Assembly (NCBI GenBank): GCA_951812315.1
Contig: CATOSA010000040.1
Span: 43,082 to 107,081, forward strand
Origin: an uncultured Burkholderiales bacterium
GTDB lineage: Bacteria > Pseudomonadota > Gammaproteobacteria > Burkholderiales > Eutrophovitaceae
DNA length: 64,000 bases
Direction of reading: 5' to 3'
The position numbers and the translations under genes are program-made. Positions 1-64,000 of the stretch are shown one piece after another (position 1 is the first letter of the stretch; each line of letters begins with the position of its first letter). The notes under the pieces are model-generated. The model did no database searches and was not told the origin of the DNA. It saw nothing but the letters and a program-made list of their open reading frames with translations.

Positions 1-1053
1 CGCTATCCCCTGCCCAAGGAATACGGAGGACAGGACGGTACCAACCTGGGGATGGCGATCATCAGGGAGCACCTTGCGTGCAAAGGTCTCGGGCTGTTCA
101 ATGATCTGCAGACCGAGCACTCAATTGTTGGCAACAACGTCGGCCTGTTGCTCATGCTCGAATACGGTAACGAGCAGCAGCGTAACGACTGGGTTCCGCA
201 CTTGCTCGACGGCACCCGCAATTTCGCGTTCGGCATTACCGAGCCGGCGCACGGCTCGGATGCGACCCACATGGAGACAACAGCAGTGCGCGAGGGCCCG
301 GGTTGGCGCATCAACGGCGAGAAAACATGGAATACCGGAATTCATACGGCGCCTTACGACATGGTCATGGCGCGCACTGCGGGCAATGCCGGTGACGGCA
401 ATGGCATCACTGCTTTCCTGGTACCTACCGACGCGGACGGCTTCAAGGTGGAGGAGATGCTGTGGACTTTCAACATGCCGACTGACCACGGTCGCGTCTC
501 GCTCACCGACGTCTTCGTCCCGGACGAAGCGATATTCGGCGAAGAAGGACATGGCCTGCAAATCGTGCAGCACTTCTTCAACGAGAATCGCATTCGCCAG
601 GCCGCTTCGAGCCTCGGTGCTGCCCAGTTCTGCATCAATGAGTCTGTGGCGTACGCCAAAGTGCGCAAACCTTTCGGAAAGCCGCTGTCAACCAACCAGG
701 CCATTCAGTTCCCTTTGGTGGAGTTGCAGACCCAATGCGAAATGGTGCGCGCCCTTGTACAGAAAACAGCCTGGATGATGGACAAGTACGGCGCATTCTC
801 GGTGTCGGACAAGGTTTCAATGTGCAACTACTGGTCAAACCGGCTGTGCTGCGAAGCAGCCGACCGGGCCATGCAGGTGCACGGCGGCCTTGGTTACTCG
901 CGGCACAAACCGTTCGAACACATATACCGCCACCATCGCCGCTACCGCATCACCGAAGGTGCAGAGGAGATTCAGATGCGACGAATTGCCGGCTACATGT
1001 TTGGCTTCATGTCCCAGCGCGCACCCAAGGGTGTCCGCGAACAGGCACGGTAG
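1..1053 (+). CDS. acyl-CoA dehydrogenase, 5' partial
   Basis: FAD-dependent acyl-CoA dehydrogenase, which introduces the alpha,beta double bond into an acyl-CoA in fatty-acid or related beta-oxidation. The frame is open from base 1 (RYPLPKEYGG...), so the ATG at 52 is internal and the gene starts outside the window. Two family signatures are visible: GITEPAHGSDATHMETT (FAD/substrate region) and, near the C-terminus, VHGGLGYSRHKPFEHIYR followed by RITEGAEEIQMRRIAGYM. About 350 residues are present, so only roughly the first 50-80 are missing. The stop is 21 nt before an APH-type kinase in the same direction, a pairing also seen in ACAD10-like systems. The substrate cannot be told from sequence. 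Confidence 0.95.
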   Translation, partial: RYPLPKEYGGQDGTNLGMAIIREHLACKGLGLFNDLQTEHSIVGNNVGLLLMLEYGNEQQRNDWVPHLLDGTRNFAFGITEPAHGSDATHMETTAVREGPGWRINGEKTWNTGIHTAPYDMVMARTAGNAGDGNGITAFLVPTDADGFKVEEMLWTFNMPTDHGRVSLTDVFVPDEAIFGEEGHGLQIVQHFFNENRIRQAASSLGAAQFCINESVAYAKVRKPFGKPLSTNQAIQFPLVELQTQCEMVRALVQKTAWMMDKYGAFSVSDKVSMCNYWSNRLCCEAADRAMQVHGGLGYSRHKPFEHIYRHHRRYRITEGAEEIQMRRIAGYMFGFMSQRAPKGVREQAR

Positions 1054-1074
1054 CGAAGAACAGACGGCCTGCTA

Positions 1075-2496
1075 ATGACCGATAGCCACGCCCCGGTTGA
1101 AGCGTCCTTGCGCGACACACTCGCGCGGACGGTCGACGGCTTCAGGGAACTTGTGTCATGCGAACGACTCTCCGGTGGTGCCAGTCAGGAAACCTATCGC
1201 ATCGTCGTCGCTACCGCCAATGGGGAGCAGCGACTGGCCATGCGGCGGACGCCGGGTGGATTGCCAGCAGCGGAGGGTGTATCTCACCGCGCCGGTATTC
1301 GCACAGAGGCACTTTTGATGCAGTGTGCCCGCGAAGCAGGCGTGCCTGAACCGCAGGTGCTACACGTGCTGGAGCCCTCCGACGGCCTGGGCGAGGGATT
1401 TCTCATGGAGTGGATCGACGGTGAAACTCTCGGGGCACGTGTTGTCCGTTCCGAAGCGTTGAGCGAGGTGCGCCCCCTCCTCGCCCGGCAATGCGGTGAG
1501 ATTCTGGCGCGCATCCATGCAATTGATGTCGAGACCACCGGACTCGCAGAGCAATTGCACACGCAGGATCCACGCGCCTTTGTAGACACAACCTGGGAAG
1601 CCTATCGCTGGCTGGACACGCCACAACCGATGATCGACTTCACCGCCCGCTGGCTTCTGGATCACCTTCCCTCCGCACCGCGACGGACACTTGTACATAA
1701 CGACTTTCGAAACGGAAATCTCATGATATCGGGACAAGGCGTAATGGCCGTCCTCGACTGGGAAATTGCACACATCGGCGACCCGATGCGCGACCTTGGC
1801 TGGATTTGCACGAACTCCTGGCGATTCGGCCGGCGTGACCTCGAAGTTGGCGGTTTCGGACATATCGAGGATTTATGTGCCGGATACGAATCCGTATCGG
1901 GCACCACGGTTGATCGCGATCACGTCAGGTTCTGGGAAGTGTTCGGTTCATTCTGGTGGGCAGTGGGATGCCTGGAAATGGCCAATCATTTTCGCACCGG
2001 ACCTGACCGAAGCATTGAGCGCGCGGCAATCGGCCGCCGAACTTCGGAGTGCCAGGCTGACTGTGTGAACCTGCTCATTCCAGGCCCGGTCGAGCGGATC
2101 ATTCCCGAATCGTTCAACTCCACACTGGACATGCCGCGAATTGACGAGTTGGCCCAGGGCGTTCGTGATCTGCTACGCGAAGACATCATGCCCGCGAGCG
2201 AGGGCCGGCTTCAATTCCTCAGTCGTGTTGCAGCCAACGCGCTCGACATCATCCAGCGCGAACTTGCAATCGGACCGGAACACCGCCGCCGCGAACATCA
2301 GCGTCTGCGCGCGCTGCTGGGAAAAGACGATGAACTCGAACCGCTTCGCTGGCAACTCGTAAAAGCGCTGCGCGACACAACCAATTCGCTCGACAGCGCG
2401 GACCTGACCGAACACTTACGCGCGACCGTCGTCAACCAGATCGCCATCGACCAGCCACGTTACTCTGGATTTAGGGCCGCGGTTGGAGAGGATTGA
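1075..2496 (+). CDS. APH-type phosphotransferase with C-terminal DUF6285-like domain
   Basis: Aminoglycoside-phosphotransferase-fold kinase of the type found next to acyl-CoA dehydrogenases; these are thought to phosphorylate small hydroxylated acyl substrates rather than antibiotics. The N-terminal two thirds carry the kinase core: LVHNDFRNGNLMI (catalytic HxDxxxxN) and VLDWEIAHIGDP (metal-binding Asp). The last ~120 residues (MPRIDELAQGVRDLLREDI...) resemble the DUF6285 domain, so this is a kinase-DUF6285 fusion. It follows the acyl-CoA dehydrogenase by 21 nt and is probably co-transcribed. By analogy with ACAD10/11 the pair may degrade hydroxylated fatty acids (4-phosphorylation then dehydration/oxidation); that role is inferred. 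Confidence 0.9.
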   Translation: MTDSHAPVEASLRDTLARTVDGFRELVSCERLSGGASQETYRIVVATANGEQRLAMRRTPGGLPAAEGVSHRAGIRTEALLMQCAREAGVPEPQVLHVLEPSDGLGEGFLMEWIDGETLGARVVRSEALSEVRPLLARQCGEILARIHAIDVETTGLAEQLHTQDPRAFVDTTWEAYRWLDTPQPMIDFTARWLLDHLPSAPRRTLVHNDFRNGNLMISGQGVMAVLDWEIAHIGDPMRDLGWICTNSWRFGRRDLEVGGFGHIEDLCAGYESVSGTTVDRDHVRFWEVFGSFWWAVGCLEMANHFRTGPDRSIERAAIGRRTSECQADCVNLLIPGPVERIIPESFNSTLDMPRIDELAQGVRDLLREDIMPASEGRLQFLSRVAANALDIIQRELAIGPEHRRREHQRLRALLGKDDELEPLRWQLVKALRDTTNSLDSADLTEHLRATVVNQIAIDQPRYSGFRAAVGED

Positions 2497-2552
2497 AAGA
2501 CGCCGTGTCAAAGCACGATCGTCAGCTGACTGATCTCTGCATCTGATCCAGT

Positions 2553-2606
2553 GTAGATACTGTTATTCACGTCAAGCCATGCAATGACGTGAATAACAGT
2601 ATCTAC
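2553..2606. repeat. 22-bp perfect inverted repeat with 10-nt loop
   Basis: The arms GTAGATACTGTTATTCACGTCA and their exact reverse complement lie at 2553-2574 and 2585-2606, separated by agccatgcaa. There is no T-tract on either side, so it is not a standard intrinsic terminator. It sits 56 bp after the APH stop and just before a chimeric gene fragment. A 10-bp palindrome, GTCAGCTGAC, lies nearby at 2521-2530. It may be a remnant of a small palindromic mobile element or a recombination scar; function unknown. Confidence 0.8.
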
Positions 2607-2700
2607 GAAGAGCATACATCTCGCATCCGGCCGTGGCATTTGATCCGGTGTAAGTCGGCTTGGCGCAGCTTGAGCCGACGATTTTTCAGTCGCCCGATTT

Positions 2701-2884
2701 TCAGGAAAGTTCGAAGCCTTCGTAGCCGCCGTGAACGACTTCTTCGCATTTCTCGACATACATCGGGAATCCACCGATGTATGGCATGAACACGCGAAAT
2801 GTCGAGATTGATATTGTTCGCCTCGAAAGTCTCGACACAATGCCCGAGCTCAAGTCTTTCCAACCACTGTCGGATGCTTGTCAC
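2701..2884 (-). pseudogene. chimeric fragment: SAM-domain start fused to monooxygenase C-terminus
   Basis: Reading leftward from ATG at 2884, the frame gives MTSIRQWLERLELGHCVETFEANN, a close match to the SAM-domain start of the cyclase pseudogene at 28286 (MISIREWLQSLDLGQYADVFEAN). After about 29 codons the homology switches, in another frame, to VFMPYIGGFPMYVEKCEEVV...GYEGFELS and a stop at 2701-2703. That is nearly identical to the last ~30 residues of the flavin monooxygenase ending at 7971. It is therefore a scar made of the start of one gene and the end of another, with everything between deleted. It cannot encode a working protein. Confidence 0.85.
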
Positions 2885-2990
2885 TCAAGTGACCTCAAAT
2901 CATTAAACGGCTCGTTTACATTCTCCGAGTAAGTGCCGCCATTCTTGGTACACCACCAGCCAGCGCGGGGCAAGCCTACAACTTGTGCTA

Positions 2991-4295
2991 TTAGTCGCAC
3001 TTTGCTCCTGGAAAACTCGCGGCAATCCAGTCCTTGGACTTCCAACCAGCCGGCGGATTCACGCATTCCGCACCATAATGAACGATATCGTCGAGAACGA
3101 CCCGCCCTTTGGCTTTGTCAAATCTGGATACGCCGACCGCTGTCCTGCTGATCGCTTGATGGCCATTCCCGAGCACCATTTTCGTGATCCCGCTGGGCCC
3201 CTCCCATTCGAGATATTCAAAGGCATCGATCACTTGTTCTATCGTGGGGGATCCCCCGCTAGTGGTGCTGGCCTTGTCGAACGCCGACTTTACCGCGAGT
3301 AGCGCCTCAGCGTATTGGCCGGAGATGGGATCATCCGCCATGCCATAGCGAGCCGTGTAAGTCTCGGTAAACCAATTTGCGATCCTGGTATCTGGTGCGA
3401 ACAAACCGTGTGGTCCGAGTTCGCTGATCAATGTGCCGTCGGGAAGACTACTACCAATTACCGAGAGGATGTGCAGGCCGGAGTTGAATGCGATTTGCGA
3501 TCGCTTGAACAACCCGCGCGCTGCGGCTTGCTTTATACAAGCCACCTCGTCACCTCCCCAGAGGCTCGAATGGATGATATCCGGGTGTGCGAGCGTCATC
3601 GCAGATATTTCGGCGCCATACTTTCCGGCGAACAGTCTTGGCCATTGCTGGTCAACGACCTGGATACCCGGTAGCAAGACACGTAACGAGCCAATGAATG
3701 CGCTGGTCGTATCGTAGCCCCAGGCGTAGCCAGGGCCGATGCTGGCTACTGTCTTGATGTGTGGAAAGCGAGACGCCACATAGCGCGCAAGACCAATATT
3801 GTGCGGCTGCGGCAGGGCTATCGTCTGAAACACGTATCGATAATTCTGTTCTTCGAGCAGCGAATTGGCACAGGTGGCGAACACGGTCAATATCTTCAGC
3901 TTTTCCGCCATCGGACCAATCGCCGCGCAGTCGCCGCTGGAAATGTAGCCGACCACGATATCCACATCGCGCTGCCGGACGAGGTTGACAAATTCCGTCG
4001 TCTGCCTGGTTGGACCTCCGGCTTCGTCGACATATATGACCTCGACAGCACGCCCGCCGAGGCCGGCGGACTTGAACGGCGGCGGTAGCGTTCCATCGTT
4101 GATGGCTTCAACGATTAACTGGGTGCCGTTGCGTATCGGAAGTCCCACCGACCCAGCGCCGCCGAGAAAAGCCACGATGCCAATTCGAATCGGGCCCGAT
4201 GAGTCCTTGGCATTCGCAGAGCCAATGGCAGATGACAACAGAAGCATCCCGCAGAGCAGGAGCCCACTCGATATTCTGATTGATCCGTATGACAT
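2991..4295 (-). CDS. ABC transporter substrate-binding protein (branched-chain amino acid/amide type)
   Basis: Periplasmic binding protein of the Leu/Ile/Val-amide (type I) class, 434 aa. An N-terminal signal peptide is clear (RISSGLLLCGMLLLSSAIGSANA, cleavage near residue 29), followed by the mature start IRIGIVAFLGGAGSVGLPIRNG typical of the family. A GGAGG ribosome site precedes the ATG at 4295. No permease or ATPase genes are nearby. Instead the gene starts 23 nt after the stop of a class III cyclase/ATPase/TPR gene on the same strand, so the two form an apparent operon. The protein may act as a ligand sensor or orphan binding protein rather than part of a local transporter; that is inferred from context. 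Confidence 0.9.
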   Translation of the reverse strand: MSYGSIRISSGLLLCGMLLLSSAIGSANAKDSSGPIRIGIVAFLGGAGSVGLPIRNGTQLIVEAINDGTLPPPFKSAGLGGRAVEVIYVDEAGGPTRQTTEFVNLVRQRDVDIVVGYISSGDCAAIGPMAEKLKILTVFATCANSLLEEQNYRYVFQTIALPQPHNIGLARYVASRFPHIKTVASIGPGYAWGYDTTSAFIGSLRVLLPGIQVVDQQWPRLFAGKYGAEISAMTLAHPDIIHSSLWGGDEVACIKQAAARGLFKRSQIAFNSGLHILSVIGSSLPDGTLISELGPHGLFAPDTRIANWFTETYTARYGMADDPISGQYAEALLAVKSAFDKASTTSGGSPTIEQVIDAFEYLEWEGPSGITKMVLGNGHQAISRTAVGVSRFDKAKGRVVLDDIVHYGAECVNPPAGWKSKDWIAASFPGAKCD

Positions 4296-4318
4296 GCTTG
4301 GTTTACCTCCGAGGATTC

Positions 4319-7300
4319 TCAGTGTGCCGCATCTAACAGCGCCTTCGCCTCTTGCAGATCGGGCGTTTCGAAGCCCTCGGTAAACCAGTCGTAAACGGGT
4401 CTAAGGAGATCGTGGGCCTTTCGAGATTTTCCTTGCGTTTGCCACAGGCGCGCGAGCGTGGTGGCCGCTCGAAGTTCGATCATCTTCCCCCCTTGACTTT
4501 GTGCGCAGTCAAGACAACGGTGCAGTTCCGCTTCGGCTTCCTCGGTGTCCGGATCAGGATATTCGAGCAGTGCGCGCGCCATCATCAATCGAGTTGGAGA
4601 CAAGAATCCAAATTCGCCGTACTGCTTGATGAGGTCCAAGTGCTGCCGCATCGTCTCGTAACCTTCTTTGGGGCGGCCGGCCAGGAGCATGGCCTCGGCC
4701 CAGTATATGCCTAGCATGGGGCGTGAATGGAGAGTACCCGAGCGTTCCAGCGCATCCATGGCGCGCTCGATCTCCATTGCGCCAGCACTCGCTCGGCCTT
4801 CATATGCCGCTGCAAGTCCCTGCGAGGCGCGCGCCCAGTCCGCATAGTATGGAAAGCCCTGCTCCTCGCAAATAGCGATGCATTCACTCGCAAATGCGGA
4901 CGCCGTCGTTGTTTCCCCGCGTTCAATTGCCACACTGGATGCAAGACAAAGCGCCATGCCAACGCTGAATGGATGCTTGACCTCCCTGGCAATCGCAATT
5001 CCAAGCTCCGCCATCTTACGGGATGAGTCGAAGTAGCCCAGAAAATTTTCGGCCATTGCCGCAAGTGAGGCGGCAAGCACAGCGTAATCCTGGCCTGCGA
5101 GAGATGTCAATTCGCCATGTTTTACTGGGTAGTTGTCGAGAACTTGTCGTATTAATGGCCGGCCCTGTAGAGGTGTGCCGATCCACAACTGAATAGTCGC
5201 GATTTCCGAGCGCGCAGCATAGGCCATGAGTTCGTCGCCTACGCGATCGGCGCGATCGAGCAAGTTCTGAAAATACTTCACCGAAAGTGGGAAATCCGCC
5301 CGCATCCAGTGGAAGATTCCTACACCCAATAGAACCGGCAAGGCCACCTGGTCGTCGTCGATCGCCGGCAGCAGCGCTTCGCATCTGCTATAGCTGGCCC
5401 CCGCCTCGTATGAGGCGTAGCCACGAATTGCGACATAGTTGAATGCCGGACAGGTGTGCAGGGAGATTTCTAGCACAGCTCTGTCGCTCGGTGACTTCAG
5501 TCCATCGAGAAGTGACAGGCCGGCCTTCGCGTGCGCGATGCTTTCTGAATAATGCGTGGCCGCGAGCGCCTTTTGCCCCGCTTCGAGCCACTTTGGCACA
5601 GCCATCTCCGCCTTGGTGTAATGCGAGGCCAGCAACGCGGGCTCGGTGCCCTGCATCTTCGACAGGTTCTGCGCGATCGCGAAATGCAGTTCGCGGCGCC
5701 GCCGTCGCAACAGCGACTCGTAGGCCGCGTCTTGTACCAGCGCGTGTTTGAAGGTGTAGATGGCATCGGGCGGTGTGCCGACGGCGAAGATCAACTCGCT
5801 CATGACCAACTGCTCAAGAGCGTCGTTGAGGACGCTATCGGTCATCGGCGAAACAGTTGCCAACAGGGCGTGCGAGAATTCGCGACCTATGCACGCGCCG
5901 ATCTGCGCCACCTCGCGCACCGGCGCAAGACGATCCAAACGCGCCATGAGCGAGTCGTGCAGCGTCGAGGGGATAGCGAGGTCGGTCAATGGCCCGGTCA
6001 GCGCATACGTCCCGTTTGTCTTGGTAATCAAACCGCTCTCGATCACGGTCTTGGTCAGCTCCTCGACAAACAATGGCACCCCGTCGGTCTTCGCCACGAT
6101 TTGACCCAGCACCTCCTCCGGCAGCGGCACCCCGCCGGTGACCCGCTCGACCATGGCCGCGGCCTGGCGGCGCCCAAGCCGCGTCAGGGTCAATGGCACG
6201 ATGTGGTCGAACCCGGTCCAGGGCGGGCGGTACTCAGGCCGATAGGTCACCACCAGCAGGACACGATGTCGCGCGGTAGCGGCCACCATGAGATCGAGCA
6301 CCCCTTGCGAGGTTGGGTCGATCCAGTGCACGTCTTCGAAGAGGATCAACACCGGCAGTTCCCCGGCCGCTGCCATCGCCAGATCGCTCAGTGCCGCCAG
6401 CGTCTGTTCTTTCTGTTTCTGGGCGCTCAGATTAAGCGCGGGATAGCGCGATCCGGTATCCAGCGAGAGCACCGGGGCCAGTAGCGGCATCACCACCGCG
6501 GCTTGCTTGCCAGAGGCGGCAACGACAGACTCAAGCTTGTCGCACTTCGCTTCTGGCGTGTCGTCCCGATCCAACGCCGCCATGCGTTCAAGCTGCTCAG
6601 TGAACGGATGCAGCGGCGCGTTGGTGTGATAGGGCGAACACTGGTAGCGCGCAGCTTGTCGTGGCGTGTCGGCAAGCCGCGACTGCAACTCATGCAGAAT
6701 GCGGCTCTTGCCAATCCCCGGTTCGCCACAGATCGCGACCACATGGCCCTCACCATCACAGGCCTGCACCCAGCGACGCAGCACCATGCCGACCTCTTCC
6801 TCGCGGCCAACGTGCGGTGTCAGGTGAAAGCCGTGCGCGGCCTCGAAGCGGTCCAGGGTGCGAGCTAGTCCCTTAATGCGCCAAATACGTACCGGCTCGA
6901 CGATGCCCTTCAAAGTCTGCTTGCCGAGGTCCCCGTATTCGAATGCCCCACCCGTCAACCGATGAGTCGAATCGGCGATCACTATCTCGTCCGGGCCGGC
7001 CGCCGCCTGAACACGTGCTGCGAGGTTCGGCGTCTCACCGACCGCGAGTTTCGGCACCGAGGCGTCGCCCGCACCCGTCTCACCGACCACCACCGCACCG
7101 GTGGCAACGCCGACACGCACTTGCAGCGGCTCAGGCGACTGCACCTGTTTAACCTCCTCGATCACTTCCAGCCCGGCGCGCACCGCCCGCTCGGCGTCAT
7201 CCTCGTGGGCCGTCGGCCAACCGAAATAAACCATTAGTCCGTCGCCCAGATATTGCGCGACATGACCGGCGTACTTTTCGATTACTTGACCGCAGGTCTT

Positions 7301-7651
7301 CTGATATTCGCGCATCAACTCTCGCAGTGTTTCAGGATCGAGCTTCTGCGATAACTCGGTGGAGCCCACCATGTCGCAGAACATCACAGTGAGTTGACGG
7401 CGCTCTCCTTCAAGGGCGGACTTCGACGTGGGAATATTCTCAGCATGGTGTTCCGGGGTGTGGGAGTCAGGAGACGTAAGCACGGTCTTTGCAGTGCCCG
7501 CTCCAAGCTTAGTGCCACACTCGCCGCAGAACTTTTGTTCAGGAGAATTGGCCGCACCGCAAGAAGCGCACACTGCGGCCAGACGCGCACCGCACTCGCC
7601 GCAGAACTTCAGGGCAGAGGCATTTCTATGCTGACACCGGGAGCACTTCAT
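4319..7651 (-). CDS. zinc-ribbon / class III adenylate-guanylate cyclase / AAA ATPase / TPR protein
   Basis: Large (1110 aa) cytoplasmic signalling protein. Domains in order: two N-terminal zinc ribbons (CSRC...CGEC and CASC...CGEC, residues ~3-48); a class III nucleotide cyclase domain (~82-260) with metal aspartates in MFCDMVGSTEL and YLGDGLMVYFG; an AAA/STAND-like ATPase (~285-560) with Walker A CGEPGIGKS and Walker B-like LILFEDVHWIDP; then a long helical TPR-type region ending VYDWFTEGFETPDLQEAKALL. It is intact, unlike its relative at 24952-28286. It precedes the substrate-binding protein by 23 nt. Cyclase activity is expected from the retained metal ligands, but the choice of ATP or GTP and the signal are unknown. 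Confidence 0.92.
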   Translation of the reverse strand: MKCSRCQHRNASALKFCGECGARLAAVCASCGAANSPEQKFCGECGTKLGAGTAKTVLTSPDSHTPEHHAENIPTSKSALEGERRQLTVMFCDMVGSTELSQKLDPETLRELMREYQKTCGQVIEKYAGHVAQYLGDGLMVYFGWPTAHEDDAERAVRAGLEVIEEVKQVQSPEPLQVRVGVATGAVVVGETGAGDASVPKLAVGETPNLAARVQAAAGPDEIVIADSTHRLTGGAFEYGDLGKQTLKGIVEPVRIWRIKGLARTLDRFEAAHGFHLTPHVGREEEVGMVLRRWVQACDGEGHVVAICGEPGIGKSRILHELQSRLADTPRQAARYQCSPYHTNAPLHPFTEQLERMAALDRDDTPEAKCDKLESVVAASGKQAAVVMPLLAPVLSLDTGSRYPALNLSAQKQKEQTLAALSDLAMAAAGELPVLILFEDVHWIDPTSQGVLDLMVAATARHRVLLVVTYRPEYRPPWTGFDHIVPLTLTRLGRRQAAAMVERVTGGVPLPEEVLGQIVAKTDGVPLFVEELTKTVIESGLITKTNGTYALTGPLTDLAIPSTLHDSLMARLDRLAPVREVAQIGACIGREFSHALLATVSPMTDSVLNDALEQLVMSELIFAVGTPPDAIYTFKHALVQDAAYESLLRRRRRELHFAIAQNLSKMQGTEPALLASHYTKAEMAVPKWLEAGQKALAATHYSESIAHAKAGLSLLDGLKSPSDRAVLEISLHTCPAFNYVAIRGYASYEAGASYSRCEALLPAIDDDQVALPVLLGVGIFHWMRADFPLSVKYFQNLLDRADRVGDELMAYAARSEIATIQLWIGTPLQGRPLIRQVLDNYPVKHGELTSLAGQDYAVLAASLAAMAENFLGYFDSSRKMAELGIAIAREVKHPFSVGMALCLASSVAIERGETTTASAFASECIAICEEQGFPYYADWARASQGLAAAYEGRASAGAMEIERAMDALERSGTLHSRPMLGIYWAEAMLLAGRPKEGYETMRQHLDLIKQYGEFGFLSPTRLMMARALLEYPDPDTEEAEAELHRCLDCAQSQGGKMIELRAATTLARLWQTQGKSRKAHDLLRPVYDWFTEGFETPDLQEAKALLDAAH

Positions 7652-7970
7652 GACGGTGCGATATGGATGCGCAGGAGATGAATCAGCATATACGGATTGT
7701 AACGACTATGCATTTCCCCCGAAAATGGACTTCGATCCGGATTCGCCGGATCTTAAAAAGCCAAGATTGCCAAGGGCAAGGCCGCGTCGCAATGGCCGCA
7801 ATGAAGAAGACACTCGACCGTCCGCCCCTGCGCAATTGGCGCAGTCAGCGACACTCAATCTAGAATATGTTGAACGACCGCTTTTCCAGTTCAGTTTCGA
7901 TCACATCTGACACTGTAGGTCAGGCAAAATCTGAGCGATCATAGCTAATCCGACCTCAGGCTGAGCAATT
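7652..7970. other. intergenic, no gene seen
   Basis: 319 bp between the start of the cyclase gene and the end of the monooxygenase gene, both on the minus strand. The plus-strand ORF of 86 codons (7650-7910) has no recognisable domain and no clear ribosome site and is not called. The cyclase promoter should lie here, but no convincing -35/-10 pair was picked out. Confidence 0.5.
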
Positions 7971-9602
7971 TCAGGAGAGATCGAAGCCTTCGTAGCCGCC
8001 GCGAACGACTTCTTCGCATTTCTCAATGTACATCGGAAATCCACCGATGTATGGCATGAACACGCGCGGCTTGCCGGGAATGTTGGCACCGACGTACCAG
8101 GAACTGCAGGTCGAGCGCAGGTTGCCACCGGCCACTTCGGTGACATGCTCCACCCACGCGTTCTCTGCGTCGAGTGTCGCTTCAATGCGGCGCCGACCTT
8201 GATTACGCATGTACTCGATGCAATCGGAAATCCACTCGACGTGTTGCTCAATCGATGGAAGCATGTTGGTGAGTACTGACGGGCTGCCAGGGCTGGTGAT
8301 CGTGAACAGATTCGGGAAACCGGCCATCGTCAGGCCGAGATAGGTGCGCGGGCCTTCCTGCCATTTTTCCGAAAGTGCGTTGCCTTCGCCATTGCGAAAG
8401 TCAATACTGTTCAACGCGCTGGTCATCGCGTCGAAGCCCGTCGCGAGCACAATCGCGTCTACTTCGTATTTTTCACCTTTAACACGAATACCTTTGGGTG
8501 TGATCGTTTCAATCGGTTCGTTGCTGACATCGACCAATGTTACGTTGGGGCGGTTGTAGGTTGCGTAATAACCCGTGTCCACGCACAGTCGCTTGCAGCC
8601 GATAACGTTATGGGGGCTCAGTAGCTCCGCAATGGCCGGATCGTGAACGATCTCGCGTATCTTGCTGCGCACGAATTCGGCGGCAGTTTCGTTGGAATCG
8701 GCGTTGAACAACAGGTCGTTAAATGCGCCCATGAATGAAACACCGCCGTGTGCCCAGCGCGCTTCATATTCTTCCTGCCGGCGTCGCTCGTCTACACCTG
8801 CGGCCGACTCATCGTTGAAGTTGAAATTAATACCGGCAAACGTCTGTTTCGCCGTCTGGCGGAAATTCGGGTAATCGCGCTTTATCGCCTCACGTTGATG
8901 CGGATCCAGCGGTGCATTGCGGGCGGGAATTGTGTAGTTCGGCGTACGCTGGTACACGAACAAATGGCTTGCCTGCTCCGCAATAACGGGGATAGCCTGA
9001 ATTGCAGAAGAACCCGTGCCGATGACACCAACACGCTGACCGGTGAAATCCACGCCTTCAGGCGGCCAGTGCCCGGTGTGATACACGGCACCGGTAAACG
9101 AATCGAGACCTTCAAATGTCGGCTTGTTGGCTGACGACAGACAACCCATCGCCGTTACACAGAATGCCGCGGTCACGCGTTCACCCGCTTGCGTAGTCAG
9201 CGTCCAGCGTGCGGTACTTTCGTCAAACGCAGCCTCGGTTACGCGCGCGTCAAAACGGATATCGCGCAACAAATCGTAGCGATCAGCGACATGATTTGCA
9301 TAGCGCAGAATTTCCGGTTGCGTCGCATATTTTTCACTCCAGTCCCACTCCTGCTGGAGTTCGTCTGAAAACTGATACGAGTACTGCATGCTCTCGACAT
9401 CGCAGCGCGCACCGGGATATCGGTTCCAGTACCAGGTACCGCCAACCCCGCTGCCCGCTTCAAGAACCACTACCGAAAAACCGGCCTGCCGCAAGCGATG
9501 CAGCATGTACATTCCCGCAAATCCGGCGCCAATTACGGCAACGTCAAATACGGCAGTTTCTGTGCTCTTTCGAGCGACTTCGTGTGCAAGAGTGTCAGGC
9601 AT
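7971..9602 (-). CDS. flavin-containing (Baeyer-Villiger type) monooxygenase
   Basis: FAD/NADPH-dependent monooxygenase, about 543 aa from the ATG at 9602; the ORF track start at 9629 is a TTG. Motifs in order: FAD Rossmann VIGAGFAGMYMLHRLRQAGF; GGTWYWNRYPGARCDV; the BVMO fingerprint FTGAVYHTGHWP; and the NADPH Rossmann GVIGTGSSAIQAIP. Such enzymes oxidise ketones to esters or lactones using O2 and NADPH, often in steroid or cyclic ketone breakdown. The gene stands alone between the cyclase and a secreted-protein gene. A 96-bp near-copy of its 3' end sits at 2701-2796 as debris, implying a second copy once existed upstream. Confidence 0.93.
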   Translation of the reverse strand: MPDTLAHEVARKSTETAVFDVAVIGAGFAGMYMLHRLRQAGFSVVVLEAGSGVGGTWYWNRYPGARCDVESMQYSYQFSDELQQEWDWSEKYATQPEILRYANHVADRYDLLRDIRFDARVTEAAFDESTARWTLTTQAGERVTAAFCVTAMGCLSSANKPTFEGLDSFTGAVYHTGHWPPEGVDFTGQRVGVIGTGSSAIQAIPVIAEQASHLFVYQRTPNYTIPARNAPLDPHQREAIKRDYPNFRQTAKQTFAGINFNFNDESAAGVDERRRQEEYEARWAHGGVSFMGAFNDLLFNADSNETAAEFVRSKIREIVHDPAIAELLSPHNVIGCKRLCVDTGYYATYNRPNVTLVDVSNEPIETITPKGIRVKGEKYEVDAIVLATGFDAMTSALNSIDFRNGEGNALSEKWQEGPRTYLGLTMAGFPNLFTITSPGSPSVLTNMLPSIEQHVEWISDCIEYMRNQGRRRIEATLDAENAWVEHVTEVAGGNLRSTCSSWYVGANIPGKPRVFMPYIGGFPMYIEKCEEVVRGGYEGFDLS

Positions 9603-9655
9603 GTCTAAGCGTTCCAGCGGGTTTTTCAAGTCGGGACATCAAAGAAAGCGCGGGG

Positions 9656-10177
9656 TTATTCGTTTATTCGGCATCCTTTTGCAGGACTTGCACGGGATTG
9701 CCGGTTTCCCGCTCTTCGAGCGCGATCATTTCCTTTTGACATGAATTCCGCGGCGCAATAGCTGGTCACACTGCAGGACAATACGATCTGCACAGCCTCG
9801 CCATCCCATGAGTCCAGTTCCTGCCTGCGACTGATGCGTTCCGCTTCGCCGTAGGTGGCGACCAACGACCGGCGCAGCCGCTTCTTTTCGTCATTACCGA
9901 AAGTCTGGATGATTCCGGCACTGAACCGGTCCTTGTAAAACCGGTAGGCAATTTTTCGGTAACTGTTTCGGTCTGTTACATTTTTCTCGGAATCGCGGAC
10001 ATAAACCAGAACGTCATTGTCGGTACGAACAAGATTCAGACCGTCTGCATGATCAGCAAACGCAGCGCCCCATTCGATACCGCGAAAGTCTGCCGGTTCA
10101 TTCTTGAAAGCGTCGGCACCAACCGACTGGGCAATTATTGCCCCAAAAGCAATTGACAGTACGCAAAGATACTTCAT
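9656..10177 (-). CDS. exported hypothetical protein, apparent 3' frameshift
   Basis: Unrecognised protein of about 165-173 aa with a signal peptide (MKYLCVLSIAFGAIIAQSVGADA). The mature part is charged (RGIEWGAAFADHADGLNLV...) and I recognise no family. The end of the annotated frame (SKGNDRARRAGNRQ...) is unlike the rest. Removing one A from the AAAA run at 9734-9737 (plus-strand tttt) gives SKEMIALEERETGNPVQVLQK and a stop at 9664-9666, which reads as natural protein. A one-base insertion, real or a sequencing error, is therefore likely. Monocistronic on the minus strand. Confidence 0.6.
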   Translation of the reverse strand: MKYLCVLSIAFGAIIAQSVGADAFKNEPADFRGIEWGAAFADHADGLNLVRTDNDVLVYVRDSEKNVTDRNSYRKIAYRFYKDRFSAGIIQTFGNDEKKRLRRSLVATYGEAERISRRQELDSWDGEAVQIVLSCSVTSYCAAEFMSKGNDRARRAGNRQSRASPAKGCRINE

Positions 10178-10236
10178 CCGATTCTGGCTCCTCCCGGTTC
10201 CTATTCTACCGCGTTCAAAAACTACCCCGCTCGCGC

Positions 10237-11308
10237 TCAGGAAACTGGCGCCGCATAAACACGCCGCCAGGTCGCGCCAAGGCTTCTCACTTCAGCACCG
10301 CCCAGCAAGCCCAGTTGCCTGAGCCTGACATGCAATAAAGGGAGATTGTAATGCGGCACTGCAGGATACAGGTGATGCTCGATATGGTAATTCACGTGAT
10401 GGGGAAACAATACAAACCGCAACACCGGCCCGGCAATCGTCGTACGGGCTGCCTGCAGAGCAGATTCATACCCGGCTGGCGCACCATGCTCGCAAATGGC
10501 TCGAACACGTAATATCGCTATATCGCTTGCAGCACGGTAACGGCCGGAACAATCCAGAGGAGCAGGTACATCGCAATACCTTCCCAGCCGAACAATATCG
10601 CGATACAAACAGGCAGCGCCACCTGAACACAAGCCACCAGCCAGCGATCGTTGCGGGCAGCCTGGCGTAGTGCCGGCAAAGTGTCATCCAGTGGTCGCTG
10701 TGCAACGCCGGTGTTCGCGTTCGCGGCGGGCGAGCCAAGAAAGTAGCGATAGGTTTTCCATGCAGTGAGACCGAGCACATCAGCAACGAGTTTGCGCAAC
10801 AAGTAGGCTTTGCCCCGCGGGTATCCACCGTGCAGGGCGATATCCGGATCCTGATCGCCGTACAGATGGTTGCGGTGCAGGCGATGCACGACGCGATACG
10901 AGCACATCGACAGACCCACCGCCGCGGCCAGCAATCGTCCAACGGTATCGTTCACACGTCTGTTCCTGAACAAACGGTAGTGCGCGGCTTCGTGCGCCAA
11001 CACAAACAAGGCTTGCTGCTGTGTGGCGATAATGAGTATTGCAGGAACAAATACCCACAGCGACGACCATTGCCAATCGCTACCGCCCGCCTTGACGAAT
11101 AGTGTTGTCGCGGCCGCAACCGCGACAATAACCAGCACCGTCTGCGCAACTGCGAAGGCTGATCGCCTATTGCTTAGCGCCGTCAACTCGTGCAGTTCTT
11201 CCGCGGGCAGCAAACGCTCAGTCCACGGAGATCGTCACGAAACTGCGCACCGCCTTGAGCAGTACCGTCGCGCTCAGCGGCGGAAAGATTGGAGCCGGAA
11301 GAAGACAT
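10237..11308 (-). pseudogene. fatty acid desaturase, two frameshifts
   Basis: Membrane di-iron fatty-acid desaturase, about 353 aa if repaired. All three histidine boxes are present: HEAAHYRLF, HRLHRNHLYGDQDPD and, in the shifted frame, HHVNYHIEHHLYP. Hydrophobic segments lie between the boxes. The likely start is ATG 11308 (MSSSGSNLSAAERD...). One missing base near 11219-11221 separates this from ERLLPAEELHEL. A second break at 10511-10526 is an imperfect 8-bp tandem duplication (aatatcgc/tatatcgc); deleting one unit restores VLQAILRVRAICEHGAPAGY and joins the third histidine box. As sequenced, the main ORF ends before that box, so the enzyme should be inactive. Confidence 0.85.
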
Positions 11309-11422
11309 TCGGGTGTTTCCGCCGCCGGGACCCGAGAATGGATCGGGCGCACCGAAAACAATTGATCAAAACGCTATTCTGCCCTAGCCACTCCCCGATT
11401 CAAAACAGGTGGAGGTGACAGC

Positions 11423-11485
11423 ATGGCAATTCTTGAACAAATCCTGGCGGGCTCAGGAGTTAGGCACATTAGTCATCGGATTTAG
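11423..11485 (+). other. possible truncated gene start (MAILEQILAGSG...)
   Basis: A good ribosome site (GGTGGAGGTGACAGC) precedes an ATG that opens MAILEQILAGSG, which resembles the start of YidB/DUF937-type proteins. The frame runs only 20 codons before stopping inside the 13-bp tandem repeat at 11470-11495. It may be the stub of a deleted gene, or chance. It converges with the gene ending at 11482. Confidence 0.3.
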
Positions 11486-11495
11486 TCATCGGATT
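11470..11495. repeat. exact 13-bp tandem duplication
   Basis: TAGTCATCGGATT occurs twice in direct succession (11470-11482 and 11483-11495). It covers the stop codon of the minus-strand gene 11482-11886, so the duplication repeats that gene's last codons downstream of its stop without changing the protein. Slippage or microhomology repair is the likely origin, like the 8-bp duplication in the nearby desaturase. Confidence 0.85.
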
Positions 11496-11886
11496 CGATC
11501 ATCAAGTCTGGCCGGCGGGTGTCTGAGCCGATAACCGCCAGCACTTCTTTCCATATCGCCGCTTGATGTTTCGCGGCGAAGTCAGGCGGCACGTTATAGC
11601 CGTCATAGCCCACGCCAAGCTCTTCCTCCATATCGGGCGCTTCGCCCAACATCGCTGCCGCCTTGTATTCCGACACCGCATCTTCAATCAGCAAATGAAG
11701 GGCTTCGCGATGTTCATCCGCAATTGACTGGGCATTACGGACATTCTGAAACACGGTTGCCGTCAAGTACCAATCCTCAATAACATCTTCGGGCGATGGA
11801 AACTCGTTCGCCGCTTCCGCGAACGGCTCGTCAAAGAGAAAACCCAGCACGTCGTCTACGAAATCCAGCTTCTGTTGCATGTCCAT
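11482..11886 (-). CDS. small acidic protein of unknown function, downstream of C13 peptidase
   Basis: 134-aa protein, strongly acidic (runs such as EAPDMEEELGVGYDGYN and a C-terminal MIESDD), with no signal peptide, membrane segment or family I recognise. It starts 12 nt after the stop of the C13 peptidase half-gene on the same strand, so it should be co-transcribed with the MORN/peptidase gene. An acidic soluble partner beside a protease could be an inhibitor, chaperone or substrate, but nothing in the sequence shows which. The 3' end carries a 13-bp tandem duplication. Confidence 0.75.
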   Translation of the reverse strand: MDMQQKLDFVDDVLGFLFDEPFAEAANEFPSPEDVIEDWYLTATVFQNVRNAQSIADEHREALHLLIEDAVSEYKAAAMLGEAPDMEEELGVGYDGYNVPPDFAAKHQAAIWKEVLAVIGSDTRRPDLMIESDD

Positions 11887-11898
11887 AGCAGCTCGCAG

Positions 11899-12663
11899 TC
11901 AGTTGGCAGACTGCGTAATTTGCTTTGTCCACCAGTTATCGAGATATTTCGCAATTGAATCCGAATTCACCATTTGCGGGAGCGAAAATTCCTCAGTGTC
12001 GACCTCCCCGGCGGACTGCTGGTCGGCGAGCTCACGCTCTCTCACCAGTTTCTCGGCTTTCGCGAACGCTTCCTGGAAAGAACTGCTGCCCGGCAACGCG
12101 TCCTTGAAAAATGCGCGGCCAAAATAGGTGAAATCATTCTCGTCGGCACAACCAAACGACCGGCGATCGTGTCTTGCCGCAGTGATAACAAGTGTGCGCG
12201 AGTCTTTTACTGGATCGATAAACCCACCGGCATAGCACGCAGAAACGACGACGACTTTCCAGCGGATTTTCGAATCGCGCAACATCTCACCCAATCGCGA
12301 GGCTTGCAAGCCGGGCAGGCTCATGCTTTGCTGGCCAAGCGCGAACTCGTGATCCTGCGATCCGTGACTGGTGAGATACAGGAACAGGATGTCCTGGTCG
12401 CGATTCATCTTTTGCGAAATCGCCTGCAATGACTCATCAATACTGGTGAGCGTGGCCATGGGCAACGAATCCACTGTAGTTCGGCTGTTGACCAAAGTTA
12501 GCGTGCAACCTTCTGTTCCGAATCGCTGCGAAAATTGATTGCTTACAAACTCGACTTCGCGCCGGAAGACTTCCTGCGAACCGTCACCGCCGACTGCCAG
12601 CATGTACAAATCAATTGTTTCCGGATCTCCTGCCTTCAGCGAACCGATTGCCTCATCCAAGAA
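11899..12663 (-). CDS. C13 (legumain/caspase-like) peptidase domain, 3' half of a split gene
   Basis: The reading frame from LDEAIGSLKAGDPETIDLYML onward matches bacterial C13-family cysteine peptidases: VFRREVEFVSNQFSQRFG, then DQDILFLYLTSHGSQDHEF with the catalytic His, then WKVVVVSACYAGGFIDP with the catalytic Cys, then SFGCADENDFTYFGRAFF. The family normally cleaves after Asn or Asp. No good start codon lies at the beginning of the homology. Instead, dropping one T from CTTCTTGG (plus strand near 12659-12662) makes the frame continuous with the MORN-repeat ORF (LYNQRRLLDEAIGSLKAG). The two ORFs are therefore almost certainly one gene of about 565 codons. Confidence 0.85.
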   Translation of the reverse strand, partial: FLDEAIGSLKAGDPETIDLYMLAVGGDGSQEVFRREVEFVSNQFSQRFGTEGCTLTLVNSRTTVDSLPMATLTSIDESLQAISQKMNRDQDILFLYLTSHGSQDHEFALGQQSMSLPGLQASRLGEMLRDSKIRWKVVVVSACYAGGFIDPVKDSRTLVITAARHDRRSFGCADENDFTYFGRAFFKDALPGSSSFQEAFAKAEKLVRERELADQQSAGEVDTEEFSLPQMVNSDSIAKYLDNWWTKQITQSAN

Positions 12664-13600
12664 GACGGCGCTGATTGTAAAGCGCGATTTCAGCGTTCTC
12701 GGGACCAACAGAATCTTCACGCTGACCTTCCAGCCGGCCAAAGCTCCATACCCCGCTGTCATGGGTGCGACCGTCTTCATCTGGCGTGGCATAGGTGAGC
12801 GTACCTTGCCCCGCATAAAAGCCGTTGGCAAACTCGCCGACATACTCATCACCATTGGCCTGGCGCAACCGTCCATGCCCGGAGTATCGCCATTGGCTGA
12901 ACCCGCCCTTGTAGTAGGTTCCGTCGACTCCGGTATAACTGCCTTCACCTTGCAGTTGCCCGTCTACGAACTGCCCTTCATAAACGTTGCCGGCCGGATC
13001 GCTATAGCGCGCGGCGCCGTGCATGACCCAGTTCCTGAACTCACCCTCGAAACGACCACCACCGTCGAAAGCGTAAGTGCCTGAACCGGTAAATTCGCCC
13101 TTTTCGAACTCGCCCTCGTAAACCTCCCCGCCGCCATCGTCGTACCGGCCATTGCCGTGAAACTGGCCGTGCTTGAATCCCCCTTCGTATATTGCGCCAC
13201 TGGCCATTTCATAGCGGCCGTTGCCATCGAACCGGTCATTCGCAAACATTCCGGTGTACACAGATCCGTCCTGCAATGCGGTCCGGCCGTGGCCGGACAT
13301 ACGTCCATTACGGAATTCGCCTTCGTAAACGTCTCCCCCGGCCCAGATCCCTTTCCCGGAGTACTGGCCATTTACAAAATCGCCCTCGTAACTGTCGCCG
13401 TTGATCCATTCGATACGCCCGCGCCCGTGCAGTTGCCCGTTAACCAGCGGCCCGAAATAGCGGCCACCGTTTACAGTGACCGCGTTTGGCTCTTGTGCGG
13501 CCTTGCCGTCCCCGTACGATAAAACCGGGCACGCAAGAAGAAAACAAAGCGCATTAAGAGAACAAAAGGTTTTTATTCTGAGTGCCATCGTAATTCGCAT
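12653..13600 (-). CDS. exported MORN-repeat protein, 5' half of the split MORN-C13 peptidase gene
   Basis: About 315 aa from the ATG at 13600 (a second in-frame ATG is at 13588). The first residues form a signal sequence (MALRIKTFCSLNALCFLLAC) that could be a lipoprotein signal (LLAC) or an ordinary one cleaved after LSYG. Ten to eleven MORN repeats of 23 residues follow, e.g. DVYEGEFRNGRMSGHGR and VYEGEFEKGEFTGSGTY. MORN arrays form extended beta-hairpin solenoids that bind lipid or protein. The frame ends LYNQRRLLG-stop, exactly where one base removed would join the C13 peptidase. An envelope-anchored protease with a MORN targeting arm is the likely intact product. Confidence 0.85.
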   Translation of the reverse strand: MRITMALRIKTFCSLNALCFLLACPVLSYGDGKAAQEPNAVTVNGGRYFGPLVNGQLHGRGRIEWINGDSYEGDFVNGQYSGKGIWAGGDVYEGEFRNGRMSGHGRTALQDGSVYTGMFANDRFDGNGRYEMASGAIYEGGFKHGQFHGNGRYDDGGGEVYEGEFEKGEFTGSGTYAFDGGGRFEGEFRNWVMHGAARYSDPAGNVYEGQFVDGQLQGEGSYTGVDGTYYKGGFSQWRYSGHGRLRQANGDEYVGEFANGFYAGQGTLTYATPDEDGRTHDSGVWSFGRLEGQREDSVGPENAEIALYNQRRLLG

Positions 13601-13673
13601 TCTGCAGTTTGTAAGAAATGCGGTTGAAGCCCTTCCGACGCAAACTCCGAGCCCGGAATTAGTGTAGCCAGGT

Positions 13674-13841
13674 AGGGCGCAATTAGCGTAGCGCATTGCG
13701 CCGAATGGATACGGCGCAAAAACGCCAGCCTTCGCGACCAAACACCGGCTCCTTTCCGCCACGCCCAATCGAGGGGACATACACAGTCCTTCACCAATCG
13801 CAGCAAAGCCGGTGCAATGCGCTACGCTTATTGCACCCTAC
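13674..13841. repeat. inverted pair of dispersed palindromic repeats (REP/BIME-like)
   Basis: GGGCGCAATTAGCGTAGCGC...ATTGCGCC (13674-13706) and its near reverse complement CGGTGCAATGCGCTACGCTT...ATTGCACCCTAC (13810-13841) flank about 100 bp. The same pair arrangement recurs at 17437-17602 and single copies at 37364, 38806 and 56235. Each unit can form a stem-loop. It lies between two minus-strand genes. Confidence 0.75.
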
Positions 13842-13912
13842 AAAATTTCGTCCAACTCGACGTTCGCCACATTCACTCGAGTGTCCACTCGACAGCTCCG
13901 GGCCGTCCGTCG

Positions 13913-15649
13913 CTAGTCGCCATGTCCGAGCATTTGGCGCCACTTACGCTCGGCCTCATCCCAGGACCCAACGGCTTGCGTGTCAGGCACCCAGGCAAGA
14001 CCCGACTTCGCGTCCGACGAGCGTGCATCGGGCGTTACCACCACGTCGAGCAATGCAGGTCGGTTGGCAAGCGCGCGCTGGATCGCGCCTGCGAGATCTT
14101 CCACCCGCTCCACCCGTTCACCGTGCATGCCAAATGCACGAGCCATCGCCGCATGATCCGAAAACTGCAAACGGGTGCCCACAACTTCGCCATGTGTGTC
14201 GGTCTGGTCGTGTACTTCAATCTGCCACGCACCGTTGTTGGCGACGACAATCAATACAGGCGCGTTGTGACGCACCGCCGTATCGATTTCCATCGCGTTG
14301 AACCCGAAGGCACCATCACCCGTCGCCACAACCACTTGACGGTCCGGTAATGCCAGGCTCGCAGCAACACCGAACGGCGTTCCCACGCCGATGCAGCCAA
14401 GCGAGCCGGGATCGAGGTAAGTGGACGCCGACAAGCCGACCCGCGCAAAACTGAGAAAATCACCACCGTCCGCAATGACTACCGCTTCGTCGTCCAGTTG
14501 TTCCTGAAGCTCGGCGAGCAAACGAAATGGTTGAATACGTCCGTCGCTGCCGGTCGTCGCTGCCTTCATGGAAGCGCGCAGTTTTGCGGCACGCGCCATG
14601 TGTTGTTCGCGAAGCCCCTGCGCCCAACTCCGGTCCACGTTCGATTTGCGCTCTGCTGCGGCGGCGTTGATCGCTGCAAGTGCCTCACGCGGATGCGCAA
14701 ACAGCTCGATCACACCACGACGATTGTCGCGAACCTCCAGCGGCGTATCAGCAATACGAATGAAGCGGGCGTCGCCGAACACTGCCGGAGACCCGTACGC
14801 CAATTGGAAATCCAGACGCCGGCCGATGGTTACGACGACGTCCGCCTGCTCCAGAACCGAACCGCGCATGGCCGCCACCACCGATGGATGCGAGTCATCG
14901 ATCAGACCCTTGCTTTCGCCCGTGTCGAGATAGACGGCGCCAAGTAAATCCAGAAAACGGGCTAGCTCCTTACCCGCGCCCCGGGCACCGCGCCCGCTGA
15001 TTACCAGCGGACGTTTCGCAGACCACAACACCTCGATCGCCTGTTGTACTTGCATGGCATCGGGCATCAATACCGGCGTGGCCTTTGGCCGAAAATGCTC
15101 TTCCAGTTGTAGCACTTTCGGCACGGTCGCTCGCAACGTGTCGGTGGGGAAATCGAGATAGACCGGGCCTGGCTCGCCGCCTTGACCGAAAGCGCGCGCC
15201 ACGGCCTCGTCAAGTTCCTGCAGCACCAGTTCCGGTTCACGTACAGTTCGCGCGTAACGCGTGATCGAACGCACCAGATCGACATGTACAACGTCTTGCA
15301 ACGCACCGCGATTTTCTTGTGGCCGCGGCGGGACGCCGGACAAAACAAGCACCGGCGCGCGTGCGATGTGCGCATTGGCGATGCCGGTTATCGCGTTGGT
15401 TAGACCCGGTCCCCCGGTAACCAGTGCAACGCCGAGTTCGCCGGCAAGTTCACCGTACGCATGTGCCATGTAGACCGCCGCACGTTCGTCGCGAACATCG
15501 ACGATTTCGATGCCTTCGGCATGTGCGCGCATCCACATTGGCATGATGTGCCCACCACATAGCGCAAAGATGCGGGTAACGCCACGTGCCTTGAGAAAGC
15601 GCGCAATGATGCCAGCAGAGGAATCAGCGGTGATTTTTGGTGGCGTCAT
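13913..15649 (-). CDS. thiamine pyrophosphate enzyme, acetolactate synthase-like
   Basis: ThDP-dependent decarboxylase/ligase of the acetohydroxyacid synthase large-subunit superfamily, 578 aa from ATG 15649, which has a CAGGAG site five bases upstream. The N-terminal Pyr domain (FALCGGHIMPMWMRAHAEGI, VTGGPGLTNAITGIANAH), a central Rossmann-like domain, and a C-terminal PP domain with the ThDP motif ATGDGAFGFNAMEIDTAV...NNGAW are all present. No small regulatory subunit is adjacent, so it is more likely a catabolic decarboxylase (oxalyl-CoA, benzoylformate or similar) than the biosynthetic enzyme. The substrate is not predictable here. Confidence 0.9.
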   Translation of the reverse strand: MTPPKITADSSAGIIARFLKARGVTRIFALCGGHIMPMWMRAHAEGIEIVDVRDERAAVYMAHAYGELAGELGVALVTGGPGLTNAITGIANAHIARAPVLVLSGVPPRPQENRGALQDVVHVDLVRSITRYARTVREPELVLQELDEAVARAFGQGGEPGPVYLDFPTDTLRATVPKVLQLEEHFRPKATPVLMPDAMQVQQAIEVLWSAKRPLVISGRGARGAGKELARFLDLLGAVYLDTGESKGLIDDSHPSVVAAMRGSVLEQADVVVTIGRRLDFQLAYGSPAVFGDARFIRIADTPLEVRDNRRGVIELFAHPREALAAINAAAAERKSNVDRSWAQGLREQHMARAAKLRASMKAATTGSDGRIQPFRLLAELQEQLDDEAVVIADGGDFLSFARVGLSASTYLDPGSLGCIGVGTPFGVAASLALPDRQVVVATGDGAFGFNAMEIDTAVRHNAPVLIVVANNGAWQIEVHDQTDTHGEVVGTRLQFSDHAAMARAFGMHGERVERVEDLAGAIQRALANRPALLDVVVTPDARSSDAKSGLAWVPDTQAVGSWDEAERKWRQMLGHGD

Positions 15650-15669
15650 CGGTACTCCTGAGCACAATC

Positions 15670-15708
15670 GTCATCCCGCGCATCCCAAATCGGGACCCGC
15701 GGGACGAC
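15670..15708. repeat. short hairpin repeat (GTCATCCCGCG...CGCGGGACGAC)
   Basis: Eleven-bp arms with one mismatch enclose a second small hairpin (TCCC-aaatc-GGGA). It looks like the common intergenic CGTCATCCCGC type of dispersed palindrome. It lies 20 bp upstream of the TPP-enzyme start. Confidence 0.6.
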
Positions 15709-15883
15709 AAAAAGCTAGATTCTGACCGAAATTTCTGTGCGCGGCACCGGCAAAGAAATGCAACGATGCTGAACACTGACGCAACCACAAACCGCGCGGC
15801 CCGCACAAGGCATTTGAGCAGAGCAGTCCCGCTATCGATTACCCCCTCTGATCACGCAAATATTTGCCGGAAAAAGCTGTTCC

Positions 15884-16390
15884 TCAGCCAAACTCCCGGA
15901 CTGCGCCCATCGAGCGCCGCAACGCGTGCCACACCCGATTGATTGCTTCAGCCACGAAGTGCGCCCGAATACTCTTGGCCAGCGCCAGATGTCGACGAAG
16001 ATCTTCAGTTTCGAACTGCGGTGAGCCACTGCCTGCCGCCAGATTTTCAGAATCATCGCGATCATGGGTACGCAGTGAAACACTTTCGTCAGATGCGGCA
16101 GGTGGCGATGAAACCAAAGAACCAATCGTTGCCGCAGACGCCAGGTCCGACTCAGTGCACTTGTTCATGATCGACGCGCCAACGTTGTTCATGGCGTTGA
16201 GTAACGTCACCCCTGGTCTGTTGATCGCGAACGATTCGCCGGTCTTTACGATATGGTCTTTCAGGTCCCCTTCCTGAGTGATCCAGAGATCGCCCCAGTG
16301 GACGTGAATGCATGCGCCAAGCGCATCCTTCATCTGAAAGTCGTTGTTCGGGTTCAGCCGAACGATTGCGTCGTTGAGATCATTGTTCAT
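15884..16390 (-). CDS. DUF2917-like protein
   Basis: 168 aa, soluble. The N-terminal ~70 residues (FQMKDALGACIHVHWGDLWITQEGDLKDHIVKTGESFAI) match the DUF2917 pattern, a small cupin-like beta fold of unknown role. The C-terminal half is low-complexity and charged (SPPAASDESVSLRTHDRDDSEN). The ATG at 16390 has AAGGAG upstream. It is divergently transcribed from a LysR regulator across a 116-bp gap, so the LysR protein probably controls it. Confidence 0.75.
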   Translation of the reverse strand: MNNDLNDAIVRLNPNNDFQMKDALGACIHVHWGDLWITQEGDLKDHIVKTGESFAINRPGVTLLNAMNNVGASIMNKCTESDLASAATIGSLVSSPPAASDESVSLRTHDRDDSENLAAGSGSPQFETEDLRRHLALAKSIRAHFVAEAINRVWHALRRSMGAVREFG

Positions 16391-16462
16391 AGTGGACTCC
16401 TTGGAATTGCGCTATCATCAACAGCTGATGACCACGGACGATATTGTTGCGCTACCTCCAAT

Positions 16463-16476
16463 TTCGTTCAAACGAA
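16463..16476. promoter_or_regulatory. candidate LysR operator between divergent genes
   Basis: TTCGTTCAAACGAA has perfect 6-bp arms around CA and fits the T-N11-A style of LysR-type boxes. It sits in the 116-bp gap between the DUF2917 gene and the LysR gene, 30 bp before the regulator's ATG. A second small repeat, TCATCA-acagc-TGATGA, is about 40 bp away on the other side. Confidence 0.45.
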
Positions 16477-16506
16477 TGTTTGGCATTCGACGCATGCGCA
16501 AACGGA

Positions 16507-17448
16507 ATGCGTAACAGACCATACGACTTGCCTCCGCTCGACCTGATCGAAGGCTTCGATGCGGCCGCTCGCAACCTCAGCTTTACCAAGGCAGGCGCCG
16601 AGCTGCACCTTACGCAATCAGCCGTCAGCCGCCAGATCAAGGCACTCGAAGAATGGCTGGGCGTGCCGCTATTTGAACGGCGCACCCGGTCGCTTGCCCT
16701 CACCAAACACGGTGAATCCCTGTACAGGACCGTGCCGGACGTGCTGCGAACGATCGAAAATGTCACCCGTGATATCAGGCACGACCAGCTTGCACGCACG
16801 CTTACCGTCACCACCACTGCGGCCTTTGCCTCTCTGTGGCGGATCCCGCGCCTCGCCGGCTACACACGGGATCACCCGCAGGTCGACGTACGCATCTCCA
16901 CGTCGTCCGCGTTCGTCGACCTGGAACGAAGCAACGTGGAGCTCGCAATCCGCTATACCAGTGTCGCACCGCAGGTTCAGGCAACGAAGTTGTTTGAGGA
17001 AGAGGTATTCCCGGTGTGTGCGCCTGCACTGCTCAAAGACCCGGACAGGCCGCTGGCAGAACCGGCTGACCTGCGTCATCACGTTTTGCTCCACTTCGAC
17101 GAACAGCACGACCGGCTGCCATGGCTCGACTGGCCGACATGGCTGGAGGCGGTCGGGCTAAGCGACTTCGTTGCCGCCGGCGCCGTGCGCTTCAACCAGT
17201 ACGATCAAGTGGTGGTTGCGGCCGCCGACGGTCAGGGCATCGCGCTGGGCAGAAGCCCGCTACTGAAGCGAATGCTTCGAGACGGAAAACTGGTGGCACC
17301 GTTCAGTTCGAAATCGGTCGCGCCGCGGGCGTACTATCTGATCACGTCAAAGGCGTCGGAACACAATGCCGATGTGTCGGAATTCGTGGACTGGCTTTTC
17401 CGCGAAGCAGGATGTGACGCCAACGCAGTCACTCGCAGGGCGCAATAA
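16507..17448 (+). CDS. LysR family transcriptional regulator (GcvA-like)
   Basis: 313 aa from ATG 16507 (MRNRPYDLPPLDLIEGFDAA). The N-terminal winged helix-turn-helix is textbook: LSFTKAGAELHLTQSAVSRQIKALEEWLGVPLFERR. The C-terminal LysR substrate domain follows (LTVTTTAAFASLWRIPRLAGY...). The upstream ATG at 16444 in the ORF track is rejected because residues before PPLDLIEGF do not fit the family. It is divergent from the DUF2917 gene and probably regulates it and itself. The effector is unknown. Confidence 0.92.
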   Translation: MRNRPYDLPPLDLIEGFDAAARNLSFTKAGAELHLTQSAVSRQIKALEEWLGVPLFERRTRSLALTKHGESLYRTVPDVLRTIENVTRDIRHDQLARTLTVTTTAAFASLWRIPRLAGYTRDHPQVDVRISTSSAFVDLERSNVELAIRYTSVAPQVQATKLFEEEVFPVCAPALLKDPDRPLAEPADLRHHVLLHFDEQHDRLPWLDWPTWLEAVGLSDFVAAGAVRFNQYDQVVVAAADGQGIALGRSPLLKRMLRDGKLVAPFSSKSVAPRAYYLITSKASEHNADVSEFVDWLFREAGCDANAVTRRAQ

Positions 17449-17602
17449 GCGAAGCGCATTGCGCCGGATGATAAGGTCGCTGAACCCCCGTCATCGAAAC
17501 CCGGCACCGATTCATGCCCGCGAATCCGACCGGGCAAACACGATCAAATCTTCGCCAACCGCAGCGGTTCCGGTGCAATGCGCTGCGCTTATTGCACCCT
17601 AC
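17437..17602. repeat. second inverted pair of REP/BIME-like repeats
   Basis: AGGGCGCAATAAGCGAAGCG...CATTGCGCCGGATG (17437-17470) overlaps the end of the LysR gene. Its near reverse complement CGGTGCAATGCGCTGCGCTT...ATTGCACCCTAC is at 17571-17602. Spacing and flanks (an AACCGCAG/AATCGCAG motif before the right unit) match the pair at 13674-13841, so the ~170-bp composite is itself repeated. It lies between convergent genes, where it may help terminate transcription. Confidence 0.75.
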
Positions 17603-17633
17603 ACTTTCGAAGTGCTTCAGGAGAGAATTCCCC

Positions 17634-18590
17634 CTAGACAGGAATATCCATACCTTCCATTTCCAGCATGGCTGGCACGCGGGGTTCCCATGAACGTTCG
17701 ATGCGCGGCCCGAGGTCCTGCACATAGAAACTGAACATGCGCGTCTCACCGCCGTTGTGCTGTGCATGCTCCGCACATGCCGGCGTGAGCATCACGGCAT
17801 TCGTCACACAGTCGATCTGATTTCCCTCGATCATCGAGTACGCGCCCTGGCACTCCAGAGCCAGCGAAATTGTGTCCACATCATGGCAGTGTGCCGACTG
17901 GCTGACTTCCGGCTCCAGGGTAGCAATTCCGGCACAGATCGCGGGCGCGACACAACCGCGCACCTCGAACTGGGAACTGGCGAAACGCAGATTTACCGGT
18001 GTCGCCGATTCACCGGCCTGCTTACCCAAGTCTTCCAGTTGCGCCGCAATCGCCTTGGCAGTGAAGTGAGTGGAAAGGACCTGCGTTTCATCGAACGGCA
18101 GTGCGGTGCAGCCTAGTGACGCGAGAAGCGGCTCGTCAGTGACGACAAACAGGACGGCATCGCCGTCTGGCGACTCGTTCAGTATGGTGACACCACCGGG
18201 CAACAGAAAAACATCGCCTTGGGTCCACTCGATGACTTCGTCTTCCTGAAACGATCGGCCGCTTCCTTTCATTGCGTAGCACAGCACGCTGCTCGCCTGC
18301 GCATCGAATTCAAACTCGTCTCCCTCGCGCAACACCAGATAACGGGCAAGCAGGTTGGCCGTCGTGGCCGGATAGTCCACGCCGATCTGTTCGCCGAGAT
18401 CAAGTTCAATCAACCCGGTCTTTGTGGCGGAATCGAATGCGCGATCAGCTTCCTCGGCAAAAACCTGTGCCTGTGCAGATGATTCGGCATCGGCGACCGG
18501 CGGTTTCGACAAATACTGCGCTCGCCCCGCCTGTATCGTGGCAGGTGCCTTGCTTGCAAGGCGACGAAGACCAATGGATGACATGACCAC
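17634..18590 (-). CDS. bicupin protein
   Basis: 318 aa with two cupin-like halves: residues ~75-150 (YLVLREGDEFEFDAQASSVL...GDVFLLPGG) and ~215-300 (AHCHDVDTISLALECQGAYSM...VMLTPACAEHAQHNGG). The second half keeps a His-rich metal-binding pattern (HCH and HAQH); the first does not. The layout resembles gentisate-1,2-dioxygenase-like or other bicupins, but I cannot assign a substrate. The GTG at 18590 has GGGAGG nine bases upstream and is preferred to the ATG at 18584. Confidence 0.7.
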   Translation of the reverse strand: MVMSSIGLRRLASKAPATIQAGRAQYLSKPPVADAESSAQAQVFAEEADRAFDSATKTGLIELDLGEQIGVDYPATTANLLARYLVLREGDEFEFDAQASSVLCYAMKGSGRSFQEDEVIEWTQGDVFLLPGGVTILNESPDGDAVLFVVTDEPLLASLGCTALPFDETQVLSTHFTAKAIAAQLEDLGKQAGESATPVNLRFASSQFEVRGCVAPAICAGIATLEPEVSQSAHCHDVDTISLALECQGAYSMIEGNQIDCVTNAVMLTPACAEHAQHNGGETRMFSFYVQDLGPRIERSWEPRVPAMLEMEGMDIPV

Positions 18591-18924
18591 TTTTGTATTC
18601 CTCCCTCACCCGGGTACGCGGCTACGCGGGCGACATAGCTGATTGGCAAGACACTCGTTCTCGCAGGGTTCAAGCCCGAACACCCGATACGCCGCCGGTT
18701 TTCAGGCAATATCCCTGCGCGTGGCACGGCCCGCCAATAACCGGGGTGCGCGACACTTTGGACACGAACTGACGCCAAAGTGTAGCATTGCGCACCGCAC
18801 TTCTCGCCGGACTATGGTCCGCCAGCGACGATGATACGAACCGCCCGGCAACTTTGAATGATTACCAGCAGGCGAACGGATTCGACTGGTTCGTAAAGAT
18901 CCACTAATTCAACAGGAAACAACA
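18591..18924. other. intergenic with a 9-bp inverted repeat
   Basis: 334 bp between divergent bicupin and VOC genes. ACACTTTGG (18753-18761) and CCAAAGTGT (18775-18783) form a perfect 9-bp inverted repeat with a 13-nt spacer, a candidate operator serving both genes. No tRNA could be folded around the GGTTCAAGCCC-like stretch near 18668. No other gene is seen. Confidence 0.5.
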
Positions 18925-19245
18925 ATGGCCAAACTGAAATTCGAACATCTGAACGTTCCCGCCAAAGACCCGGTCAACCTGGCGAAATGGTACGCAAAAA
19001 CCCTTGATCTCAAATCGAAGAAACACCTCGTTCGCGGGCCGGGCATACTGATCGCGTTCGAAGAAGGCGAACCCATTAACCGCGCGCCGGAGCTGCACAT
19101 CGGCTTTCGCGTCCCGTCAATAAAATCGCTCAAGAAATGGGCAAAGAAATTCGACGCCAAATTGTCCGTCGGCGCCGAGTTCACCGCTTTCAGAACGCCC
19201 GACCCTGAAGGCAACTGCCTGGAGTTATATGCAGCCAACGAGTGA
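18925..19245 (+). CDS. VOC family (glyoxalase/dioxygenase fold) protein
   Basis: 106-aa single vicinal-oxygen-chelate module. It starts KFEHLNVPAKDPVNLAKWYAKTLDL (metal His in the first strand) and ends FRTPDPEGNCLELY, with the conserved metal Glu. The length is right for a one-domain subunit that dimerises. The function could be isomerase, dioxygenase or binding protein; the sequence does not decide. It is divergent from the bicupin. Confidence 0.85.
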   Translation: MAKLKFEHLNVPAKDPVNLAKWYAKTLDLKSKKHLVRGPGILIAFEEGEPINRAPELHIGFRVPSIKSLKKWAKKFDAKLSVGAEFTAFRTPDPEGNCLELYAANE

Positions 19246-19377
19246 CCGTTTGCACCAATCGCCTGGGCCCGGCGCTCAAGATTTGAGTAATACACCCTGA
19301 CTACCCGGCCCGGCGAAAGCGCCGCGCCAGCGCTACCTGGCGCTTCCCCTACCTGTACGTGACGATTCGAAAAGTGG

Positions 19378-20055
19378 TTAGTTGAGCGTGACGAAAGTCT
19401 GGTCGCTCAACATGGCCTTGAATTCATTGAAAGGGGCGTGGACAGGCTCCCAGGAGGGCAACGATTTCATCGTTTCAACCCATCTGGCGAGATTCGGAAA
19501 GTCGTCGAACCTGACGCCAATCAGTTCTCCAGCCGTAATCGGGCCAGAAGCGAAATAATCGGCAATAGTAACGTCATTCCCGCACAGATAGCGATTGCCG
19601 GCACCTAGCCAGTGGCTATCGAGAATTTCAAACCAGGCTTTGGCGTTGTCCCGCCCCGATTCCACCGTCAAACGATTTGCTTCATCGGTCTGGCGCTTGT
19701 GATTCGGCAAGATCTGCGGGTAAACGAGATGGTATCCGTACTCGCGATAGAAGCCGGTGTTCACCCAATCCATCGCTTCATTTACACGCGCGCGTTTCTT
19801 GAGATCTTTCGGATAGGTCGGCGAGTCCACCTTGTCTGCAAGGTACTTAAGGATTGCAGAACACTCCGTCAGGATAAAACCATCGTCATCAAGCACCGGG
19901 ATCTGTTTACTGCGGTTTAGCTTTGCAAATGCGTCTTGTTGGCATTCGCCCGCAAAAACATCGACGTCTACAATTTCGGCATCGACATTATTCTCAGCAA
20001 TAAACAACGTGAGTGGTCGCGAAAAGACCGCGACTCTGTGGATATACAGTTTCAT
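19378..20055 (-). CDS. glutathione S-transferase family protein
   Basis: 225 aa from ATG 20055, chosen because GGGAGG lies just upstream; the ORF-track start at 20073 adds six odd residues. The thioredoxin-like N-terminal domain (MKLYIHRVAVFSRPLTLFIAENN...KQIPVLDDDGFILTECSAILKYLADK) carries the cis-Pro and glutathione-contacting ES-type motif. The all-helical C-terminal domain includes NDVTIADYFASGPI. It resembles theta-class GSTs. It probably acts in detoxification or dehalogenation, substrate unknown. Confidence 0.9.
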   Translation of the reverse strand: MKLYIHRVAVFSRPLTLFIAENNVDAEIVDVDVFAGECQQDAFAKLNRSKQIPVLDDDGFILTECSAILKYLADKVDSPTYPKDLKKRARVNEAMDWVNTGFYREYGYHLVYPQILPNHKRQTDEANRLTVESGRDNAKAWFEILDSHWLGAGNRYLCGNDVTIADYFASGPITAGELIGVRFDDFPNLARWVETMKSLPSWEPVHAPFNEFKAMLSDQTFVTLN

Positions 20056-20277
20056 CTCAGCCTCCCAACCCAAGCAAACAAACTCATGAAGATTGTGCGC
20101 CTACCGGTGGCAATTGTGATCCTGGTGCATGATCGTGCCGGCAATCAGCCTCAAATGGCTGCTGGACGCAGCAATCTCTTCTCGCACAGTCGATCCACTC
20201 ATACTATAGTCCTATCATCGCTGATCTGAAAGCGAGTGCTGCAGTTACCTCCAGCACGAACTGCTTGGAGACGGTAG

Positions 20278-23200
20278 ATGAAGTGCCAACAGTGCCAATC
20301 GGCAAGTCCCGAGGACTCGGTTTACTGCGTCGAGTGCGGCGCCAGACTGGGGTTGCAGTGTCAGCGTTGCGCGCAGCCTGTAGAAACGCACTTCAAGTTC
20401 TGCAACAAATGCGGTCACAACCTTTCCACGCCTGTTTCCGAGCCTGTTTCCACGGCTGAACAATCAATTGCGCACGAGCAAGCGCTCGAGGCCCGTCAAA
20501 CATCCTCACCTGAACCAGTCCGGCTTCCCGAGGGAGAACGTCGCCAGGCTACCGTGTTGTTCAGCGATCTGTCCGGCTACACGGCAATGAACGAACGGCT
20601 CGACCCGGAAGACGTGGAACAGATCATGGGCCGCATCAAGGCGAAGGCGGTGGAGATTGTCGAAGCGCACGGTGGCACCGTCAACCAGTTCGTTGGCGAC
20701 GAGGTCCTGGCCTTGTTTGGCATTCCCACTGCGCACCATGACGACCCCGCCCGGGCCGCACGCGCTGCCCTTGAACTGCATAAAATGACACGCGCGATCA
20801 GCCCGGAGCTGGAGCCGCGTATCGGTCGCTCAGTGCAACTGCATACCGGCATCAACACCGGCCTGATCGTGACCAGTCAGCGTGACGACCGTGACGGCCG
20901 CATCGGCGTTACTGGCGACACCATCAATACCGGGGCGCGCCTGAAGGCACTGGCGCAGGATGACACTGTACTACTGGGGCCGGAAACGCACAGCCTCGTA
21001 TCGGACTTGTTCGAAACGAAGCATCTTGAGCCAGTGGCGCTCAAGGGCAAGGCTGAAAAGATCACGCCACATCAATTGATCGGGGAACGGCAGACTCAGG
21101 ACGCGGTGCTCCAGCCCATCATCGGACGCCGGGCGGAAATTCGTCAATTCACTGGCATCGTAGAGGAATGCGAAGAGTCGGGCCGCGGCCAAACGATTTA
21201 CGTACGTGCCGATGTTGGTGTGGGCAAATCGAAATTGATCGAAGAGTTCCGGACCATCGCTGCCAAACACGGGTTTGAATGCTACAAGGGATTGGTCCTG
21301 GACTTTGGCGGGACCACCAGACAAGACGCCGTGCGCGGCGTTGTATCGAGCTTGCTGGGAATTGTGACGGGCACCGCCGAAGAAGAGCGTCGCGACGCGA
21401 TCGTACATGCACTCGAAGACGGAATTGTGGACGAGCAGAGAATAGTATTCCTGTATGACCTGCTAGATCTTTCGCAACCGGACGACCTGCGCGTTATTTA
21501 TGACAGCATGGATAACGAAACGCGCATCCGCGGTAAACGGGAGACGCTTTGCGAGTTGCTCAGAAGCGCCAGTGAGGAACGGCCCGGCATCGTCGAAATC
21601 GAGAATATCCAGTGGGCGGACCACATTACGCTGGAGAACCTGGCAGCCCTCGCCGCGACTGTCGCTGAAGTACAAGCTTTGATGGTCATGACCTCGCGTC
21701 TGGATGACGATCCTATTGACCAGGCGTGGAGAGCGACAAGCCAGGGATGCCCGCTTGCGACCATCGACCTTGCGCCCTTGCGCAAGGAAGAGGCGCTCGA
21801 ACTGGCGCACCAGTACCCGGACGTCAGTCCGCACTGTATTGAGCGCTGTATTGAGCGCGCCGCGGGCAATCCCCTGTTTCTTGTTCAACTGTTGCGTACT
21901 GCCGAGGAATCTGACGATGACAGCGTTCCCAGCTCGGTGCAAAGCGTGGTACTGGCGCGCGTAGACAGGCTCCCGGCAGATGACCGTCAGGCGATTCAGG
22001 TCGCGTCGGTGTTTGGCCAGAAATTCTCGCTCGAGGCGCTAAGAAACTTGCTCGGCAATCCAGGGTACCGTAGCGATAGCCTGATCGCCCACTTGCTGGT
22101 GCGGCCGGAAGGCGATGAATACATGTTCGTGCATTCCCTTATTCAGGAGGGCGTCTACGGCTCCTTGCTCATGGCGCGGCGCGCCGAGTTGCATTCTCGC
22201 GCTGCCGAATGGTTCGCAACGCGCGACCTTCCATTGCGTGCGGAACACCTCGACCGCGCAAAGCATCCGGCAGCACCGCAAGCATTTCTGGAAGCGGCCC
22301 GTGATCAGACGACGACGTTTCGCTACGAGCGCGCACTGGTATTGGCCGAGCGCGGGCTTGAACTGGATGCGGATCGCGCCACGCGCTTTACACTGATGTG
22401 TCAGGCAGGCGAACTGCGCCGCACACTTGGCCGCAATCCCGAGTCCATAGACGCCTATCGAGAAGCGGAGCAATTGGCTGCCGATGAATTTCAGCGATGC
22501 AGCGCGTTGATCGGCCAGGTTCAGGGACTGAGACTGATCGATCGTTCCGAAGACGCTTTAGTACTGCTGGAGAATGCGGAACAATCCGCCGTCGAGAATC
22601 AGTTAGCAGGCGAACTCGCGCAAGTTCATTATCTACGCGGAAATCTCTACTTTCCTCTCGGCAACCTCGAAGGCTGCCTGAAAGAACATGGCGAAGCACT
22701 CGAATGGGCGCGCAAGGCGGAAACTCCCGAGGCAGAAGCGCGCGCGCTCGGCGGCCTTGGCGACGCCAACTATCTGAGCGGCAAAATGACAACGGCGTGC
22801 GACAGCTTCCGCAACTGCGTCGACCTGTGTCAGCAACACGGGCTTGGCCAGGCTGAGGTCGCCAACCTGCCGATGGTCGGCTGGAGCGCACTTTTCACCG
22901 GTTCGCTTGACCATGCATTGGAATTTGCACAACTGGCGATTGATCTCGCCAGCAAGGCCAATCATTATCGCGCCGAGTCGCAGGGACGAAGCCTGGCCGG
23001 TTTTATCAACTTTGAAATGGGCGCATTCGCAGAGGCCGGAAAGCAGTTGAACCTGGCCCTTGACCTGTCACGCAAGCTCAACGCAAGAAGGTTTGAAGCG
23101 CACTTTATCTGTGATCTGGCCAGACTCGCCGATGCACAAGGAGACAAGACAGATGCCTTACGACTCGTCGAGGAGGCTTTGAGCATTTGTCGTGAAACCG

Positions 23201-23622
23201 GGATGAACTACATCGGCCCTACTGTTCTGGGTGCTTACGCACTCATCACCAACGACGAACAAACACGCAGAAGCTCACTGGACGAGTCGGACAAGCTCCT
23301 TCGCGAGGGCTGTGTGAGCCACAACTACTTTCTGTTCTATCGCGACGCGATGGACGTTTGCCTGGATGCGGGCGACTGGGATACTGTGGATCGTTACGCG
23401 GCAGCCCTGGAAGATTACGCCCGACAGGAACCATTGCCATGGTCCCACTTTTTCGCGGACAGAGGTCGGACCCTGTCCGCTTTGGGCCGGGGACAGAAAA
23501 ACGACACGGTCTGTGCAAAGATTCGCGAACTATCTAGCGAGGCAAATCATCTTCGGTTCAAACTAGTCGAGAAAAAACTCGAAACGACCCTGAAAAATGA
23601 AGAGGTTGCCAACACGCCCTAG
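20278..23622 (+). CDS. zinc-ribbon / class III cyclase / AAA ATPase / TPR protein (second intact copy)
   Basis: 1114 aa with the same plan as 4319-7651 but clearly divergent. N-terminal ribbons (CQQC...CVEC, CQRC...CNKC); cyclase domain (~80-260) with metal aspartates in VLFSDLSGYTA and QFVGDEVLALFG; ATPase with Walker A ADVGVGKSKLIEEF and Walker B-like IENIQWADH; then about 450 residues of TPR-like helices. GGAGACGGTAG precedes the ATG. Monocistronic. The C-terminus lacks the VYDWFTEGF signature seen in the other copies, so it belongs to a different subfamily. The signal and product (cAMP or cGMP) are unknown. Confidence 0.9.
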   Translation: MKCQQCQSASPEDSVYCVECGARLGLQCQRCAQPVETHFKFCNKCGHNLSTPVSEPVSTAEQSIAHEQALEARQTSSPEPVRLPEGERRQATVLFSDLSGYTAMNERLDPEDVEQIMGRIKAKAVEIVEAHGGTVNQFVGDEVLALFGIPTAHHDDPARAARAALELHKMTRAISPELEPRIGRSVQLHTGINTGLIVTSQRDDRDGRIGVTGDTINTGARLKALAQDDTVLLGPETHSLVSDLFETKHLEPVALKGKAEKITPHQLIGERQTQDAVLQPIIGRRAEIRQFTGIVEECEESGRGQTIYVRADVGVGKSKLIEEFRTIAAKHGFECYKGLVLDFGGTTRQDAVRGVVSSLLGIVTGTAEEERRDAIVHALEDGIVDEQRIVFLYDLLDLSQPDDLRVIYDSMDNETRIRGKRETLCELLRSASEERPGIVEIENIQWADHITLENLAALAATVAEVQALMVMTSRLDDDPIDQAWRATSQGCPLATIDLAPLRKEEALELAHQYPDVSPHCIERCIERAAGNPLFLVQLLRTAEESDDDSVPSSVQSVVLARVDRLPADDRQAIQVASVFGQKFSLEALRNLLGNPGYRSDSLIAHLLVRPEGDEYMFVHSLIQEGVYGSLLMARRAELHSRAAEWFATRDLPLRAEHLDRAKHPAAPQAFLEAARDQTTTFRYERALVLAERGLELDADRATRFTLMCQAGELRRTLGRNPESIDAYREAEQLAADEFQRCSALIGQVQGLRLIDRSEDALVLLENAEQSAVENQLAGELAQVHYLRGNLYFPLGNLEGCLKEHGEALEWARKAETPEAEARALGGLGDANYLSGKMTTACDSFRNCVDLCQQHGLGQAEVANLPMVGWSALFTGSLDHALEFAQLAIDLASKANHYRAESQGRSLAGFINFEMGAFAEAGKQLNLALDLSRKLNARRFEAHFICDLARLADAQGDKTDALRLVEEALSICRETGMNYIGPTVLGAYALITNDEQTRRSSLDESDKLLREGCVSHNYFLFYRDAMDVCLDAGDWDTVDRYAAALEDYARQEPLPWSHFFADRGRTLSALGRGQKNDTVCAKIRELSSEANHLRFKLVEKKLETTLKNEEVANTP

Positions 23623-23752
23623 GTCAGACGGTTCGCGAACTGCCCAGCGTCGGTCAACCTAGCGGCATGGCCAGCCGGGACAACGTGACTTCCCAAACTA
23701 ATTGGACGATTGATAAGAGCGATAGATGCCAATCACAGGCGGATCTAGCCCT

Positions 23753-24124
23753 TTATGACAGCGTCGGCGAATAAATCAGCATGATCACAGCGCCATCCTT
23801 ACTGCCTGTACTATGCATCGCCCCTGCTGCGCGGACGATATATTCACCGGGGCCGTAGGTCTTTTCCTGATCGTAGAACGAGCCTTCGATCACGTAAATC
23901 TGTTCAACGTCTTCGTGCGCATGCAAAGGCGCAAAAGCGCCGGCATCGACCTTCATCAAACAGATACTGATTCCGGCGTGTTCATCTTCGAGCAGTGATT
24001 TGACCAGGAAACCATCCGACTCGGTTTCAACCCAGTCAGACGCATTGGAATCAACGAGCAATGACCCCTGTTTCGGCAATGCACCCAGACCGCTTTTAGT
24101 TTGTGCGGCAAATGACTCGCTCAT
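23753..24124 (-). CDS. cupin domain protein
   Basis: 123-aa single-domain cupin. Motif 1 is FAPLHAHEDVEQIYVIEGSF with metal-binding His residues; motif 2 (YGPGEYIVRAAGAMHSTGS) contains the fourth ligand. The family ranges from dioxygenases to ligand-binding proteins; no substrate clue. Monocistronic, convergent with the upstream cyclase. Confidence 0.85.
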   Translation of the reverse strand: MSESFAAQTKSGLGALPKQGSLLVDSNASDWVETESDGFLVKSLLEDEHAGISICLMKVDAGAFAPLHAHEDVEQIYVIEGSFYDQEKTYGPGEYIVRAAGAMHSTGSKDGAVIMLIYSPTLS

Positions 24125-24363
24125 GATTTCGTTCCTGGATTATTCACAACATGTTTAGCGATTTACTAAATAGATCTACGAATGCGAAGAACGTTACGCA
24201 GTTCTGACTCCCACGGCAATACCTGACCCAATCTCATTGTCAGCCATGCTCCGCCTTTCTCAACGGTTTACGCCGGACGCGTTCACCTGAACCACACGAC
24301 ACATTTCCCGCGATGCTGACGACCAGAGAACAGAAGACACGCCGCGGCGATTTCTCGATCCGT

Positions 24364-24395
24364 ACAATTGTATGGCTTTTTATCCATATAATTGT
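24364..24395. promoter_or_regulatory. inverted repeat over a TATAAT box, candidate toxin-antitoxin operator
   Basis: ACAATTGTATGG (24364-24375) and CCATATAATTGT (24384-24395) are 12-bp arms with one mismatch around an 8-nt spacer. The right arm contains a perfect TATAAT (24387-24392). It lies 12 bp before the first codon of the BrnT-like gene. That is where an autoregulating CopG/BrnA-type antitoxin would be expected to bind. Confidence 0.6.
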
Positions 24396-24407
24396 CATTC
24401 TTCGGAA

Positions 24408-24689
24408 ATGGGTCGGACACGCTTTGAGTGATATCCAGGTAAGTATCTGCAGAAACAGGGCATTTCATTCACCGAAGCACAGTATGCCTTCGCTGACTCG
24501 GAACGTGTCATTGCCGAGGATCTGAAACACAGCGATGAGGAGGATCGGTATTACCGCTTTGGCCAAGTTTATCGCGGCGTCCTGACCGTCCGCTTCACGT
24601 ACCGAGGCGGAATCATCAGAATATTTGGCGCCGAATTCTGGCGCAAGGGAAAAGCAATCTATGACCGCGAAAACCAAGTACACAAATGA
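24408..24689 (+). pseudogene. BrnT-like toxin, nonsense mutation at codon 8
   Basis: The frame reads MGRTRFE-stop-YPGKYLQKQGISFTEAQ, then ERVIAEDLKHSDEEDRYYRFG, GVLTVRFTYRGGIIRIF and KAIYDRENQVHK to a stop. This is the BrnT RNase-toxin pattern, in which the N-terminus is normally FEWD: the conserved Trp codon has become TGA. No ATG or GTG start lies downstream before the core, so no toxin should be made. The ORF is absent from the ORF track because of the stop. Its 3' end overlaps the antitoxin by 29 nt, the usual arrangement. Confidence 0.75.
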
Positions 24690-24942
24690 ACGCATGGGAG
24701 AGTATCAGGTTGTCCCGGATTTTCTTCCCTCTCCCGATGAACTTGCATTTCGTGACGAAGGCGTAAAAGTCACGATCTCCCTGAGCAAACGAAGCGTCGA
24801 GTTCTTCAAGTCGCACGCGGCAAAAAACCAGACGCAGTACCAACGAATGATCAGGCAACTGCTCGATGCTTATGTAGACGCGTACGAACAACCTCCGACA
24901 AGTCGCTCATCCAATACCGTCCGCAAGCGGGCTGCCCGATAG
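24661..24942 (+). CDS. CopG/BrnA-like antitoxin
   Basis: 93 aa from ATG 24661 (MTAKTKYTNERMGEYQVVPDF). The core LPSPDELAFRDEGVKVTISLSKRSVEFFKSHAAKNQTQYQRMIRQLLDAY is a ribbon-helix-helix DNA-binding domain of the type paired with BrnT toxins. The start inside the toxin 3' end indicates translational coupling. With the toxin broken at codon 8, this is an orphan antitoxin; it may persist as a repressor or as immunity against other BrnT toxins. Confidence 0.8.
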   Translation: MTAKTKYTNERMGEYQVVPDFLPSPDELAFRDEGVKVTISLSKRSVEFFKSHAAKNQTQYQRMIRQLLDAYVDAYEQPPTSRSSNTVRKRAAR

Positions 24943-24951
24943 GCCGATGGT

Positions 24952-27900
24952 CTAGATGCTCGCCCCCAGCTCCTCGAGCAGCGCCCTCGCTTCTTTCAGA
25001 TCCTTGGTGTCGAAACCTTCGGTGAACCAGTCATATACTGGCTTCAACAGATCGTGCGCTTCCTTGCTTTTGCCATAGGCGAGCAAGGCTGGTCGAAGTT
25101 CGCAGTTCCCACGACTTTGCTTTCTGCTCGCGTGCCCATTCTATTGACGCAAGGAAGTTCTTCTCCGCGCCCTCGAGATCATCCTTCAGTGTGAGCATCC
25201 AGCCTTTGAGGCGCAGGATCTCTGCATAGTGAGCACGTTCCCCAAAGCCGGCACGCTCAATCTGCTCAAGACACTCTTCAATCCGACGCAACGCACGAAC
25301 CAACTCACCGGAATGCGCCATTGCCTCTGCTATAACCGCCCCTCCGTACACATTGGCCTTGCCGCCACTTGCCCGCCAGACCGTCCCACTTTCCGCCAGC
25401 AGTGTGATTCCCTCCGCAAACTTGCCCTCCCTGATTGACACAATGCCAAAACGAATCGGAGCGAGAATGTCAAACAAGACAGGCATGCTGTTCTCCCGGC
25501 CCAGTCGCTGACACTCTTCGGTAAGTTCACGCAGTTCCTCAAGCTCACCGCGAAGTTCGAACAGGTCGGCGCTCTGAATCAGCGCGTAGCCAAGATTGAA
25601 CGGGTGGCCAAGTTGGCGAGAATGCGCTACCGCATCTTCGCCCAGCCGTACCGCACGGTCCGGGTAGCCCAACATCCAGGTGGTTGGTGACGTGTGAACG
25701 CCAACTGCGGTTTTGGGATCGTGATTGAGCAGATTTACGAGATGGCGCTGATCTTCCTCGTCGTAGCGAGACAGTGCCTTCTCACCATGCTCCAGACACT
25801 CGAGAAGTCCACCCATCCAGAAACGACAGACGCAGACAAGCATGTGCCCAGTGACCAACAGGTCGGCATCAGCAGTCGCCTTCGCAATGTCGAGCATTTT
25901 TTCCGCCCATGGCAAGGCCTCGGCCGAACGACCCTGGCTCAGAACATTGAACATCAGTCCGTGGAGAATCGGCAACAGCGCGTCATTGCGCGCAAGCGAT
26001 TCGGCGAGGGCCAATGACGGGTGCAAGCTGTCCCAGACTTCAGAAGCTGGCCACCCTCTAAGCGCGTGTCACGCCGTTCCCAAACGGACCCGCAAGCTCA
26101 ACTCGCTGCCATCCCGATCGCGCGAATGCGGAATCCGGGCAATCAGTCCGAGTCCATGGTCGAGATGGGCAATGGTTTCTGTTAAGGCCATCCGCTTCAG
26201 TGCTAACTCGCCGGCCTTCAGCCACAGCGGAATTGCGCCTCCACAATCGTTCGCAACTGTGAGGTGATGCGCAAGCACTTCGGGTTCGGTGCTCTTTACG
26301 TTCGGGAAGCGCGCTTCGATTGCCGCTGCGATCTTGCCGTGCAACTCCTGCCGCTTGCTCTTGAGCAGTGAATCGTAGGCTGCGTCTTGCACTAGCGCGT
26401 GCTTGAATGTGTAGGTTGCGTCAGGTGGCCGACCTCTCCGAAACGCCAGGCCCGATTCCGTGAGCTGGGCAAGCGCATCGTCAAGTTGTGCTTGCGGCAA
26501 TGGCGACACATCTCCAATCACCTCATAGCTGAACTCCCGCCCGATGGCCGCACCAATCTGCGCAATCTCCTTAACGGGCATGAATCGATCCAGCCGCGAC
26601 ATTAGTGAGTCTCTTAGAGTTGCCGGAATTGTGACGCTGTGGTGGGCGCCACCAGCGTATTCGTAACGGTTGCCGACTTTCCTGATCTCGCCCGATTCGA
26701 GAACGGCTATGGTGAGTTCCTCGACGAACAGGGGCACTCCGTCCGTTCTGGATAGGATCTGTTCTAGCAGATCCCCAGGCAGCGCCGTCTTTGCGGTAAT
26801 TCTTGAAACCATTGCGCTGCTTTGAGCGCGCGTGAGCTTGGCAAGGTTCAGACTGATAACGTGGCCATGATCGGACCAGCGATTCTCAAACTCCGGACGG
26901 TGAGTGATTACGATCAACAGCGGAATGGTCCTCACCCGGTCAATCAGCAAGTCAAGCACTTCAAGCGTGGTTGGATCGGCCCAGTGCGCATCCTCGAAAA
27001 TCATCACACAGGGCTGCTTGTTTGAGGCGGCCTCAATAAGATCGATCAGCGCGCGCAGCGTCTCGTCTTTGTACTTTTCCGGAGGCATCGTTATTGCCCC
27101 ATAGCGATCGTCGCAAAGAACGGAAAGCATCGAGGCGATGAAACGCACGTCACCTAGTGGTCGTTCGCAGTGGCCGACGATCAGCGCTTCAAGCTTGTCA
27201 AGCTTCAAGTCCGGAGTTTCGTCGCGCCTCAACTGCAACGCCCGCTCAAAACGGTCAGTAATCGGCCAGAACGCACTGTTGATATAGTAGGGCGAGCATT
27301 GATAACGAAGTGTCTGCGCACCTCGCCCTTCGAGCCTTTCTCGCAGCGCGCTCAGCATGCGGCTCTTGCCAATGCCGGGTTCTCCAGACAGGAGCACAAC
27401 CTGACCTTCTCCGTCTTGCGAGAGTTGCCAGCGCTCCATGAGAAGGCCAAGTTCCTGCTCGCGGCCAACAAGAGGGGTGAGATCTTCGCTGTGCGCAGCT
27501 TCGAAGCGACTGGCCACTTCGCTAACACCCGATACGTTATAGGCATGAGTTGGCCGGGCAATGCCTTTGAGCGTCAGCTCGCCCAAGTCCTCGTAGTTAA
27601 AGCTGCCGCCCGCCAGGCGTTGAACGCGCTCGCTCACCACGATTGTGTTCACTTGCGCGATGTTCTGTAGTCGCGATGCGAGATTCATTGTCTCGCCTAC
27701 TGCGCCTTTTTCCGCTGAGGCAACCACGACCAAACCGGTGGCGATACCGATGCGTACTTGAAGCTGGCCAATGTCAAGTACATCCAGATTGGCAAATGCA
27801 TCAATAATGTCCAGCCCCGCCCGGACAGCGCGCTCGGCTTCACCTTCGTGTGCAAGTGGATAACCGAAGAACGCGACGACGCCATCTCCAAGACGCTGGA

Positions 27901-28286
27901 AAACGTACCCTTCGTAGCGGGTGATAGATGCCGCGCAGGTGTCTTCGTACACCTGAACGATCGATTGCAATTCTTCCGGATCGAGACGCGACGCTAACTC
28001 GGTGAAACCCACCATGTCGCAGAACAACACCGTGAGTTGGCGGCGTTCGCCTTCAGGAACTGAGGATGCTGCCGCCTGAAGGTACTGATTCACTCTCGGG
28101 TTCTGCGGCCAGCCTTGAAATGGCACGCTTCAGGCGCAAGCGGTGGCCCGCGATCGTTACGCCGATGTCCTTGAGGACTTGATCATCGACCTGCGGCAAC
28201 AATGACACGTCGATCTCATTGGCCTCGAACACATCGGCATATTGGCCGAGGTCCAGGCTTTGAAGCCATTCCCGGATGCTGATCAC
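24952..28286 (-). pseudogene. SAM domain / class III cyclase / ATPase / TPR gene, decayed
   Basis: One ~1110-codon gene broken in three places. It opens with a SAM domain (MISIREWLQSLDLGQYADVFEAN). A frameshift near 28070-28085 separates this from the cyclase (LTVLFCDMVGFTELAS, RLGDGVVAFFG), the ATPase (GEPGIGKSRMLSALRERL, MIFEDAHWADP) and helical repeats. An in-frame TGA at 26069-26071 replaces a Trp (RLGTA-stop-HALRGWPASEVWDSLHP); the frame continues unchanged beyond it. A second frameshift or small deletion near 25075-25085 (SLARLWQ) puts the tail KEAHDLLKPVYDWFTEGFDT in another frame, ending at 24952-24954. As it stands only disconnected pieces could be made. Confidence 0.88.
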
Positions 28287-28297
28287 AAATGCAGCTC

Positions 28298-28540
28298 CTA
28301 GAGTAAAGCTTTTGCTTCTTTCAGGTCCTTGCTATTAAATCCTTCTGTAAACCAGTTGTAAACCGGAGCAAGTAACTCGTTCGCTTGCTTGTGCTTGCCT
28401 TGCCCTTGCCATAATCGGGCAAGCGACGTCGCGCGGCGCAGTTCCCGTCTTCGACTCTTGAGCAACGAGTCATAGGCGACGTCCTGAAGCAATGCATGCT
28501 TGAACCCGTAGGTCGCGTCCAGCGGTGTGCCCAGTCTATT
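28298..28540 (-). pseudogene. deletion remnant of another cyclase/TPR paralog
   Basis: A short frame joins TPLDATYGFKHALLQDVAYD...KSRRRELR, which belongs to the middle of the cyclase/ATPase proteins, directly to ATSLARLWQGQGKHKQANELL and VYNWFTEGFNSKDLKEAKALL, which belongs at the C-terminus. About 450 codons between are missing. The join falls at an ELR motif that occurs in both places in the paralogs, suggesting deletion by short homology. It ends 12 nt before the start of the SAM-cyclase pseudogene, so the two were tandem copies. Confidence 0.8.
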
Positions 28541-28681
28541 TTGGCCGATCGATTGAACACGATCATTCGTCAGAGTGGCCGATCTGTTCGAAACGGATGC
28601 GAATGAGCCCACCCGGGCCACTCATCCGCAGAAAGCCCAAGATTGGGTCTGAAGTAAAGCGTGTACTCCAGCAGGATGCCG

Positions 28682-29653
28682 CTAAACGTCCAAACGCGTG
28701 AATGTCCGTTGCCCTTTTACGGGACGGTAGATCGCGCTGAAATCGAGGGCATAGTCGAAATCATCTTTCTCGAACTCCCTGTGTTCCCGAATGTTGACGT
28801 TGCGGGCAATCAGAAGTTCTTCGGTGGTTCGTGATGCCTGCACCAATGGCAGACCCGAAGGCGCCCAGATTCCCGAGCCTCCCCAGAAATCAGCGCCGCT
28901 GATGGGGTGCCGCCCCACCGCATTACAGGCGATGACCCAGATCTGATGGCTGGCGGCAGTCGAGGACATCATCAGATCCCACAGGTAACCGTAATAGATA
29001 TCTGTCTTGACGTTCAGCAACGGATACTCGCGTCGCGCCATCGCCCGCCACGACGCCAACTGAATCACCGCGTCTACATTGTCCAGCGCCGAGTACTCGA
29101 GCAGAAGCTGGGAGAACATGAAGTCGTAACAGGTCGTAAAGCCGATACGGCCGAATTTGGCCTCCAGTACGAGGCGATCGTCCTTGCCGGTATCCGTATA
29201 GACCTTCTCCAAGGTGGGCAAAAACGTCTTGGTGTACTTGTTCTCATGTTTCAGGTAGTCGCTGTCCATGGAGATGGTAAAGGTCGAGTTCAAATACTTG
29301 TCGCCCGGCCCGCGCTCAAGATTGTTGAGAACGACGGCACCTAGATCATCATTCAACAAGGGCTTGAGGCTCTTCTCGATCCAGTCAACATGGTTCTCGA
29401 TTACGGCCTTGTCCATGTAGCGGCGACACTCCGGCTGGTCATCCCAGAAATATCCGGACAGCGAGAACTCCGGGAATACGGCGACCTTTGCTTTTTTCTC
29501 CCTGAATATTTCGACTGCTCTCAGGATTTTGTCCTTGTTCGCTTCGATATCCGGAACCGAGGCGTGAATATTCGCCAGCCCGATTGACGGGTTGCTCTGT
29601 TCATCGGAAAAGAACCGTTCCGATACGAAATACTTTTCCTTGCTCGAGGCCAT
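28682..29653 (-). CDS. carbon-nitrogen hydrolase (nitrilase superfamily)
   Basis: 323 aa from ATG 29653, which has AGGAGG upstream; the ORF-track start at 29740 is too early. The catalytic triad is visible: Glu in VFPEFSLSGYFW, Lys in KYTKTFLPTLE, Cys in GFTTCYDFMFSQL. Members hydrolyse nitriles, amides or carbamoyl groups. The extra central insertion (KDDRLVLEAKFG) and the late SGADFWGGSGIWAPSG resemble aliphatic amidase/nitrilase branches, but no substrate is indicated. It is divergent from the SelD fusion. Confidence 0.88.
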   Translation of the reverse strand: MASSKEKYFVSERFFSDEQSNPSIGLANIHASVPDIEANKDKILRAVEIFREKKAKVAVFPEFSLSGYFWDDQPECRRYMDKAVIENHVDWIEKSLKPLLNDDLGAVVLNNLERGPGDKYLNSTFTISMDSDYLKHENKYTKTFLPTLEKVYTDTGKDDRLVLEAKFGRIGFTTCYDFMFSQLLLEYSALDNVDAVIQLASWRAMARREYPLLNVKTDIYYGYLWDLMMSSTAASHQIWVIACNAVGRHPISGADFWGGSGIWAPSGLPLVQASRTTEELLIARNVNIREHREFEKDDFDYALDFSAIYRPVKGQRTFTRLDV

Positions 29654-29863
29654 ACTCTCGCCTCCTGTGTTCAATTTGCATTGCGACTTACGATTACAGA
29701 AGAGAGTATAGGGAATGTAACTACAAAAATTTCGGGGCAACCAAAACTATCGCCAGCCTTCGGCGCAATGCAATGACGACGCGCGCACCGGCGGCCCTTT
29801 TGGCGCGTCGATCAAATATGTGTTAACAGGATCTAATGAACCACCAATTTCAGATCAGATGAG

Positions 29864-32131
29864 ATGAGATCAAACGACGACACTATCGTCAAAGACCTCG
29901 TCCTCATCGGCGGTGGGCATAGTCATGTGATTGTGCTCAAGAAGTTTGCGATGAAGCCGATGCCGGGTGTGCGCGTGACAGTCATCGCGCGAGACGTGCA
30001 CACGCCATATTCGGGCATGTTGCCCGGCTATGTAGCGGGCCATTACGGATTCGACGAAGTCCATATCGACCTGCGCCCGTTGTGCCAACTTGCCGGTGCG
30101 CGCCTCTATCACGATGTAGCCACGCGCATCGACGTTGACGCGCGGCAGGTCATTTGTGAAAGGCGCCCTGCGGTGCCTTACGACGCTGTTTCCGTAAACA
30201 TTGGATCGACGCCCAGTTTCAATGGCGTTTCGGGTGCCCGTGAATTTACGACACCGGTCAAGCCGATCAACAATTTCGTCGCCCGATGGCATCACCTGGT
30301 TGAACGAGTGTTGAACAGTCCGGGACCACACCGGATCGGCGTTGTTGGCGCAGGCGCGGGCGGCACCGAGCTGCTGCTCGCCATGCAATACCGGCTCGGC
30401 AACTTGCTTGCCGAGCGGGGACAACGCTCAGAGAACCTTGAGTTCCACCTGATCACGAAGTCGAAGATGATTCTGCCGGCGTTCTCGACCGGACTGAGGC
30501 GTCGCTTCGAACGGCTAATGCGCAGCCGCGGGATACACGTACACACCAATGCTGCAGCCGAAAAGGTCGAGCCAGGGGCGATTACCATCGATAATGGAAA
30601 GACAATCGAACTGGACGAGATTCTCTGGGTCACAGCTGCCGGCGCGCAAACCTGGCCTCGCGAATCCGGACTCGATGTCGATGACAATGGCTTTATCCAG
30701 GTTCGCGACACACTCCAGTCCACATCACACGCACACGTGTTTGCAGCTGGAGATATTGCGACCGTGGTCAATTATCCGCGACCAAAAGCGGGCGTATTTG
30801 CCGTGCGCCAAGGTCCGCCATTGAACGAGAATCTGCGCAGATTCCTGGTTGGCTGGCCAACCAGGCCGTTCAAGCCACAGCGTGACTTCCTGGCATTGAT
30901 CAGTACCGGCGATAAATTCGCGGTCGCGTCCAAATGGGGTTTCTCTGCACAAGGCCGCTGGGTATGGAACTGGAAAGACTGGATTGACCGTGGATTCATG
31001 CGCAGATTCAATGAACTGCCCGAAATGAAAACGGCAGAGAAGTCCCTGCCAAATCCAGATCTCGCCGATCAAGCCACTCGCGACGAATTTTCTGAAATTG
31101 CGATGCGCTGCGGCGGTTGCGGTGCCAAGGTCGGGGCCAATGTACTGACCCGGGCTCTTGCCGACCTACAGCCAGTCGCGAACGAAGACGTTCTGCTCGG
31201 TCTTGATGCTCCCGATGACGCCGCCGTCGTTCAAATACCCGAAGGCAAGGTGATGGTCCACAGCGTGGATTATTTCCCGGCGTTCATTGACGATGCGTAC
31301 GTGTTTGGTCAGGTTGCGGCCAACCACGCATTGAACGACATCTTTGCAATGGGCGCACAAGCGCAAACCGCGCTGGCCATCGCAACGGTTCCGTACGGTC
31401 TGCAGGCAAAAGTTGAAGCCTCCGTCCGTGAAATGATGACGGGTGCGGTGAAGGTTCTCAACGAAGCCGGCGCGACTCTGGTCGGCGGCCACACCAGCGA
31501 AGGGTCAGAACTGGCCCTGGGCTTCACGGTCAACGGCCTCGTTGATCGCGATGCGATTCTTCGCAAGGGCGGCATGACGCCCGGCGACGTATTAATCCTT
31601 ACGAAACGGCTTGGCACCGGAACATTATTCGCCGCGGACATGCGTCACAAGGCGAAGGGGCGCTGGATTGAGTCGGCATTGATCTGCATGCTTCAGTCAA
31701 ACCGCCAGGCGGCAACGTGCATATTCGATCATGGCGCCACCGCCTGCACGGACATTACCGGCTTCGGGTTACTCGGCCACACTATCGAGATGACCAAGGC
31801 GTCCGCAGTCAATGTAGAGATTGATCTCGAATCGTTGCCGATACTCGACGGTGCGCAGCAAACGACGCAGCTAGGAATATTGAGTTCCCTGCAACCTGCC
31901 AATCTGCGCTTTGGACAGCAAGTTCACAATTCGGGCAACGCTTTGCATCACGAAAACTATCCATTGCTTTTCGATCCCCAGACATCGGGTGGTCTTCTCG
32001 CAAGCGTGCCAACCGGGCAGGCTCAATCCTGCCTCAAAGCGCTTCATGATCTGGGCTATGGCAACGCTGCCGTTATCGGCCGTGCGACTGCAGCGAGCGA
32101 TTACCCGGAACTCGTCACGCTGGTCTTGTAA
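29864..32131 (+). CDS. selD: FAD-dependent oxidoreductase fused to selenide, water dikinase (SelD)
   Basis: 755-aa fusion. Residues ~8-380 are a pyridine-nucleotide-disulfide/NDH2-like flavoprotein (LVLIGGGHSHVIVLKKFAMK, VGAGAGGTELLLAMQ, AAGDIATV). Residues ~405-755 are selenophosphate synthetase: the active-site loop RCGGCGAKVGANVL with catalytic Cys and Lys, LGLDAPDDAAVV, HSVDYFPAFIDD, and LVGGHTSEG. SelD makes selenophosphate from selenide and ATP for selenocysteine or 2-selenouridine; the fused flavoprotein may supply reduced selenium. The catalytic residue here is Cys, not Sec. No SelA/SelB/SelU gene lies in the window. Confidence 0.93.
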   Translation: MRSNDDTIVKDLVLIGGGHSHVIVLKKFAMKPMPGVRVTVIARDVHTPYSGMLPGYVAGHYGFDEVHIDLRPLCQLAGARLYHDVATRIDVDARQVICERRPAVPYDAVSVNIGSTPSFNGVSGAREFTTPVKPINNFVARWHHLVERVLNSPGPHRIGVVGAGAGGTELLLAMQYRLGNLLAERGQRSENLEFHLITKSKMILPAFSTGLRRRFERLMRSRGIHVHTNAAAEKVEPGAITIDNGKTIELDEILWVTAAGAQTWPRESGLDVDDNGFIQVRDTLQSTSHAHVFAAGDIATVVNYPRPKAGVFAVRQGPPLNENLRRFLVGWPTRPFKPQRDFLALISTGDKFAVASKWGFSAQGRWVWNWKDWIDRGFMRRFNELPEMKTAEKSLPNPDLADQATRDEFSEIAMRCGGCGAKVGANVLTRALADLQPVANEDVLLGLDAPDDAAVVQIPEGKVMVHSVDYFPAFIDDAYVFGQVAANHALNDIFAMGAQAQTALAIATVPYGLQAKVEASVREMMTGAVKVLNEAGATLVGGHTSEGSELALGFTVNGLVDRDAILRKGGMTPGDVLILTKRLGTGTLFAADMRHKAKGRWIESALICMLQSNRQAATCIFDHGATACTDITGFGLLGHTIEMTKASAVNVEIDLESLPILDGAQQTTQLGILSSLQPANLRFGQQVHNSGNALHHENYPLLFDPQTSGGLLASVPTGQAQSCLKALHDLGYGNAAVIGRATAASDYPELVTLVL

Positions 32132-32258
32132 GACACTGGCGGCACCACACCCTGATTGTGAAACCAATTGTGCGATCGTGTACGTATTAAAGCGTGCAAT
32201 TGAAAAGCGGGGATAATGATTCGACACCCTCGTTCGACGAACGGCACAGGAGGAGAAA

Positions 32259-32858
32259 ATGACAGGCAAAGTAAAGTCCCGGCTTAGGGTCGCTATTCTT
32301 GCAACCGCACTGTCCTGCAATGCATTTGCCGGAGACGTCGAAGATGGCAATGCCGCTTACGACCGGGGCGATTTCGCGACCGCCCATGCGAAATACACGA
32401 TCGCTGCCAATCAGGGCGATTCATCTGCGCAAAACACGCTGGGCTTGATGTACGACCAGGGTCAGGGTGTCGCGCAGGACTACGAGCAGGCGGCCATCTG
32501 GTATCGCAAGGCTGCCGAGCAGGGGCATTCACGCGCGCAGTACAACCTGGCCGTGAAATACCAGTTTGGCCAGGGCGTGCCGGTGAACTTCAAGCAGTCG
32601 GTCTACTGGTTCATGATGGCCGCCGAACAGGGAAATGCGAGTTCGCAACACAGCCTTGGCGTCCTCTACGCCGAAGGCCGGGGTGTGCAGAGAGATCTGG
32701 TGCAGGCGTATGTGTGGACCAGTCTCGCTGCCGCGCAAGGTCACGACGGGGGCCGCACCAACCTTGAGATTTTCGAGCGGTTCATGACGCCCGAACAAGT
32801 CGTGGAAGCGCAGCGATTGACACAAGAGTGGGCAACGGACAGCGACTCGCGCATATAG
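32259..32858 (+). CDS. exported Sel1-repeat (TPR-like) protein
   Basis: 199 aa with signal peptide (RVAILATALSCNAFA) and a GGAGGAG ribosome site. At least four Sel1-like repeats follow, e.g. AQNTLGLMYDQGQGVAQDYEQAAIWYRKAAEQG and SQHSLGVLYAEGRGVQRDLVQAYVW. Such proteins scaffold protein contacts in the periplasm. Monocistronic; partner unknown. Confidence 0.88.
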   Translation: MTGKVKSRLRVAILATALSCNAFAGDVEDGNAAYDRGDFATAHAKYTIAANQGDSSAQNTLGLMYDQGQGVAQDYEQAAIWYRKAAEQGHSRAQYNLAVKYQFGQGVPVNFKQSVYWFMMAAEQGNASSQHSLGVLYAEGRGVQRDLVQAYVWTSLAAAQGHDGGRTNLEIFERFMTPEQVVEAQRLTQEWATDSDSRI

Positions 32859-33114
32859 CAATACCCAGAGCCAGAGGCGGCGGACACAAACAATAGCGTG
32901 GGGATTCACTCTGGTCGCCTCTTGCGCCATGCTTGCGGAAACACTGGGACTGAGTACCCGATCTACGGTCACCTTTGCACAAGCGATCGCGACGTGCAAT
33001 CAGCGAATCTGCCGCACGCAAATCTACGCGCCTCCGCATCCGCACCCGATTCGCTAATTGTGCTTGCGAGACGCTAAACTCTGCGGAAGAATTCAATACC
33101 AAGGGAGGAACATC

Positions 33115-34668
33115 ATGCCGATACCGGCTGTTTACGATTGGGTCGCGCACCATGCAAGGGTCAGTCCGGATCGCGCAGCGTGGGCTGATATTGCGACCGA
33201 CGATGGTCCACGTGTAGCCGTGAACTGGCGCCAGGCCGACAATCGTGTCGGCCGGCTTGCTTCCATCCTGCGCAGTGAGCTTGGCGTCAAGCGCAGCGAC
33301 AGAGTCGCAATCCTGTCGCGTAACCGGGTTGAGTACATCGAACTGCAGTTTGCATGTGCACGGCTCGGTGCGATTTTCGTGCCGCTTAACTGGCGGCTGA
33401 CGATTCACGAACTCCAGTACATCGTGGCCGACGCCGCGCCAACGGTTCTCGTTGCCGACCCGGATTTCGAAGAGACCGCTGTCGATCTGGCGGGCCGCAC
33501 CAATACGCCACACTTGTTGAAGTTCGATGCGCAAGGCGCTGCGTCATCGGGTGACGCGCCCGGTTTCAATCGTCGGATGGCAGCCGCAGACCCGAACGCC
33601 GTGGTCATGCCCGAGCTTGATCACGACGATCCTTTTACGATCATGTATACGTCCGGCACGACCGGCCGGCCGAAAGGCGCGATCATCACGCACGGGATGG
33701 TCTTCTGGAATGTTGTCAATTTGAGCGAATTACACGACCTTTCGCGCAGCATGATGAATCTTTGTTTTCTGCCGCTATTCCACACCGCCGGGCTGAACTG
33801 TTACATGAACCCGGCGGCGATGCTCGGCGGTTCAACACTGGTGCTGCGTGATTTCGAGCCGGGCCCGGTTCTCGATCTGATTAACGATCGCGATCTTGGC
33901 ATTACACACATGCTTGGTGTGCCGGCAAACTACCTTTTCCTTGGGCAGCATGAGAATTTTTCGAGCACCGATTTCTCCGGATTAATCACCACCGCCATCG
34001 GTGGTGCACCCACCGCATTGCCGTTGCTGAAAACATGGGAAGCGGTCGGATGCCCGTTGATCCAGGCATTCGGAATGACGGAAACCAGTCCGATGGTGAC
34101 GTCGATTTCAAAAGAAATGGCTGTGAAGAAGGCAGGCAGCGCCGGCCTTCCTGGCATGCACACCGCGATCCGGATCGTCGGTGAAGACGGCAAGGATGTG
34201 GCACCCGGCGAGATCGGAGAACTGTGGTGCAAGGGACCGAACATCACGCCTGGCTACTGGAACATGGCTGACGCCACGGCTGAAACAATTACAGATGGCT
34301 GGCTGCACACCGGCGATGCCGTGCAAGCAGACGAGGATGGATATATCTTCATCGTGGACCGCTGGAAGGACATGTACATTTCCGGGGGAGAAAACGTCTA
34401 TCCGTCCGAAGTCGAGTCGGTGATTTTCGGGCTCGACGGCATTGCCGATGTCGCGGTCATCGGTGTGCCAGACGAGAAATGGGGGGAGGTCGGCCAGGCG
34501 GTGATTGTGCTCAAGCCCGATTGCAAGGTCGAGGAATCAACAATAATCAACTACTGCCGCGAGCGTCTCGCCAAGTTCAAGGTCCCGCAATCTGTACGTT
34601 TCATCGACGAACTGCCACGCAACGCAACCGGAAAGATTCTCAAGCGCGAGCTTCGTCCCAGTAAATGA
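33115..34668 (+). CDS. AMP-forming acyl-CoA synthetase
   Basis: 517 aa from ATG 33115, which has GGGAGG upstream; the ORF-track ATG at 33058 lacks support. Class I adenylate-forming enzyme with the AMP-binding motif YTSGTTGRPKGAIITHG, the A5 region FGMTETSPM, the hinge WLHTGDAVQADEDGYIFIVDRWKD and the C-terminal lysine motif RNATGKILKRELR. It activates a carboxylic acid to the acyl-CoA via acyl-AMP. Length and A-motifs suit medium/long-chain or aromatic acids. Probably feeds acyl-CoA oxidation as at the left end. Confidence 0.93.
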   Translation: MPIPAVYDWVAHHARVSPDRAAWADIATDDGPRVAVNWRQADNRVGRLASILRSELGVKRSDRVAILSRNRVEYIELQFACARLGAIFVPLNWRLTIHELQYIVADAAPTVLVADPDFEETAVDLAGRTNTPHLLKFDAQGAASSGDAPGFNRRMAAADPNAVVMPELDHDDPFTIMYTSGTTGRPKGAIITHGMVFWNVVNLSELHDLSRSMMNLCFLPLFHTAGLNCYMNPAAMLGGSTLVLRDFEPGPVLDLINDRDLGITHMLGVPANYLFLGQHENFSSTDFSGLITTAIGGAPTALPLLKTWEAVGCPLIQAFGMTETSPMVTSISKEMAVKKAGSAGLPGMHTAIRIVGEDGKDVAPGEIGELWCKGPNITPGYWNMADATAETITDGWLHTGDAVQADEDGYIFIVDRWKDMYISGGENVYPSEVESVIFGLDGIADVAVIGVPDEKWGEVGQAVIVLKPDCKVEESTIINYCRERLAKFKVPQSVRFIDELPRNATGKILKRELRPSK

Positions 34669-34863
34669 CACCTGCATTATCTCTTCAAGCACGGCCAACA
34701 AGCCCTTTTCCGCCCACGCAGCTGCGAACGACGCCGTAAGCAATTCACAGAGAACAAGCCGCCACCGCCCACTTCATACGTTACGCATATTTTAAATCTT
34801 GATAGATGCAAAAAGTGGTTGACGGTAAATACGCTTGCCCGTGTAGGCTATGAATAAGCCGAT

Positions 34864-34900
34864 CAAGACCACGCTGCCCTAGAGCACGGGTCTTGTTTTT
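34864..34900 (+). terminator. stem-loop with T5 tail in a leader region
   Basis: CAAGACC (34864-34870) pairs with GGTCTTG (34889-34895), followed by TTTTT. It lies 32 bp before the DUF4124 gene's ATG. A TTGACG -35-like hexamer at 34819 and a TAGGCT hexamer at 34844 (spacing 19) sit just upstream. This could be read-through termination after the acyl-CoA ligase, an attenuator, or the end of a very short RNA. The stem is only 7 bp. Confidence 0.4.
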
Positions 34901-34931
34901 CCAGCGGCATAAAATAGCGGGAGGAAACAAG

Positions 34932-35546
34932 ATGGCACGTTCGCACTCGGTGTTTGGGGAAACAACACTGATCTGGAGTCTGGCAGCTTTGGCGCTTGTC
35001 GCGACTCTAACGGCAAGCGCAGATACCGTGGTCTACAAAATCACTGATGCGCTCGGCAATGTCACCTATACAGACGAAGCGCCAAAAAAACCCGACCCGT
35101 CTGTTGTAGTCAAGACGCTCATCATTGTTCCACCGGAGTTCGGCAATGATCACGCGGCCGTCGATCCGTCGCTCGCTTACCCACCGATCGAAAAAGCCGA
35201 TGCGACGACTCTCGATTACGAAGTCGCAATTGTTTCGCCATTGCATGATGAGACCTTGCGCGCCAACAACGGCAATATCGTGCTTCGCGCCGCGATTATG
35301 CCGCCACTTCATCCCGGCCATGCGCTGCGTTTTTATCTCGGCAGCGAAGCCGTTGGAACGGTTCCCAACGTTGAGCTAGCGCTGGCGAATATCGATCGCG
35401 GAAGTTATAGCCTGCGCGTCGATGTCCTCGATGAAAACAGGGAAGTACTCAAAAGCAGCTCAAGCTCCATCTTCCACCTGCAGCGCACGTCTGCACTGGC
35501 CCCGACGCGCAAACCCCAGGCTTCGCCTCCGGCAATAAAGCGATGA
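34932..35546 (+). CDS. exported DUF4124 protein
   Basis: 204 aa from ATG 34932, preceded by GGGAGGAAACAAG. A signal peptide (TLIWSLAALALVATLTASADT) leads into the DUF4124 module VYKITDALGNVTYTDEAPKKPDP, a small domain common in gamma- and betaproteobacterial envelope proteins. The rest looks like a beta-sandwich (VSPLHDETLRANNGNIVLRAAI...SLRVDVLDENREVL). Function unknown; envelope location expected. Confidence 0.85.
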   Translation: MARSHSVFGETTLIWSLAALALVATLTASADTVVYKITDALGNVTYTDEAPKKPDPSVVVKTLIIVPPEFGNDHAAVDPSLAYPPIEKADATTLDYEVAIVSPLHDETLRANNGNIVLRAAIMPPLHPGHALRFYLGSEAVGTVPNVELALANIDRGSYSLRVDVLDENREVLKSSSSSIFHLQRTSALAPTRKPQASPPAIKR

Positions 35547-35735
35547 CGGCCGCGCTGGTGGGAATAGGCGTTGATTACCGGACCGTCGGCCTGAGCGAGG
35601 CTACGCATATTCACGATTAACTGCCTCATTTCGAGGGTTGAGCGCCAGCGACTTGAGGATGGCCAGGGAACGTCAAAAGCGGTTTATAGTAATTACTGCG
35701 TTGAGCAACGACTATTCAATCGTAAGGAGCCACCA

Positions 35736-36068
35736 GTGATTACTGAAATTGTGACGTTTAAACTGCCCGACGGCAGTGTGCGCGAGGACGTATTCGCGAA
35801 TTTCGAGAAGACCGCACCGACCTGGGGCGACAACCCGGACCTGATTCGAAAGAATTATCTGTTTGACGCGGAAAAAGGCATCGCGGGTGGCGTCTACCTG
35901 TGGCGGGAGAAAGCACATGCACAGAAGTGGCATGGCGACGAGTTCCGCGAAAAAGTGAAAAAACTCTACGGTGCAGAGCCGACGAGCCAGTTTTTCGAGA
36001 CTCCCATCGTCGTGGACAACCTCGCCGGCGAAATCGTCAAAGATTCGAACGACGTTGCGCACGCCTAA
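35736..36068 (+). CDS. small monooxygenase-like (YdhR/ABM type) protein
   Basis: 110 aa, no signal peptide. The N-terminus MITEIVTFKLPDGSVREDVF and the GGVYLWREKAHAQKWHGDEF segment fit the ferredoxin-like alpha/beta-barrel of YdhR-type or stress-responsive monooxygenases. A GTAAGGAG-type site precedes the start. It lies 108 nt upstream of the broken phytanoyl-CoA dioxygenase gene, same strand. Low certainty on activity. Confidence 0.65.
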   Translation: MITEIVTFKLPDGSVREDVFANFEKTAPTWGDNPDLIRKNYLFDAEKGIAGGVYLWREKAHAQKWHGDEFREKVKKLYGAEPTSQFFETPIVVDNLAGEIVKDSNDVAHA

Positions 36069-36176
36069 GCCCGGGTTGCCTTTATCTGCGGGCTCTCTGA
36101 TTGTGCACTGCAACTTGCCAAATCCGGTGGCATCGCGACAATGTTGGCGTTTCCTGTGTAGCACGACTGCGAACCC

Positions 36177-37343
36177 ATGAACGACATGACAGCGAGCGGC
36201 GCACGTTCAGCGGCCGCACATGCAGACTCGATGGCGGAGTATTTCGAAGCCGGGACACGCCGCGCCTATAAGCTGGGCAATCGCGGACCCATCCGGCTGG
36301 ATGCGAACGGCAAACTCGATCGCGAAATTCTCGACGCCTATTGGCAATACGGGTTCTACGTCTTCGAGAACGTAGTCAACGAGACAGAGCTGGCCGCTGC
36401 GGGCGGATGTCGAGCGGATGCTCGACCATGCTCCGGTTTCGCCGGACGCCGAGCAAGACGCCAAAGGCAGGCCAGCTTTTGGAACCGGGTTTGCACGCCC
36501 GCCCTACCGCTTCGCAAAACCGCTAAGCGATCCGCTCGGAGGCACCTCCAAAAACAAAGGCAGGCATCCGGTAAAAATGCATGAGGCAGCGCCACCCGAA
36601 GATGCGCCAGCGCACATCGTCGAACTCCTCTATGGCAATTTGCATCTGATGGACGCGACACTCCGGTTATACGGCCACCCGGGTTTGCTTGCAGTTGCGA
36701 AAGCCGTGTTGGGACCAGATTTCGTCCCGTATAACGAGGTCACCTTCATCAAGGAACCCGGCCTCGGTCCCTCTGTCGCCTGGCATCGCGACGGCACCAC
36801 GCACTGGAACGCTCCGGACTGGAATCACGGCGCTCACGGTTTTAATTTCATGACCCAGCTCTATCCGAGCACTGCCGGCAACGGCGTGTGGATTCTTCCG
36901 GGCAGCCACAAGCTGGGTCGGGACAAAGTCGACATCAGGAAAATGGTGAACGATGCAGGCTCCGAGCGAATCGCGGATGCCATACCGCTACTGTGTAACG
37001 CTGGCGATGCATTCATGCTCAACCGTCAAATGGTTCATGGCTCCTTTGCCAATTCCTCGCCAGACCGCCGCGTCACACTCAACGCTGGGTTTTTCCCGCG
37101 TGCGCGCGTTCAGGACGTACGGTGACCAACCTCGAAGGGAAGGTTTTGACCTTCGACACGGCACACATCAATGAACGAAGCCGAATGATCGCAATCGGAA
37201 TTGATGCGCGCCGGCAACGCTTTCCCGAAGAAACGCCGTATTGCTACCAACCACTCGCCCATCGCGCAGAAGAAAACCGATGGTGCGAAGAAACCCGGAC
37301 CAAGGTGGTGAAGGACTACAACGTACGGGACATGTATATCTAG
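36177..37343 (+). pseudogene. phytanoyl-CoA dioxygenase family gene, two frameshifts
   Basis: Fe(II)/2-oxoglutarate oxygenase of the PhyH family. Frame 1 (36177) gives ILDAYWQYGFYVFENVVNETELAA. Loss of two bases (CTCTG to CTG) near 36398-36404 shifts to frame 2: VERMLDHAPVSPDAEQDAKG..., with iron ligands in SVAWHRDGTTHW and MVHGSFANSSPDRR. A single-base deletion near 37118 shifts again to TNLEGKVLTFDTAHINERSRM...YNVRDMYI, ending at 37343. The repaired protein would be about 389 aa, normal for the family. As sequenced, the middle piece alone (ATG 36418-37125) keeps the iron site but lacks both ends. Confidence 0.85.
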
Positions 37344-37363
37344 TTGCATGCTTCACCAGCGTA

Positions 37364-37392
37364 CGACGCAATAAGCGCAGCGCATTCCGCCT
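37364..37392. repeat. single REP-like unit
   Basis: CGACGCAATAAGCGCAGCGC...ATTCCGCCTC, a partly degenerate copy of the GCGCAATAAGCGNAGCGCATTGCGCC unit described at 13674. It lies between the broken PhyH gene and the convergent DehI-like gene. Confidence 0.65.
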
Positions 37393-37421
37393 CATTAAGG
37401 GTTTCGTGAAGATTTCGGGCT

Positions 37422-38258
37422 TCAGGTCGTCGGCATCGCCTTCCTCAGCAAACTCACGACCGGGATCATTCGCGAGATCGCGTTATGGCAGAAGTCATTC
37501 AGAGTCGACTCTATCTGCGCGCGTGAAGCATCAGGTGGTTGCGGGGCCTCGCTGATGGCCCCGGCCAACCGGGCACCGCATGCTTGTCCATTCGCAAAAA
37601 CCGAATCGATGCAGCGGTGCAATTCGCCATTTGCATCGAGTGGCGCAATGAGTGTCCAATACAACGCCAGATAACCTGGCCAGTGCGCAAGATGCCGCGG
37701 CATGCTGACGAGGACGTGGTCACGGCCGCGCGCGCCGAGGCGATTGATGGCGCGAACCAGTTCGGCAATTTCATCCGACGTTTCATGCAAATTCACCAGC
37801 GCCGGCAATGTCCCGTCGAACGCCTGTTGCGCTTCTTGTGGTACAGGCGCAGCGGTATCTTCCGTGGTCTCGTTGCGTAACATCGCAAGGAGCGTAAACA
37901 ACGCAATCAGATTGAGCGGATTACTTCTGTTATAGCTGTCCAGAATCCCGCGAATGGCGACTTCGGCTCCTGCATCAATATCGACGACGCGCAGCGCGGC
38001 AGTCGGGAGCATTGGTACAGCCGGTAGTTGTTGACCTTTGATCAACGCCAGCGCTTCGTTCTGGATTTGTCCGGATGCGTAAAGCGGCTTGATTGAAGAC
38101 CATGCCCACGCCAGCGCACCGGGCATGGTCGCGAGATTGCGCCAGATCAGATTGACCAGCGGAACGCCCAGCGTCTTTCGTATGTCGTCATACAGCTCTG
38201 CAACTTCGCCAGTCGCATCATTTTCGGTTATTGCCGGAACGGGATCACCGGAACGCAT
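37422..38258 (-). CDS. DehI-like haloacid dehalogenase family / AhpD-fold protein
   Basis: 278 aa, soluble, mostly helical. The pattern VPAITENDATGEVAELYDDIRKTLGVPLVNLIWRNLATMPGALAWAW matches the halocarboxylic-acid dehydrogenase DehI family, made of two AhpD-like repeats (second near MPRHLAHWPGYLALYW). DehI enzymes hydrolyse 2-haloacids with an Asp/Asn pair; whether this homolog keeps dehalogenase activity cannot be judged. Divergent from a small cupin gene, convergent with the PhyH pseudogene. Confidence 0.75.
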   Translation of the reverse strand: MRSGDPVPAITENDATGEVAELYDDIRKTLGVPLVNLIWRNLATMPGALAWAWSSIKPLYASGQIQNEALALIKGQQLPAVPMLPTAALRVVDIDAGAEVAIRGILDSYNRSNPLNLIALFTLLAMLRNETTEDTAAPVPQEAQQAFDGTLPALVNLHETSDEIAELVRAINRLGARGRDHVLVSMPRHLAHWPGYLALYWTLIAPLDANGELHRCIDSVFANGQACGARLAGAISEAPQPPDASRAQIESTLNDFCHNAISRMIPVVSLLRKAMPTT

Positions 38259-38429
38259 GATTGAATCCTCCTCACTTCAAAATCGGCCACATTGTGCCGG
38301 TCGTATCGAGTCGGCAAACCGTTTTTGATTGCGCGGAATTCTCGCCGACTTTTGTGCCGTTAATAGCGAAGCACTACACTATTGTTCTGGAACATTACAG
38401 CATTCCGTTACATTGCAGAGAGGTCCTGT

Positions 38430-38711
38430 ATGGCCGATGTTGGAACCAAGATGATTTTCGAGAACGAGAAAATTCGCGTGTGGGAGTTCACACTCCAGCC
38501 TGGCGAGAGCGTTGATTCACATCGCCATGACCACGACTATTTTTTCTATCCGATCGAAGGTGGAACGCTTGAGGTTATACGCGAAAGTGGCGTAACCCGA
38601 CTCGATTTGAAAGCGGGCGAGGTCTACTTCCGCAAGAGCGGAGACACGCACGGGGCGAAAAACGTAGACGACCATCGTTACCACGAAGTACTGGTCGAAT
38701 TGAAGGCGTGA
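38430..38711 (+). CDS. small cupin protein
   Basis: 93 aa from ATG 38430 (GAGAGG upstream); the ORF-track start at 38382 is not supported. Motif 1 VDSHRHDHDYFFYPIEGG and motif 2 LKAGEVYFRKSGDTHGAKN give the four usual metal ligands. Single-domain cupins of this type are often sugar-isomerase-like or dioxygenase-like; substrate unknown. Confidence 0.85.
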   Translation: MADVGTKMIFENEKIRVWEFTLQPGESVDSHRHDHDYFFYPIEGGTLEVIRESGVTRLDLKAGEVYFRKSGDTHGAKNVDDHRYHEVLVELKA

Positions 38712-38805
38712 TTCTGTGACGGATATCAACGCCACTATGTAGCGCAATCCGGTGGTTAGCATCATGAGCAATCCTAACCCCGGTGCCAACTACACAGACT
38801 CTAAT

Positions 38806-38845
38806 CCGGCGCAACGCGCTGCGCTTATTACGCCCTACGGGCTAC
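38806..38845. repeat. single REP-like unit
   Basis: CCGGCGCAACGCGCTGCGCT...TATTACGCCCTACGGGCTACGG, same family as 13810 and 17571, in the reverse-complement orientation. Located after the cupin gene. Confidence 0.7.
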
Positions 38846-38911
38846 GGGTTAAGTAGCAAGTAACTTTGAGGGCGAAGCCCTTGGCAGTTGCAAAAAGGGC
38901 GGCCAATAGAA

Positions 38912-38944
38912 AAGGCCATTCAGACAATCAGTCCGAATGGCCTT
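38912..38944 (-). terminator. intrinsic terminator of the exported beta-protein gene
   Basis: Read on the minus strand, AAGGCCATTC and GAATGGCCTT form a 10-bp stem, extended by GAC/GTC around a short loop, followed by TTTTC. It begins 14 nt after the stop of the gene at 38958-39326. The plus strand also has GGTTTT after the stem, so it may act in both directions. Confidence 0.75.
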
Positions 38945-38957
38945 GGTTTTACGCTTG

Positions 38958-39326
38958 TTATTGCACAGTCAACGCAGACTGGTGCAGCTGCGCACCGGAT
39001 GAATCAGTGACCGTGACGGTCCACTCTCCGGGCAAGTACAGAATTTTGCTGGACCAGGTACGCCACGAATCGCCGCCAATTTCCAGTTCAACGTCATACG
39101 ACTGTTCGCCGTTGGTCCAGTTGACCGTGAGGGTTTCACCCGCTCCGTCCACTACCCGCATCCACAGGTAGCCTGTTTCCTGGAGTTCGAAGGTACTGGT
39201 TTCACCGCTGATTTCGCGATCCACGACGCCTGTTCCGAGTTTCGCGTTCGATATCGATACTGCAGAAAACGCCGACAACGGCAGCCAGAGAGCGCAAGCA
39301 ACTACCAATGCAACAACTTTTCTCAT
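38958..39326 (-). CDS. exported DUF2914-like protein
   Basis: 122 aa with a clear signal peptide (KVVALVVACALWLPLSAFSA). The mature part is beta-rich (KLGTGVVDREISGETSTFEL, WMRVVDGAGETLTVNW, SKILYLPGEWTVTVTDSSG) and fits the DUF2914 pattern, a small periplasmic beta-sandwich of unknown role. An AAGGAG-type site precedes the ATG. A strong terminator follows. Confidence 0.75.
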   Translation of the reverse strand: MRKVVALVVACALWLPLSAFSAVSISNAKLGTGVVDREISGETSTFELQETGYLWMRVVDGAGETLTVNWTNGEQSYDVELEIGGDSWRTWSSKILYLPGEWTVTVTDSSGAQLHQSALTVQ

Positions 39327-39833
39327 CTCAATTCTCCTTACGTTTAAGCGGACAATCCAACTGCGATTTGCATTCTTCCTGACCTGCGAGTAACCCGTTC
39401 TCAGATCATTGAACTTGTCGCAAATCGGTTCGACCGGTGCTTCGGATTACCGACCTCGACGGAAGCAAAGTCGATACCATCCGGCGGCGTATACCTGGCA
39501 ACGCTGCTCGTCTTGATTGTGCCAAGGCAAACCTTCCCCTATGAAACGCCCACAACATTGGCATAGGGCCAGGCGAAAACGTCGTTCTGTAGTACATTTG
39601 GCGAGTCGTTTGCACGATGCCTACACTGTCGCCAAATAGAGACATCGTGAATTGAATACTGCGGTTTACCCTTAGGCCGAACCCATGCTGGTCATCTGAC
39701 CGCAATGCGGATCCCGGCGAGAAATACACGGATCCAGAACATTTGACAGCGCGCTGCCATGTGCCACAAACTGCTGCGCCGCGTTGTGGCGACGGCAGAC
39801 TGGCAACCCAACACCTGACTCTGGAATGAAAAT
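39327..39833. other. intergenic, no gene recognised
   Basis: 507 bp between divergent genes. Minus-strand ORFs here (39406-39729 and 39672-39905) have no recognisable motif, and the second overlaps the start of the PanE-like gene. It may hold old gene debris, but no homology could be named by eye. Confidence 0.5.
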
Positions 39834-40808
39834 ATGCACTTCGTAATCATCGGCGCCGGCGCGCTCGGTTCCATCTATGCAGCATACCTCGCCCGCGACG
39901 GGCACAAGGTGTCACTGATCGCCCGCGGAGAACGGGCCGCAGGCCTTGCAAAGCACGGCGTCAGTATCGAGGGACCCGATTCGTTTTCGACCCAATGTGA
40001 TGTCGTGACACAGCCTGAAACACTACGTCAGGCCGACGTTGTCATCATGGCCGTAAAAACCTACGACACTGAAGAAGCTCTGGCTCCGCTCAAGGGACTC
40101 GAGGCCAAAAGCGCATTTTCGGTACAAAACGGCGTGCTCAAGAATGAGCAACTCAGTGAAGCCTTCGGATCGCAAGCAACACTGGGATCGGTCGGCATGC
40201 TCGGCGGAGAAGTTCTTCCGGGCAATGGCGATGTTCCCGGTACCGTTCGCTACAACATGCCAGGCACGACGATTATTGGTGAACGTGCCGGCGGTGAATC
40301 TTTACGCGTGAACGAAATCGTAGATGCGTTTGTTCGCTCCGGCCTCAATGCGCAGGCATCGGATAACATCACTTCGGTTGAATGGTCGAAATTCGTCGGC
40401 TGGTCGGCAGTAAGCGCACTCGCCGTGCTGACGCGCCTGCCGACATGGCGATTCCTGGCTGACGTCGATACCGCCTTGATCGCCGCCAGAATCATGCGCG
40501 AAACTGCGAATGTTGCTGTTGGCCATGGCGTGTCTTTGCCCGATAGCGGATTTACAAGCGGAAAAATTATTAACGCCAGCGAAGAAGACGCCGTCACTGC
40601 CGTCCTGGCTCATGGCGACAAGATGAAAGCGAATGCACCGACGTTCCGACAGTCAATATTGCAGGATGCAGATCGCAACCGGCGCCTCGAAGTCAATGAG
40701 ACGCTGGACTACACGTTAAAGCTGGCAAGCGAACTCGGCGTCGCTGCGCCGACACTTGATCTGTGCTGCAGGATGCTAAGAGTAGTATCGCGCGCCGCCG
40801 GCCAATAG
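39834..40808 (+). CDS. 2-dehydropantoate 2-reductase family (ApbA/PanE) protein
   Basis: 324 aa NADP-dependent ketopantoate-reductase fold. N-terminal Rossmann MHFVIIGAGALGSIYAAYLARDGHKV, NGVLKNEQL in the active-site area, and C-terminal helical domain with the catalytic-lysine region VEWSKFVGWSAVSAL. PanE makes pantoate for coenzyme A, but catabolic operons often carry PanE-like reductases for other 2-keto acids. No other pan genes are nearby, so the substrate is left open. Confidence 0.85.
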   Translation: MHFVIIGAGALGSIYAAYLARDGHKVSLIARGERAAGLAKHGVSIEGPDSFSTQCDVVTQPETLRQADVVIMAVKTYDTEEALAPLKGLEAKSAFSVQNGVLKNEQLSEAFGSQATLGSVGMLGGEVLPGNGDVPGTVRYNMPGTTIIGERAGGESLRVNEIVDAFVRSGLNAQASDNITSVEWSKFVGWSAVSALAVLTRLPTWRFLADVDTALIAARIMRETANVAVGHGVSLPDSGFTSGKIINASEEDAVTAVLAHGDKMKANAPTFRQSILQDADRNRRLEVNETLDYTLKLASELGVAAPTLDLCCRMLRVVSRAAGQ

Positions 40809-40843
40809 GCTGTTCGACCCGGCTACCGACTGCACCGGCCCGG

Positions 40844-41233
40844 TCAGTCTCTTTTCATTCCGTTAGCGATCAACTCGTTGTATCCGCCATTGGCGACCGG
40901 GACAACCGTATACCCCTGTTCTCGCAATGCATCGACCACAATTTGTGCGCGCCCGCCAACTGAGCAGTAGGGGACGACAGGAACCGAGCGGTCAGGATAA
41001 GCTGCTGCGTAGTCCCGTGCCACCTTGTTATAAGGCATATGCACCGCACCTTCGACATGACCTGCGAGCCATTCCAGCGTGGTGCGCACGTCGAGGAAAA
41101 CAACTTCCTGGTCCAGGGATGCCGCCTCTTCTGGAGACAGGGACTGCCGTTTACTGAGATCAAGAGACCCGGCAATGCATGGCAAGGCAAATACCAATGC
41201 AAGCAAAAGGAAAATACGTCTCGATACCTTCAT
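40844..41233 (-). CDS. exported rhodanese-like protein
   Basis: 129 aa from ATG 41233 (AAGGAG upstream); the ORF-track ATG at 41365 adds an unlikely 44 residues. A signal peptide (RRIFLLLALVFALPCIAGS) precedes one rhodanese domain: VVFLDVRTTLEWLAGHVEGAVHMPY and the active-site loop VPYCSVGGRAQIVV with Cys as first residue of the loop. Probably a periplasmic sulfur-transfer or thiol protein. Convergent with the PanE-like gene. Confidence 0.9.
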   Translation of the reverse strand: MKVSRRIFLLLALVFALPCIAGSLDLSKRQSLSPEEAASLDQEVVFLDVRTTLEWLAGHVEGAVHMPYNKVARDYAAAYPDRSVPVVPYCSVGGRAQIVVDALREQGYTVVPVANGGYNELIANGMKRD

Positions 41234-41471
41234 TGCAACTCCTTGCTGACGGGCGACAGACAATTTTCTGATGTTCGCTGGTGCGATGTTACTACTTTCC
41301 AGTAGAGCGCTTCGCCGCCCGCGCAATAATGCTGTTTTGTCGAAAGAATTGTCGAATGTGCCCACCGTAACCGGCCCCCTCTTGTGCTGACCACCCCATC
41401 AACCGCACAATTGGGCAACCCGAACGAACAAATGGACCGACTAACTGCGTCCGACAAATGGAGGAACTTCA

Positions 41472-42322
41472 ATGCTCGCTGGCGTTTACTACTTTCCAAC
41501 CGACTACGGCATCGACATCACCGAACTTGCCCAGGCTCTTGAAGAGCGCGGCTATGACTCACTGTTTGTGTGCGAACACACGCATATCCCGGCGAGTCGC
41601 CGAACGCCGTTCCCCAGCGGGGGTGAGCTTCAGAAGAGATACGTGCATACGCATGATCCGTTTGTCACGCTGTCGTTCGCAGCGGCGGCAACGCAAAAAC
41701 TGAAGATCGGCACAGGCATTGCCCTGATTCCGCAACGTGACCCGATTGTCACGGCCAAAGCGGTGGCGAGCCTCGATCAGATGTCTAACGGGCGCTTTAT
41801 CTTCGCAATCGGGGGGGCTGGAACGTAGACGAGATGGAAAACCATGGCGCCCGCTATGAAACACGATTCAAGCTGCTTCGCGAACGCGTGCTGGCGATGA
41901 AGGAATTGTGGACGCAGGAAGAAGCGGAATTTCACGGAGAGTTCGTCAACTTTGACCCGGTGTGGATGTACCCGAAACCAAAACAGCGCCCGCACCCGCC
42001 GATCCTGATTGGCGGAGAAACAGACCATACGATCAAGAGAGTGGTCGAGTTCGCAGACGGATGGTTTCCAAGAGGGCGTAACAACTTTGATCCCAAGAAT
42101 GCCGTCACCCGATTGCATGACGCCGCGAAAGCGGCTGGACGCGACCCCGCTACGCTGCCGATTACCGTGTTCGCCGCTCCGCCGGATAGCGAGAAACTGG
42201 TGCCTTATCGCGAGGCCGGAATTCATCGTGTGCTATTCGAGGTTCCGGATGCAAGCCGTGACGAGATTCTGAGAGTGCTGGACAAGAATGCGCCACTCGT
42301 CGCGGAACTCGCGACGGATTAG
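41472..42322 (+). pseudogene. LLM-class F420/flavin-dependent oxidoreductase, frameshift in G7 run
   Basis: Luciferase-like monooxygenase fold. The first ORF runs MLAGVYYFPTDYGIDITELA ... GTGIALIPQRDPIVTAKAVA ... FIFAIGG and then stops. The second carries NVDEMENHGARYETRFKLLR ... VWMYPKPKQRPHPPILIGG to the C-terminus. One extra G in the run at 41811-41817 (7 to 8 Gs) makes IGGGWNVDEMENHG, the conserved family sequence, and a single ~283-aa protein. Being in a homopolymer this may be a sequencing error; otherwise the gene is dead or phase-variable. Confidence 0.85.
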
Positions 42323-42437
42323 TAATGTGCGCGGAACTAGCGACAGGTTAAAAGAGCTCTCGCGGAAATCGCGACGGCGCGCTAGTCGAGGATCGAATTT
42401 CTTTTCAGGTTGAGAGTCCGCCGGCGAGTGCAGGCGT

Positions 42438-44018
42438 CTAACCATCCAACAGTGCGGCGCGATGCAGCCGAGAGAGCGCCTCGTCCAGAATCGACGTCAG
42501 GTGCTCGCCGCTCACTTCTTTCAAGGCCTCGCCTTTCGTCCTGATCACCATTGCGCCGCTGGCCAATGCAAAACGAAGATTGTCGATCAAAGTTTTCCGG
42601 TCATGTTGACCATCGAGCAACCGGATCAGGTGACGCTCGGCGTCATCGAGCAAGACCTGTTCATGCCTGAAGTTACTAACCATATTGCCAAGGCGCGCCT
42701 GAGCCCGGACCAGACTTGAAGCGACCGGTTTTTCTCCGACAGGCGGGAGCGGTTTGGGCGGATGCACCCACGCATCCACCAGCCTGGCACCCAGACAGGC
42801 CATCAATGACGATGCGAGCGTATTCTCGGTATTCAATTCGCCCCGCTCATTCTCGTTGGAACGGTCTGACAGCTTGCCGGTCGGCAATGCCTTCAGCGAA
42901 GCCGAGTGCAAGTCACCAAACGAAAGTGTGCCTGGCCACTGGCGAGCGAGCTGTTGGAGCGAAGCCTTCACGACAGGCTCCCCGCTCGAGATCTTGTGCT
43001 CTTCGCTTTTTATGCTCACGGGTTCATCACTAGCCAGATCAATTTGGTCTTCAGGCATAAGAGCGGTCAACCTGAAATGGAATTTGCGCATGATATCGGC
43101 TTGTAGGTCCCTGTTGAGAGCTACATCGTCATGGCAAAGAAGCGTACGGCGGAAACTGCGGTTGCGCAGAAAATCCATGTATTGCTCCTGCTGCATCATG
43201 GACAATCCAGTTAACGCGTCTCGCGCCTTCTTCGGAAGAAACTTCGCCAGCATGCGCGAGAAATCCACATCACCGAGATATTGCAATCCAGCGGCCTGTG
43301 ATCGCGCAGCGAATTCATGAAAGTACACGGGATCATTAACTGGCTCGAGATAATCGTGAAAAAGTTGTGCGTCCTGCAATGGTTTGATCTCACCCATCTC
43401 GTGCTTGAGCACAGTCCCGTAGGCAGTGTTCGGGGCACAATTGTCGCGCAGGAATTCCAGCATCGCTCGTGACTGCGTAATCTGGTCGCGGGGATACTCC
43501 CTTCCGGAGACATGGTAGAGCATCATGTCACGAATCATGCGCCGGAAATGCCAGCCAGGATAAACGTTGTACGAAACCATCGCGACACCGCCGGCTGCGA
43601 GATTGTTCTTGCAGATCGCGAGAATTTTCTCCTTCACGTTATCTGGAACCCAGGAATAGATGCCGTGGCAGACAATGTAGTCGAACCTTCCCCACGAATC
43701 GTCCACGGTCAGAATATCGCTTTGTTCGAAACGAACATTCTGAATGCCCGCTTCTGCGGCGAGTTTTTTCGCATCGGTAATCTGAACAGCGGATAGATCG
43801 AGCCCCACGAAAGTACTACCAGGCAGGTCTCGCGCCATCGGCAGAATATTCGAACCGGAGGCGCACCCGATCTCGAGTACGCGGCAGTCGGTAATTGCAA
43901 CTGGCTGCATGCCGAACAGCGTCGCGATAGCTTCCAGTTGGCGAGGGTGAGTGCCCCGATGCGTCCAGTTCGGGTATGGCACCTTGTCGTAGGTATTCTC
44001 GCAGGAAGCTGTGTTCAT
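42438..44018 (-). CDS. class I SAM-dependent methyltransferase with C-terminal regulatory domain
   Basis: About 526 aa from ATG 44018 (another ATG at 44063; the choice is uncertain). The N-terminal Rossmann methyltransferase has motif I CRVLEIGCASGSNILPMA, VGLDLSAVQITDAKKLA and RFDYIVCHGIYSWVPD. The middle part (MLYHVSGREYPRDQITQSRA...) fits the methyltransferase regulatory domain, followed by a winged-helix-like C-terminal region (LIRLLDGQHDRKTLIDNLR). Family members often modify surface structures or natural products; the substrate is unknown. A truncated tandem copy lies directly upstream (44072-44955). Confidence 0.85.
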   Translation of the reverse strand: MNTASCENTYDKVPYPNWTHRGTHPRQLEAIATLFGMQPVAITDCRVLEIGCASGSNILPMARDLPGSTFVGLDLSAVQITDAKKLAAEAGIQNVRFEQSDILTVDDSWGRFDYIVCHGIYSWVPDNVKEKILAICKNNLAAGGVAMVSYNVYPGWHFRRMIRDMMLYHVSGREYPRDQITQSRAMLEFLRDNCAPNTAYGTVLKHEMGEIKPLQDAQLFHDYLEPVNDPVYFHEFAARSQAAGLQYLGDVDFSRMLAKFLPKKARDALTGLSMMQQEQYMDFLRNRSFRRTLLCHDDVALNRDLQADIMRKFHFRLTALMPEDQIDLASDEPVSIKSEEHKISSGEPVVKASLQQLARQWPGTLSFGDLHSASLKALPTGKLSDRSNENERGELNTENTLASSLMACLGARLVDAWVHPPKPLPPVGEKPVASSLVRAQARLGNMVSNFRHEQVLLDDAERHLIRLLDGQHDRKTLIDNLRFALASGAMVIRTKGEALKEVSGEHLTSILDEALSRLHRAALLDG

Positions 44019-44071
44019 GGAGACTTTCTCATGCGTCATGTCTGTCAATATTGCAAAAGCCAATGATGTGG

Positions 44072-44955
44072 CTAGTCGGAAAAGCTACCGGGCCAGCCTT
44101 CCAGCAATGAGGCGTTATGCAACCGCGAGAGCGCCTTGTTCAGAATCAATGTCAGGTGCTCGCCGCTCACTTCTTTCAATGCCTCGCCTTTCGTCTTGAT
44201 CACCATGGCGCCGCTTGCGAAAGCAGAACGTAAGTTGTCAATCATCTTTTCCCGATCGTGTTCGCCATCTAGTAATCGGATCAGGTGACGCTCGGTGTCA
44301 TCGAGCATGATCTGTTCGTGCCTGAAGTTGCTGACCATATTGCCAAGGCGCTCCTGAGCCCGGACGAGACTTGACGCGAACGGTTTTTCGCTGACGGGTG
44401 ATAGCGGCTTGGGCGGATGCAACCATGCGTGCACGAGCCCGGCGCCCAGAAACATCATCATTGACGAGGCGAGCGAGGTCCCGCTTGCTGACGCCATCTC
44501 TTTTCCACCACCCGTTTGGCGTGGCTGCTTATCAGCCGGCAAGGCATTCAATGCAGCGGCGTGCAAGTCATCGAATGACATTGTGTCGGGCCACTAGCTT
44601 GCGAGTTGTTTAACCGCTGCCTTGACAACAGGCTCCGCGCTCGAAATCTTGTGCCCCCCCGATCTTGAAGCGGACGGGATCATCACTTTCCAGGTCAATC
44701 TGATCCGCGCGCAGTGCGGTTGTCATTGCAAAGTGAAACTTTCGCATGACATCGGCGTGCAAATTCCTCTCGAGCGCGACGTCATCATGGCACAGGAGGG
44801 TACGGCGGAACGTGTGATTGTGCAGGAAGTCCATGTACTGCTCCTGCTGAATCATCGGCAAACCGGTTAACGCGTCTTGTGCATTCTTTGGCAGAAACTT
44901 CGCCAGCATGCGCGAAAACTCCACGTCCCCCAGGTATTGCAAACCGGCAGTCCGC
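44072..44955 (-). pseudogene. 5'-truncated tandem copy of the methyltransferase
   Basis: Closely matches the last ~285 residues of the neighbouring methyltransferase, starting at AGLQYLGDVEFSRMLAKFLP; the whole catalytic domain is absent. It has an extra base in the C7 run at 44654-44660 (minus-strand FKIGG then shift to HKISSAEPVVK) and an in-frame TAG in place of the parental Gln (QLAS-stop-WPDTMSF for QLARQWPGTLSF). The copy breaks off about 60 bp before the start of the OYE gene. It has diverged from the intact gene by many substitutions, so the duplication is old. Confidence 0.9.
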
Positions 44956-45016
44956 AAATGACCGATTGGTCTTGTTAGAATCCGGTCGCCAACAAGTACA
45001 ACAACCTGTCGAGAAA

Positions 45017-46102
45017 ATGACCAGCCAACTGTTTACGCCGATTTCCCTGAACCAGATTGAACTTCCCAACCGTATTGTCGTCTCGCCAATGTGTCAGTAC
45101 ATGGCGAACGATGGTTCTGCGACCGACTGGCATCTGATGCATTGCGGCCAGATGTCCATGGGCGCAGGTGCGCTGCTGATACTTGAGGCGACCCACGTCG
45201 CACCGGAAGGGCGGATTTCACACCGCTGCCTCGGTCTTTATAGCGATGAGAACGAGGCAGCGATCAAGCGCGTGGTTGATTTTTGCAAAGCGCATGGCGT
45301 TGCAAAAATGGGCATTCAGCTTGCGCATGCCGGGCGCAAGGGTTCGGCACATACGCCGTTCGAGAGCGTCAGTCCGCTAGGCCCCGACGAGGAACCGTGG
45401 ACAACCCTCGCTCCGTCAGCGCTGGCGTTCGCTCCGGATTGGCCGGTGCCACAGGCAATGTCCGCCGATGAAATGAAAAACGTAAAACAACAATTCGTGG
45501 ATTCCGCGAAGCGCGCCGTTCGCGTCGGGTTTGACGTTGTTGAATTGCACATGGCGCATGGATACTTGCTGCACGAGTTTGTTTCGGCTATTTCCAACCA
45601 TCGTCAGGACGACTATGGCGGATCAGCTGAAAAGCGGATGCGCTATCCACTCGAGGTGTTCGAGGCTGTACGCGAAGTCGTGCCGCACGATCGGGCGCTG
45701 GGGGCGCGTATCTCGGCGACGGATTGGGTCGATGGCGGCATAACGCCGGACGAAATGGTTTCTCTGGCGAGAAGCTTGAAGTCGCTTGGTTGCGATTTCG
45801 TCGACGTCACGTCCGGTCAGCTCGACCCGCGCCAGAAGATCCCGTTCGCACCCGGCTTCAACGTTCCGTTTACCCGGCGTGTTCGCGAAGAAGTCGGATT
45901 GACAACAATGGCGGTCGGCATGATTACCAAACCGCAGCAGGCCGAAGAGATCGTCGCCAGTGGCGGCGCCGATCTGGTCGCTCTGGCAAGAGGCGTCATG
46001 GATGACCCGCGCTGGGCCTGGCATGCTGCACGTGAACTTGGCGCCGAGACCGGTTACCCGATGAACTATCAGCGTTGCCATCCGTCAGTATGGAGGGCAT
46101 GA
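45017..46102 (+). CDS. NADH:flavin oxidoreductase / Old Yellow Enzyme (YqjM-like)
   Basis: 361 aa from ATG 45017 (MTSQLFTPISLNQIELPNRI); the ORF-track ATG at 44879 lies in methyltransferase debris. FMN TIM barrel with VVSPMCQYMA (YqjM-type Cys near the flavin), IQLAHAGRK (substrate His), VELHMAHGYLLHEFVSAISN and YGGSAEKRMRYPLEVFEAV, and the phosphate motif near ALARGVMDDPRWAWHAA. Reduces activated C=C bonds. Followed 44 nt later by the cation-chloride-type permease. Confidence 0.93.
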   Translation: MTSQLFTPISLNQIELPNRIVVSPMCQYMANDGSATDWHLMHCGQMSMGAGALLILEATHVAPEGRISHRCLGLYSDENEAAIKRVVDFCKAHGVAKMGIQLAHAGRKGSAHTPFESVSPLGPDEEPWTTLAPSALAFAPDWPVPQAMSADEMKNVKQQFVDSAKRAVRVGFDVVELHMAHGYLLHEFVSAISNHRQDDYGGSAEKRMRYPLEVFEAVREVVPHDRALGARISATDWVDGGITPDEMVSLARSLKSLGCDFVDVTSGQLDPRQKIPFAPGFNVPFTRRVREEVGLTTMAVGMITKPQQAEEIVASGGADLVALARGVMDDPRWAWHAARELGAETGYPMNYQRCHPSVWRA

Positions 46103-46146
46103 CGACTGCCCGCTGCCATTGGCTGTCTTCCTGAGTCTTGTTGACG

Positions 46147-48699
46147 ATGCCTTCGGCCGATACTGAAATTAAAACCGGTCCAAGCCGTGGCGGCATGCGC
46201 GGCGGATTCGGAACGTTCGGCGGCGTATTCACGCCGAGCATCCTGACGATTCTCGGGATCATTCTATTCCTGCGCCTCGGTTACGTTGTTGGTAGCAGTG
46301 GACTGATTAAAGGCCTGGCGATCATCCTGCTTGCCAACGTCATTTCGGTCTTAACGACGTTTTCGCTGTCGGCGATTGCTACGAACTTCAAGGTCAAGGG
46401 CGGCGGTATTTACTACTTGATCTCTCGCACGCTTGGTCTGCGATATGGCGGTTCCATCGGAGTCGTACTCTTTCTCGCGCAATCCGTGTCAATCGGTTTT
46501 TACTGCGTTGGCTTCGCAGAGGTACTGGCGGCGATGGTCAGCTCGGACAACCAGTTACTCATCCAGGTTGTTGCCGCCATTGCGGTCCTGTCATTGTTCG
46601 CGGTGGCATGGCGTGGTGCTGACTTTGCGACGCGGTTCCAGTATTTCATCCTGGTATTGCTGGCAGCATCGATCTTGTCATTCGTTGCAGGCGCATTGGG
46701 TCAATGGGATGGCGGTCAGCTGGCTCAGAACATGGGTCGGCCAGCGCAATCACCGCCGTTCTGGGTCGTGTTCGCTATCTTCTTTCCAGCCGTGACCGGT
46801 TTCACGCAGGGCGTCGCAATGTCGGGCGAATTGCGTGACCCCGGCAAGAGCATCCCTGTCGGGACTTTCCTCGCGGTCGGGCTATCAATTGTGATTTACC
46901 TCGGCGTCGCAATTCTGTTCTCGGGCAGCGCGCCCAACGACGTTCTGGCGAGTGATCACGCAGTGATGCGCAATATATCTGCGGCCGGCTGGCTGATTGA
47001 TGTCGGTGTAGTCGTAGCAGCGCTTTTGTCTGCGTTGGCGTCTTTCCTCGGTGCGCCCCGAATTCTCCAATCTCTTGCGGGCGATCGCGTCTTTCCGTTT
47101 CTTCAGCCGTTCGCGCATGGCGTAGGTGCACGGCGCAATCCCCGTCGTGGCGTAGTGCTTTCATGTGCGATCGCGCTTGCCGTTGTAGCGCTCGGTTCTC
47201 TGGATGCGATTGCGCTGGTGGTGTCGATGTTTTTCCTCGTGTCCTACGGATTGGTAAATTACGCGACCTATTTCGAAGCCAGTGCCGAGAGTCCATCGTT
47301 CAGGCCGACGTTTCGCTGGTACAACAAGGTGTTCAGCCTCGCAGGATTATTTGCCTGCGTTGGCGTTGCAGTGGCGATTGATATTTGGTCTGCGGTCATC
47401 GCCATCGCGATTCTTCTGGCGATTCTTCAGTATCTGAAAGTGAAGGGTAGCGCCGCGCGCTGGGCTGACAGCCGGCGTTCGTTCTACCTGAAGCAAGTGC
47501 GTGAGAATCTGCTGGCTGCATCCCGCGAAACCGAACATTCGCGCGATTGGCGGCTGAACATTCTTGCTTTCTCGGATAGTCCGGCGCGGCGTGCCGGGCT
47601 GCTGCGGTTCGCTTCCTGGGTTGAAGGAGGAAGCGGTCTTACCACAGTGGTACGTGTGCTCGAAGGTGAAGGTGTGCGGATGCTCAAATCGCGCGAGACC
47701 GCCATCGATGAACTGACAAAGGAACTGAAGAAGTACGGGTCGAATGCTTTCCCGATGGTAATTGCCGCACCGAGCTTCGAAGCTGCGCTGCCAATTGTTG
47801 TCCAGGCTGCGGGAACCGGTCCGATTAGTAACAACACTGTGCTCGCGAACTGGTTTGACGGGAAATCGGGACTGATCAACGAATGGGCGAGTAACCGCTT
47901 TGGCCGTCGCTTGCGCACCGCTTTCCGCCTTGGGAGCAACCTTCTTATCCTTAATGCCGAACAGGCAGAATGGGAACAGCTTGATGCTGTCTCGTCGAGC
48001 GACCGCGTCATTGATATATGGTGGCAGGCAGACAAGACCGGGCAGATGATGGTATTGCTTGCGTATCTGATGACTCGCAGTGACGATTGGCGCGACGCGA
48101 CCATACGCGTTCTGGTCCCGGTCGATCAGACGGAGGCAGACACGCATCTGGGCGAAGTGAAGGCAGTGCTCACAGCGGCGCGCATTGAAGCGGATACTGC
48201 GTTGGTAGTTGACGCCAACAGCGAATCCATCGCCGCGCAGTCTGCAAACGCATCCATCGTGTTTATGCAATTTGCAATTCGCGACGGACGTATCGCTGAT
48301 CCGTTTGGCAACGACGTTAGCCTGATACTGCCGCGTTTACCCATGGTGGTTATGTCTATGGCTGCCCAGGACGTTGACCTTGATGCGCAGCCAGACGAAG
48401 GTAGTGCTGCGCGAAACGCAGCACTACTCGATCGCGTCAGTGACGCGCAACGTCGCGCGGCACGCGCGCAACAAGAGACGGCTGAGGCAGCCGATGCAGC
48501 ACGCAGCGCGGTTTCGGCTATGGCAGGCGCTGCGTCTGAAGGCGTCAATCAGGAGACGATTGAAAAGCTCCGTGGCGAACTCGAAGATGCCCAGAAGCAG
48601 GCCCAGAAAGCGGCCCGCCGTGCTGTAGTTACGTCCGGGCGTCGGGAGGCTGCGGAGCGTGCGGCCAGAGAAGCGGGACTGGATGTGCCCGACACGTAA
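46147..48699 (+). CDS. APC-superfamily permease, cation-chloride-cotransporter-like, with coiled-coil tail
   Basis: 850 aa from ATG 46147. Twelve or so hydrophobic segments occupy residues ~25-440, opening GTFGGVFTPSILTILGIILFLRLGYVVGSSG, the hallmark of SLC12/CCC-type transporters; FFPAVTGFTQGVAMSGELRDPGKSIPVGTF matches the conserved mid region. A soluble domain follows (~450-745, LRFASWVEGGSGLTTVVRVLEGEG), as in eukaryotic CCC proteins. The last ~100 residues are an Ala/Arg/Glu-rich predicted coiled coil (DAQRRAARAQQETAEAADAA), which is unusual for the family. Probably moves K+, Na+ or amino acids with chloride; ions unproven. Confidence 0.85.
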   Translation: MPSADTEIKTGPSRGGMRGGFGTFGGVFTPSILTILGIILFLRLGYVVGSSGLIKGLAIILLANVISVLTTFSLSAIATNFKVKGGGIYYLISRTLGLRYGGSIGVVLFLAQSVSIGFYCVGFAEVLAAMVSSDNQLLIQVVAAIAVLSLFAVAWRGADFATRFQYFILVLLAASILSFVAGALGQWDGGQLAQNMGRPAQSPPFWVVFAIFFPAVTGFTQGVAMSGELRDPGKSIPVGTFLAVGLSIVIYLGVAILFSGSAPNDVLASDHAVMRNISAAGWLIDVGVVVAALLSALASFLGAPRILQSLAGDRVFPFLQPFAHGVGARRNPRRGVVLSCAIALAVVALGSLDAIALVVSMFFLVSYGLVNYATYFEASAESPSFRPTFRWYNKVFSLAGLFACVGVAVAIDIWSAVIAIAILLAILQYLKVKGSAARWADSRRSFYLKQVRENLLAASRETEHSRDWRLNILAFSDSPARRAGLLRFASWVEGGSGLTTVVRVLEGEGVRMLKSRETAIDELTKELKKYGSNAFPMVIAAPSFEAALPIVVQAAGTGPISNNTVLANWFDGKSGLINEWASNRFGRRLRTAFRLGSNLLILNAEQAEWEQLDAVSSSDRVIDIWWQADKTGQMMVLLAYLMTRSDDWRDATIRVLVPVDQTEADTHLGEVKAVLTAARIEADTALVVDANSESIAAQSANASIVFMQFAIRDGRIADPFGNDVSLILPRLPMVVMSMAAQDVDLDAQPDEGSAARNAALLDRVSDAQRRAARAQQETAEAADAARSAVSAMAGAASEGVNQETIEKLRGELEDAQKQAQKAARRAVVTSGRREAAERAAREAGLDVPDT

Positions 48700-48788
48700 C
48701 GTGGCTGCTATCACATGGCAAATTTTGAACGACCTGCGATCGTTGCAGGCGAATTGCAAACCGAACTGTTCCTGGCAGTTATACATTC

Positions 48789-49343
48789 ATGTCTGAAAGT
48801 CATCGTCTTGCATCCCCGGCTATCCGTTCCTGCACAGAACAGGACTTTGACGATATTCATTTCATCATCAATGAAGCGGCGCAGGCATATCGCGGCGTAA
48901 TACCTGCTGATTGCTGGCACGAACCCTATATGGGGCGCGCTGAACTCAGGCGTGAAATTGAATCTGGCGTGAATTTTCTCGGGTACGAAAGTGATGGAGA
49001 ACTGCGAGGCGTTATGGGGGTGCAGTGCGTCTCGGATGTAACGTTGATCCGTCATGCCTATGTGAGAACCGTAGTGCAGCGCGACGGCGTGGGCGCCGCT
49101 TTGCTTGTCAGGATTGTGGCCGAAGCTATGCCGCCAGTGCTGGTCGGGACCTGGGCTGCAGCGAGCTGGGCCATCGCCTTCTACCAAAAACACGGATTTG
49201 AATTGGCCGCTCCGGAAAGAACTGCAACATTGCTGCGCCACTACTGGACGATTTCCCAAAGACAGCTCGAAACGTCGGTGGTGCTAGCGTGCAATGAGGC
49301 GCACAATATTCGTACAGCCGAGAGTGAAGCAGGTGACCCATGA
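48789..49343 (+). CDS. GNAT family N-acetyltransferase
   Basis: 184 aa. The N-terminus IRSCTEQDFDDIHFIINEAA, the central YVRTVVQRDGVGAALLVRIV (acetyl-CoA-binding motif A, here Q-R-D-G-V-G-A) and VGTWAAASWAIAFYQKHGFEL (motif B) mark the fold. Its stop overlaps the start of the dioxygenase gene by four bases (ATGA), so the two are translationally coupled. Substrate unknown. Confidence 0.88.
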   Translation: MSESHRLASPAIRSCTEQDFDDIHFIINEAAQAYRGVIPADCWHEPYMGRAELRREIESGVNFLGYESDGELRGVMGVQCVSDVTLIRHAYVRTVVQRDGVGAALLVRIVAEAMPPVLVGTWAAASWAIAFYQKHGFELAAPERTATLLRHYWTISQRQLETSVVLACNEAHNIRTAESEAGDP

Positions 49344-49951
49344 AAGCTGATCAGGATTTGCGTTCAAAACGCAGAGAGTTTCTTGCCGCAGGTGCGACAT
49401 TGCCATTGGCGCTGGCTACAGGCACGTTGACTGTTGGCATACTGGCGCAACGCACGTCGCTGGCTGCAACGCCGGACTGTGGAGATGGTCCTACGCCGCG
49501 GCAGACAGCTGGCCCATTTTTCAAACCCGAGTCGCCGCTGCGAACGTCGCTCGTCGAGGCCGGCGCAAGCCGTGATGCGATGATGCTCAGCGGTCGCGTA
49601 TTGTCGACGTCATGCAAGCCTGTCACCGGTGCGTTGATCGACTTCTGGCACTGCGATGCACAGGGAAATTACGATAATCGGGGCTACCGCTTCCGTGGCT
49701 ATCAGTTCGCAGATGACGATGGACGCTTTTCGTTGCAAACGGCAGTGCCGGGTTTGTATCCGGGCCGCACCAGGCATTTCCATGTCATCGTACAGGCCCC
49801 CAATCGCCGTCCTTTGACAACCCAGCTGTATTTCCCTGGCGAACGTTTGAACGAGAGGGACTTCTTGTTCAGTCCGGCGTTGGTCATGAACGTCTCTGGC
49901 GACAGCGCGCCAATGCGTGCACAGTTTGATTTCGTGCTCAACCTGAGTTGA
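49340..49951 (+). CDS. Tat-exported intradiol ring-cleavage dioxygenase-like protein
   Basis: 203 aa. The N-terminus SKRREFLAAGATLPLALATG is a twin-arginine-type signal. The rest matches the intradiol dioxygenase fold: TAGPFFKPESPLRTSL, GRVLSTSCKPVTGALIDFWHCDAQGNYDNRGYRFRGYQ (first iron Tyr region) and RTRHFHVIVQAPNRRPLTTQLYF (His ligands). Catechol-type substrates would be cleaved between the hydroxyls. Exported members of this family exist and are poorly characterised. Coupled to the GNAT gene by a 4-bp overlap. Confidence 0.88.
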   Translation: MKADQDLRSKRREFLAAGATLPLALATGTLTVGILAQRTSLAATPDCGDGPTPRQTAGPFFKPESPLRTSLVEAGASRDAMMLSGRVLSTSCKPVTGALIDFWHCDAQGNYDNRGYRFRGYQFADDDGRFSLQTAVPGLYPGRTRHFHVIVQAPNRRPLTTQLYFPGERLNERDFLFSPALVMNVSGDSAPMRAQFDFVLNLS

Positions 49952-49996
49952 GGCGTCGGATGCGAGACGGCGATCTGGCTGATACAAGACGCCTAA

Positions 49997-51180
49997 TTAA
50001 TTGATCGCGTGTACCAGCCAAAGACTGACCGAAGGCACAAAGAACAGCAGAATCACGCGCAGGAAGTCCGATGCCAGAAATGGAATCACGCCTTTGAACG
50101 TTTCCATCATCGGCACATCTTTGGCAAGACTATTGATGATGTATATGTTGAGACCGACCGGCGGATGAACCAGGCCGATCTGCATCACCATCAGCATGAG
50201 GATGCCGAACCAGATTGCCTTGTCGTTATATGCCAGTCCCCAAAGGTCCAGACCCATAACCGCCGGAAAAACTACCGGAATTGTGAGGATGACTGCGGAC
50301 AACTCGTCCATGAAGAAACCGAGGATGATGTACAAGCCGATGATGCAGGCAACGATAACGAGCGGTGGCCATTCAAGACCAGTGACCCAGTCCGAAAGGT
50401 GGGAGGGCATTTGTGACAACGCCAGCGCGCCGTTGAGCATGTCCGCGCCAAGAAATGTGAGAAAGATCATCCCCGCTGTTTCGGCAGTGCCGAACAGGCA
50501 GCGGCCAAACGTTTTCCAGTTCAGCTCCCTGCGAAGTAGTGCGGCGATAAAAGTACCGGCAGCTCCGACGGCTGCGCCCTCCGTCGGTGTGAACATACCG
50601 CTGTAGATGCCGCCGAACACGATTGCAAACACCGCAGCGACCGGCCAGACCTCGACAAATGACTTCCGGCGCTCCGCAGTGCTCTGACGCGCTTGCGATG
50701 GTGCCAATTCTGGTCGCGCACGCACGACCAGCCAGATCGCCAGACAATAGCCAAGAGTCGCGATTATTCCCGGAACGAATGCGGCAAGAAAAAGTTTGGC
50801 GATGTTTTGTTCAGTGAGAATCGCATATACCACCAATGGGACTGATGGCGGAATAAGAATTCCCAGTGTGCCACCGACTGCCAGCGTGGCCGTTGACAGT
50901 CGCCCTGAATAATTGTGGCGGCGCATTTCGGACAGGGCGACTTGCGAGAGTGTTGCAGCCGTTGCGACCGATGATCCGCATACGGCGCCAAACGCGGCAC
51001 ACGCGTAAATCGATGCCATTGCCATTCCACCGCGAAAGTGCCCAACCAGCGAGTTTGCGAATCTGAACAGGGCGCGCGACAAGCCGCCTTGTGTCGCGAA
51101 CTGTCCCATCAATATAAACAACGGAATAACCGAGAGGTCGTATACGGAAAAGCGCGCAAACGAGGCTGTGTAAAAACCCG
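49997..51180 (-). pseudogene. TRAP transporter large permease (DctM-like), 5' truncated
   Basis: Multi-helix membrane protein of the TRAP DctM family (GHFRGGMAMASIYACAAFGA, STATLAVGGTLGILIPPSVPLVVYAILTEQ, FFMDELSAVILTIPVVFPAV). The ORF track starts at Met 51121 inside a helix, but homology continues upstream in frame (FYTASFARFSVYDLSVIPLF) to about 51180, where it runs into the 26-bp inverted repeat and meets a TGA. Roughly the first 50 residues and any start site are missing. No DctP or DctQ gene is near. As sequenced it is probably not functional. Confidence 0.85.
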
Positions 51181-51225
51181 GAGGCCATCTCGTTCGAGGT
51201 GGCCTCCGGGTTTTTACACAGCCTC
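51162..51225. terminator. 26-bp perfect inverted repeat, terminator-like, at a truncation junction
   Basis: GAGGCTGTGTAAAAACCCGG...AGGCCA (51162-51187) is exactly complementary to 51200-51225. The 12-nt centre TCTCGTTCGAGG can itself pair (CTCG/CGAG). GC-rich stem ends followed by TTTTT on both strands make it look like a bidirectional intrinsic terminator; it begins at the stop codon of the small minus-strand gene. But one arm is also DctM coding sequence, so the palindrome may instead be a fold-back rearrangement scar. Confidence 0.75.
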
Positions 51226-51484
51226 ATGCGAGGGAGTTACTTTGGTTTGGTCCTAACTCTCTACAAGCGCTTCGCGGATGTTCGTTATGGATAGCGAGCA
51301 CCTGCGTGTAGTAACCGGTTCGGAAACCTTTGGAATACTCGTCCATGCCATATCTGTAGGAGTCAGATAGCTCTGTCCCGTTCTGTTGCGATACTTCGCC
51401 GTCTACGTAACCCTGAGCGCGCTTGAGCGTCCAGCACATTTCTTCTGCGAGTTCGTTTCTCTTATCTTTCAAAGAATCCTTCAT
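51224..51484 (-). CDS. small protein of unknown function in the junction island
   Basis: 86 aa from ATG 51484 (AAGGGGGG upstream). Sequence MKDSLKDKRNELAEEMCWTL then RAQGYVDGEVSQQNGTELSD: charged, no signal peptide, no motif I recognise. The ORF-track form starting at 51595 extends into the antiporter region and is not supported. It lies between two 5'-truncated transporter genes and ends at the palindrome, so it probably arrived with the rearrangement. It could be a cassette-type accessory gene. Confidence 0.55.
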   Translation of the reverse strand: MKDSLKDKRNELAEEMCWTLKRAQGYVDGEVSQQNGTELSDSYRYGMDEYSKGFRTGYYTQVLAIHNEHPRSACRELGPNQSNSLA

Positions 51485-51541
51485 GTTGCCCCCCTTGCGG
51501 ATTGTTTGCGTTGCCCAACCATTCAACGCAAAAAACGTTCG

Positions 51542-52600
51542 CGCCTGGGCGCATTTCTCGCCGGCATGCTGCTCGCAGACTCGGAATACCGTCACGAACT
51601 CGAAGCGAGCATCGAACCTTTCAAGGGCTTGCTACTTGGATTGATCGTCAGTGAACCGGTGCGCATTGCAGCGATCGTTGCCGGCTTGATGCTGACAAAA
51701 GCCGCAGTCCTGTTCGTCGTCGCACGGATAGCGGGGCAAAGCGCGGTTACCGCGCGCTCACTGGCAGCAACCCTGTCGCAGGGTGGCGAATTTGCATTTG
51801 TACTGTTCGCGATCGCGGTCAACGGCGGCATTGTGCAAGCGCAACTGGCAGGCACACTCGTAATCGCCGTCACCATTTCAATGGCGTTGACCCCATTAGC
51901 CATGGCGGTCGACGATGCATTACGCAGGCGCAATACCGCAAAAGCCAAACGAGAGTACGAGGAAATTGAAGCCGACGACGCGGCAATCATCATTGCCGGT
52001 TTCGGACGGGTCGGCCACATGGTCGCGCGCACGCTTACTGCGCGTGGCATCCACTTTACGGCACTTGACATTAGTAGTGAACAGATCGATGTGGTGCGGC
52101 GTTTTGGCAACAACAGGGCATATTACGGCGACGCGTCGCGACTGGACATGCTGCGCGCAGCGGGTGCGCAAGATGCCAGAATATTCGTGCTGGCCATCGA
52201 CGATATCGAGGCATCTGTCCACACTGCCGAGATGGTGAAGAAGCATTTTCCGCATCTGAAGATTCTTGCCAGAGTGCGTAATCGCTTTCATGCCCATCGG
52301 CTGATGGATATCGGCGTGGATTACCTGATACGCAAAACGCTCGGCTCGGCACTGGAGCTGGCAGAAAACGTACTCCTTGAAACCGGAATGTCATCCTGGG
52401 AAGCTCGCGATACGGTCGGCACGTTCCGGAAACATGATGAGCAAACCATGTTGCGCCAGCATGCGGTCTACCACGACGAGTCACAACTTATTCAAACCTC
52501 ACGCGAAGCGGCACTGGAACTGCAGGATATTATGGAGTCCGACCGCGAATCACAGACCCTGGCCGATGAGGCGGTGTTCTCTCCGGGTGATGTCAGATAG
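51542..52600 (+). pseudogene. Kef-type K+/H+ antiporter, 5' truncated and internally deleted
   Basis: Homology begins abruptly at RLGAFLAGMLLADSEYRHELE, about residue 250 of a normal KefB/KefC. The following FFIAVGMS-type membrane segment is missing (FKGLLLGL runs straight into IVSEPVRIAAIVAGL), an apparent in-frame deletion of ~45 bp. The rest is normal: two or three helices, then the RCK/TrkA-N domain (AAIIIAGFGRVGHMVARTLTARG) and KILARVRNRFHAHRLMDIGVDYLIR. Upstream codons in the ORF track (MRYFAVYVTLSALERPA...) are the antisense of the small gene and are not part of the protein. Confidence 0.85.
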
Positions 52601-52619
52601 CTTTGAGCGCTCGGAATAG

Positions 52620-52695
52620 CGCCGAACCGGCGATGCCGACTATATTGCCGGGCATATTCAATGTAATTCATCTGTAAGGAAATGCCGGTTCGGCG
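52620..52695. repeat. 12-bp inverted repeat after the antiporter remnant
   Basis: CGCCGAACCGGC (52620-52631) and GCCGGTTCGGCG (52684-52695) are perfect complements with a 52-nt spacer. It lies between the antiporter stop and the ECF sigma gene. The spacer is too long for a typical terminator; a dispersed repeat or a paired protein-binding site is possible. Confidence 0.5.
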
Positions 52696-52833
52696 GTTCT
52701 GGTTCTCAAGAGGCTGGAAAAGTCGCTGTCCGTATTCGGGGCATGCCCGGAGGCGGGCGTCGCCACCGAGGGTCAGCGCGGGCTTACAAGGCCACCTACG
52801 TCCGCACATGAAGGTAACGCAGCGCAGACTTGT

Positions 52834-53346
52834 ATGAAGCAACACAGCTACGAAATGATTGTGCGGGCGTACTCATCGGATCTTTTCCGATTTGCGTACT
52901 CGATGTGCCGCAATCGATGGCAAGCCGAGGACCTTGTCCAGGAGACGTTTGCCGCTGCATGGCGGGCGCGCGATTCGTTGCGAGACGAGTCAGCGGCGAA
53001 AGCATGGCTGTTTTCGATCTTGCGCAACGAGCATGCCCGCATATATCAGCGCAAGCGAGTAGACATTGCGGATATCGAGATCGATGATCTTCCAGCGACA
53101 ACGTTCTCCGGTCACGAAAGAGTGGAACTGGTGGACGCTGTGAATACACTTCCTGAGCATTTTCGTGAACCGTTGTTATTGCAGATTCTGGGAGGCTTCA
53201 GCGGCCAGGAGATCGCCGAAACGCTGGGAATCAGCGAGCAGAACGTCATGACCCGATTGACGCGGGCACGCCAGGCCTTGCAGCGCGCCACTGGTTCACA
53301 ATCAGCCATCGAAAAAACCGCGTTTCCCAATGCAAGGCGTCGCTGA
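52834..53346 (+). CDS. ECF RNA polymerase sigma factor of the Buf locus
   Basis: 170 aa. Region 2 (LFRFAYSMCRNRWQAEDLVQETFAAAWRARD) and region 4 (LPEHFREPLLLQILGGFSGQEIAETLGISEQNVMTRLTRARQAL) are both clear. It heads a five-gene rightward run (sigma, anti-sigma, bufA, bufB, bufC). The stop is one base before the anti-sigma ATG. In related loci such sigma factors turn on the Buf genes under metal stress, and that role is inferred here. No promoter motif common to the sigma and bufA upstream regions could be picked out by eye. Confidence 0.92.
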   Translation: MKQHSYEMIVRAYSSDLFRFAYSMCRNRWQAEDLVQETFAAAWRARDSLRDESAAKAWLFSILRNEHARIYQRKRVDIADIEIDDLPATTFSGHERVELVDAVNTLPEHFREPLLLQILGGFSGQEIAETLGISEQNVMTRLTRARQALQRATGSQSAIEKTAFPNARRR

Positions 53347-53347
53347 C

Positions 53348-54034
53348 ATGGATTGCCTCGCTTACCGTCGTATCAAGCTGGCAACACCGCAGGATGCCAG
53401 CCCGGAAATCATTGCGCACGCGCGTGAATGCCGCGAATGTGCTGCGTTTACGCGTCAGCTCGAGGCGTTCGAACAGGATATGCATACGACCCTGCATATT
53501 CCCGTTCCCGAGGGACTTGCGGAAAAAATCATCCTGCGTCGTGGCAAGCCGCATTGGTTAAAGGCCAGCTGGCTTCCCGTGGCTGCGGCCATCGTCATCA
53601 CGCTGGCTGCTCTCGTGGCGTTGAACACATTGCCGTCGCGCGAAAGTTTTTCGCAACAATTCGTTGATCACGTACTGTCAGAGCCAGATGTCATCGCGGC
53701 AAACGCAGATGTCGAGGCGGATGCATTGGAACTCGCATTCGCCGACTTCGGCGGAAAGTTACGGAGCGATATCGGCGATGTGAAGTATATCGGCAAATGC
53801 CAGATTGGCGGCGTCGCCTCGACCCATGTGCAAATATCTACACTTGCCGGCGATGCCGCCCTGCTCCTCAGGCCAGGACGCAGCGCAGAAATTGACACTC
53901 CCGAGGTCCATGAAGGCCATGCAGTTGTTGTCGTGCCTGTCCCGCGTGGCAGCATTGCGATCGTCGCGGCCACACCGCGGCAGGCATCGCAAATTCGGTC
54001 ACTGGTTCTGGCGAGCTCGGATTTTCATGGCTAG
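53348..54034 (+). CDS. membrane anti-sigma factor with zinc-binding ZAS motif
   Basis: 228 aa from ATG 53348. The N-terminal cytoplasmic part has the zinc anti-sigma signature HARECRECAAF (HxxxCxxC). One membrane helix follows (WLPVAAAIVITLAALVALNTL), then a ~130-residue periplasmic domain ending at VLASSDFHG. It should hold the ECF sigma factor inactive at the membrane until a periplasmic or redox/metal signal releases it. The Cys pair makes a thiol-reactive metal a plausible trigger. It begins one base after the sigma stop. Confidence 0.88.
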   Translation: MDCLAYRRIKLATPQDASPEIIAHARECRECAAFTRQLEAFEQDMHTTLHIPVPEGLAEKIILRRGKPHWLKASWLPVAAAIVITLAALVALNTLPSRESFSQQFVDHVLSEPDVIAANADVEADALELAFADFGGKLRSDIGDVKYIGKCQIGGVASTHVQISTLAGDAALLLRPGRSAEIDTPEVHEGHAVVVVPVPRGSIAIVAATPRQASQIRSLVLASSDFHG

Positions 54035-54193
54035 CACCGAAATTCATGCAACCGGTCTTGTAAGGATTACGTAGATTACCGTGTCCCCTTATTCGGGCGG
54101 ACAACTCTGGCCGTCACCTGGGCACCTGCCGGACCTGGATGTTCGATGGAGCCCCAGGGCACAATCAAGAACACCTTTTAAAGGAGAGACTTT

Positions 54194-54451
54194 ATGAAAA
54201 CGACTGATCTTATTGTTCATTCAGCTATCGTTGGTCTGCTGGCTGTCGGTATGAGCGGAAATGCGCTCGCCGCCAAGAAGGGCATGGAGAAATGCGCCGG
54301 TATCGTCAAAGCCGGAATGAATGACTGCGGCACGGCCAAGCACTCCTGCGCCGGCCAGGGCACCGTCTCCGGCGCTGCAGACGAGTGGGTATATGTCGCC
54401 AAAGGATCTTGCGACAAGATCATCGGCGGCACGCTATTCGTAAAGAAGTAA
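54194..54451 (+). CDS. bufA: BufA1-type bufferin precursor (DUF2282)
   Basis: 85-aa RiPP precursor. A signal sequence (VHSAIVGLLAVGMSGNALA) precedes a short mature peptide with four cysteines in the family arrangement: EKCAGIV, NDCGTAKHSCAGQG and GSCDKIIGG. In characterised bufferins, cysteines are converted by the BufB/BufC enzyme to copper-binding heterocycles and the product is exported. AAAGGAG precedes the ATG. It is 25 nt upstream of bufB. The 159-bp gap after the anti-sigma gene could contain a separate promoter. Confidence 0.92.
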   Translation: MKTTDLIVHSAIVGLLAVGMSGNALAAKKGMEKCAGIVKAGMNDCGTAKHSCAGQGTVSGAADEWVYVAKGSCDKIIGGTLFVKK

Positions 54452-54476
54452 GTTTCGTTCTAGGCTGGCGCTCTCC

Positions 54477-55319
54477 ATGAATCCGATATCAAAGCCAGTT
54501 ACCGGTATCGGCTGGCGAGCGCCGCATTACCGGGAGTTGTTACGCGACCGCCCACCATTGGGCTTTCTCGAAGTCCACAGCGAAAACTTCTTTGCAAACG
54601 GTGGTCAGACGCTCGATTTTCTCGATCAGGCGCAGCGTCTCTACCCGATCAGCCTGCATGGTGTGGGCCTGGCACTTGGCTCCGCCGATCCGCTGGACGA
54701 CACGCACATCAAACGCTTGCGCGATCTGATTGCAAGAACGCAACCGGTATTTGTTTCAGAACATCTGTGCTGGGGTTCGATCGCGGGGCGGCACTTGAAC
54801 GAACTGCTGCCGCTACCGTATACCGAGGAGGCGCTGGATCACATCTGTGCGCGAATAGATGAGGTGCAGGATCGCCTCGGCCGCACAATAATGATCGAGA
54901 ACGTGTCGAGCTACGTGCGTTTCACCCACTCAACGATAACCGAGCAGGAGTTCATCGCGCAGGTGTGCCAGCGCACCGGTTGCGACATATTGCTCGATGT
55001 CAACAACGTGTATGTCAGTTCCGTCAATCACGAGTTCGACCCGGTCGCTTTCATCGATGCCCTGCCGGCCGGCGCCTGCAAGGAGATTCATCTGGCCGGC
55101 TACGACGCGCATGAGGAAGACGACTCCTGTCTGATCGATACGCATGGCCGCCACGTGCAGTCGCCGGTGTGGGATTTGTTCCGGCACACCGTCAAGCGCC
55201 TCGGACCACGGCCAACGCTTGTCGAATGGGATGTTGCCATTCCCGAATTGCCGGTACTGCTGAACGAGGCGGCCATGGCGGCCGAAATACTCAATGACGA
55301 ACAAGCCGTCGCTGCGTGA
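54477..55319 (+). CDS. bufB: BufB, multinuclear non-heme iron modification enzyme (DUF692)
   Basis: 280-aa TIM-barrel enzyme of the DUF692/MNIO family. Opening TGIGWRAPHYRELLRDRPPLGFLEVHSENFF, then YPISLHGVGLALGSADPLD (metal His), FVSEHLCW, IENVSSYVRF, CDILLDVNNVYVSSVNH and IHLAGYDAHE supply the usual His/Asp/Glu/Asn iron ligands. The family uses two or three iron ions and O2 to convert precursor Cys to thiooxazole or oxazolone-type groups. Its 3' end overlaps bufC by 26 nt, so the pair is translationally coupled. Confidence 0.95.
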   Translation: MNPISKPVTGIGWRAPHYRELLRDRPPLGFLEVHSENFFANGGQTLDFLDQAQRLYPISLHGVGLALGSADPLDDTHIKRLRDLIARTQPVFVSEHLCWGSIAGRHLNELLPLPYTEEALDHICARIDEVQDRLGRTIMIENVSSYVRFTHSTITEQEFIAQVCQRTGCDILLDVNNVYVSSVNHEFDPVAFIDALPAGACKEIHLAGYDAHEEDDSCLIDTHGRHVQSPVWDLFRHTVKRLGPRPTLVEWDVAIPELPVLLNEAAMAAEILNDEQAVAA

Positions 55320-56091
55320 CATTCAGCACGCGTTCGCTACCTCGATATTTGGTGACGAGAGTGCTGTGTCCGGGATGCTGGAAACTGGGAAACAGCGATT
55401 CGGGATCTACCAAAACTCGGTTGTCGAAAACTACCGCCAGGCACTGACCTCCATTTTTCCTGTAACCGGACGACTCGTCGGCGAGCAGTTTTTCACACAG
55501 GCTGCAACGCAATTCGCACACGACACCCCGTCCTCGAGCGGTGATCTTGCCAACTACGGAGACGCTTTCCCGGCGTTTCTTGAAACGTATCGACCGGCGC
55601 GCGATCTGGCCTACCTACCAGATGTCGCCCGGCTCGAGTGGATCTGGCACGAGACTTTCAACGCTAGTGATTCACAACCGCTCGACCTCGACAAACTCGC
55701 GACAATAGCGCCTGCAGATTACGGTCGACTCGCGTTCGAACTACAAGCCGGCTATCGTTCCCTGCAAACGCCCTACCCGGTCGACCGCATCTGGCAAGTC
55801 AATCAGCCCGAACATGACGATCCGGAGCTGGTTCATCTCGATAGCGAGCCAAGGTACTTGCTGATATACCGGTTCGACTTCGAAGTGCGCATCGCGAACG
55901 TAAGCCGCGGTGTGCACGCGCTAGCTCAAGCCTTCGCCCATCGACAGACATTGACAGACGCGACGCAGTCGGCATTGGAAGCAGAACCGGACCTGGGGAT
56001 CGATTCTGCAGTGCAATGGCTTGTCGGAGAGCGAATCATTGCCGGCTTTGCGTTGGACGGCGCGCCTGAAAGCAACGAGCAGGACTCCTGA
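55294..56091 (+). CDS. bufC: BufC partner protein (DUF2063)
   Basis: 265 aa. The N-terminal DUF2063 domain starts SLRDIQHAFATSIFGDESAV and contains RFGIYQNSVVENYRQALTSIFPVTGRLVG, which in MNIO systems recognises the precursor and docks it on the enzyme. The C-terminal half is a mixed alpha/beta region (LLIYRFDFEVRIANVSRG). It starts inside bufB. The run ends here; no DoxX-like BufD follows. Confidence 0.92.
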   Translation: MTNKPSLRDIQHAFATSIFGDESAVSGMLETGKQRFGIYQNSVVENYRQALTSIFPVTGRLVGEQFFTQAATQFAHDTPSSSGDLANYGDAFPAFLETYRPARDLAYLPDVARLEWIWHETFNASDSQPLDLDKLATIAPADYGRLAFELQAGYRSLQTPYPVDRIWQVNQPEHDDPELVHLDSEPRYLLIYRFDFEVRIANVSRGVHALAQAFAHRQTLTDATQSALEAEPDLGIDSAVQWLVGERIIAGFALDGAPESNEQDS

Positions 56092-56797
56092 CAAGAACGG
56101 TACTTACTCCATCGCAATTTTCCACGGCCAAGGCTATCGGTCCGCAACTGCCGCTACAAGTAGTTTCCATGCATCGCAGCGAGACGTTGGGCGCACCAAA
56201 CTATGACCAGTTCAAGGTCACATCGGCTCCCGTACAACGCAATGCGCCACGCTTGTTGGGCGCTACCCGCGGCTTCAAACGTTGCATGCTGCCCTACTAC
56301 TATCCTCGCTGACCCACCGCTATCACCCCCCCCTTCTGAGCCGCCGAGTAACGCAGAAGTGGCAGGGGCTTTCGGCGAGGACTGTCTGAGCGCGCAGTTT
56401 TTGCGCGCGAGTTCCGCAGCCGCCTGTCGCTTCGAGTAACGCAGGGAACCCCGAAGGGCGGTTCAGTGGGGTGCCCTTCTCTTTGGTTACTTTCTCTTGG
56501 GCACGCAAGAGAAAGTAACTAGCCGCCGGGCTACCCCCGGCATGCCTGCTACCGCAGCAACGCCAAGTACAAACCACTACCAACGACGATAACCATGCCG
56601 ATCAGTGCGTGGTCGTCGGGTAAGTCACCGAACACGGACAAACCCTGAAGTCATCGACGGAGGCGGATCATCGCAAACGCTCCGGGCGATGCCAGCGCAC
56701 GGAGCGTTCAATTCTCCGTTTGGCCATAACTACGCGTTACAATTCGACACTTCGGTTCCCCGACCAACAGGGCTCGGACCCTTTACGGAGAAGTGCC
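56092..56797. other. 706-bp repeat-rich intergenic region
   Basis: No gene seen. It contains a REP-like unit (CAACGCAATGCGCCACGCTT...GTTGGGCGCTAC, 56235-56266). A 14-bp perfect inverted repeat GTTACTTTCTCTTG / CAAGAGAAAGTAAC lies at 56486-56519 with a 6-nt loop. Its flanks (GGGTGCCCTTCTCTTTG before, GCCGCCGGGCTACCCCCGGC after) resemble a hairpin repeat common between genes in Xanthomonadales-type genomes. Both may serve as transcription stops after bufC. ORFs of 60-86 codons here lack any signature. Confidence 0.6.
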
Positions 56798-57349
56798 ATG
56801 CGAGTTGAAGTACACGTACACGGAACAATTCTGCTGCGAACCGGTACCAGCACGGAACAGACCGAGTCTGCATTGCGCCCGCTGCTGGACTACATCGACG
56901 AGGACAGCCTGGCGGACGTCAGAAGCATTCATCCCGACGAACCCGGCATGGTGTTCGATCGTAATCGACGCGTGATTGAAATTTGCTGGACAGGCGATGT
57001 CGGCCGCAGCTTCCGTCAGCTTTTCGCCGAGGCACTGGAAGCATTGAGCGCCCATTGCGAGGAAGCCGCGCCAGTGGACATCACCTATTACCATGAGGAC
57101 GGTCACGACGAATTCGACGTGATGTTTGTGGGTCCCACGGCCGCGGCAATCGATCGCGCCCGCCGGCAGCGCATGATGGAAGACCTTCATCACGTATTGA
57201 CCCGCGAGTTCGACGACGCTGAGATTTCGCAGGTTCATAAACTTGTGAACGAACTATACGATCGCCGCTGGGAGACCGGAAGCACCACCAGTGACGGCAC
57301 GTCCACCGACGTCGCCGACATACCGTTGCGGCGCAGGCAACTTCACTAG
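56798..57349 (+). CDS. conserved-looking soluble protein of unknown function
   Basis: 183 aa from ATG 56798 (ACGGAG upstream); the ORF track's 56720 start adds 26 unlikely residues. No signal peptide or membrane helix. The N-terminal half is beta-rich (RVEVHVHGTILLRTG, HPDEPGMVFDRNRRVIEICWTG); the middle has DITYYHEDGHDEFDVMFVGPT; the C-terminal third is helical and charged (REFDDAEISQVHKLVNELYDRR). I do not recognise the family. Codon use matches neighbours. Confidence 0.75.
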   Translation: MRVEVHVHGTILLRTGTSTEQTESALRPLLDYIDEDSLADVRSIHPDEPGMVFDRNRRVIEICWTGDVGRSFRQLFAEALEALSAHCEEAAPVDITYYHEDGHDEFDVMFVGPTAAAIDRARRQRMMEDLHHVLTREFDDAEISQVHKLVNELYDRRWETGSTTSDGTSTDVADIPLRRRQLH

Positions 57350-57476
57350 TGCAGCGCCTGGCCGGCTTCGCGCACAAACAGTTCCGGCCATCCGGCACGC
57401 ACCTGCACCAGGCCGGCGATAGAAATATGGCCGGCCGAATCGCATATTCAAGAACCCTCACAGTGGAATAGACTCA

Positions 57477-58739
57477 GTGAAAAATCCAAAACAGCTTTTG
57501 ATCGCAGTTTGTCTGGCGTACGCATCTCACGGCATTGCGGCACCGCTTCCAACTGCGTCGCCAGAAGATGTCGGCATGTCCTCCGAGCGACTCGAGCGAA
57601 TTACTTCGATGGTGACGGCCGCGATTGACTCGGACGAATTTCCAGGGGCGGTGGTCATGGTTGCGCGCGACGGCAAGCTTGTTTATTCGCGCAATCTCGG
57701 CGCCCAAAACAAGGCAGCGGGCACGGCAATGCGGGAAGATTCCATTTTTCGCATTTATTCCATGACCAAGCCCATCGTCAGTGTCGCCGCGATGATGCTG
57801 GTCGAGCAGGGCAAGCTGTCGCTTGCCGACCCGGTATCCAAATTCATTCCGGCGTTCGCAGACACCAAAGTCGGCGTGGAATCGCAAGACGCATCCGGCG
57901 CGACAGTACTCGAACTTGTTGATCCCGATCGTCCGATGACAGTACAGGATTTGTTGCGCCACACCTCCGGTTTGGCTTACGGCACACTCGGCCCCAGGAC
58001 AGCGGTGAAGAAACTGTACCTCGAAGCGAACCTCTTCTCCCAGAAATGGAAGCTCGCGGACTTCGCCGAGGCTGTCGCGAAGTTACCCCTGCAACACCAG
58101 CCGGGGACAACCTGGGAGTATGGACACTCGACCGACATTCTCGGCCGCGTCGTTGAAGTCGCGGCATCGATGCCGCTCGATCGCTTTCTCGAGCAAAATA
58201 TCCTTGCGCCACTCGGGATGAAGGACACCGCGTTTCGAGTCGCGCCAGCAAAACACGATCGGATCGCAGAACCGATGCCGGACAAATATACCGGCAAGAC
58301 ACCGGCTCTCATTGACGTGCGCAATCCGGTCACTTTCTTTGCGGGCGGTCACGGCCTGACTTCTACCGTCGGAGACTACCTGCGTTTCTGCCAGATGATG
58401 CTCAACGGTGGCGAACTCGACGGTGTGCGCCTGCTGGGTCCCCGTACCGTTCGATTCCTTGCGTCAAATCATCTCAATGAGTCGATATCGAAAGGTAGCT
58501 ATTACATTCCGGGACCGGGTTACGGTTTTGGACTCGGCTTCGCCGCCCGCCTGGAGTACGGCCAGTCGACCTGGCCAGGTTCGGTTGGCGGTTTCTACTG
58601 GGGCGGATATGCCGGCACCTACTTCTGGATCGATCCGGAAGAGAGGCTGGTGGTGTCCTACATGTCACAGGAACCGGTTCGGCGCCAGTACTACCGTAAC
58701 TTGTTGCACGATCTCGTCTACCAGGCGGTGATCGACTAG
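57477..58739 (+). CDS. exported serine hydrolase, beta-lactamase class C / esterase family
   Basis: 420 aa with signal peptide (KQLLIAVCLAYASHGIAA). Penicillin-binding fold: the nucleophile motif SMTK in RIYSMTKPIVSVAAMMLVEQGKL, LLRHTSGLAYG, and the second motif Tyr in TWEYGHSTDILGRVVE. The last motif falls in FFAGGHGLTSTVGDYLRF (HGL, as in esterases of this family, rather than KTG). EstB-like esterase or peptidase activity is more likely than beta-lactamase. It stops 11 nt before the YqgE-like gene. Confidence 0.9.
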   Translation: MKNPKQLLIAVCLAYASHGIAAPLPTASPEDVGMSSERLERITSMVTAAIDSDEFPGAVVMVARDGKLVYSRNLGAQNKAAGTAMREDSIFRIYSMTKPIVSVAAMMLVEQGKLSLADPVSKFIPAFADTKVGVESQDASGATVLELVDPDRPMTVQDLLRHTSGLAYGTLGPRTAVKKLYLEANLFSQKWKLADFAEAVAKLPLQHQPGTTWEYGHSTDILGRVVEVAASMPLDRFLEQNILAPLGMKDTAFRVAPAKHDRIAEPMPDKYTGKTPALIDVRNPVTFFAGGHGLTSTVGDYLRFCQMMLNGGELDGVRLLGPRTVRFLASNHLNESISKGSYYIPGPGYGFGLGFAARLEYGQSTWPGSVGGFYWGGYAGTYFWIDPEERLVVSYMSQEPVRRQYYRNLLHDLVYQAVID

Positions 58740-58750
58740 GAACAAGTATC

Positions 58751-59340
58751 GTGTACGCGAAACTGGCTGGTCTTGGCATGGCGTTGGCCGGAATTCTCTC
58801 CGGTCTGCCATCTCAGGCCAATGCCCAGGAAGACGAGCGCGAGGCACGCGAATCCATTCTGCTCGTCGCTGCACCACATCTGCGCGACCCCAACTTTGGT
58901 CGCAGCGTGGTGCTGGTGATGTTTCCGCCTGACGCAGGGCCCAGCGGCGTCATCCTGAACCGGCCGACGTCGATGTCATTGCGTGACATCTGGGCCGAAT
59001 CGGAAAAACGGCATGGCCGAACCGATCGCCTCTACATCGGCGGCCCGGTACAGCCCGACGGCCTGCTTTTTCTGTTTCGAATGAAGCCGCCGCCTGTGCG
59101 CGCATGGAGAGCCACTGAGGATATTTACTTCAGCGGCGATGGCGACATACTGGAACAACTGCTTGTCAAACTGAATCCGCCAAAGAGCAACGATTCTTTG
59201 TCGGTTACTCAGGATGGGCCAAGGGCTAGCTTGAACGGGAAGTCTCGCGCGGGGACTGGCACATTCTGAAAGCTGACTCTGAAATAATTTATGACACAGA
59301 CTCGGAAACCCTGTGGGAACGCATGTATCATGCGCGCCAC
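58751..59340 (+). pseudogene. yqgE: YqgE/AlgH family gene with signal peptide, frameshift and stop
   Basis: From GTG 58751, a signal sequence (KLAGLGMALAGILSGLPSQANA) leads into the UPF0301 core: ILLVAAPHLRDPNFGRSVVLVM, GPSGVILNRPTSMSL, RLYIGGPVQPDGLLFLF. Near 59177-59182 one base is missing; the other frame then gives AKEQRFFVGYSGWAKG, a TAG at 59227-59229 where the family has Gln (GQLE), and LEREVSRGDWHILKADSEII to the end. So it has one frameshift plus one nonsense codon. Ordinary YqgE is cytoplasmic; a secreted version beside a secreted serine hydrolase is unusual. Confidence 0.82.
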
Positions 59341-59460
59341 ACTACTGCGTGTCGAGGTTCCACATCTGACGCCCGAGCTGACCGCTTATCACTGACCAGT
59401 ATCAGTTTTAGCGTTTGCCGATACGAATTTCCCAATTCAAATTCTTCGAGGAACATACCG

Positions 59461-60246
59461 ATGGAAGACAAACTGTTTTCGGTAGAAAACCAGGTTTCAC
59501 TTGTCTGTGGTGCCAGCCGCGGCATCGGGCGAGCGCTGGCCGAAGGCTTCGCCGCACGCGGTGCGCAGGTTGTAATCGCCGGTCGCGATTCCGGTACGCT
59601 TACTCAAACCGCAAAAGAAATCTCGACTGGCAGCAAACCGGTCAAGCCGATCGTTTGCGACGTCGCCATACCGGACGACATTACCGGTCTGGTTGAATCA
59701 ACACTTTCAGACTTTGGCCGCATTGACTCGCTAGTCAGCGTTGCCGGCGTGAACACCCGCATGAAGGCCGAAGACTACAGCGTCGAAGAATATGACCGCA
59801 TTGTGAACATCAACCAGCGCGGCAGCTTCGTACTTGCGCAAGCTGTCGGCAAACACATGATTGAACGCAAATCGGGCAGCATCATCAATGTCGATTCGCT
59901 GAATACCTATGCACCTCTGACGGGTGTTACGCCATACGCAATGAGCAAAGCCGGCGTATTGATGATGACACGCGCCCTCGCAAACGAATGGGGCCGTCAT
60001 GGTGTGCGCGTGAATTCCATCGCGCCGGGATTTTTTCCGACCGCACTTTCTACAAAGCTCTGGGCGCAGGACAAAATGCGCAATTGGGCCACCGACAACA
60101 CGCCGCTGGGAAAACTCGGCGATGTCAAGGATCTGGTCGGCACCGCAATATTTCTTGCGTCGGACGCCTCGGCCTTTATCAGCGGCCAGACCATCAGAGT
60201 CGACGGCGGGGTGACAGCAGGCATTAACTGGCCAATCGACGTCTGA
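59461..60246 (+). CDS. short-chain dehydrogenase/reductase
   Basis: 261 aa from ATG 59461 with GAGGAA upstream; the ORF-track start at 59323 belongs to the YqgE debris in the same frame. Classical SDR: cofactor motif VCGASRGIGRALAEGF, VSVAGVNTRMK, catalytic Ser in NVDSLNTYAPLTG and YAMSK, then NSIAPGFFPT and the C-terminal ASDASAFISGQTIRVDGG. Probably NAD(P)-dependent oxidation of a hydroxyl, as in gluconate 5-dehydrogenase-like enzymes. Confidence 0.93.
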   Translation: MEDKLFSVENQVSLVCGASRGIGRALAEGFAARGAQVVIAGRDSGTLTQTAKEISTGSKPVKPIVCDVAIPDDITGLVESTLSDFGRIDSLVSVAGVNTRMKAEDYSVEEYDRIVNINQRGSFVLAQAVGKHMIERKSGSIINVDSLNTYAPLTGVTPYAMSKAGVLMMTRALANEWGRHGVRVNSIAPGFFPTALSTKLWAQDKMRNWATDNTPLGKLGDVKDLVGTAIFLASDASAFISGQTIRVDGGVTAGINWPIDV

Positions 60247-60331
60247 ACACAGACGGACCGGGAACGCAAAGCGCGAACTCGCGCCGGGACATGGTGCGCG
60301 AACTCGCAGCGGGAAATTGTGCGGATCAAGC

Positions 60332-61381
60332 CTATACAGTCGGCTCGATAATGAGCAGCAGATCGCCCTGCTCAATGTGGTTTTTGTCCGTTTCCCAGAA
60401 ACCAATTGGCTCGCCGTCCCTGTACAAGCGCACGACCAGCCCACACGCCAGATCGCGCATCGATTTACCGAGCTCGTCCAGCGCGGCAACGCGCTCAACC
60501 AATGACACTCTGCCAGCCGACGTCAGCAGGTCGAAAACGTAATCAGTAACGTAATTGTTGCCGACCGCATCGGCGAGCAGGTAGCCGCCCGCCTGGGACG
60601 GCATGACCGTAACGTTCGAGCCTGCGCGCCGCAGCAGCTTGACGTTTTCGTCCTCCGAGACGACGCTGACGATACGCACCCGCTGGTTTAGATTCCGAAT
60701 AGTCAACACCGCAAGCACACTGCTGTCATCACGGCCCATGCACACAATAACCGCGCGCGCATTGGCAACACCGGCGTCAAGCAAAATCGATTCGTGCATC
60801 GGATCGCCGTGCAAACCGATATAGCCGAGATTCGCCGCATCGCGCAGGCACGAATCAGATATGTCGATGACGACAATGTCCTCGGCGGGCGTGCCCTTGC
60901 TCACCACCTCGCGCGCGGCAACACGGCCGGTCTCACCGAATCCACAGACAATGACGTGATCGCGAAGGCGATCCCTTAGCTGCGCCATGCGGTAATCCTC
61001 CAAAACTTTCTGAATAACCAGTTGATACGCGGTTCCGAGGAAAATGAACCAGATAAAAATACGCACTGGCGTAATGAACAGCGCGTCAATTACACGGGTG
61101 GTCGTATCGACGGGAACGATATCGCCATAGCCTACTGTCGTGATCGTTATCATCGCAAAATACACAACATCCGAAAACGACACATGGCCGTCCTGTTGAT
61201 CGAGCAGGCCGCCGCGGCTAAACCAGAGAACGGCAATGACGCTCGCCAGCAACATGGCCACCAGCAGAACGCGGCTGATCAGCATGTGCTCGGGACTGAC
61301 CGGCGCTTTCACGTACAGCACGCGTTGGCGGCGCACAGGCGGCGATTTCGAGGAACGGCCAGTCGTTGGCATTTCTGGCAT
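60332..61381 (-). CDS. potassium channel with RCK (TrkA-N/C) domains
   Basis: 349 aa. One membrane helix (ISRVLLVAMLLASVIAVLWF), the pore loop with selectivity filter ITTVGYGDIVP, a second helix (TPVRIFIWFIFLGTAYQLVI), then a cytoplasmic RCK domain: DHVIVCGFGETGRVAAREVV nucleotide-binding Rossmann motif, and a TrkA-C-like end (ACGLVVRLYRDGEPIGFWETDKNH). This is the two-helix MthK/GsuK type; a tetramer gated by a ligand on the RCK ring. Divergent from the di-heme oxidoreductase. Confidence 0.93.
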   Translation of the reverse strand: MPEMPTTGRSSKSPPVRRQRVLYVKAPVSPEHMLISRVLLVAMLLASVIAVLWFSRGGLLDQQDGHVSFSDVVYFAMITITTVGYGDIVPVDTTTRVIDALFITPVRIFIWFIFLGTAYQLVIQKVLEDYRMAQLRDRLRDHVIVCGFGETGRVAAREVVSKGTPAEDIVVIDISDSCLRDAANLGYIGLHGDPMHESILLDAGVANARAVIVCMGRDDSSVLAVLTIRNLNQRVRIVSVVSEDENVKLLRRAGSNVTVMPSQAGGYLLADAVGNNYVTDYVFDLLTSAGRVSLVERVAALDELGKSMRDLACGLVVRLYRDGEPIGFWETDKNHIEQGDLLLIIEPTV

Positions 61382-61563
61382 GCTATCTAGCGTAGTGCTA
61401 AGTTGTCAGACTAATCCGGGCGTAATGCTTGTCCGGAACAGCAAATCAGTGCCAAAGAGTCGACCACACCAAATTGACTGAACCAGGCAACCTTGTAGAG
61501 CGTATCAGATTGCGTGTGCCGTGTTCCTTGACGCGGCCCTTGACGACTTGGCCGTCACGGACA

Positions 61564-62991
61564 ATGGTGCGCAGCTTGCTGCGCCTGGCAGGCACATTGG
61601 CAATGCTGGCAAGCGTCTTTCTACTATTGCCGCTGTCAGCCACTCGTATACCAGTGGCGCTGGCAGGCGCCGTAGAGCCCACTAACGATACGTCGGACAA
61701 GCCGCCCCTTCTTGCACACATATATGTGCCCGAATCGGTTGCGGCCTACTCCCAGCCACTGCAGGGGCTGAGCGACATCGAAATCCGTGAATTCGCAACC
61801 GGCAAGGCAGAGTTCGCGTCGCGTTGGGTTGCACCATTTCTGAGCGGCGGCCAGTGGGGTCTTGGACCACAATCCAATGCCGGCTCCTGTATCGAGTGTC
61901 ATCCTGGTAACGGCCGTGGCCGCGCGCCGGACGGCCCCGGCGAAACGCCGCATTCGCTGATTTTGCAGCTGGCGCAACGCCATTTGGATAGCAGCGGACG
62001 GGCGCTGCCGCATCCGGCTTACGGGGGGCAATTGAACGGGCGCGGGATCCTCGGCAAACTCATCGAAGAAGGCCAGTTCCGGATGGAATACCGCACACGC
62101 ACCGTGCGACTGGCAGATGGTGAAGTTGTAGAACTGCGCGCACCAGGCGTTCTAATTACAGCGCTGTGGTTCGGCCCACTGGGTGACAAAACCATTCTCT
62201 CTCCAAGAATTGCGCAACCGGTATTTGGACTGGGCTTGCTGGACGCCGTAAGCGATTCGACACTACGCGCCATTGCCGAACGCCAGCGTCGCGCTGGCTT
62301 CAACGGCCGTATCAATTTCGTTCGCGATGCACGCACCGGCGCGAGCATCGCCGGACGTTTTGGACACAAGGCAACCGAGCCGCATCTGGAACAGCAAATT
62401 GCTGCAGCGTTCAAGAATGAGATGGGCGTGAATTCCGATTTGTATCCTGGCGAAGATTGCTGGCCGATCCAGGAAGAGTGTTACCGGATCGAAACGATAT
62501 TGGGTGCCGAAGTACAAGACATGCAACGCGCAGCGGTCCTCGATTACCTGAGAATGCTCGCCCCGCCTGCAAGACGTGCAACCGAAGACCCACAAGTCCG
62601 GCGCGGGGAGACACTATTCGAGCAGGCGCGCTGCGCGGGCTGCCACATTCCATCGATCAAAATCCAGGTTGACATTGGGCAGCACCGTAAACGGGACACT
62701 GTGATCGAACCGTACACCGACTTGCTGCTGCACGATATGGGAGACGGACTTGCCGACGGATTTCGTACGTTCTCGGCCGGCGAACGCGACTGGCGCACCG
62801 CACCTTTGTGGGGGCTGGGATTGCGCAAGGCGGTCAATGGAAACGAGAACCTGATGCACGACGGCCGCGCCCGATCTGTAACTGAAGCAATTTTGTGGCA
62901 CGGCGGCGAGGCCGGGGCGTCACGGCAGGCGTTCATCAATATGACACTAGAAGAACGGCAAGCCCTGCTGCGGTTTCTAGATTCTTTGTAA
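61564..62991 (+). CDS. di-heme c-type cytochrome oxidoreductase (DUF1111)
   Basis: About 475 aa from ATG 61564 (MVRSLLRLAGTLAMLASVFLLLPL, a signal peptide); the track start at 61429 is too early. Two CxxCH heme sites: GSCIECHPGNGRG (N-terminal) and RCAGCHIPSIKI (C-terminal), with LLLHDMGDGLADGF and PLWGLGLRKA typical of the putative thiol oxidoreductase/di-heme peroxidase family. Periplasmic electron-transfer role; no imelysin or partner gene is adjacent, though such partners are common. Confidence 0.9.
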   Translation: MVRSLLRLAGTLAMLASVFLLLPLSATRIPVALAGAVEPTNDTSDKPPLLAHIYVPESVAAYSQPLQGLSDIEIREFATGKAEFASRWVAPFLSGGQWGLGPQSNAGSCIECHPGNGRGRAPDGPGETPHSLILQLAQRHLDSSGRALPHPAYGGQLNGRGILGKLIEEGQFRMEYRTRTVRLADGEVVELRAPGVLITALWFGPLGDKTILSPRIAQPVFGLGLLDAVSDSTLRAIAERQRRAGFNGRINFVRDARTGASIAGRFGHKATEPHLEQQIAAAFKNEMGVNSDLYPGEDCWPIQEECYRIETILGAEVQDMQRAAVLDYLRMLAPPARRATEDPQVRRGETLFEQARCAGCHIPSIKIQVDIGQHRKRDTVIEPYTDLLLHDMGDGLADGFRTFSAGERDWRTAPLWGLGLRKAVNGNENLMHDGRARSVTEAILWHGGEAGASRQAFINMTLEERQALLRFLDSL

Positions 62992-63420
62992 CATGAGCGC
63001 TGTAAACTGTAGCGATGCGCGCGCGGGGATGTCGCGGAGCCGAATGTAGGCGCACTGCTACGGAGTCGAATGCTGGCGCGCCCGTTCCGCGCTCCGGCGC
63101 GTATATCTCGCGAGGATTTGTAACGTAGTATGCGGTGGCTTCTGGTCTCTTGTCCCACATCACCGCGAAGTACTACCCTCGCCATATTTACGCTTTTGCG
63201 AATTGACATAGACAATTGGCCTTTGTGGGTCAATAATTCGGATCGGATATGTGTCGAGCGCTGGGCAGCGACCGATGGTATCCGGTCCAAGTGCAATCAG
63301 GTTCCAGTCCGGGTATGAGACTTGGGCGATCCGGCTGTTTGCCAGCCTGCGTAACTTTTTCGGCGGGCGATACTGCCATAAAACAAACGACATGCGAAGT
63401 CCGTGATCGAGGAGATTCAG
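62992..63420. other. intergenic with a short imperfect tandem repeat
   Basis: 429 bp. An imperfect ~26-bp tandem repeat is seen near 63036-63088 (GGAGCCGAATGTAGGCGCAC / GGAGTCGAATGCTGGCGCGC). The minus-strand ORF 63160-63948 runs antisense through the DUF2092 gene and is rejected. Nothing else recognised. Confidence 0.5.
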
Positions 63421-64000
63421 ATGATGGCAATGATATGGAGGAGAACCGCAATTTCGTTTGCGATCGTGGCAGTAGCGGCAGCCGTGTCCATAGCGGCTGC
63501 GCGGGCGGACAACTCGAATGTTGATCCGGTCGCCGTCCAGACACTGAAACGCATGACCGATTTCGTCAGCAGTCTGGACCGATTCAGCGTTCACTCGGAA
63601 AACACCCTCGAGGATCAACTCGATTCGGGACAGAGAGTCGACATTGATGTCGGCGTGAACGTGCTCGTGCGCCGTCCGAACAAGATCCATACCGAACGCA
63701 CCGGCGAGTTGGTCAACCAGGATTTCTATTACGACGGAGAGACGCTGACGCTGTACGTCCCGTCGGATCGCGTTTATGCAACGCTGCCAGCACCAGCGAC
63801 GATCGAGGAACTTTTGGACTTCGTGCGTGAGGAACTGACTCTCGTTTTTTCCGATATCCGACCTCGTATACCGTAATGCGTTCGCGATACTCATTGAGAA
63901 TGTGACTTCTGCGGTCGTCGTCGGCCAGAGCGTTATCGGGGGAACCATCTGTGATCATCTGGCCTTCAGTCGCCCGGATGTCGATTTTCAGGTCTGGGTA
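63421..64000 (+). CDS. exported DUF2092 protein, frameshift in T6 run, 3' partial
   Basis: From ATG 63421 (CGAGGAG upstream) a signal peptide (AISFAIVAVAAAVSIAAARA) precedes VQTLKRMTDFVSSLDRFSVH ... FYYDGETLTLYVPSDRVYATL, the DUF2092 pattern (LolA/periplasmic lipoprotein-carrier-like fold). The frame stops at 63876. Removing one T from TTTTTT at 63845-63850 gives VFPISDLVYRNAFAILIENV and GTICDHLAFSRPDVDFQVWV, which is the expected continuation and runs off the window. Homopolymer error is a real possibility. Confidence 0.82.

What the first reader, a model, noticed from the sequence alone, without database searches (positions are those of the whole stretch)
11482..13600. MORN-repeat / C13 caspase-like protease with an acidic partner gene
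One frame correction merges a signal peptide or lipoprotein anchor, ten to eleven MORN repeats and a C13 peptidase with intact His and Cys into a single envelope protein. A strongly acidic 134-aa protein of no known family follows 12 nt later. A membrane-targeted legumain-like protease with a dedicated soluble partner could be a regulated proteolysis, toxin-type or self-destruct module. This is the best candidate in the window for an undescribed protein pair.
Basis: partly seen in the sequence, partly recalled or inferred. Interest (0 to 1): 0.7.

Follow-up and report, generated by a model that had tools for sequence, protein, structure and literature searches.

The report
Frame-split MORN-repeat C13 envelope peptidase
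This is one more copy of a widespread but uncharacterised bacterial cell-envelope protein, a MORN-repeat rod joined to a legumain-like protease, whose gene is split by a frame break here (probably a sequence error); the acidic gene beside it is a separate, genus-specific gene and not its regular partner.

Summary
On the minus strand a signal sequence, ten clear MORN repeats plus a degenerate one, and a Peptidase_C13 domain with intact His and Cys lie in two frames that meet at about 12653-12662; a 134-aa acidic ORF (pI 4.05) follows 12 nt later. The fusion is real but not new: of 63 C13 relatives examined, 37 carry 6-12 MORN repeats in one unbroken frame, including a Pseudomonas aeruginosa protein annotated "peptidase C13", and they form one supported clade. 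A model of an intact homologue shows a MORN rod, a long helix and a legumain fold. At least three other genes in the window are also split between frames, so the break is probably a sequence error.

The "dedicated partner" reading fails. The acidic gene is absent from all 65 other C13 loci. Among 399 genomes of the order it occurs only here and in two genus-mates, which have no C13 gene and carry it beside an AdoMet-decarboxylase-like gene. Toxin, defence and self-destruct readings have no support.

Most likely function: a periplasmic or lipid-anchored, MORN-scaffolded cysteine endopeptidase for envelope maintenance. I found no functional study of a bacterial MORN-C13 protein. Low-to-moderate interest.

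The parts
13487..13600 (-). Start (ATG at 13600 or 13588) and N-terminal signal sequence, with an ambiguous lipobox-like LLAC
   Evidence: Translation MALRIKTFCSLNALCFLLACPVLSYG and start candidates; homologues begin with signal peptides or, in Pseudomonas, a lipobox
12700..13486 (-). Ten MORN repeats of about 23 residues plus a degenerate eleventh
   Evidence: PF02493 E 6.4e-29; repeat positions and local HMM count of 10
12653..12662 (-). Frame break between the MORN frame and the C13 frame
   Evidence: Three-frame translation against single-frame homologues
11899..12660 (-). Peptidase_C13 (legumain-like) domain; catalytic His is residue 99 and Cys residue 142 of the translated stretch 12660-11902
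   Evidence: PF01650 E 3.6e-26; dyad invariant in alignment A2; aligned to human legumain by sequence
11482..11886 (-). Acidic 134-aa ORF, a genus-restricted neighbour and not a conserved partner
   Evidence: Homologues only in G003 and G001, which lack C13; absent from 65 C13 loci

Best explanation
The locus encodes one exported protein: a signal sequence, a rod of 10-11 MORN repeats, a long helix and a C13 cysteine peptidase of the legumain fold. It belongs to a MORN-C13 family of Beta- and Gammaproteobacteria. I infer that it sits in the periplasm, free or lipid-anchored, that the MORN rod dimerises or docks onto partner proteins, and that this holds the peptidase at the envelope, where it cuts (or transfers) envelope proteins during envelope maintenance. 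Shown here: the fusion, the fold of a homologue, the intact dyad and the signal sequence. Inferred: periplasmic location, dimerisation, activity and role. The frame break is most likely an error in the assembled sequence. The acidic gene is an independent neighbour.
For: 37 of 63 C13 relatives have 6-12 MORN repeats in the same open frame. One MORN clade, support 99/96, with the window inside. Model of L036 with mean pLDDT 89.8; Foldseek matches MORN1 at E 6.5e-23 and legumain at E 1.3e-9. Signal peptides or lipoboxes in homologues. MORN repeats act as protein-protein and dimerisation modules (PMC7725318). The related TM-type A. baumannii gene abrp affects membrane permeability (PMC8003822, PMC11615727). 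Other frame-split genes in the same window favour sequence error.
Against: No assay of any MORN-C13 protein was found. The N-terminal third of the C13 profile is not matched, so legumain's Asn specificity cannot be assumed. Abrp is of the TM type, not the MORN type, and the reviews disagree on the direction of its permeability effect. The relative placement of the two domains in the model is uncertain (pTM 0.61).
Confidence: 0.6

Rival explanations
1. The frame break is in the organism: this copy is a pseudogene or a gene in early decay that would yield only an exported MORN rod without protease.
For: The frame break is plainly in the assembled sequence. Genus-mates G001-G003 have no C13 gene at all, so loss in the genus is plausible.
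Against: Both halves are otherwise open and keep conserved residues. Unrelated genes in the same 64 kb are split in the same way, as expected from indel errors.
Confidence: 0.25
2. MORN-C13 protease and acidic protein form a dedicated enzyme-partner (inhibitor or substrate) pair in this species.
For: Same strand, 12 nt apart, so co-transcription is possible.
Against: Acidic gene absent from 65 other C13 loci and conserved in two genus-mates without C13, next to an AdoMet_dc-like gene. It has no visible signal sequence, whereas the protease is exported.
Confidence: 0.05
3. A caspase-like cell-suicide or anti-phage module.
For: The C13 and caspase families share a clan (own knowledge); weak match to NCBIfam caspase_w_EACC1, 37.8 bits.
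Against: That score is far below the curated cut-off of 140. No PADLOC hit. Homologues start with signal peptides. No conserved effector or NTPase neighbour.
Confidence: 0.04
4. Programmed frameshifting makes both a MORN-only protein and the full fusion.
For: The break is a single frame step at one point.
Against: MORN-type homologues are all in one frame and need no frameshift; no conserved slippery site was seen.
Confidence: 0.02

Closest known systems
Pseudomonas aeruginosa MORN-C13 protein annotated 'peptidase C13' (579 aa, WIK44125.1; identified as PA4016 from neighbouring genes by memory)
   Same: MORN repeats (E 1.1e-35) plus C13 (E 1.2e-39) in one frame, lipobox at the N-terminus; same MORN clade
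   Different: About 43% identity in C13; intact frame; neighbours are oxidoreductase, ubiX and mpl genes; no acidic gene
Acinetobacter baumannii peptidase C13 family protein (QCP22175.1; Abrp-like)
   Same: Homologous C13 domain, 40% identity, dyad kept
   Different: Several transmembrane segments instead of signal plus MORN; outside the MORN clade. That it is Abrp itself was not verified
Mammalian and plant legumain (asparaginyl endopeptidase)
   Same: Same fold by Foldseek (4awb, E 1.3e-9) and same His/Cys motifs by sequence
   Different: About 15-17% identity over the structural match; the N-terminal third of the C13 profile is not matched; no MORN; specificity unknown
MORN1 proteins of Toxoplasma, Plasmodium and Trypanosoma (6t6q, 6t4d, 6t4r)
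   Same: The MORN rod superposes well, target TM-score 0.83-0.91
   Different: Repeats only, no peptidase; eukaryotic and not exported to a periplasm

Membership tests
Peptidase family C13 (PF01650) | Profile score above the curated cut-off | tested here: met
   92.7 bits against a cut-off of 22.8, profile positions 104-240 of 258
Peptidase family C13 (PF01650) | Catalytic His and Cys in HGS and ACxSG-type motifs | tested here: met
   H99 and C142 invariant in A2, aligned to legumain
Peptidase family C13 (PF01650) | Peptidase or transamidase activity | not testable with these tools
   Needs purified protein
MORN-repeat proteins (PF02493) | Tandem MORN repeats forming a beta rod | tested here: met
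   98.5 bits, 8 stretches; 10 repeats; homologue model matches MORN1
MORN-C13 fusion family | Signal, MORN and C13 in one open frame | tested here: inconclusive
   All parts present in order, but split by a frame break in the window; homologues are continuous
NCBIfam caspase, EACC1-associated type (NF047832) | Score above the curated cut-off | tested here: not met
   37.8 bits against 140
Known anti-phage defence systems (PADLOC-DB) | Match to a defence protein model | tested here: not met
   No hit for any of the three ORFs at E up to 1
Two-gene module of protease and acidic partner | Acidic gene conserved beside the protease gene | tested here: not met
   0 of 65 C13 loci; acidic gene without C13 in G001 and G003

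The most novel reading that the evidence does not exclude
MORN-C13 proteins are MORN-scaffolded periplasmic proteases or transpeptidases, activated by dimerisation or docking, that process specific envelope proteins: an undescribed legumain-type processing route in Beta- and Gammaproteobacteria including P. aeruginosa.
Probability: 0.3. Interest if true: 0.6.

Novelty: new member of a known kind. Interest (0 to 1): 0.25.

Why it matters
MORN-C13 proteins are widespread, conserved and present in well-studied bacteria, yet I found no paper on their function in the held library; an exported legumain-like protease would be worth a biochemical look. This locus adds one frame-split copy and removes the acidic protein as a candidate dedicated partner.

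Tried and rejected
Dedicated acidic partner: rejected by distribution. Defence system: no PADLOC hit and NCBIfam score below cut-off. Phage or plasmid origin of the acidic gene: no hits in phages, plasmids or viral contigs. Solved structures for the acidic protein: nothing significant. Conserved neighbours of MORN-C13: only within close relatives; RND-type efflux genes near five loci were not tested against a background rate. Programmed frameshift: homologues need none. The single-sequence model of the window's C13 domain was poor (pLDDT 43) and was not used. Literature searches for MORN with C13 or legumain in bacteria gave nothing direct. No complex prediction of the pair was possible with the tools.

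Full report
Observation. An ORF at 13780..12653 carries a signal-like segment and MORN repeats (PF02493, E 6.4e-29). A second ORF ending at 11899 carries Peptidase_C13 (PF01650, E 3.6e-26). A 134-aa ORF at 11482-11886 has no match in Pfam, NCBIfam, PADLOC or PHROGs. The translation shows ten regular MORN repeats and one degenerate repeat. The acidic protein has pI 4.05 and 31 acidic against 8 basic residues. The likely start is 13600 or 13588; further upstream the ORF runs through an intergenic palindromic element.

The fusion is real. A search of 100 relatives and a scan of the species-genome collection gave 61 usable C13 homologues, and two plasmid records added one each from P. aeruginosa and A. 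baumannii. Of these 63, 37 have 6-12 MORN repeats in one unbroken frame, 22 have several predicted transmembrane segments instead, and 4 have only a short N-terminal anchor (transmembrane segments by a simple hydropathy threshold). In a maximum-likelihood tree of the C13 domain all MORN-type rows fall in one clade (99/96) with three short-anchor rows nested inside. One fusion followed by a few losses of the repeats is the simplest reading. The window lies inside this clade next to Rhodocyclaceae MAGs (93/94). The bootstrap had not fully settled and many inner forks are open.

The frame break. MORN-type homologues read straight through the junction (ALYxQxxLLDxAL). In the window the two halves of this motif are in different frames that meet at about 12653-12662. 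Both sides are otherwise open and conserved. The neighbouring fatty-acid desaturase is broken in the same manner (PF00487 positions 2-173 in one ORF and 175-242 in the next). A protein with SAM, guanylate cyclase, AAA and TPR domains is spread over ORFs between 28331 and 24955, and a PKMT-type protein over 45032-44075. That these last two are single genes is inferred from usual domain architecture. Several breaks in unrelated genes within 64 kb point to indel errors in the assembly. No reads were available, so a pseudogene remains possible.

Fold. An AlphaFold2 model of the intact Collimonas homologue L036, from a 26-sequence alignment, has mean pLDDT 89.8 and pTM 0.61, so the placement of the domains relative to each other is uncertain. 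It shows a signal helix, a MORN beta rod, a 27-residue helix and an alpha/beta peptidase domain. Foldseek matches MORN1 structures (E 6.5e-23) and legumain (E 1.3e-9). The His and Cys align with legumain by sequence and are invariant among the aligned MORN-type relatives. Only positions 104-240 of the C13 profile match, so legumain-like Asn specificity should not be assumed.

The acidic gene. Among 399 genomes of the order it is found only in the window's own genome and in two genus-mates, G003 (63% identity) and G001 (48% over 58 residues, after which the similarity stops). Neither mate has a C13 gene. In both, the acidic gene lies next to an AdoMet-decarboxylase-like gene (PF02675, E 3.2e-7 for the G003 copy; the G001 copy judged by sequence likeness) and near a gene that looks like a solute-binding protein. 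No acidic homologue occurs in any of 65 C13 loci; flanks were about 3.4 to 10.8 kb. In G003 the acidic gene lies about 8.5 kb from a gene whose counterpart is about 10.4 kb away in the window. So the acidic gene belongs to this neighbourhood independently of the C13 gene, which was gained here or lost in the mates. It is not a dedicated partner.

Mechanism. Most MORN-type homologues begin with a signal peptide and the Pseudomonas ones with a lipobox (read by eye). MORN1 proteins dimerise and act as protein-protein interaction modules, and no membrane binding was found for the trypanosome one (PMC7725318). The best-supported model is therefore a MORN-scaffolded, periplasmic or lipid-anchored C13 endopeptidase or transpeptidase acting on envelope proteins. 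The only related phenotype comes from the A. baumannii C13 gene abrp, whose loss alters membrane permeability and antibiotic susceptibility; reviews disagree on the direction of the permeability change (PMC8003822, PMC11615727). A P. [quoted passage not shown] Location, activity and role remain inferred.

Novelty. The architecture is already in public genomes under generic names; I found no functional study in the held library. The window copy is a new member of that kind.

Noticed in passing
window 10237-11213 (-): Fatty-acid desaturase split between two frames: PF00487 positions 2-173 in one ORF and 175-242 in the next.
   Followed up: partly
window 24955-28331 (-): SAM domain, guanylate cyclase, AAA_16 and TPR domains spread over three or four adjacent ORFs in different frames, probably one gene with several frame breaks.
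   Followed up: partly
window 44075-45032 (-): MethyTransf_Reg and PKMT_2nd domains in two adjacent ORFs in different frames, probably one split methyltransferase gene.
   Followed up: no
window 13682-13831 and 17445-17592; also 37371, 38811, 56239: Palindromic repeat ATAAGCGTAGCGCATTGC; two pairs of inverted copies bound elements of about 150 bp, REP- or MITE-like. 7 matches with up to 3 mismatches against 0.07 expected.
   Followed up: partly
window 51371-62988 against L080:1371-6130 (G003): A compact gene row of genus-mate G003 (Na/H exchanger-TrkA, DUF6806, AlgH-like, SDR, di-haem oxidoreductase) is spread out in the window, with MbnB/TglH/ChrH, DUF2063, DUF3379 and beta-lactamase-family genes in between.
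   Followed up: partly
window 24432-24939 (+): BrnT/BrnA-type toxin-antitoxin pair; the BrnA match is below its cut-off.
   Followed up: no
C13 relatives L006-L019, L055, L056, L060-L064, L089: A group of C13 proteins has several predicted transmembrane segments in place of signal plus MORN; no Pfam family covered this part in the four scanned, L007, L010, L055 and L089.
   Followed up: partly
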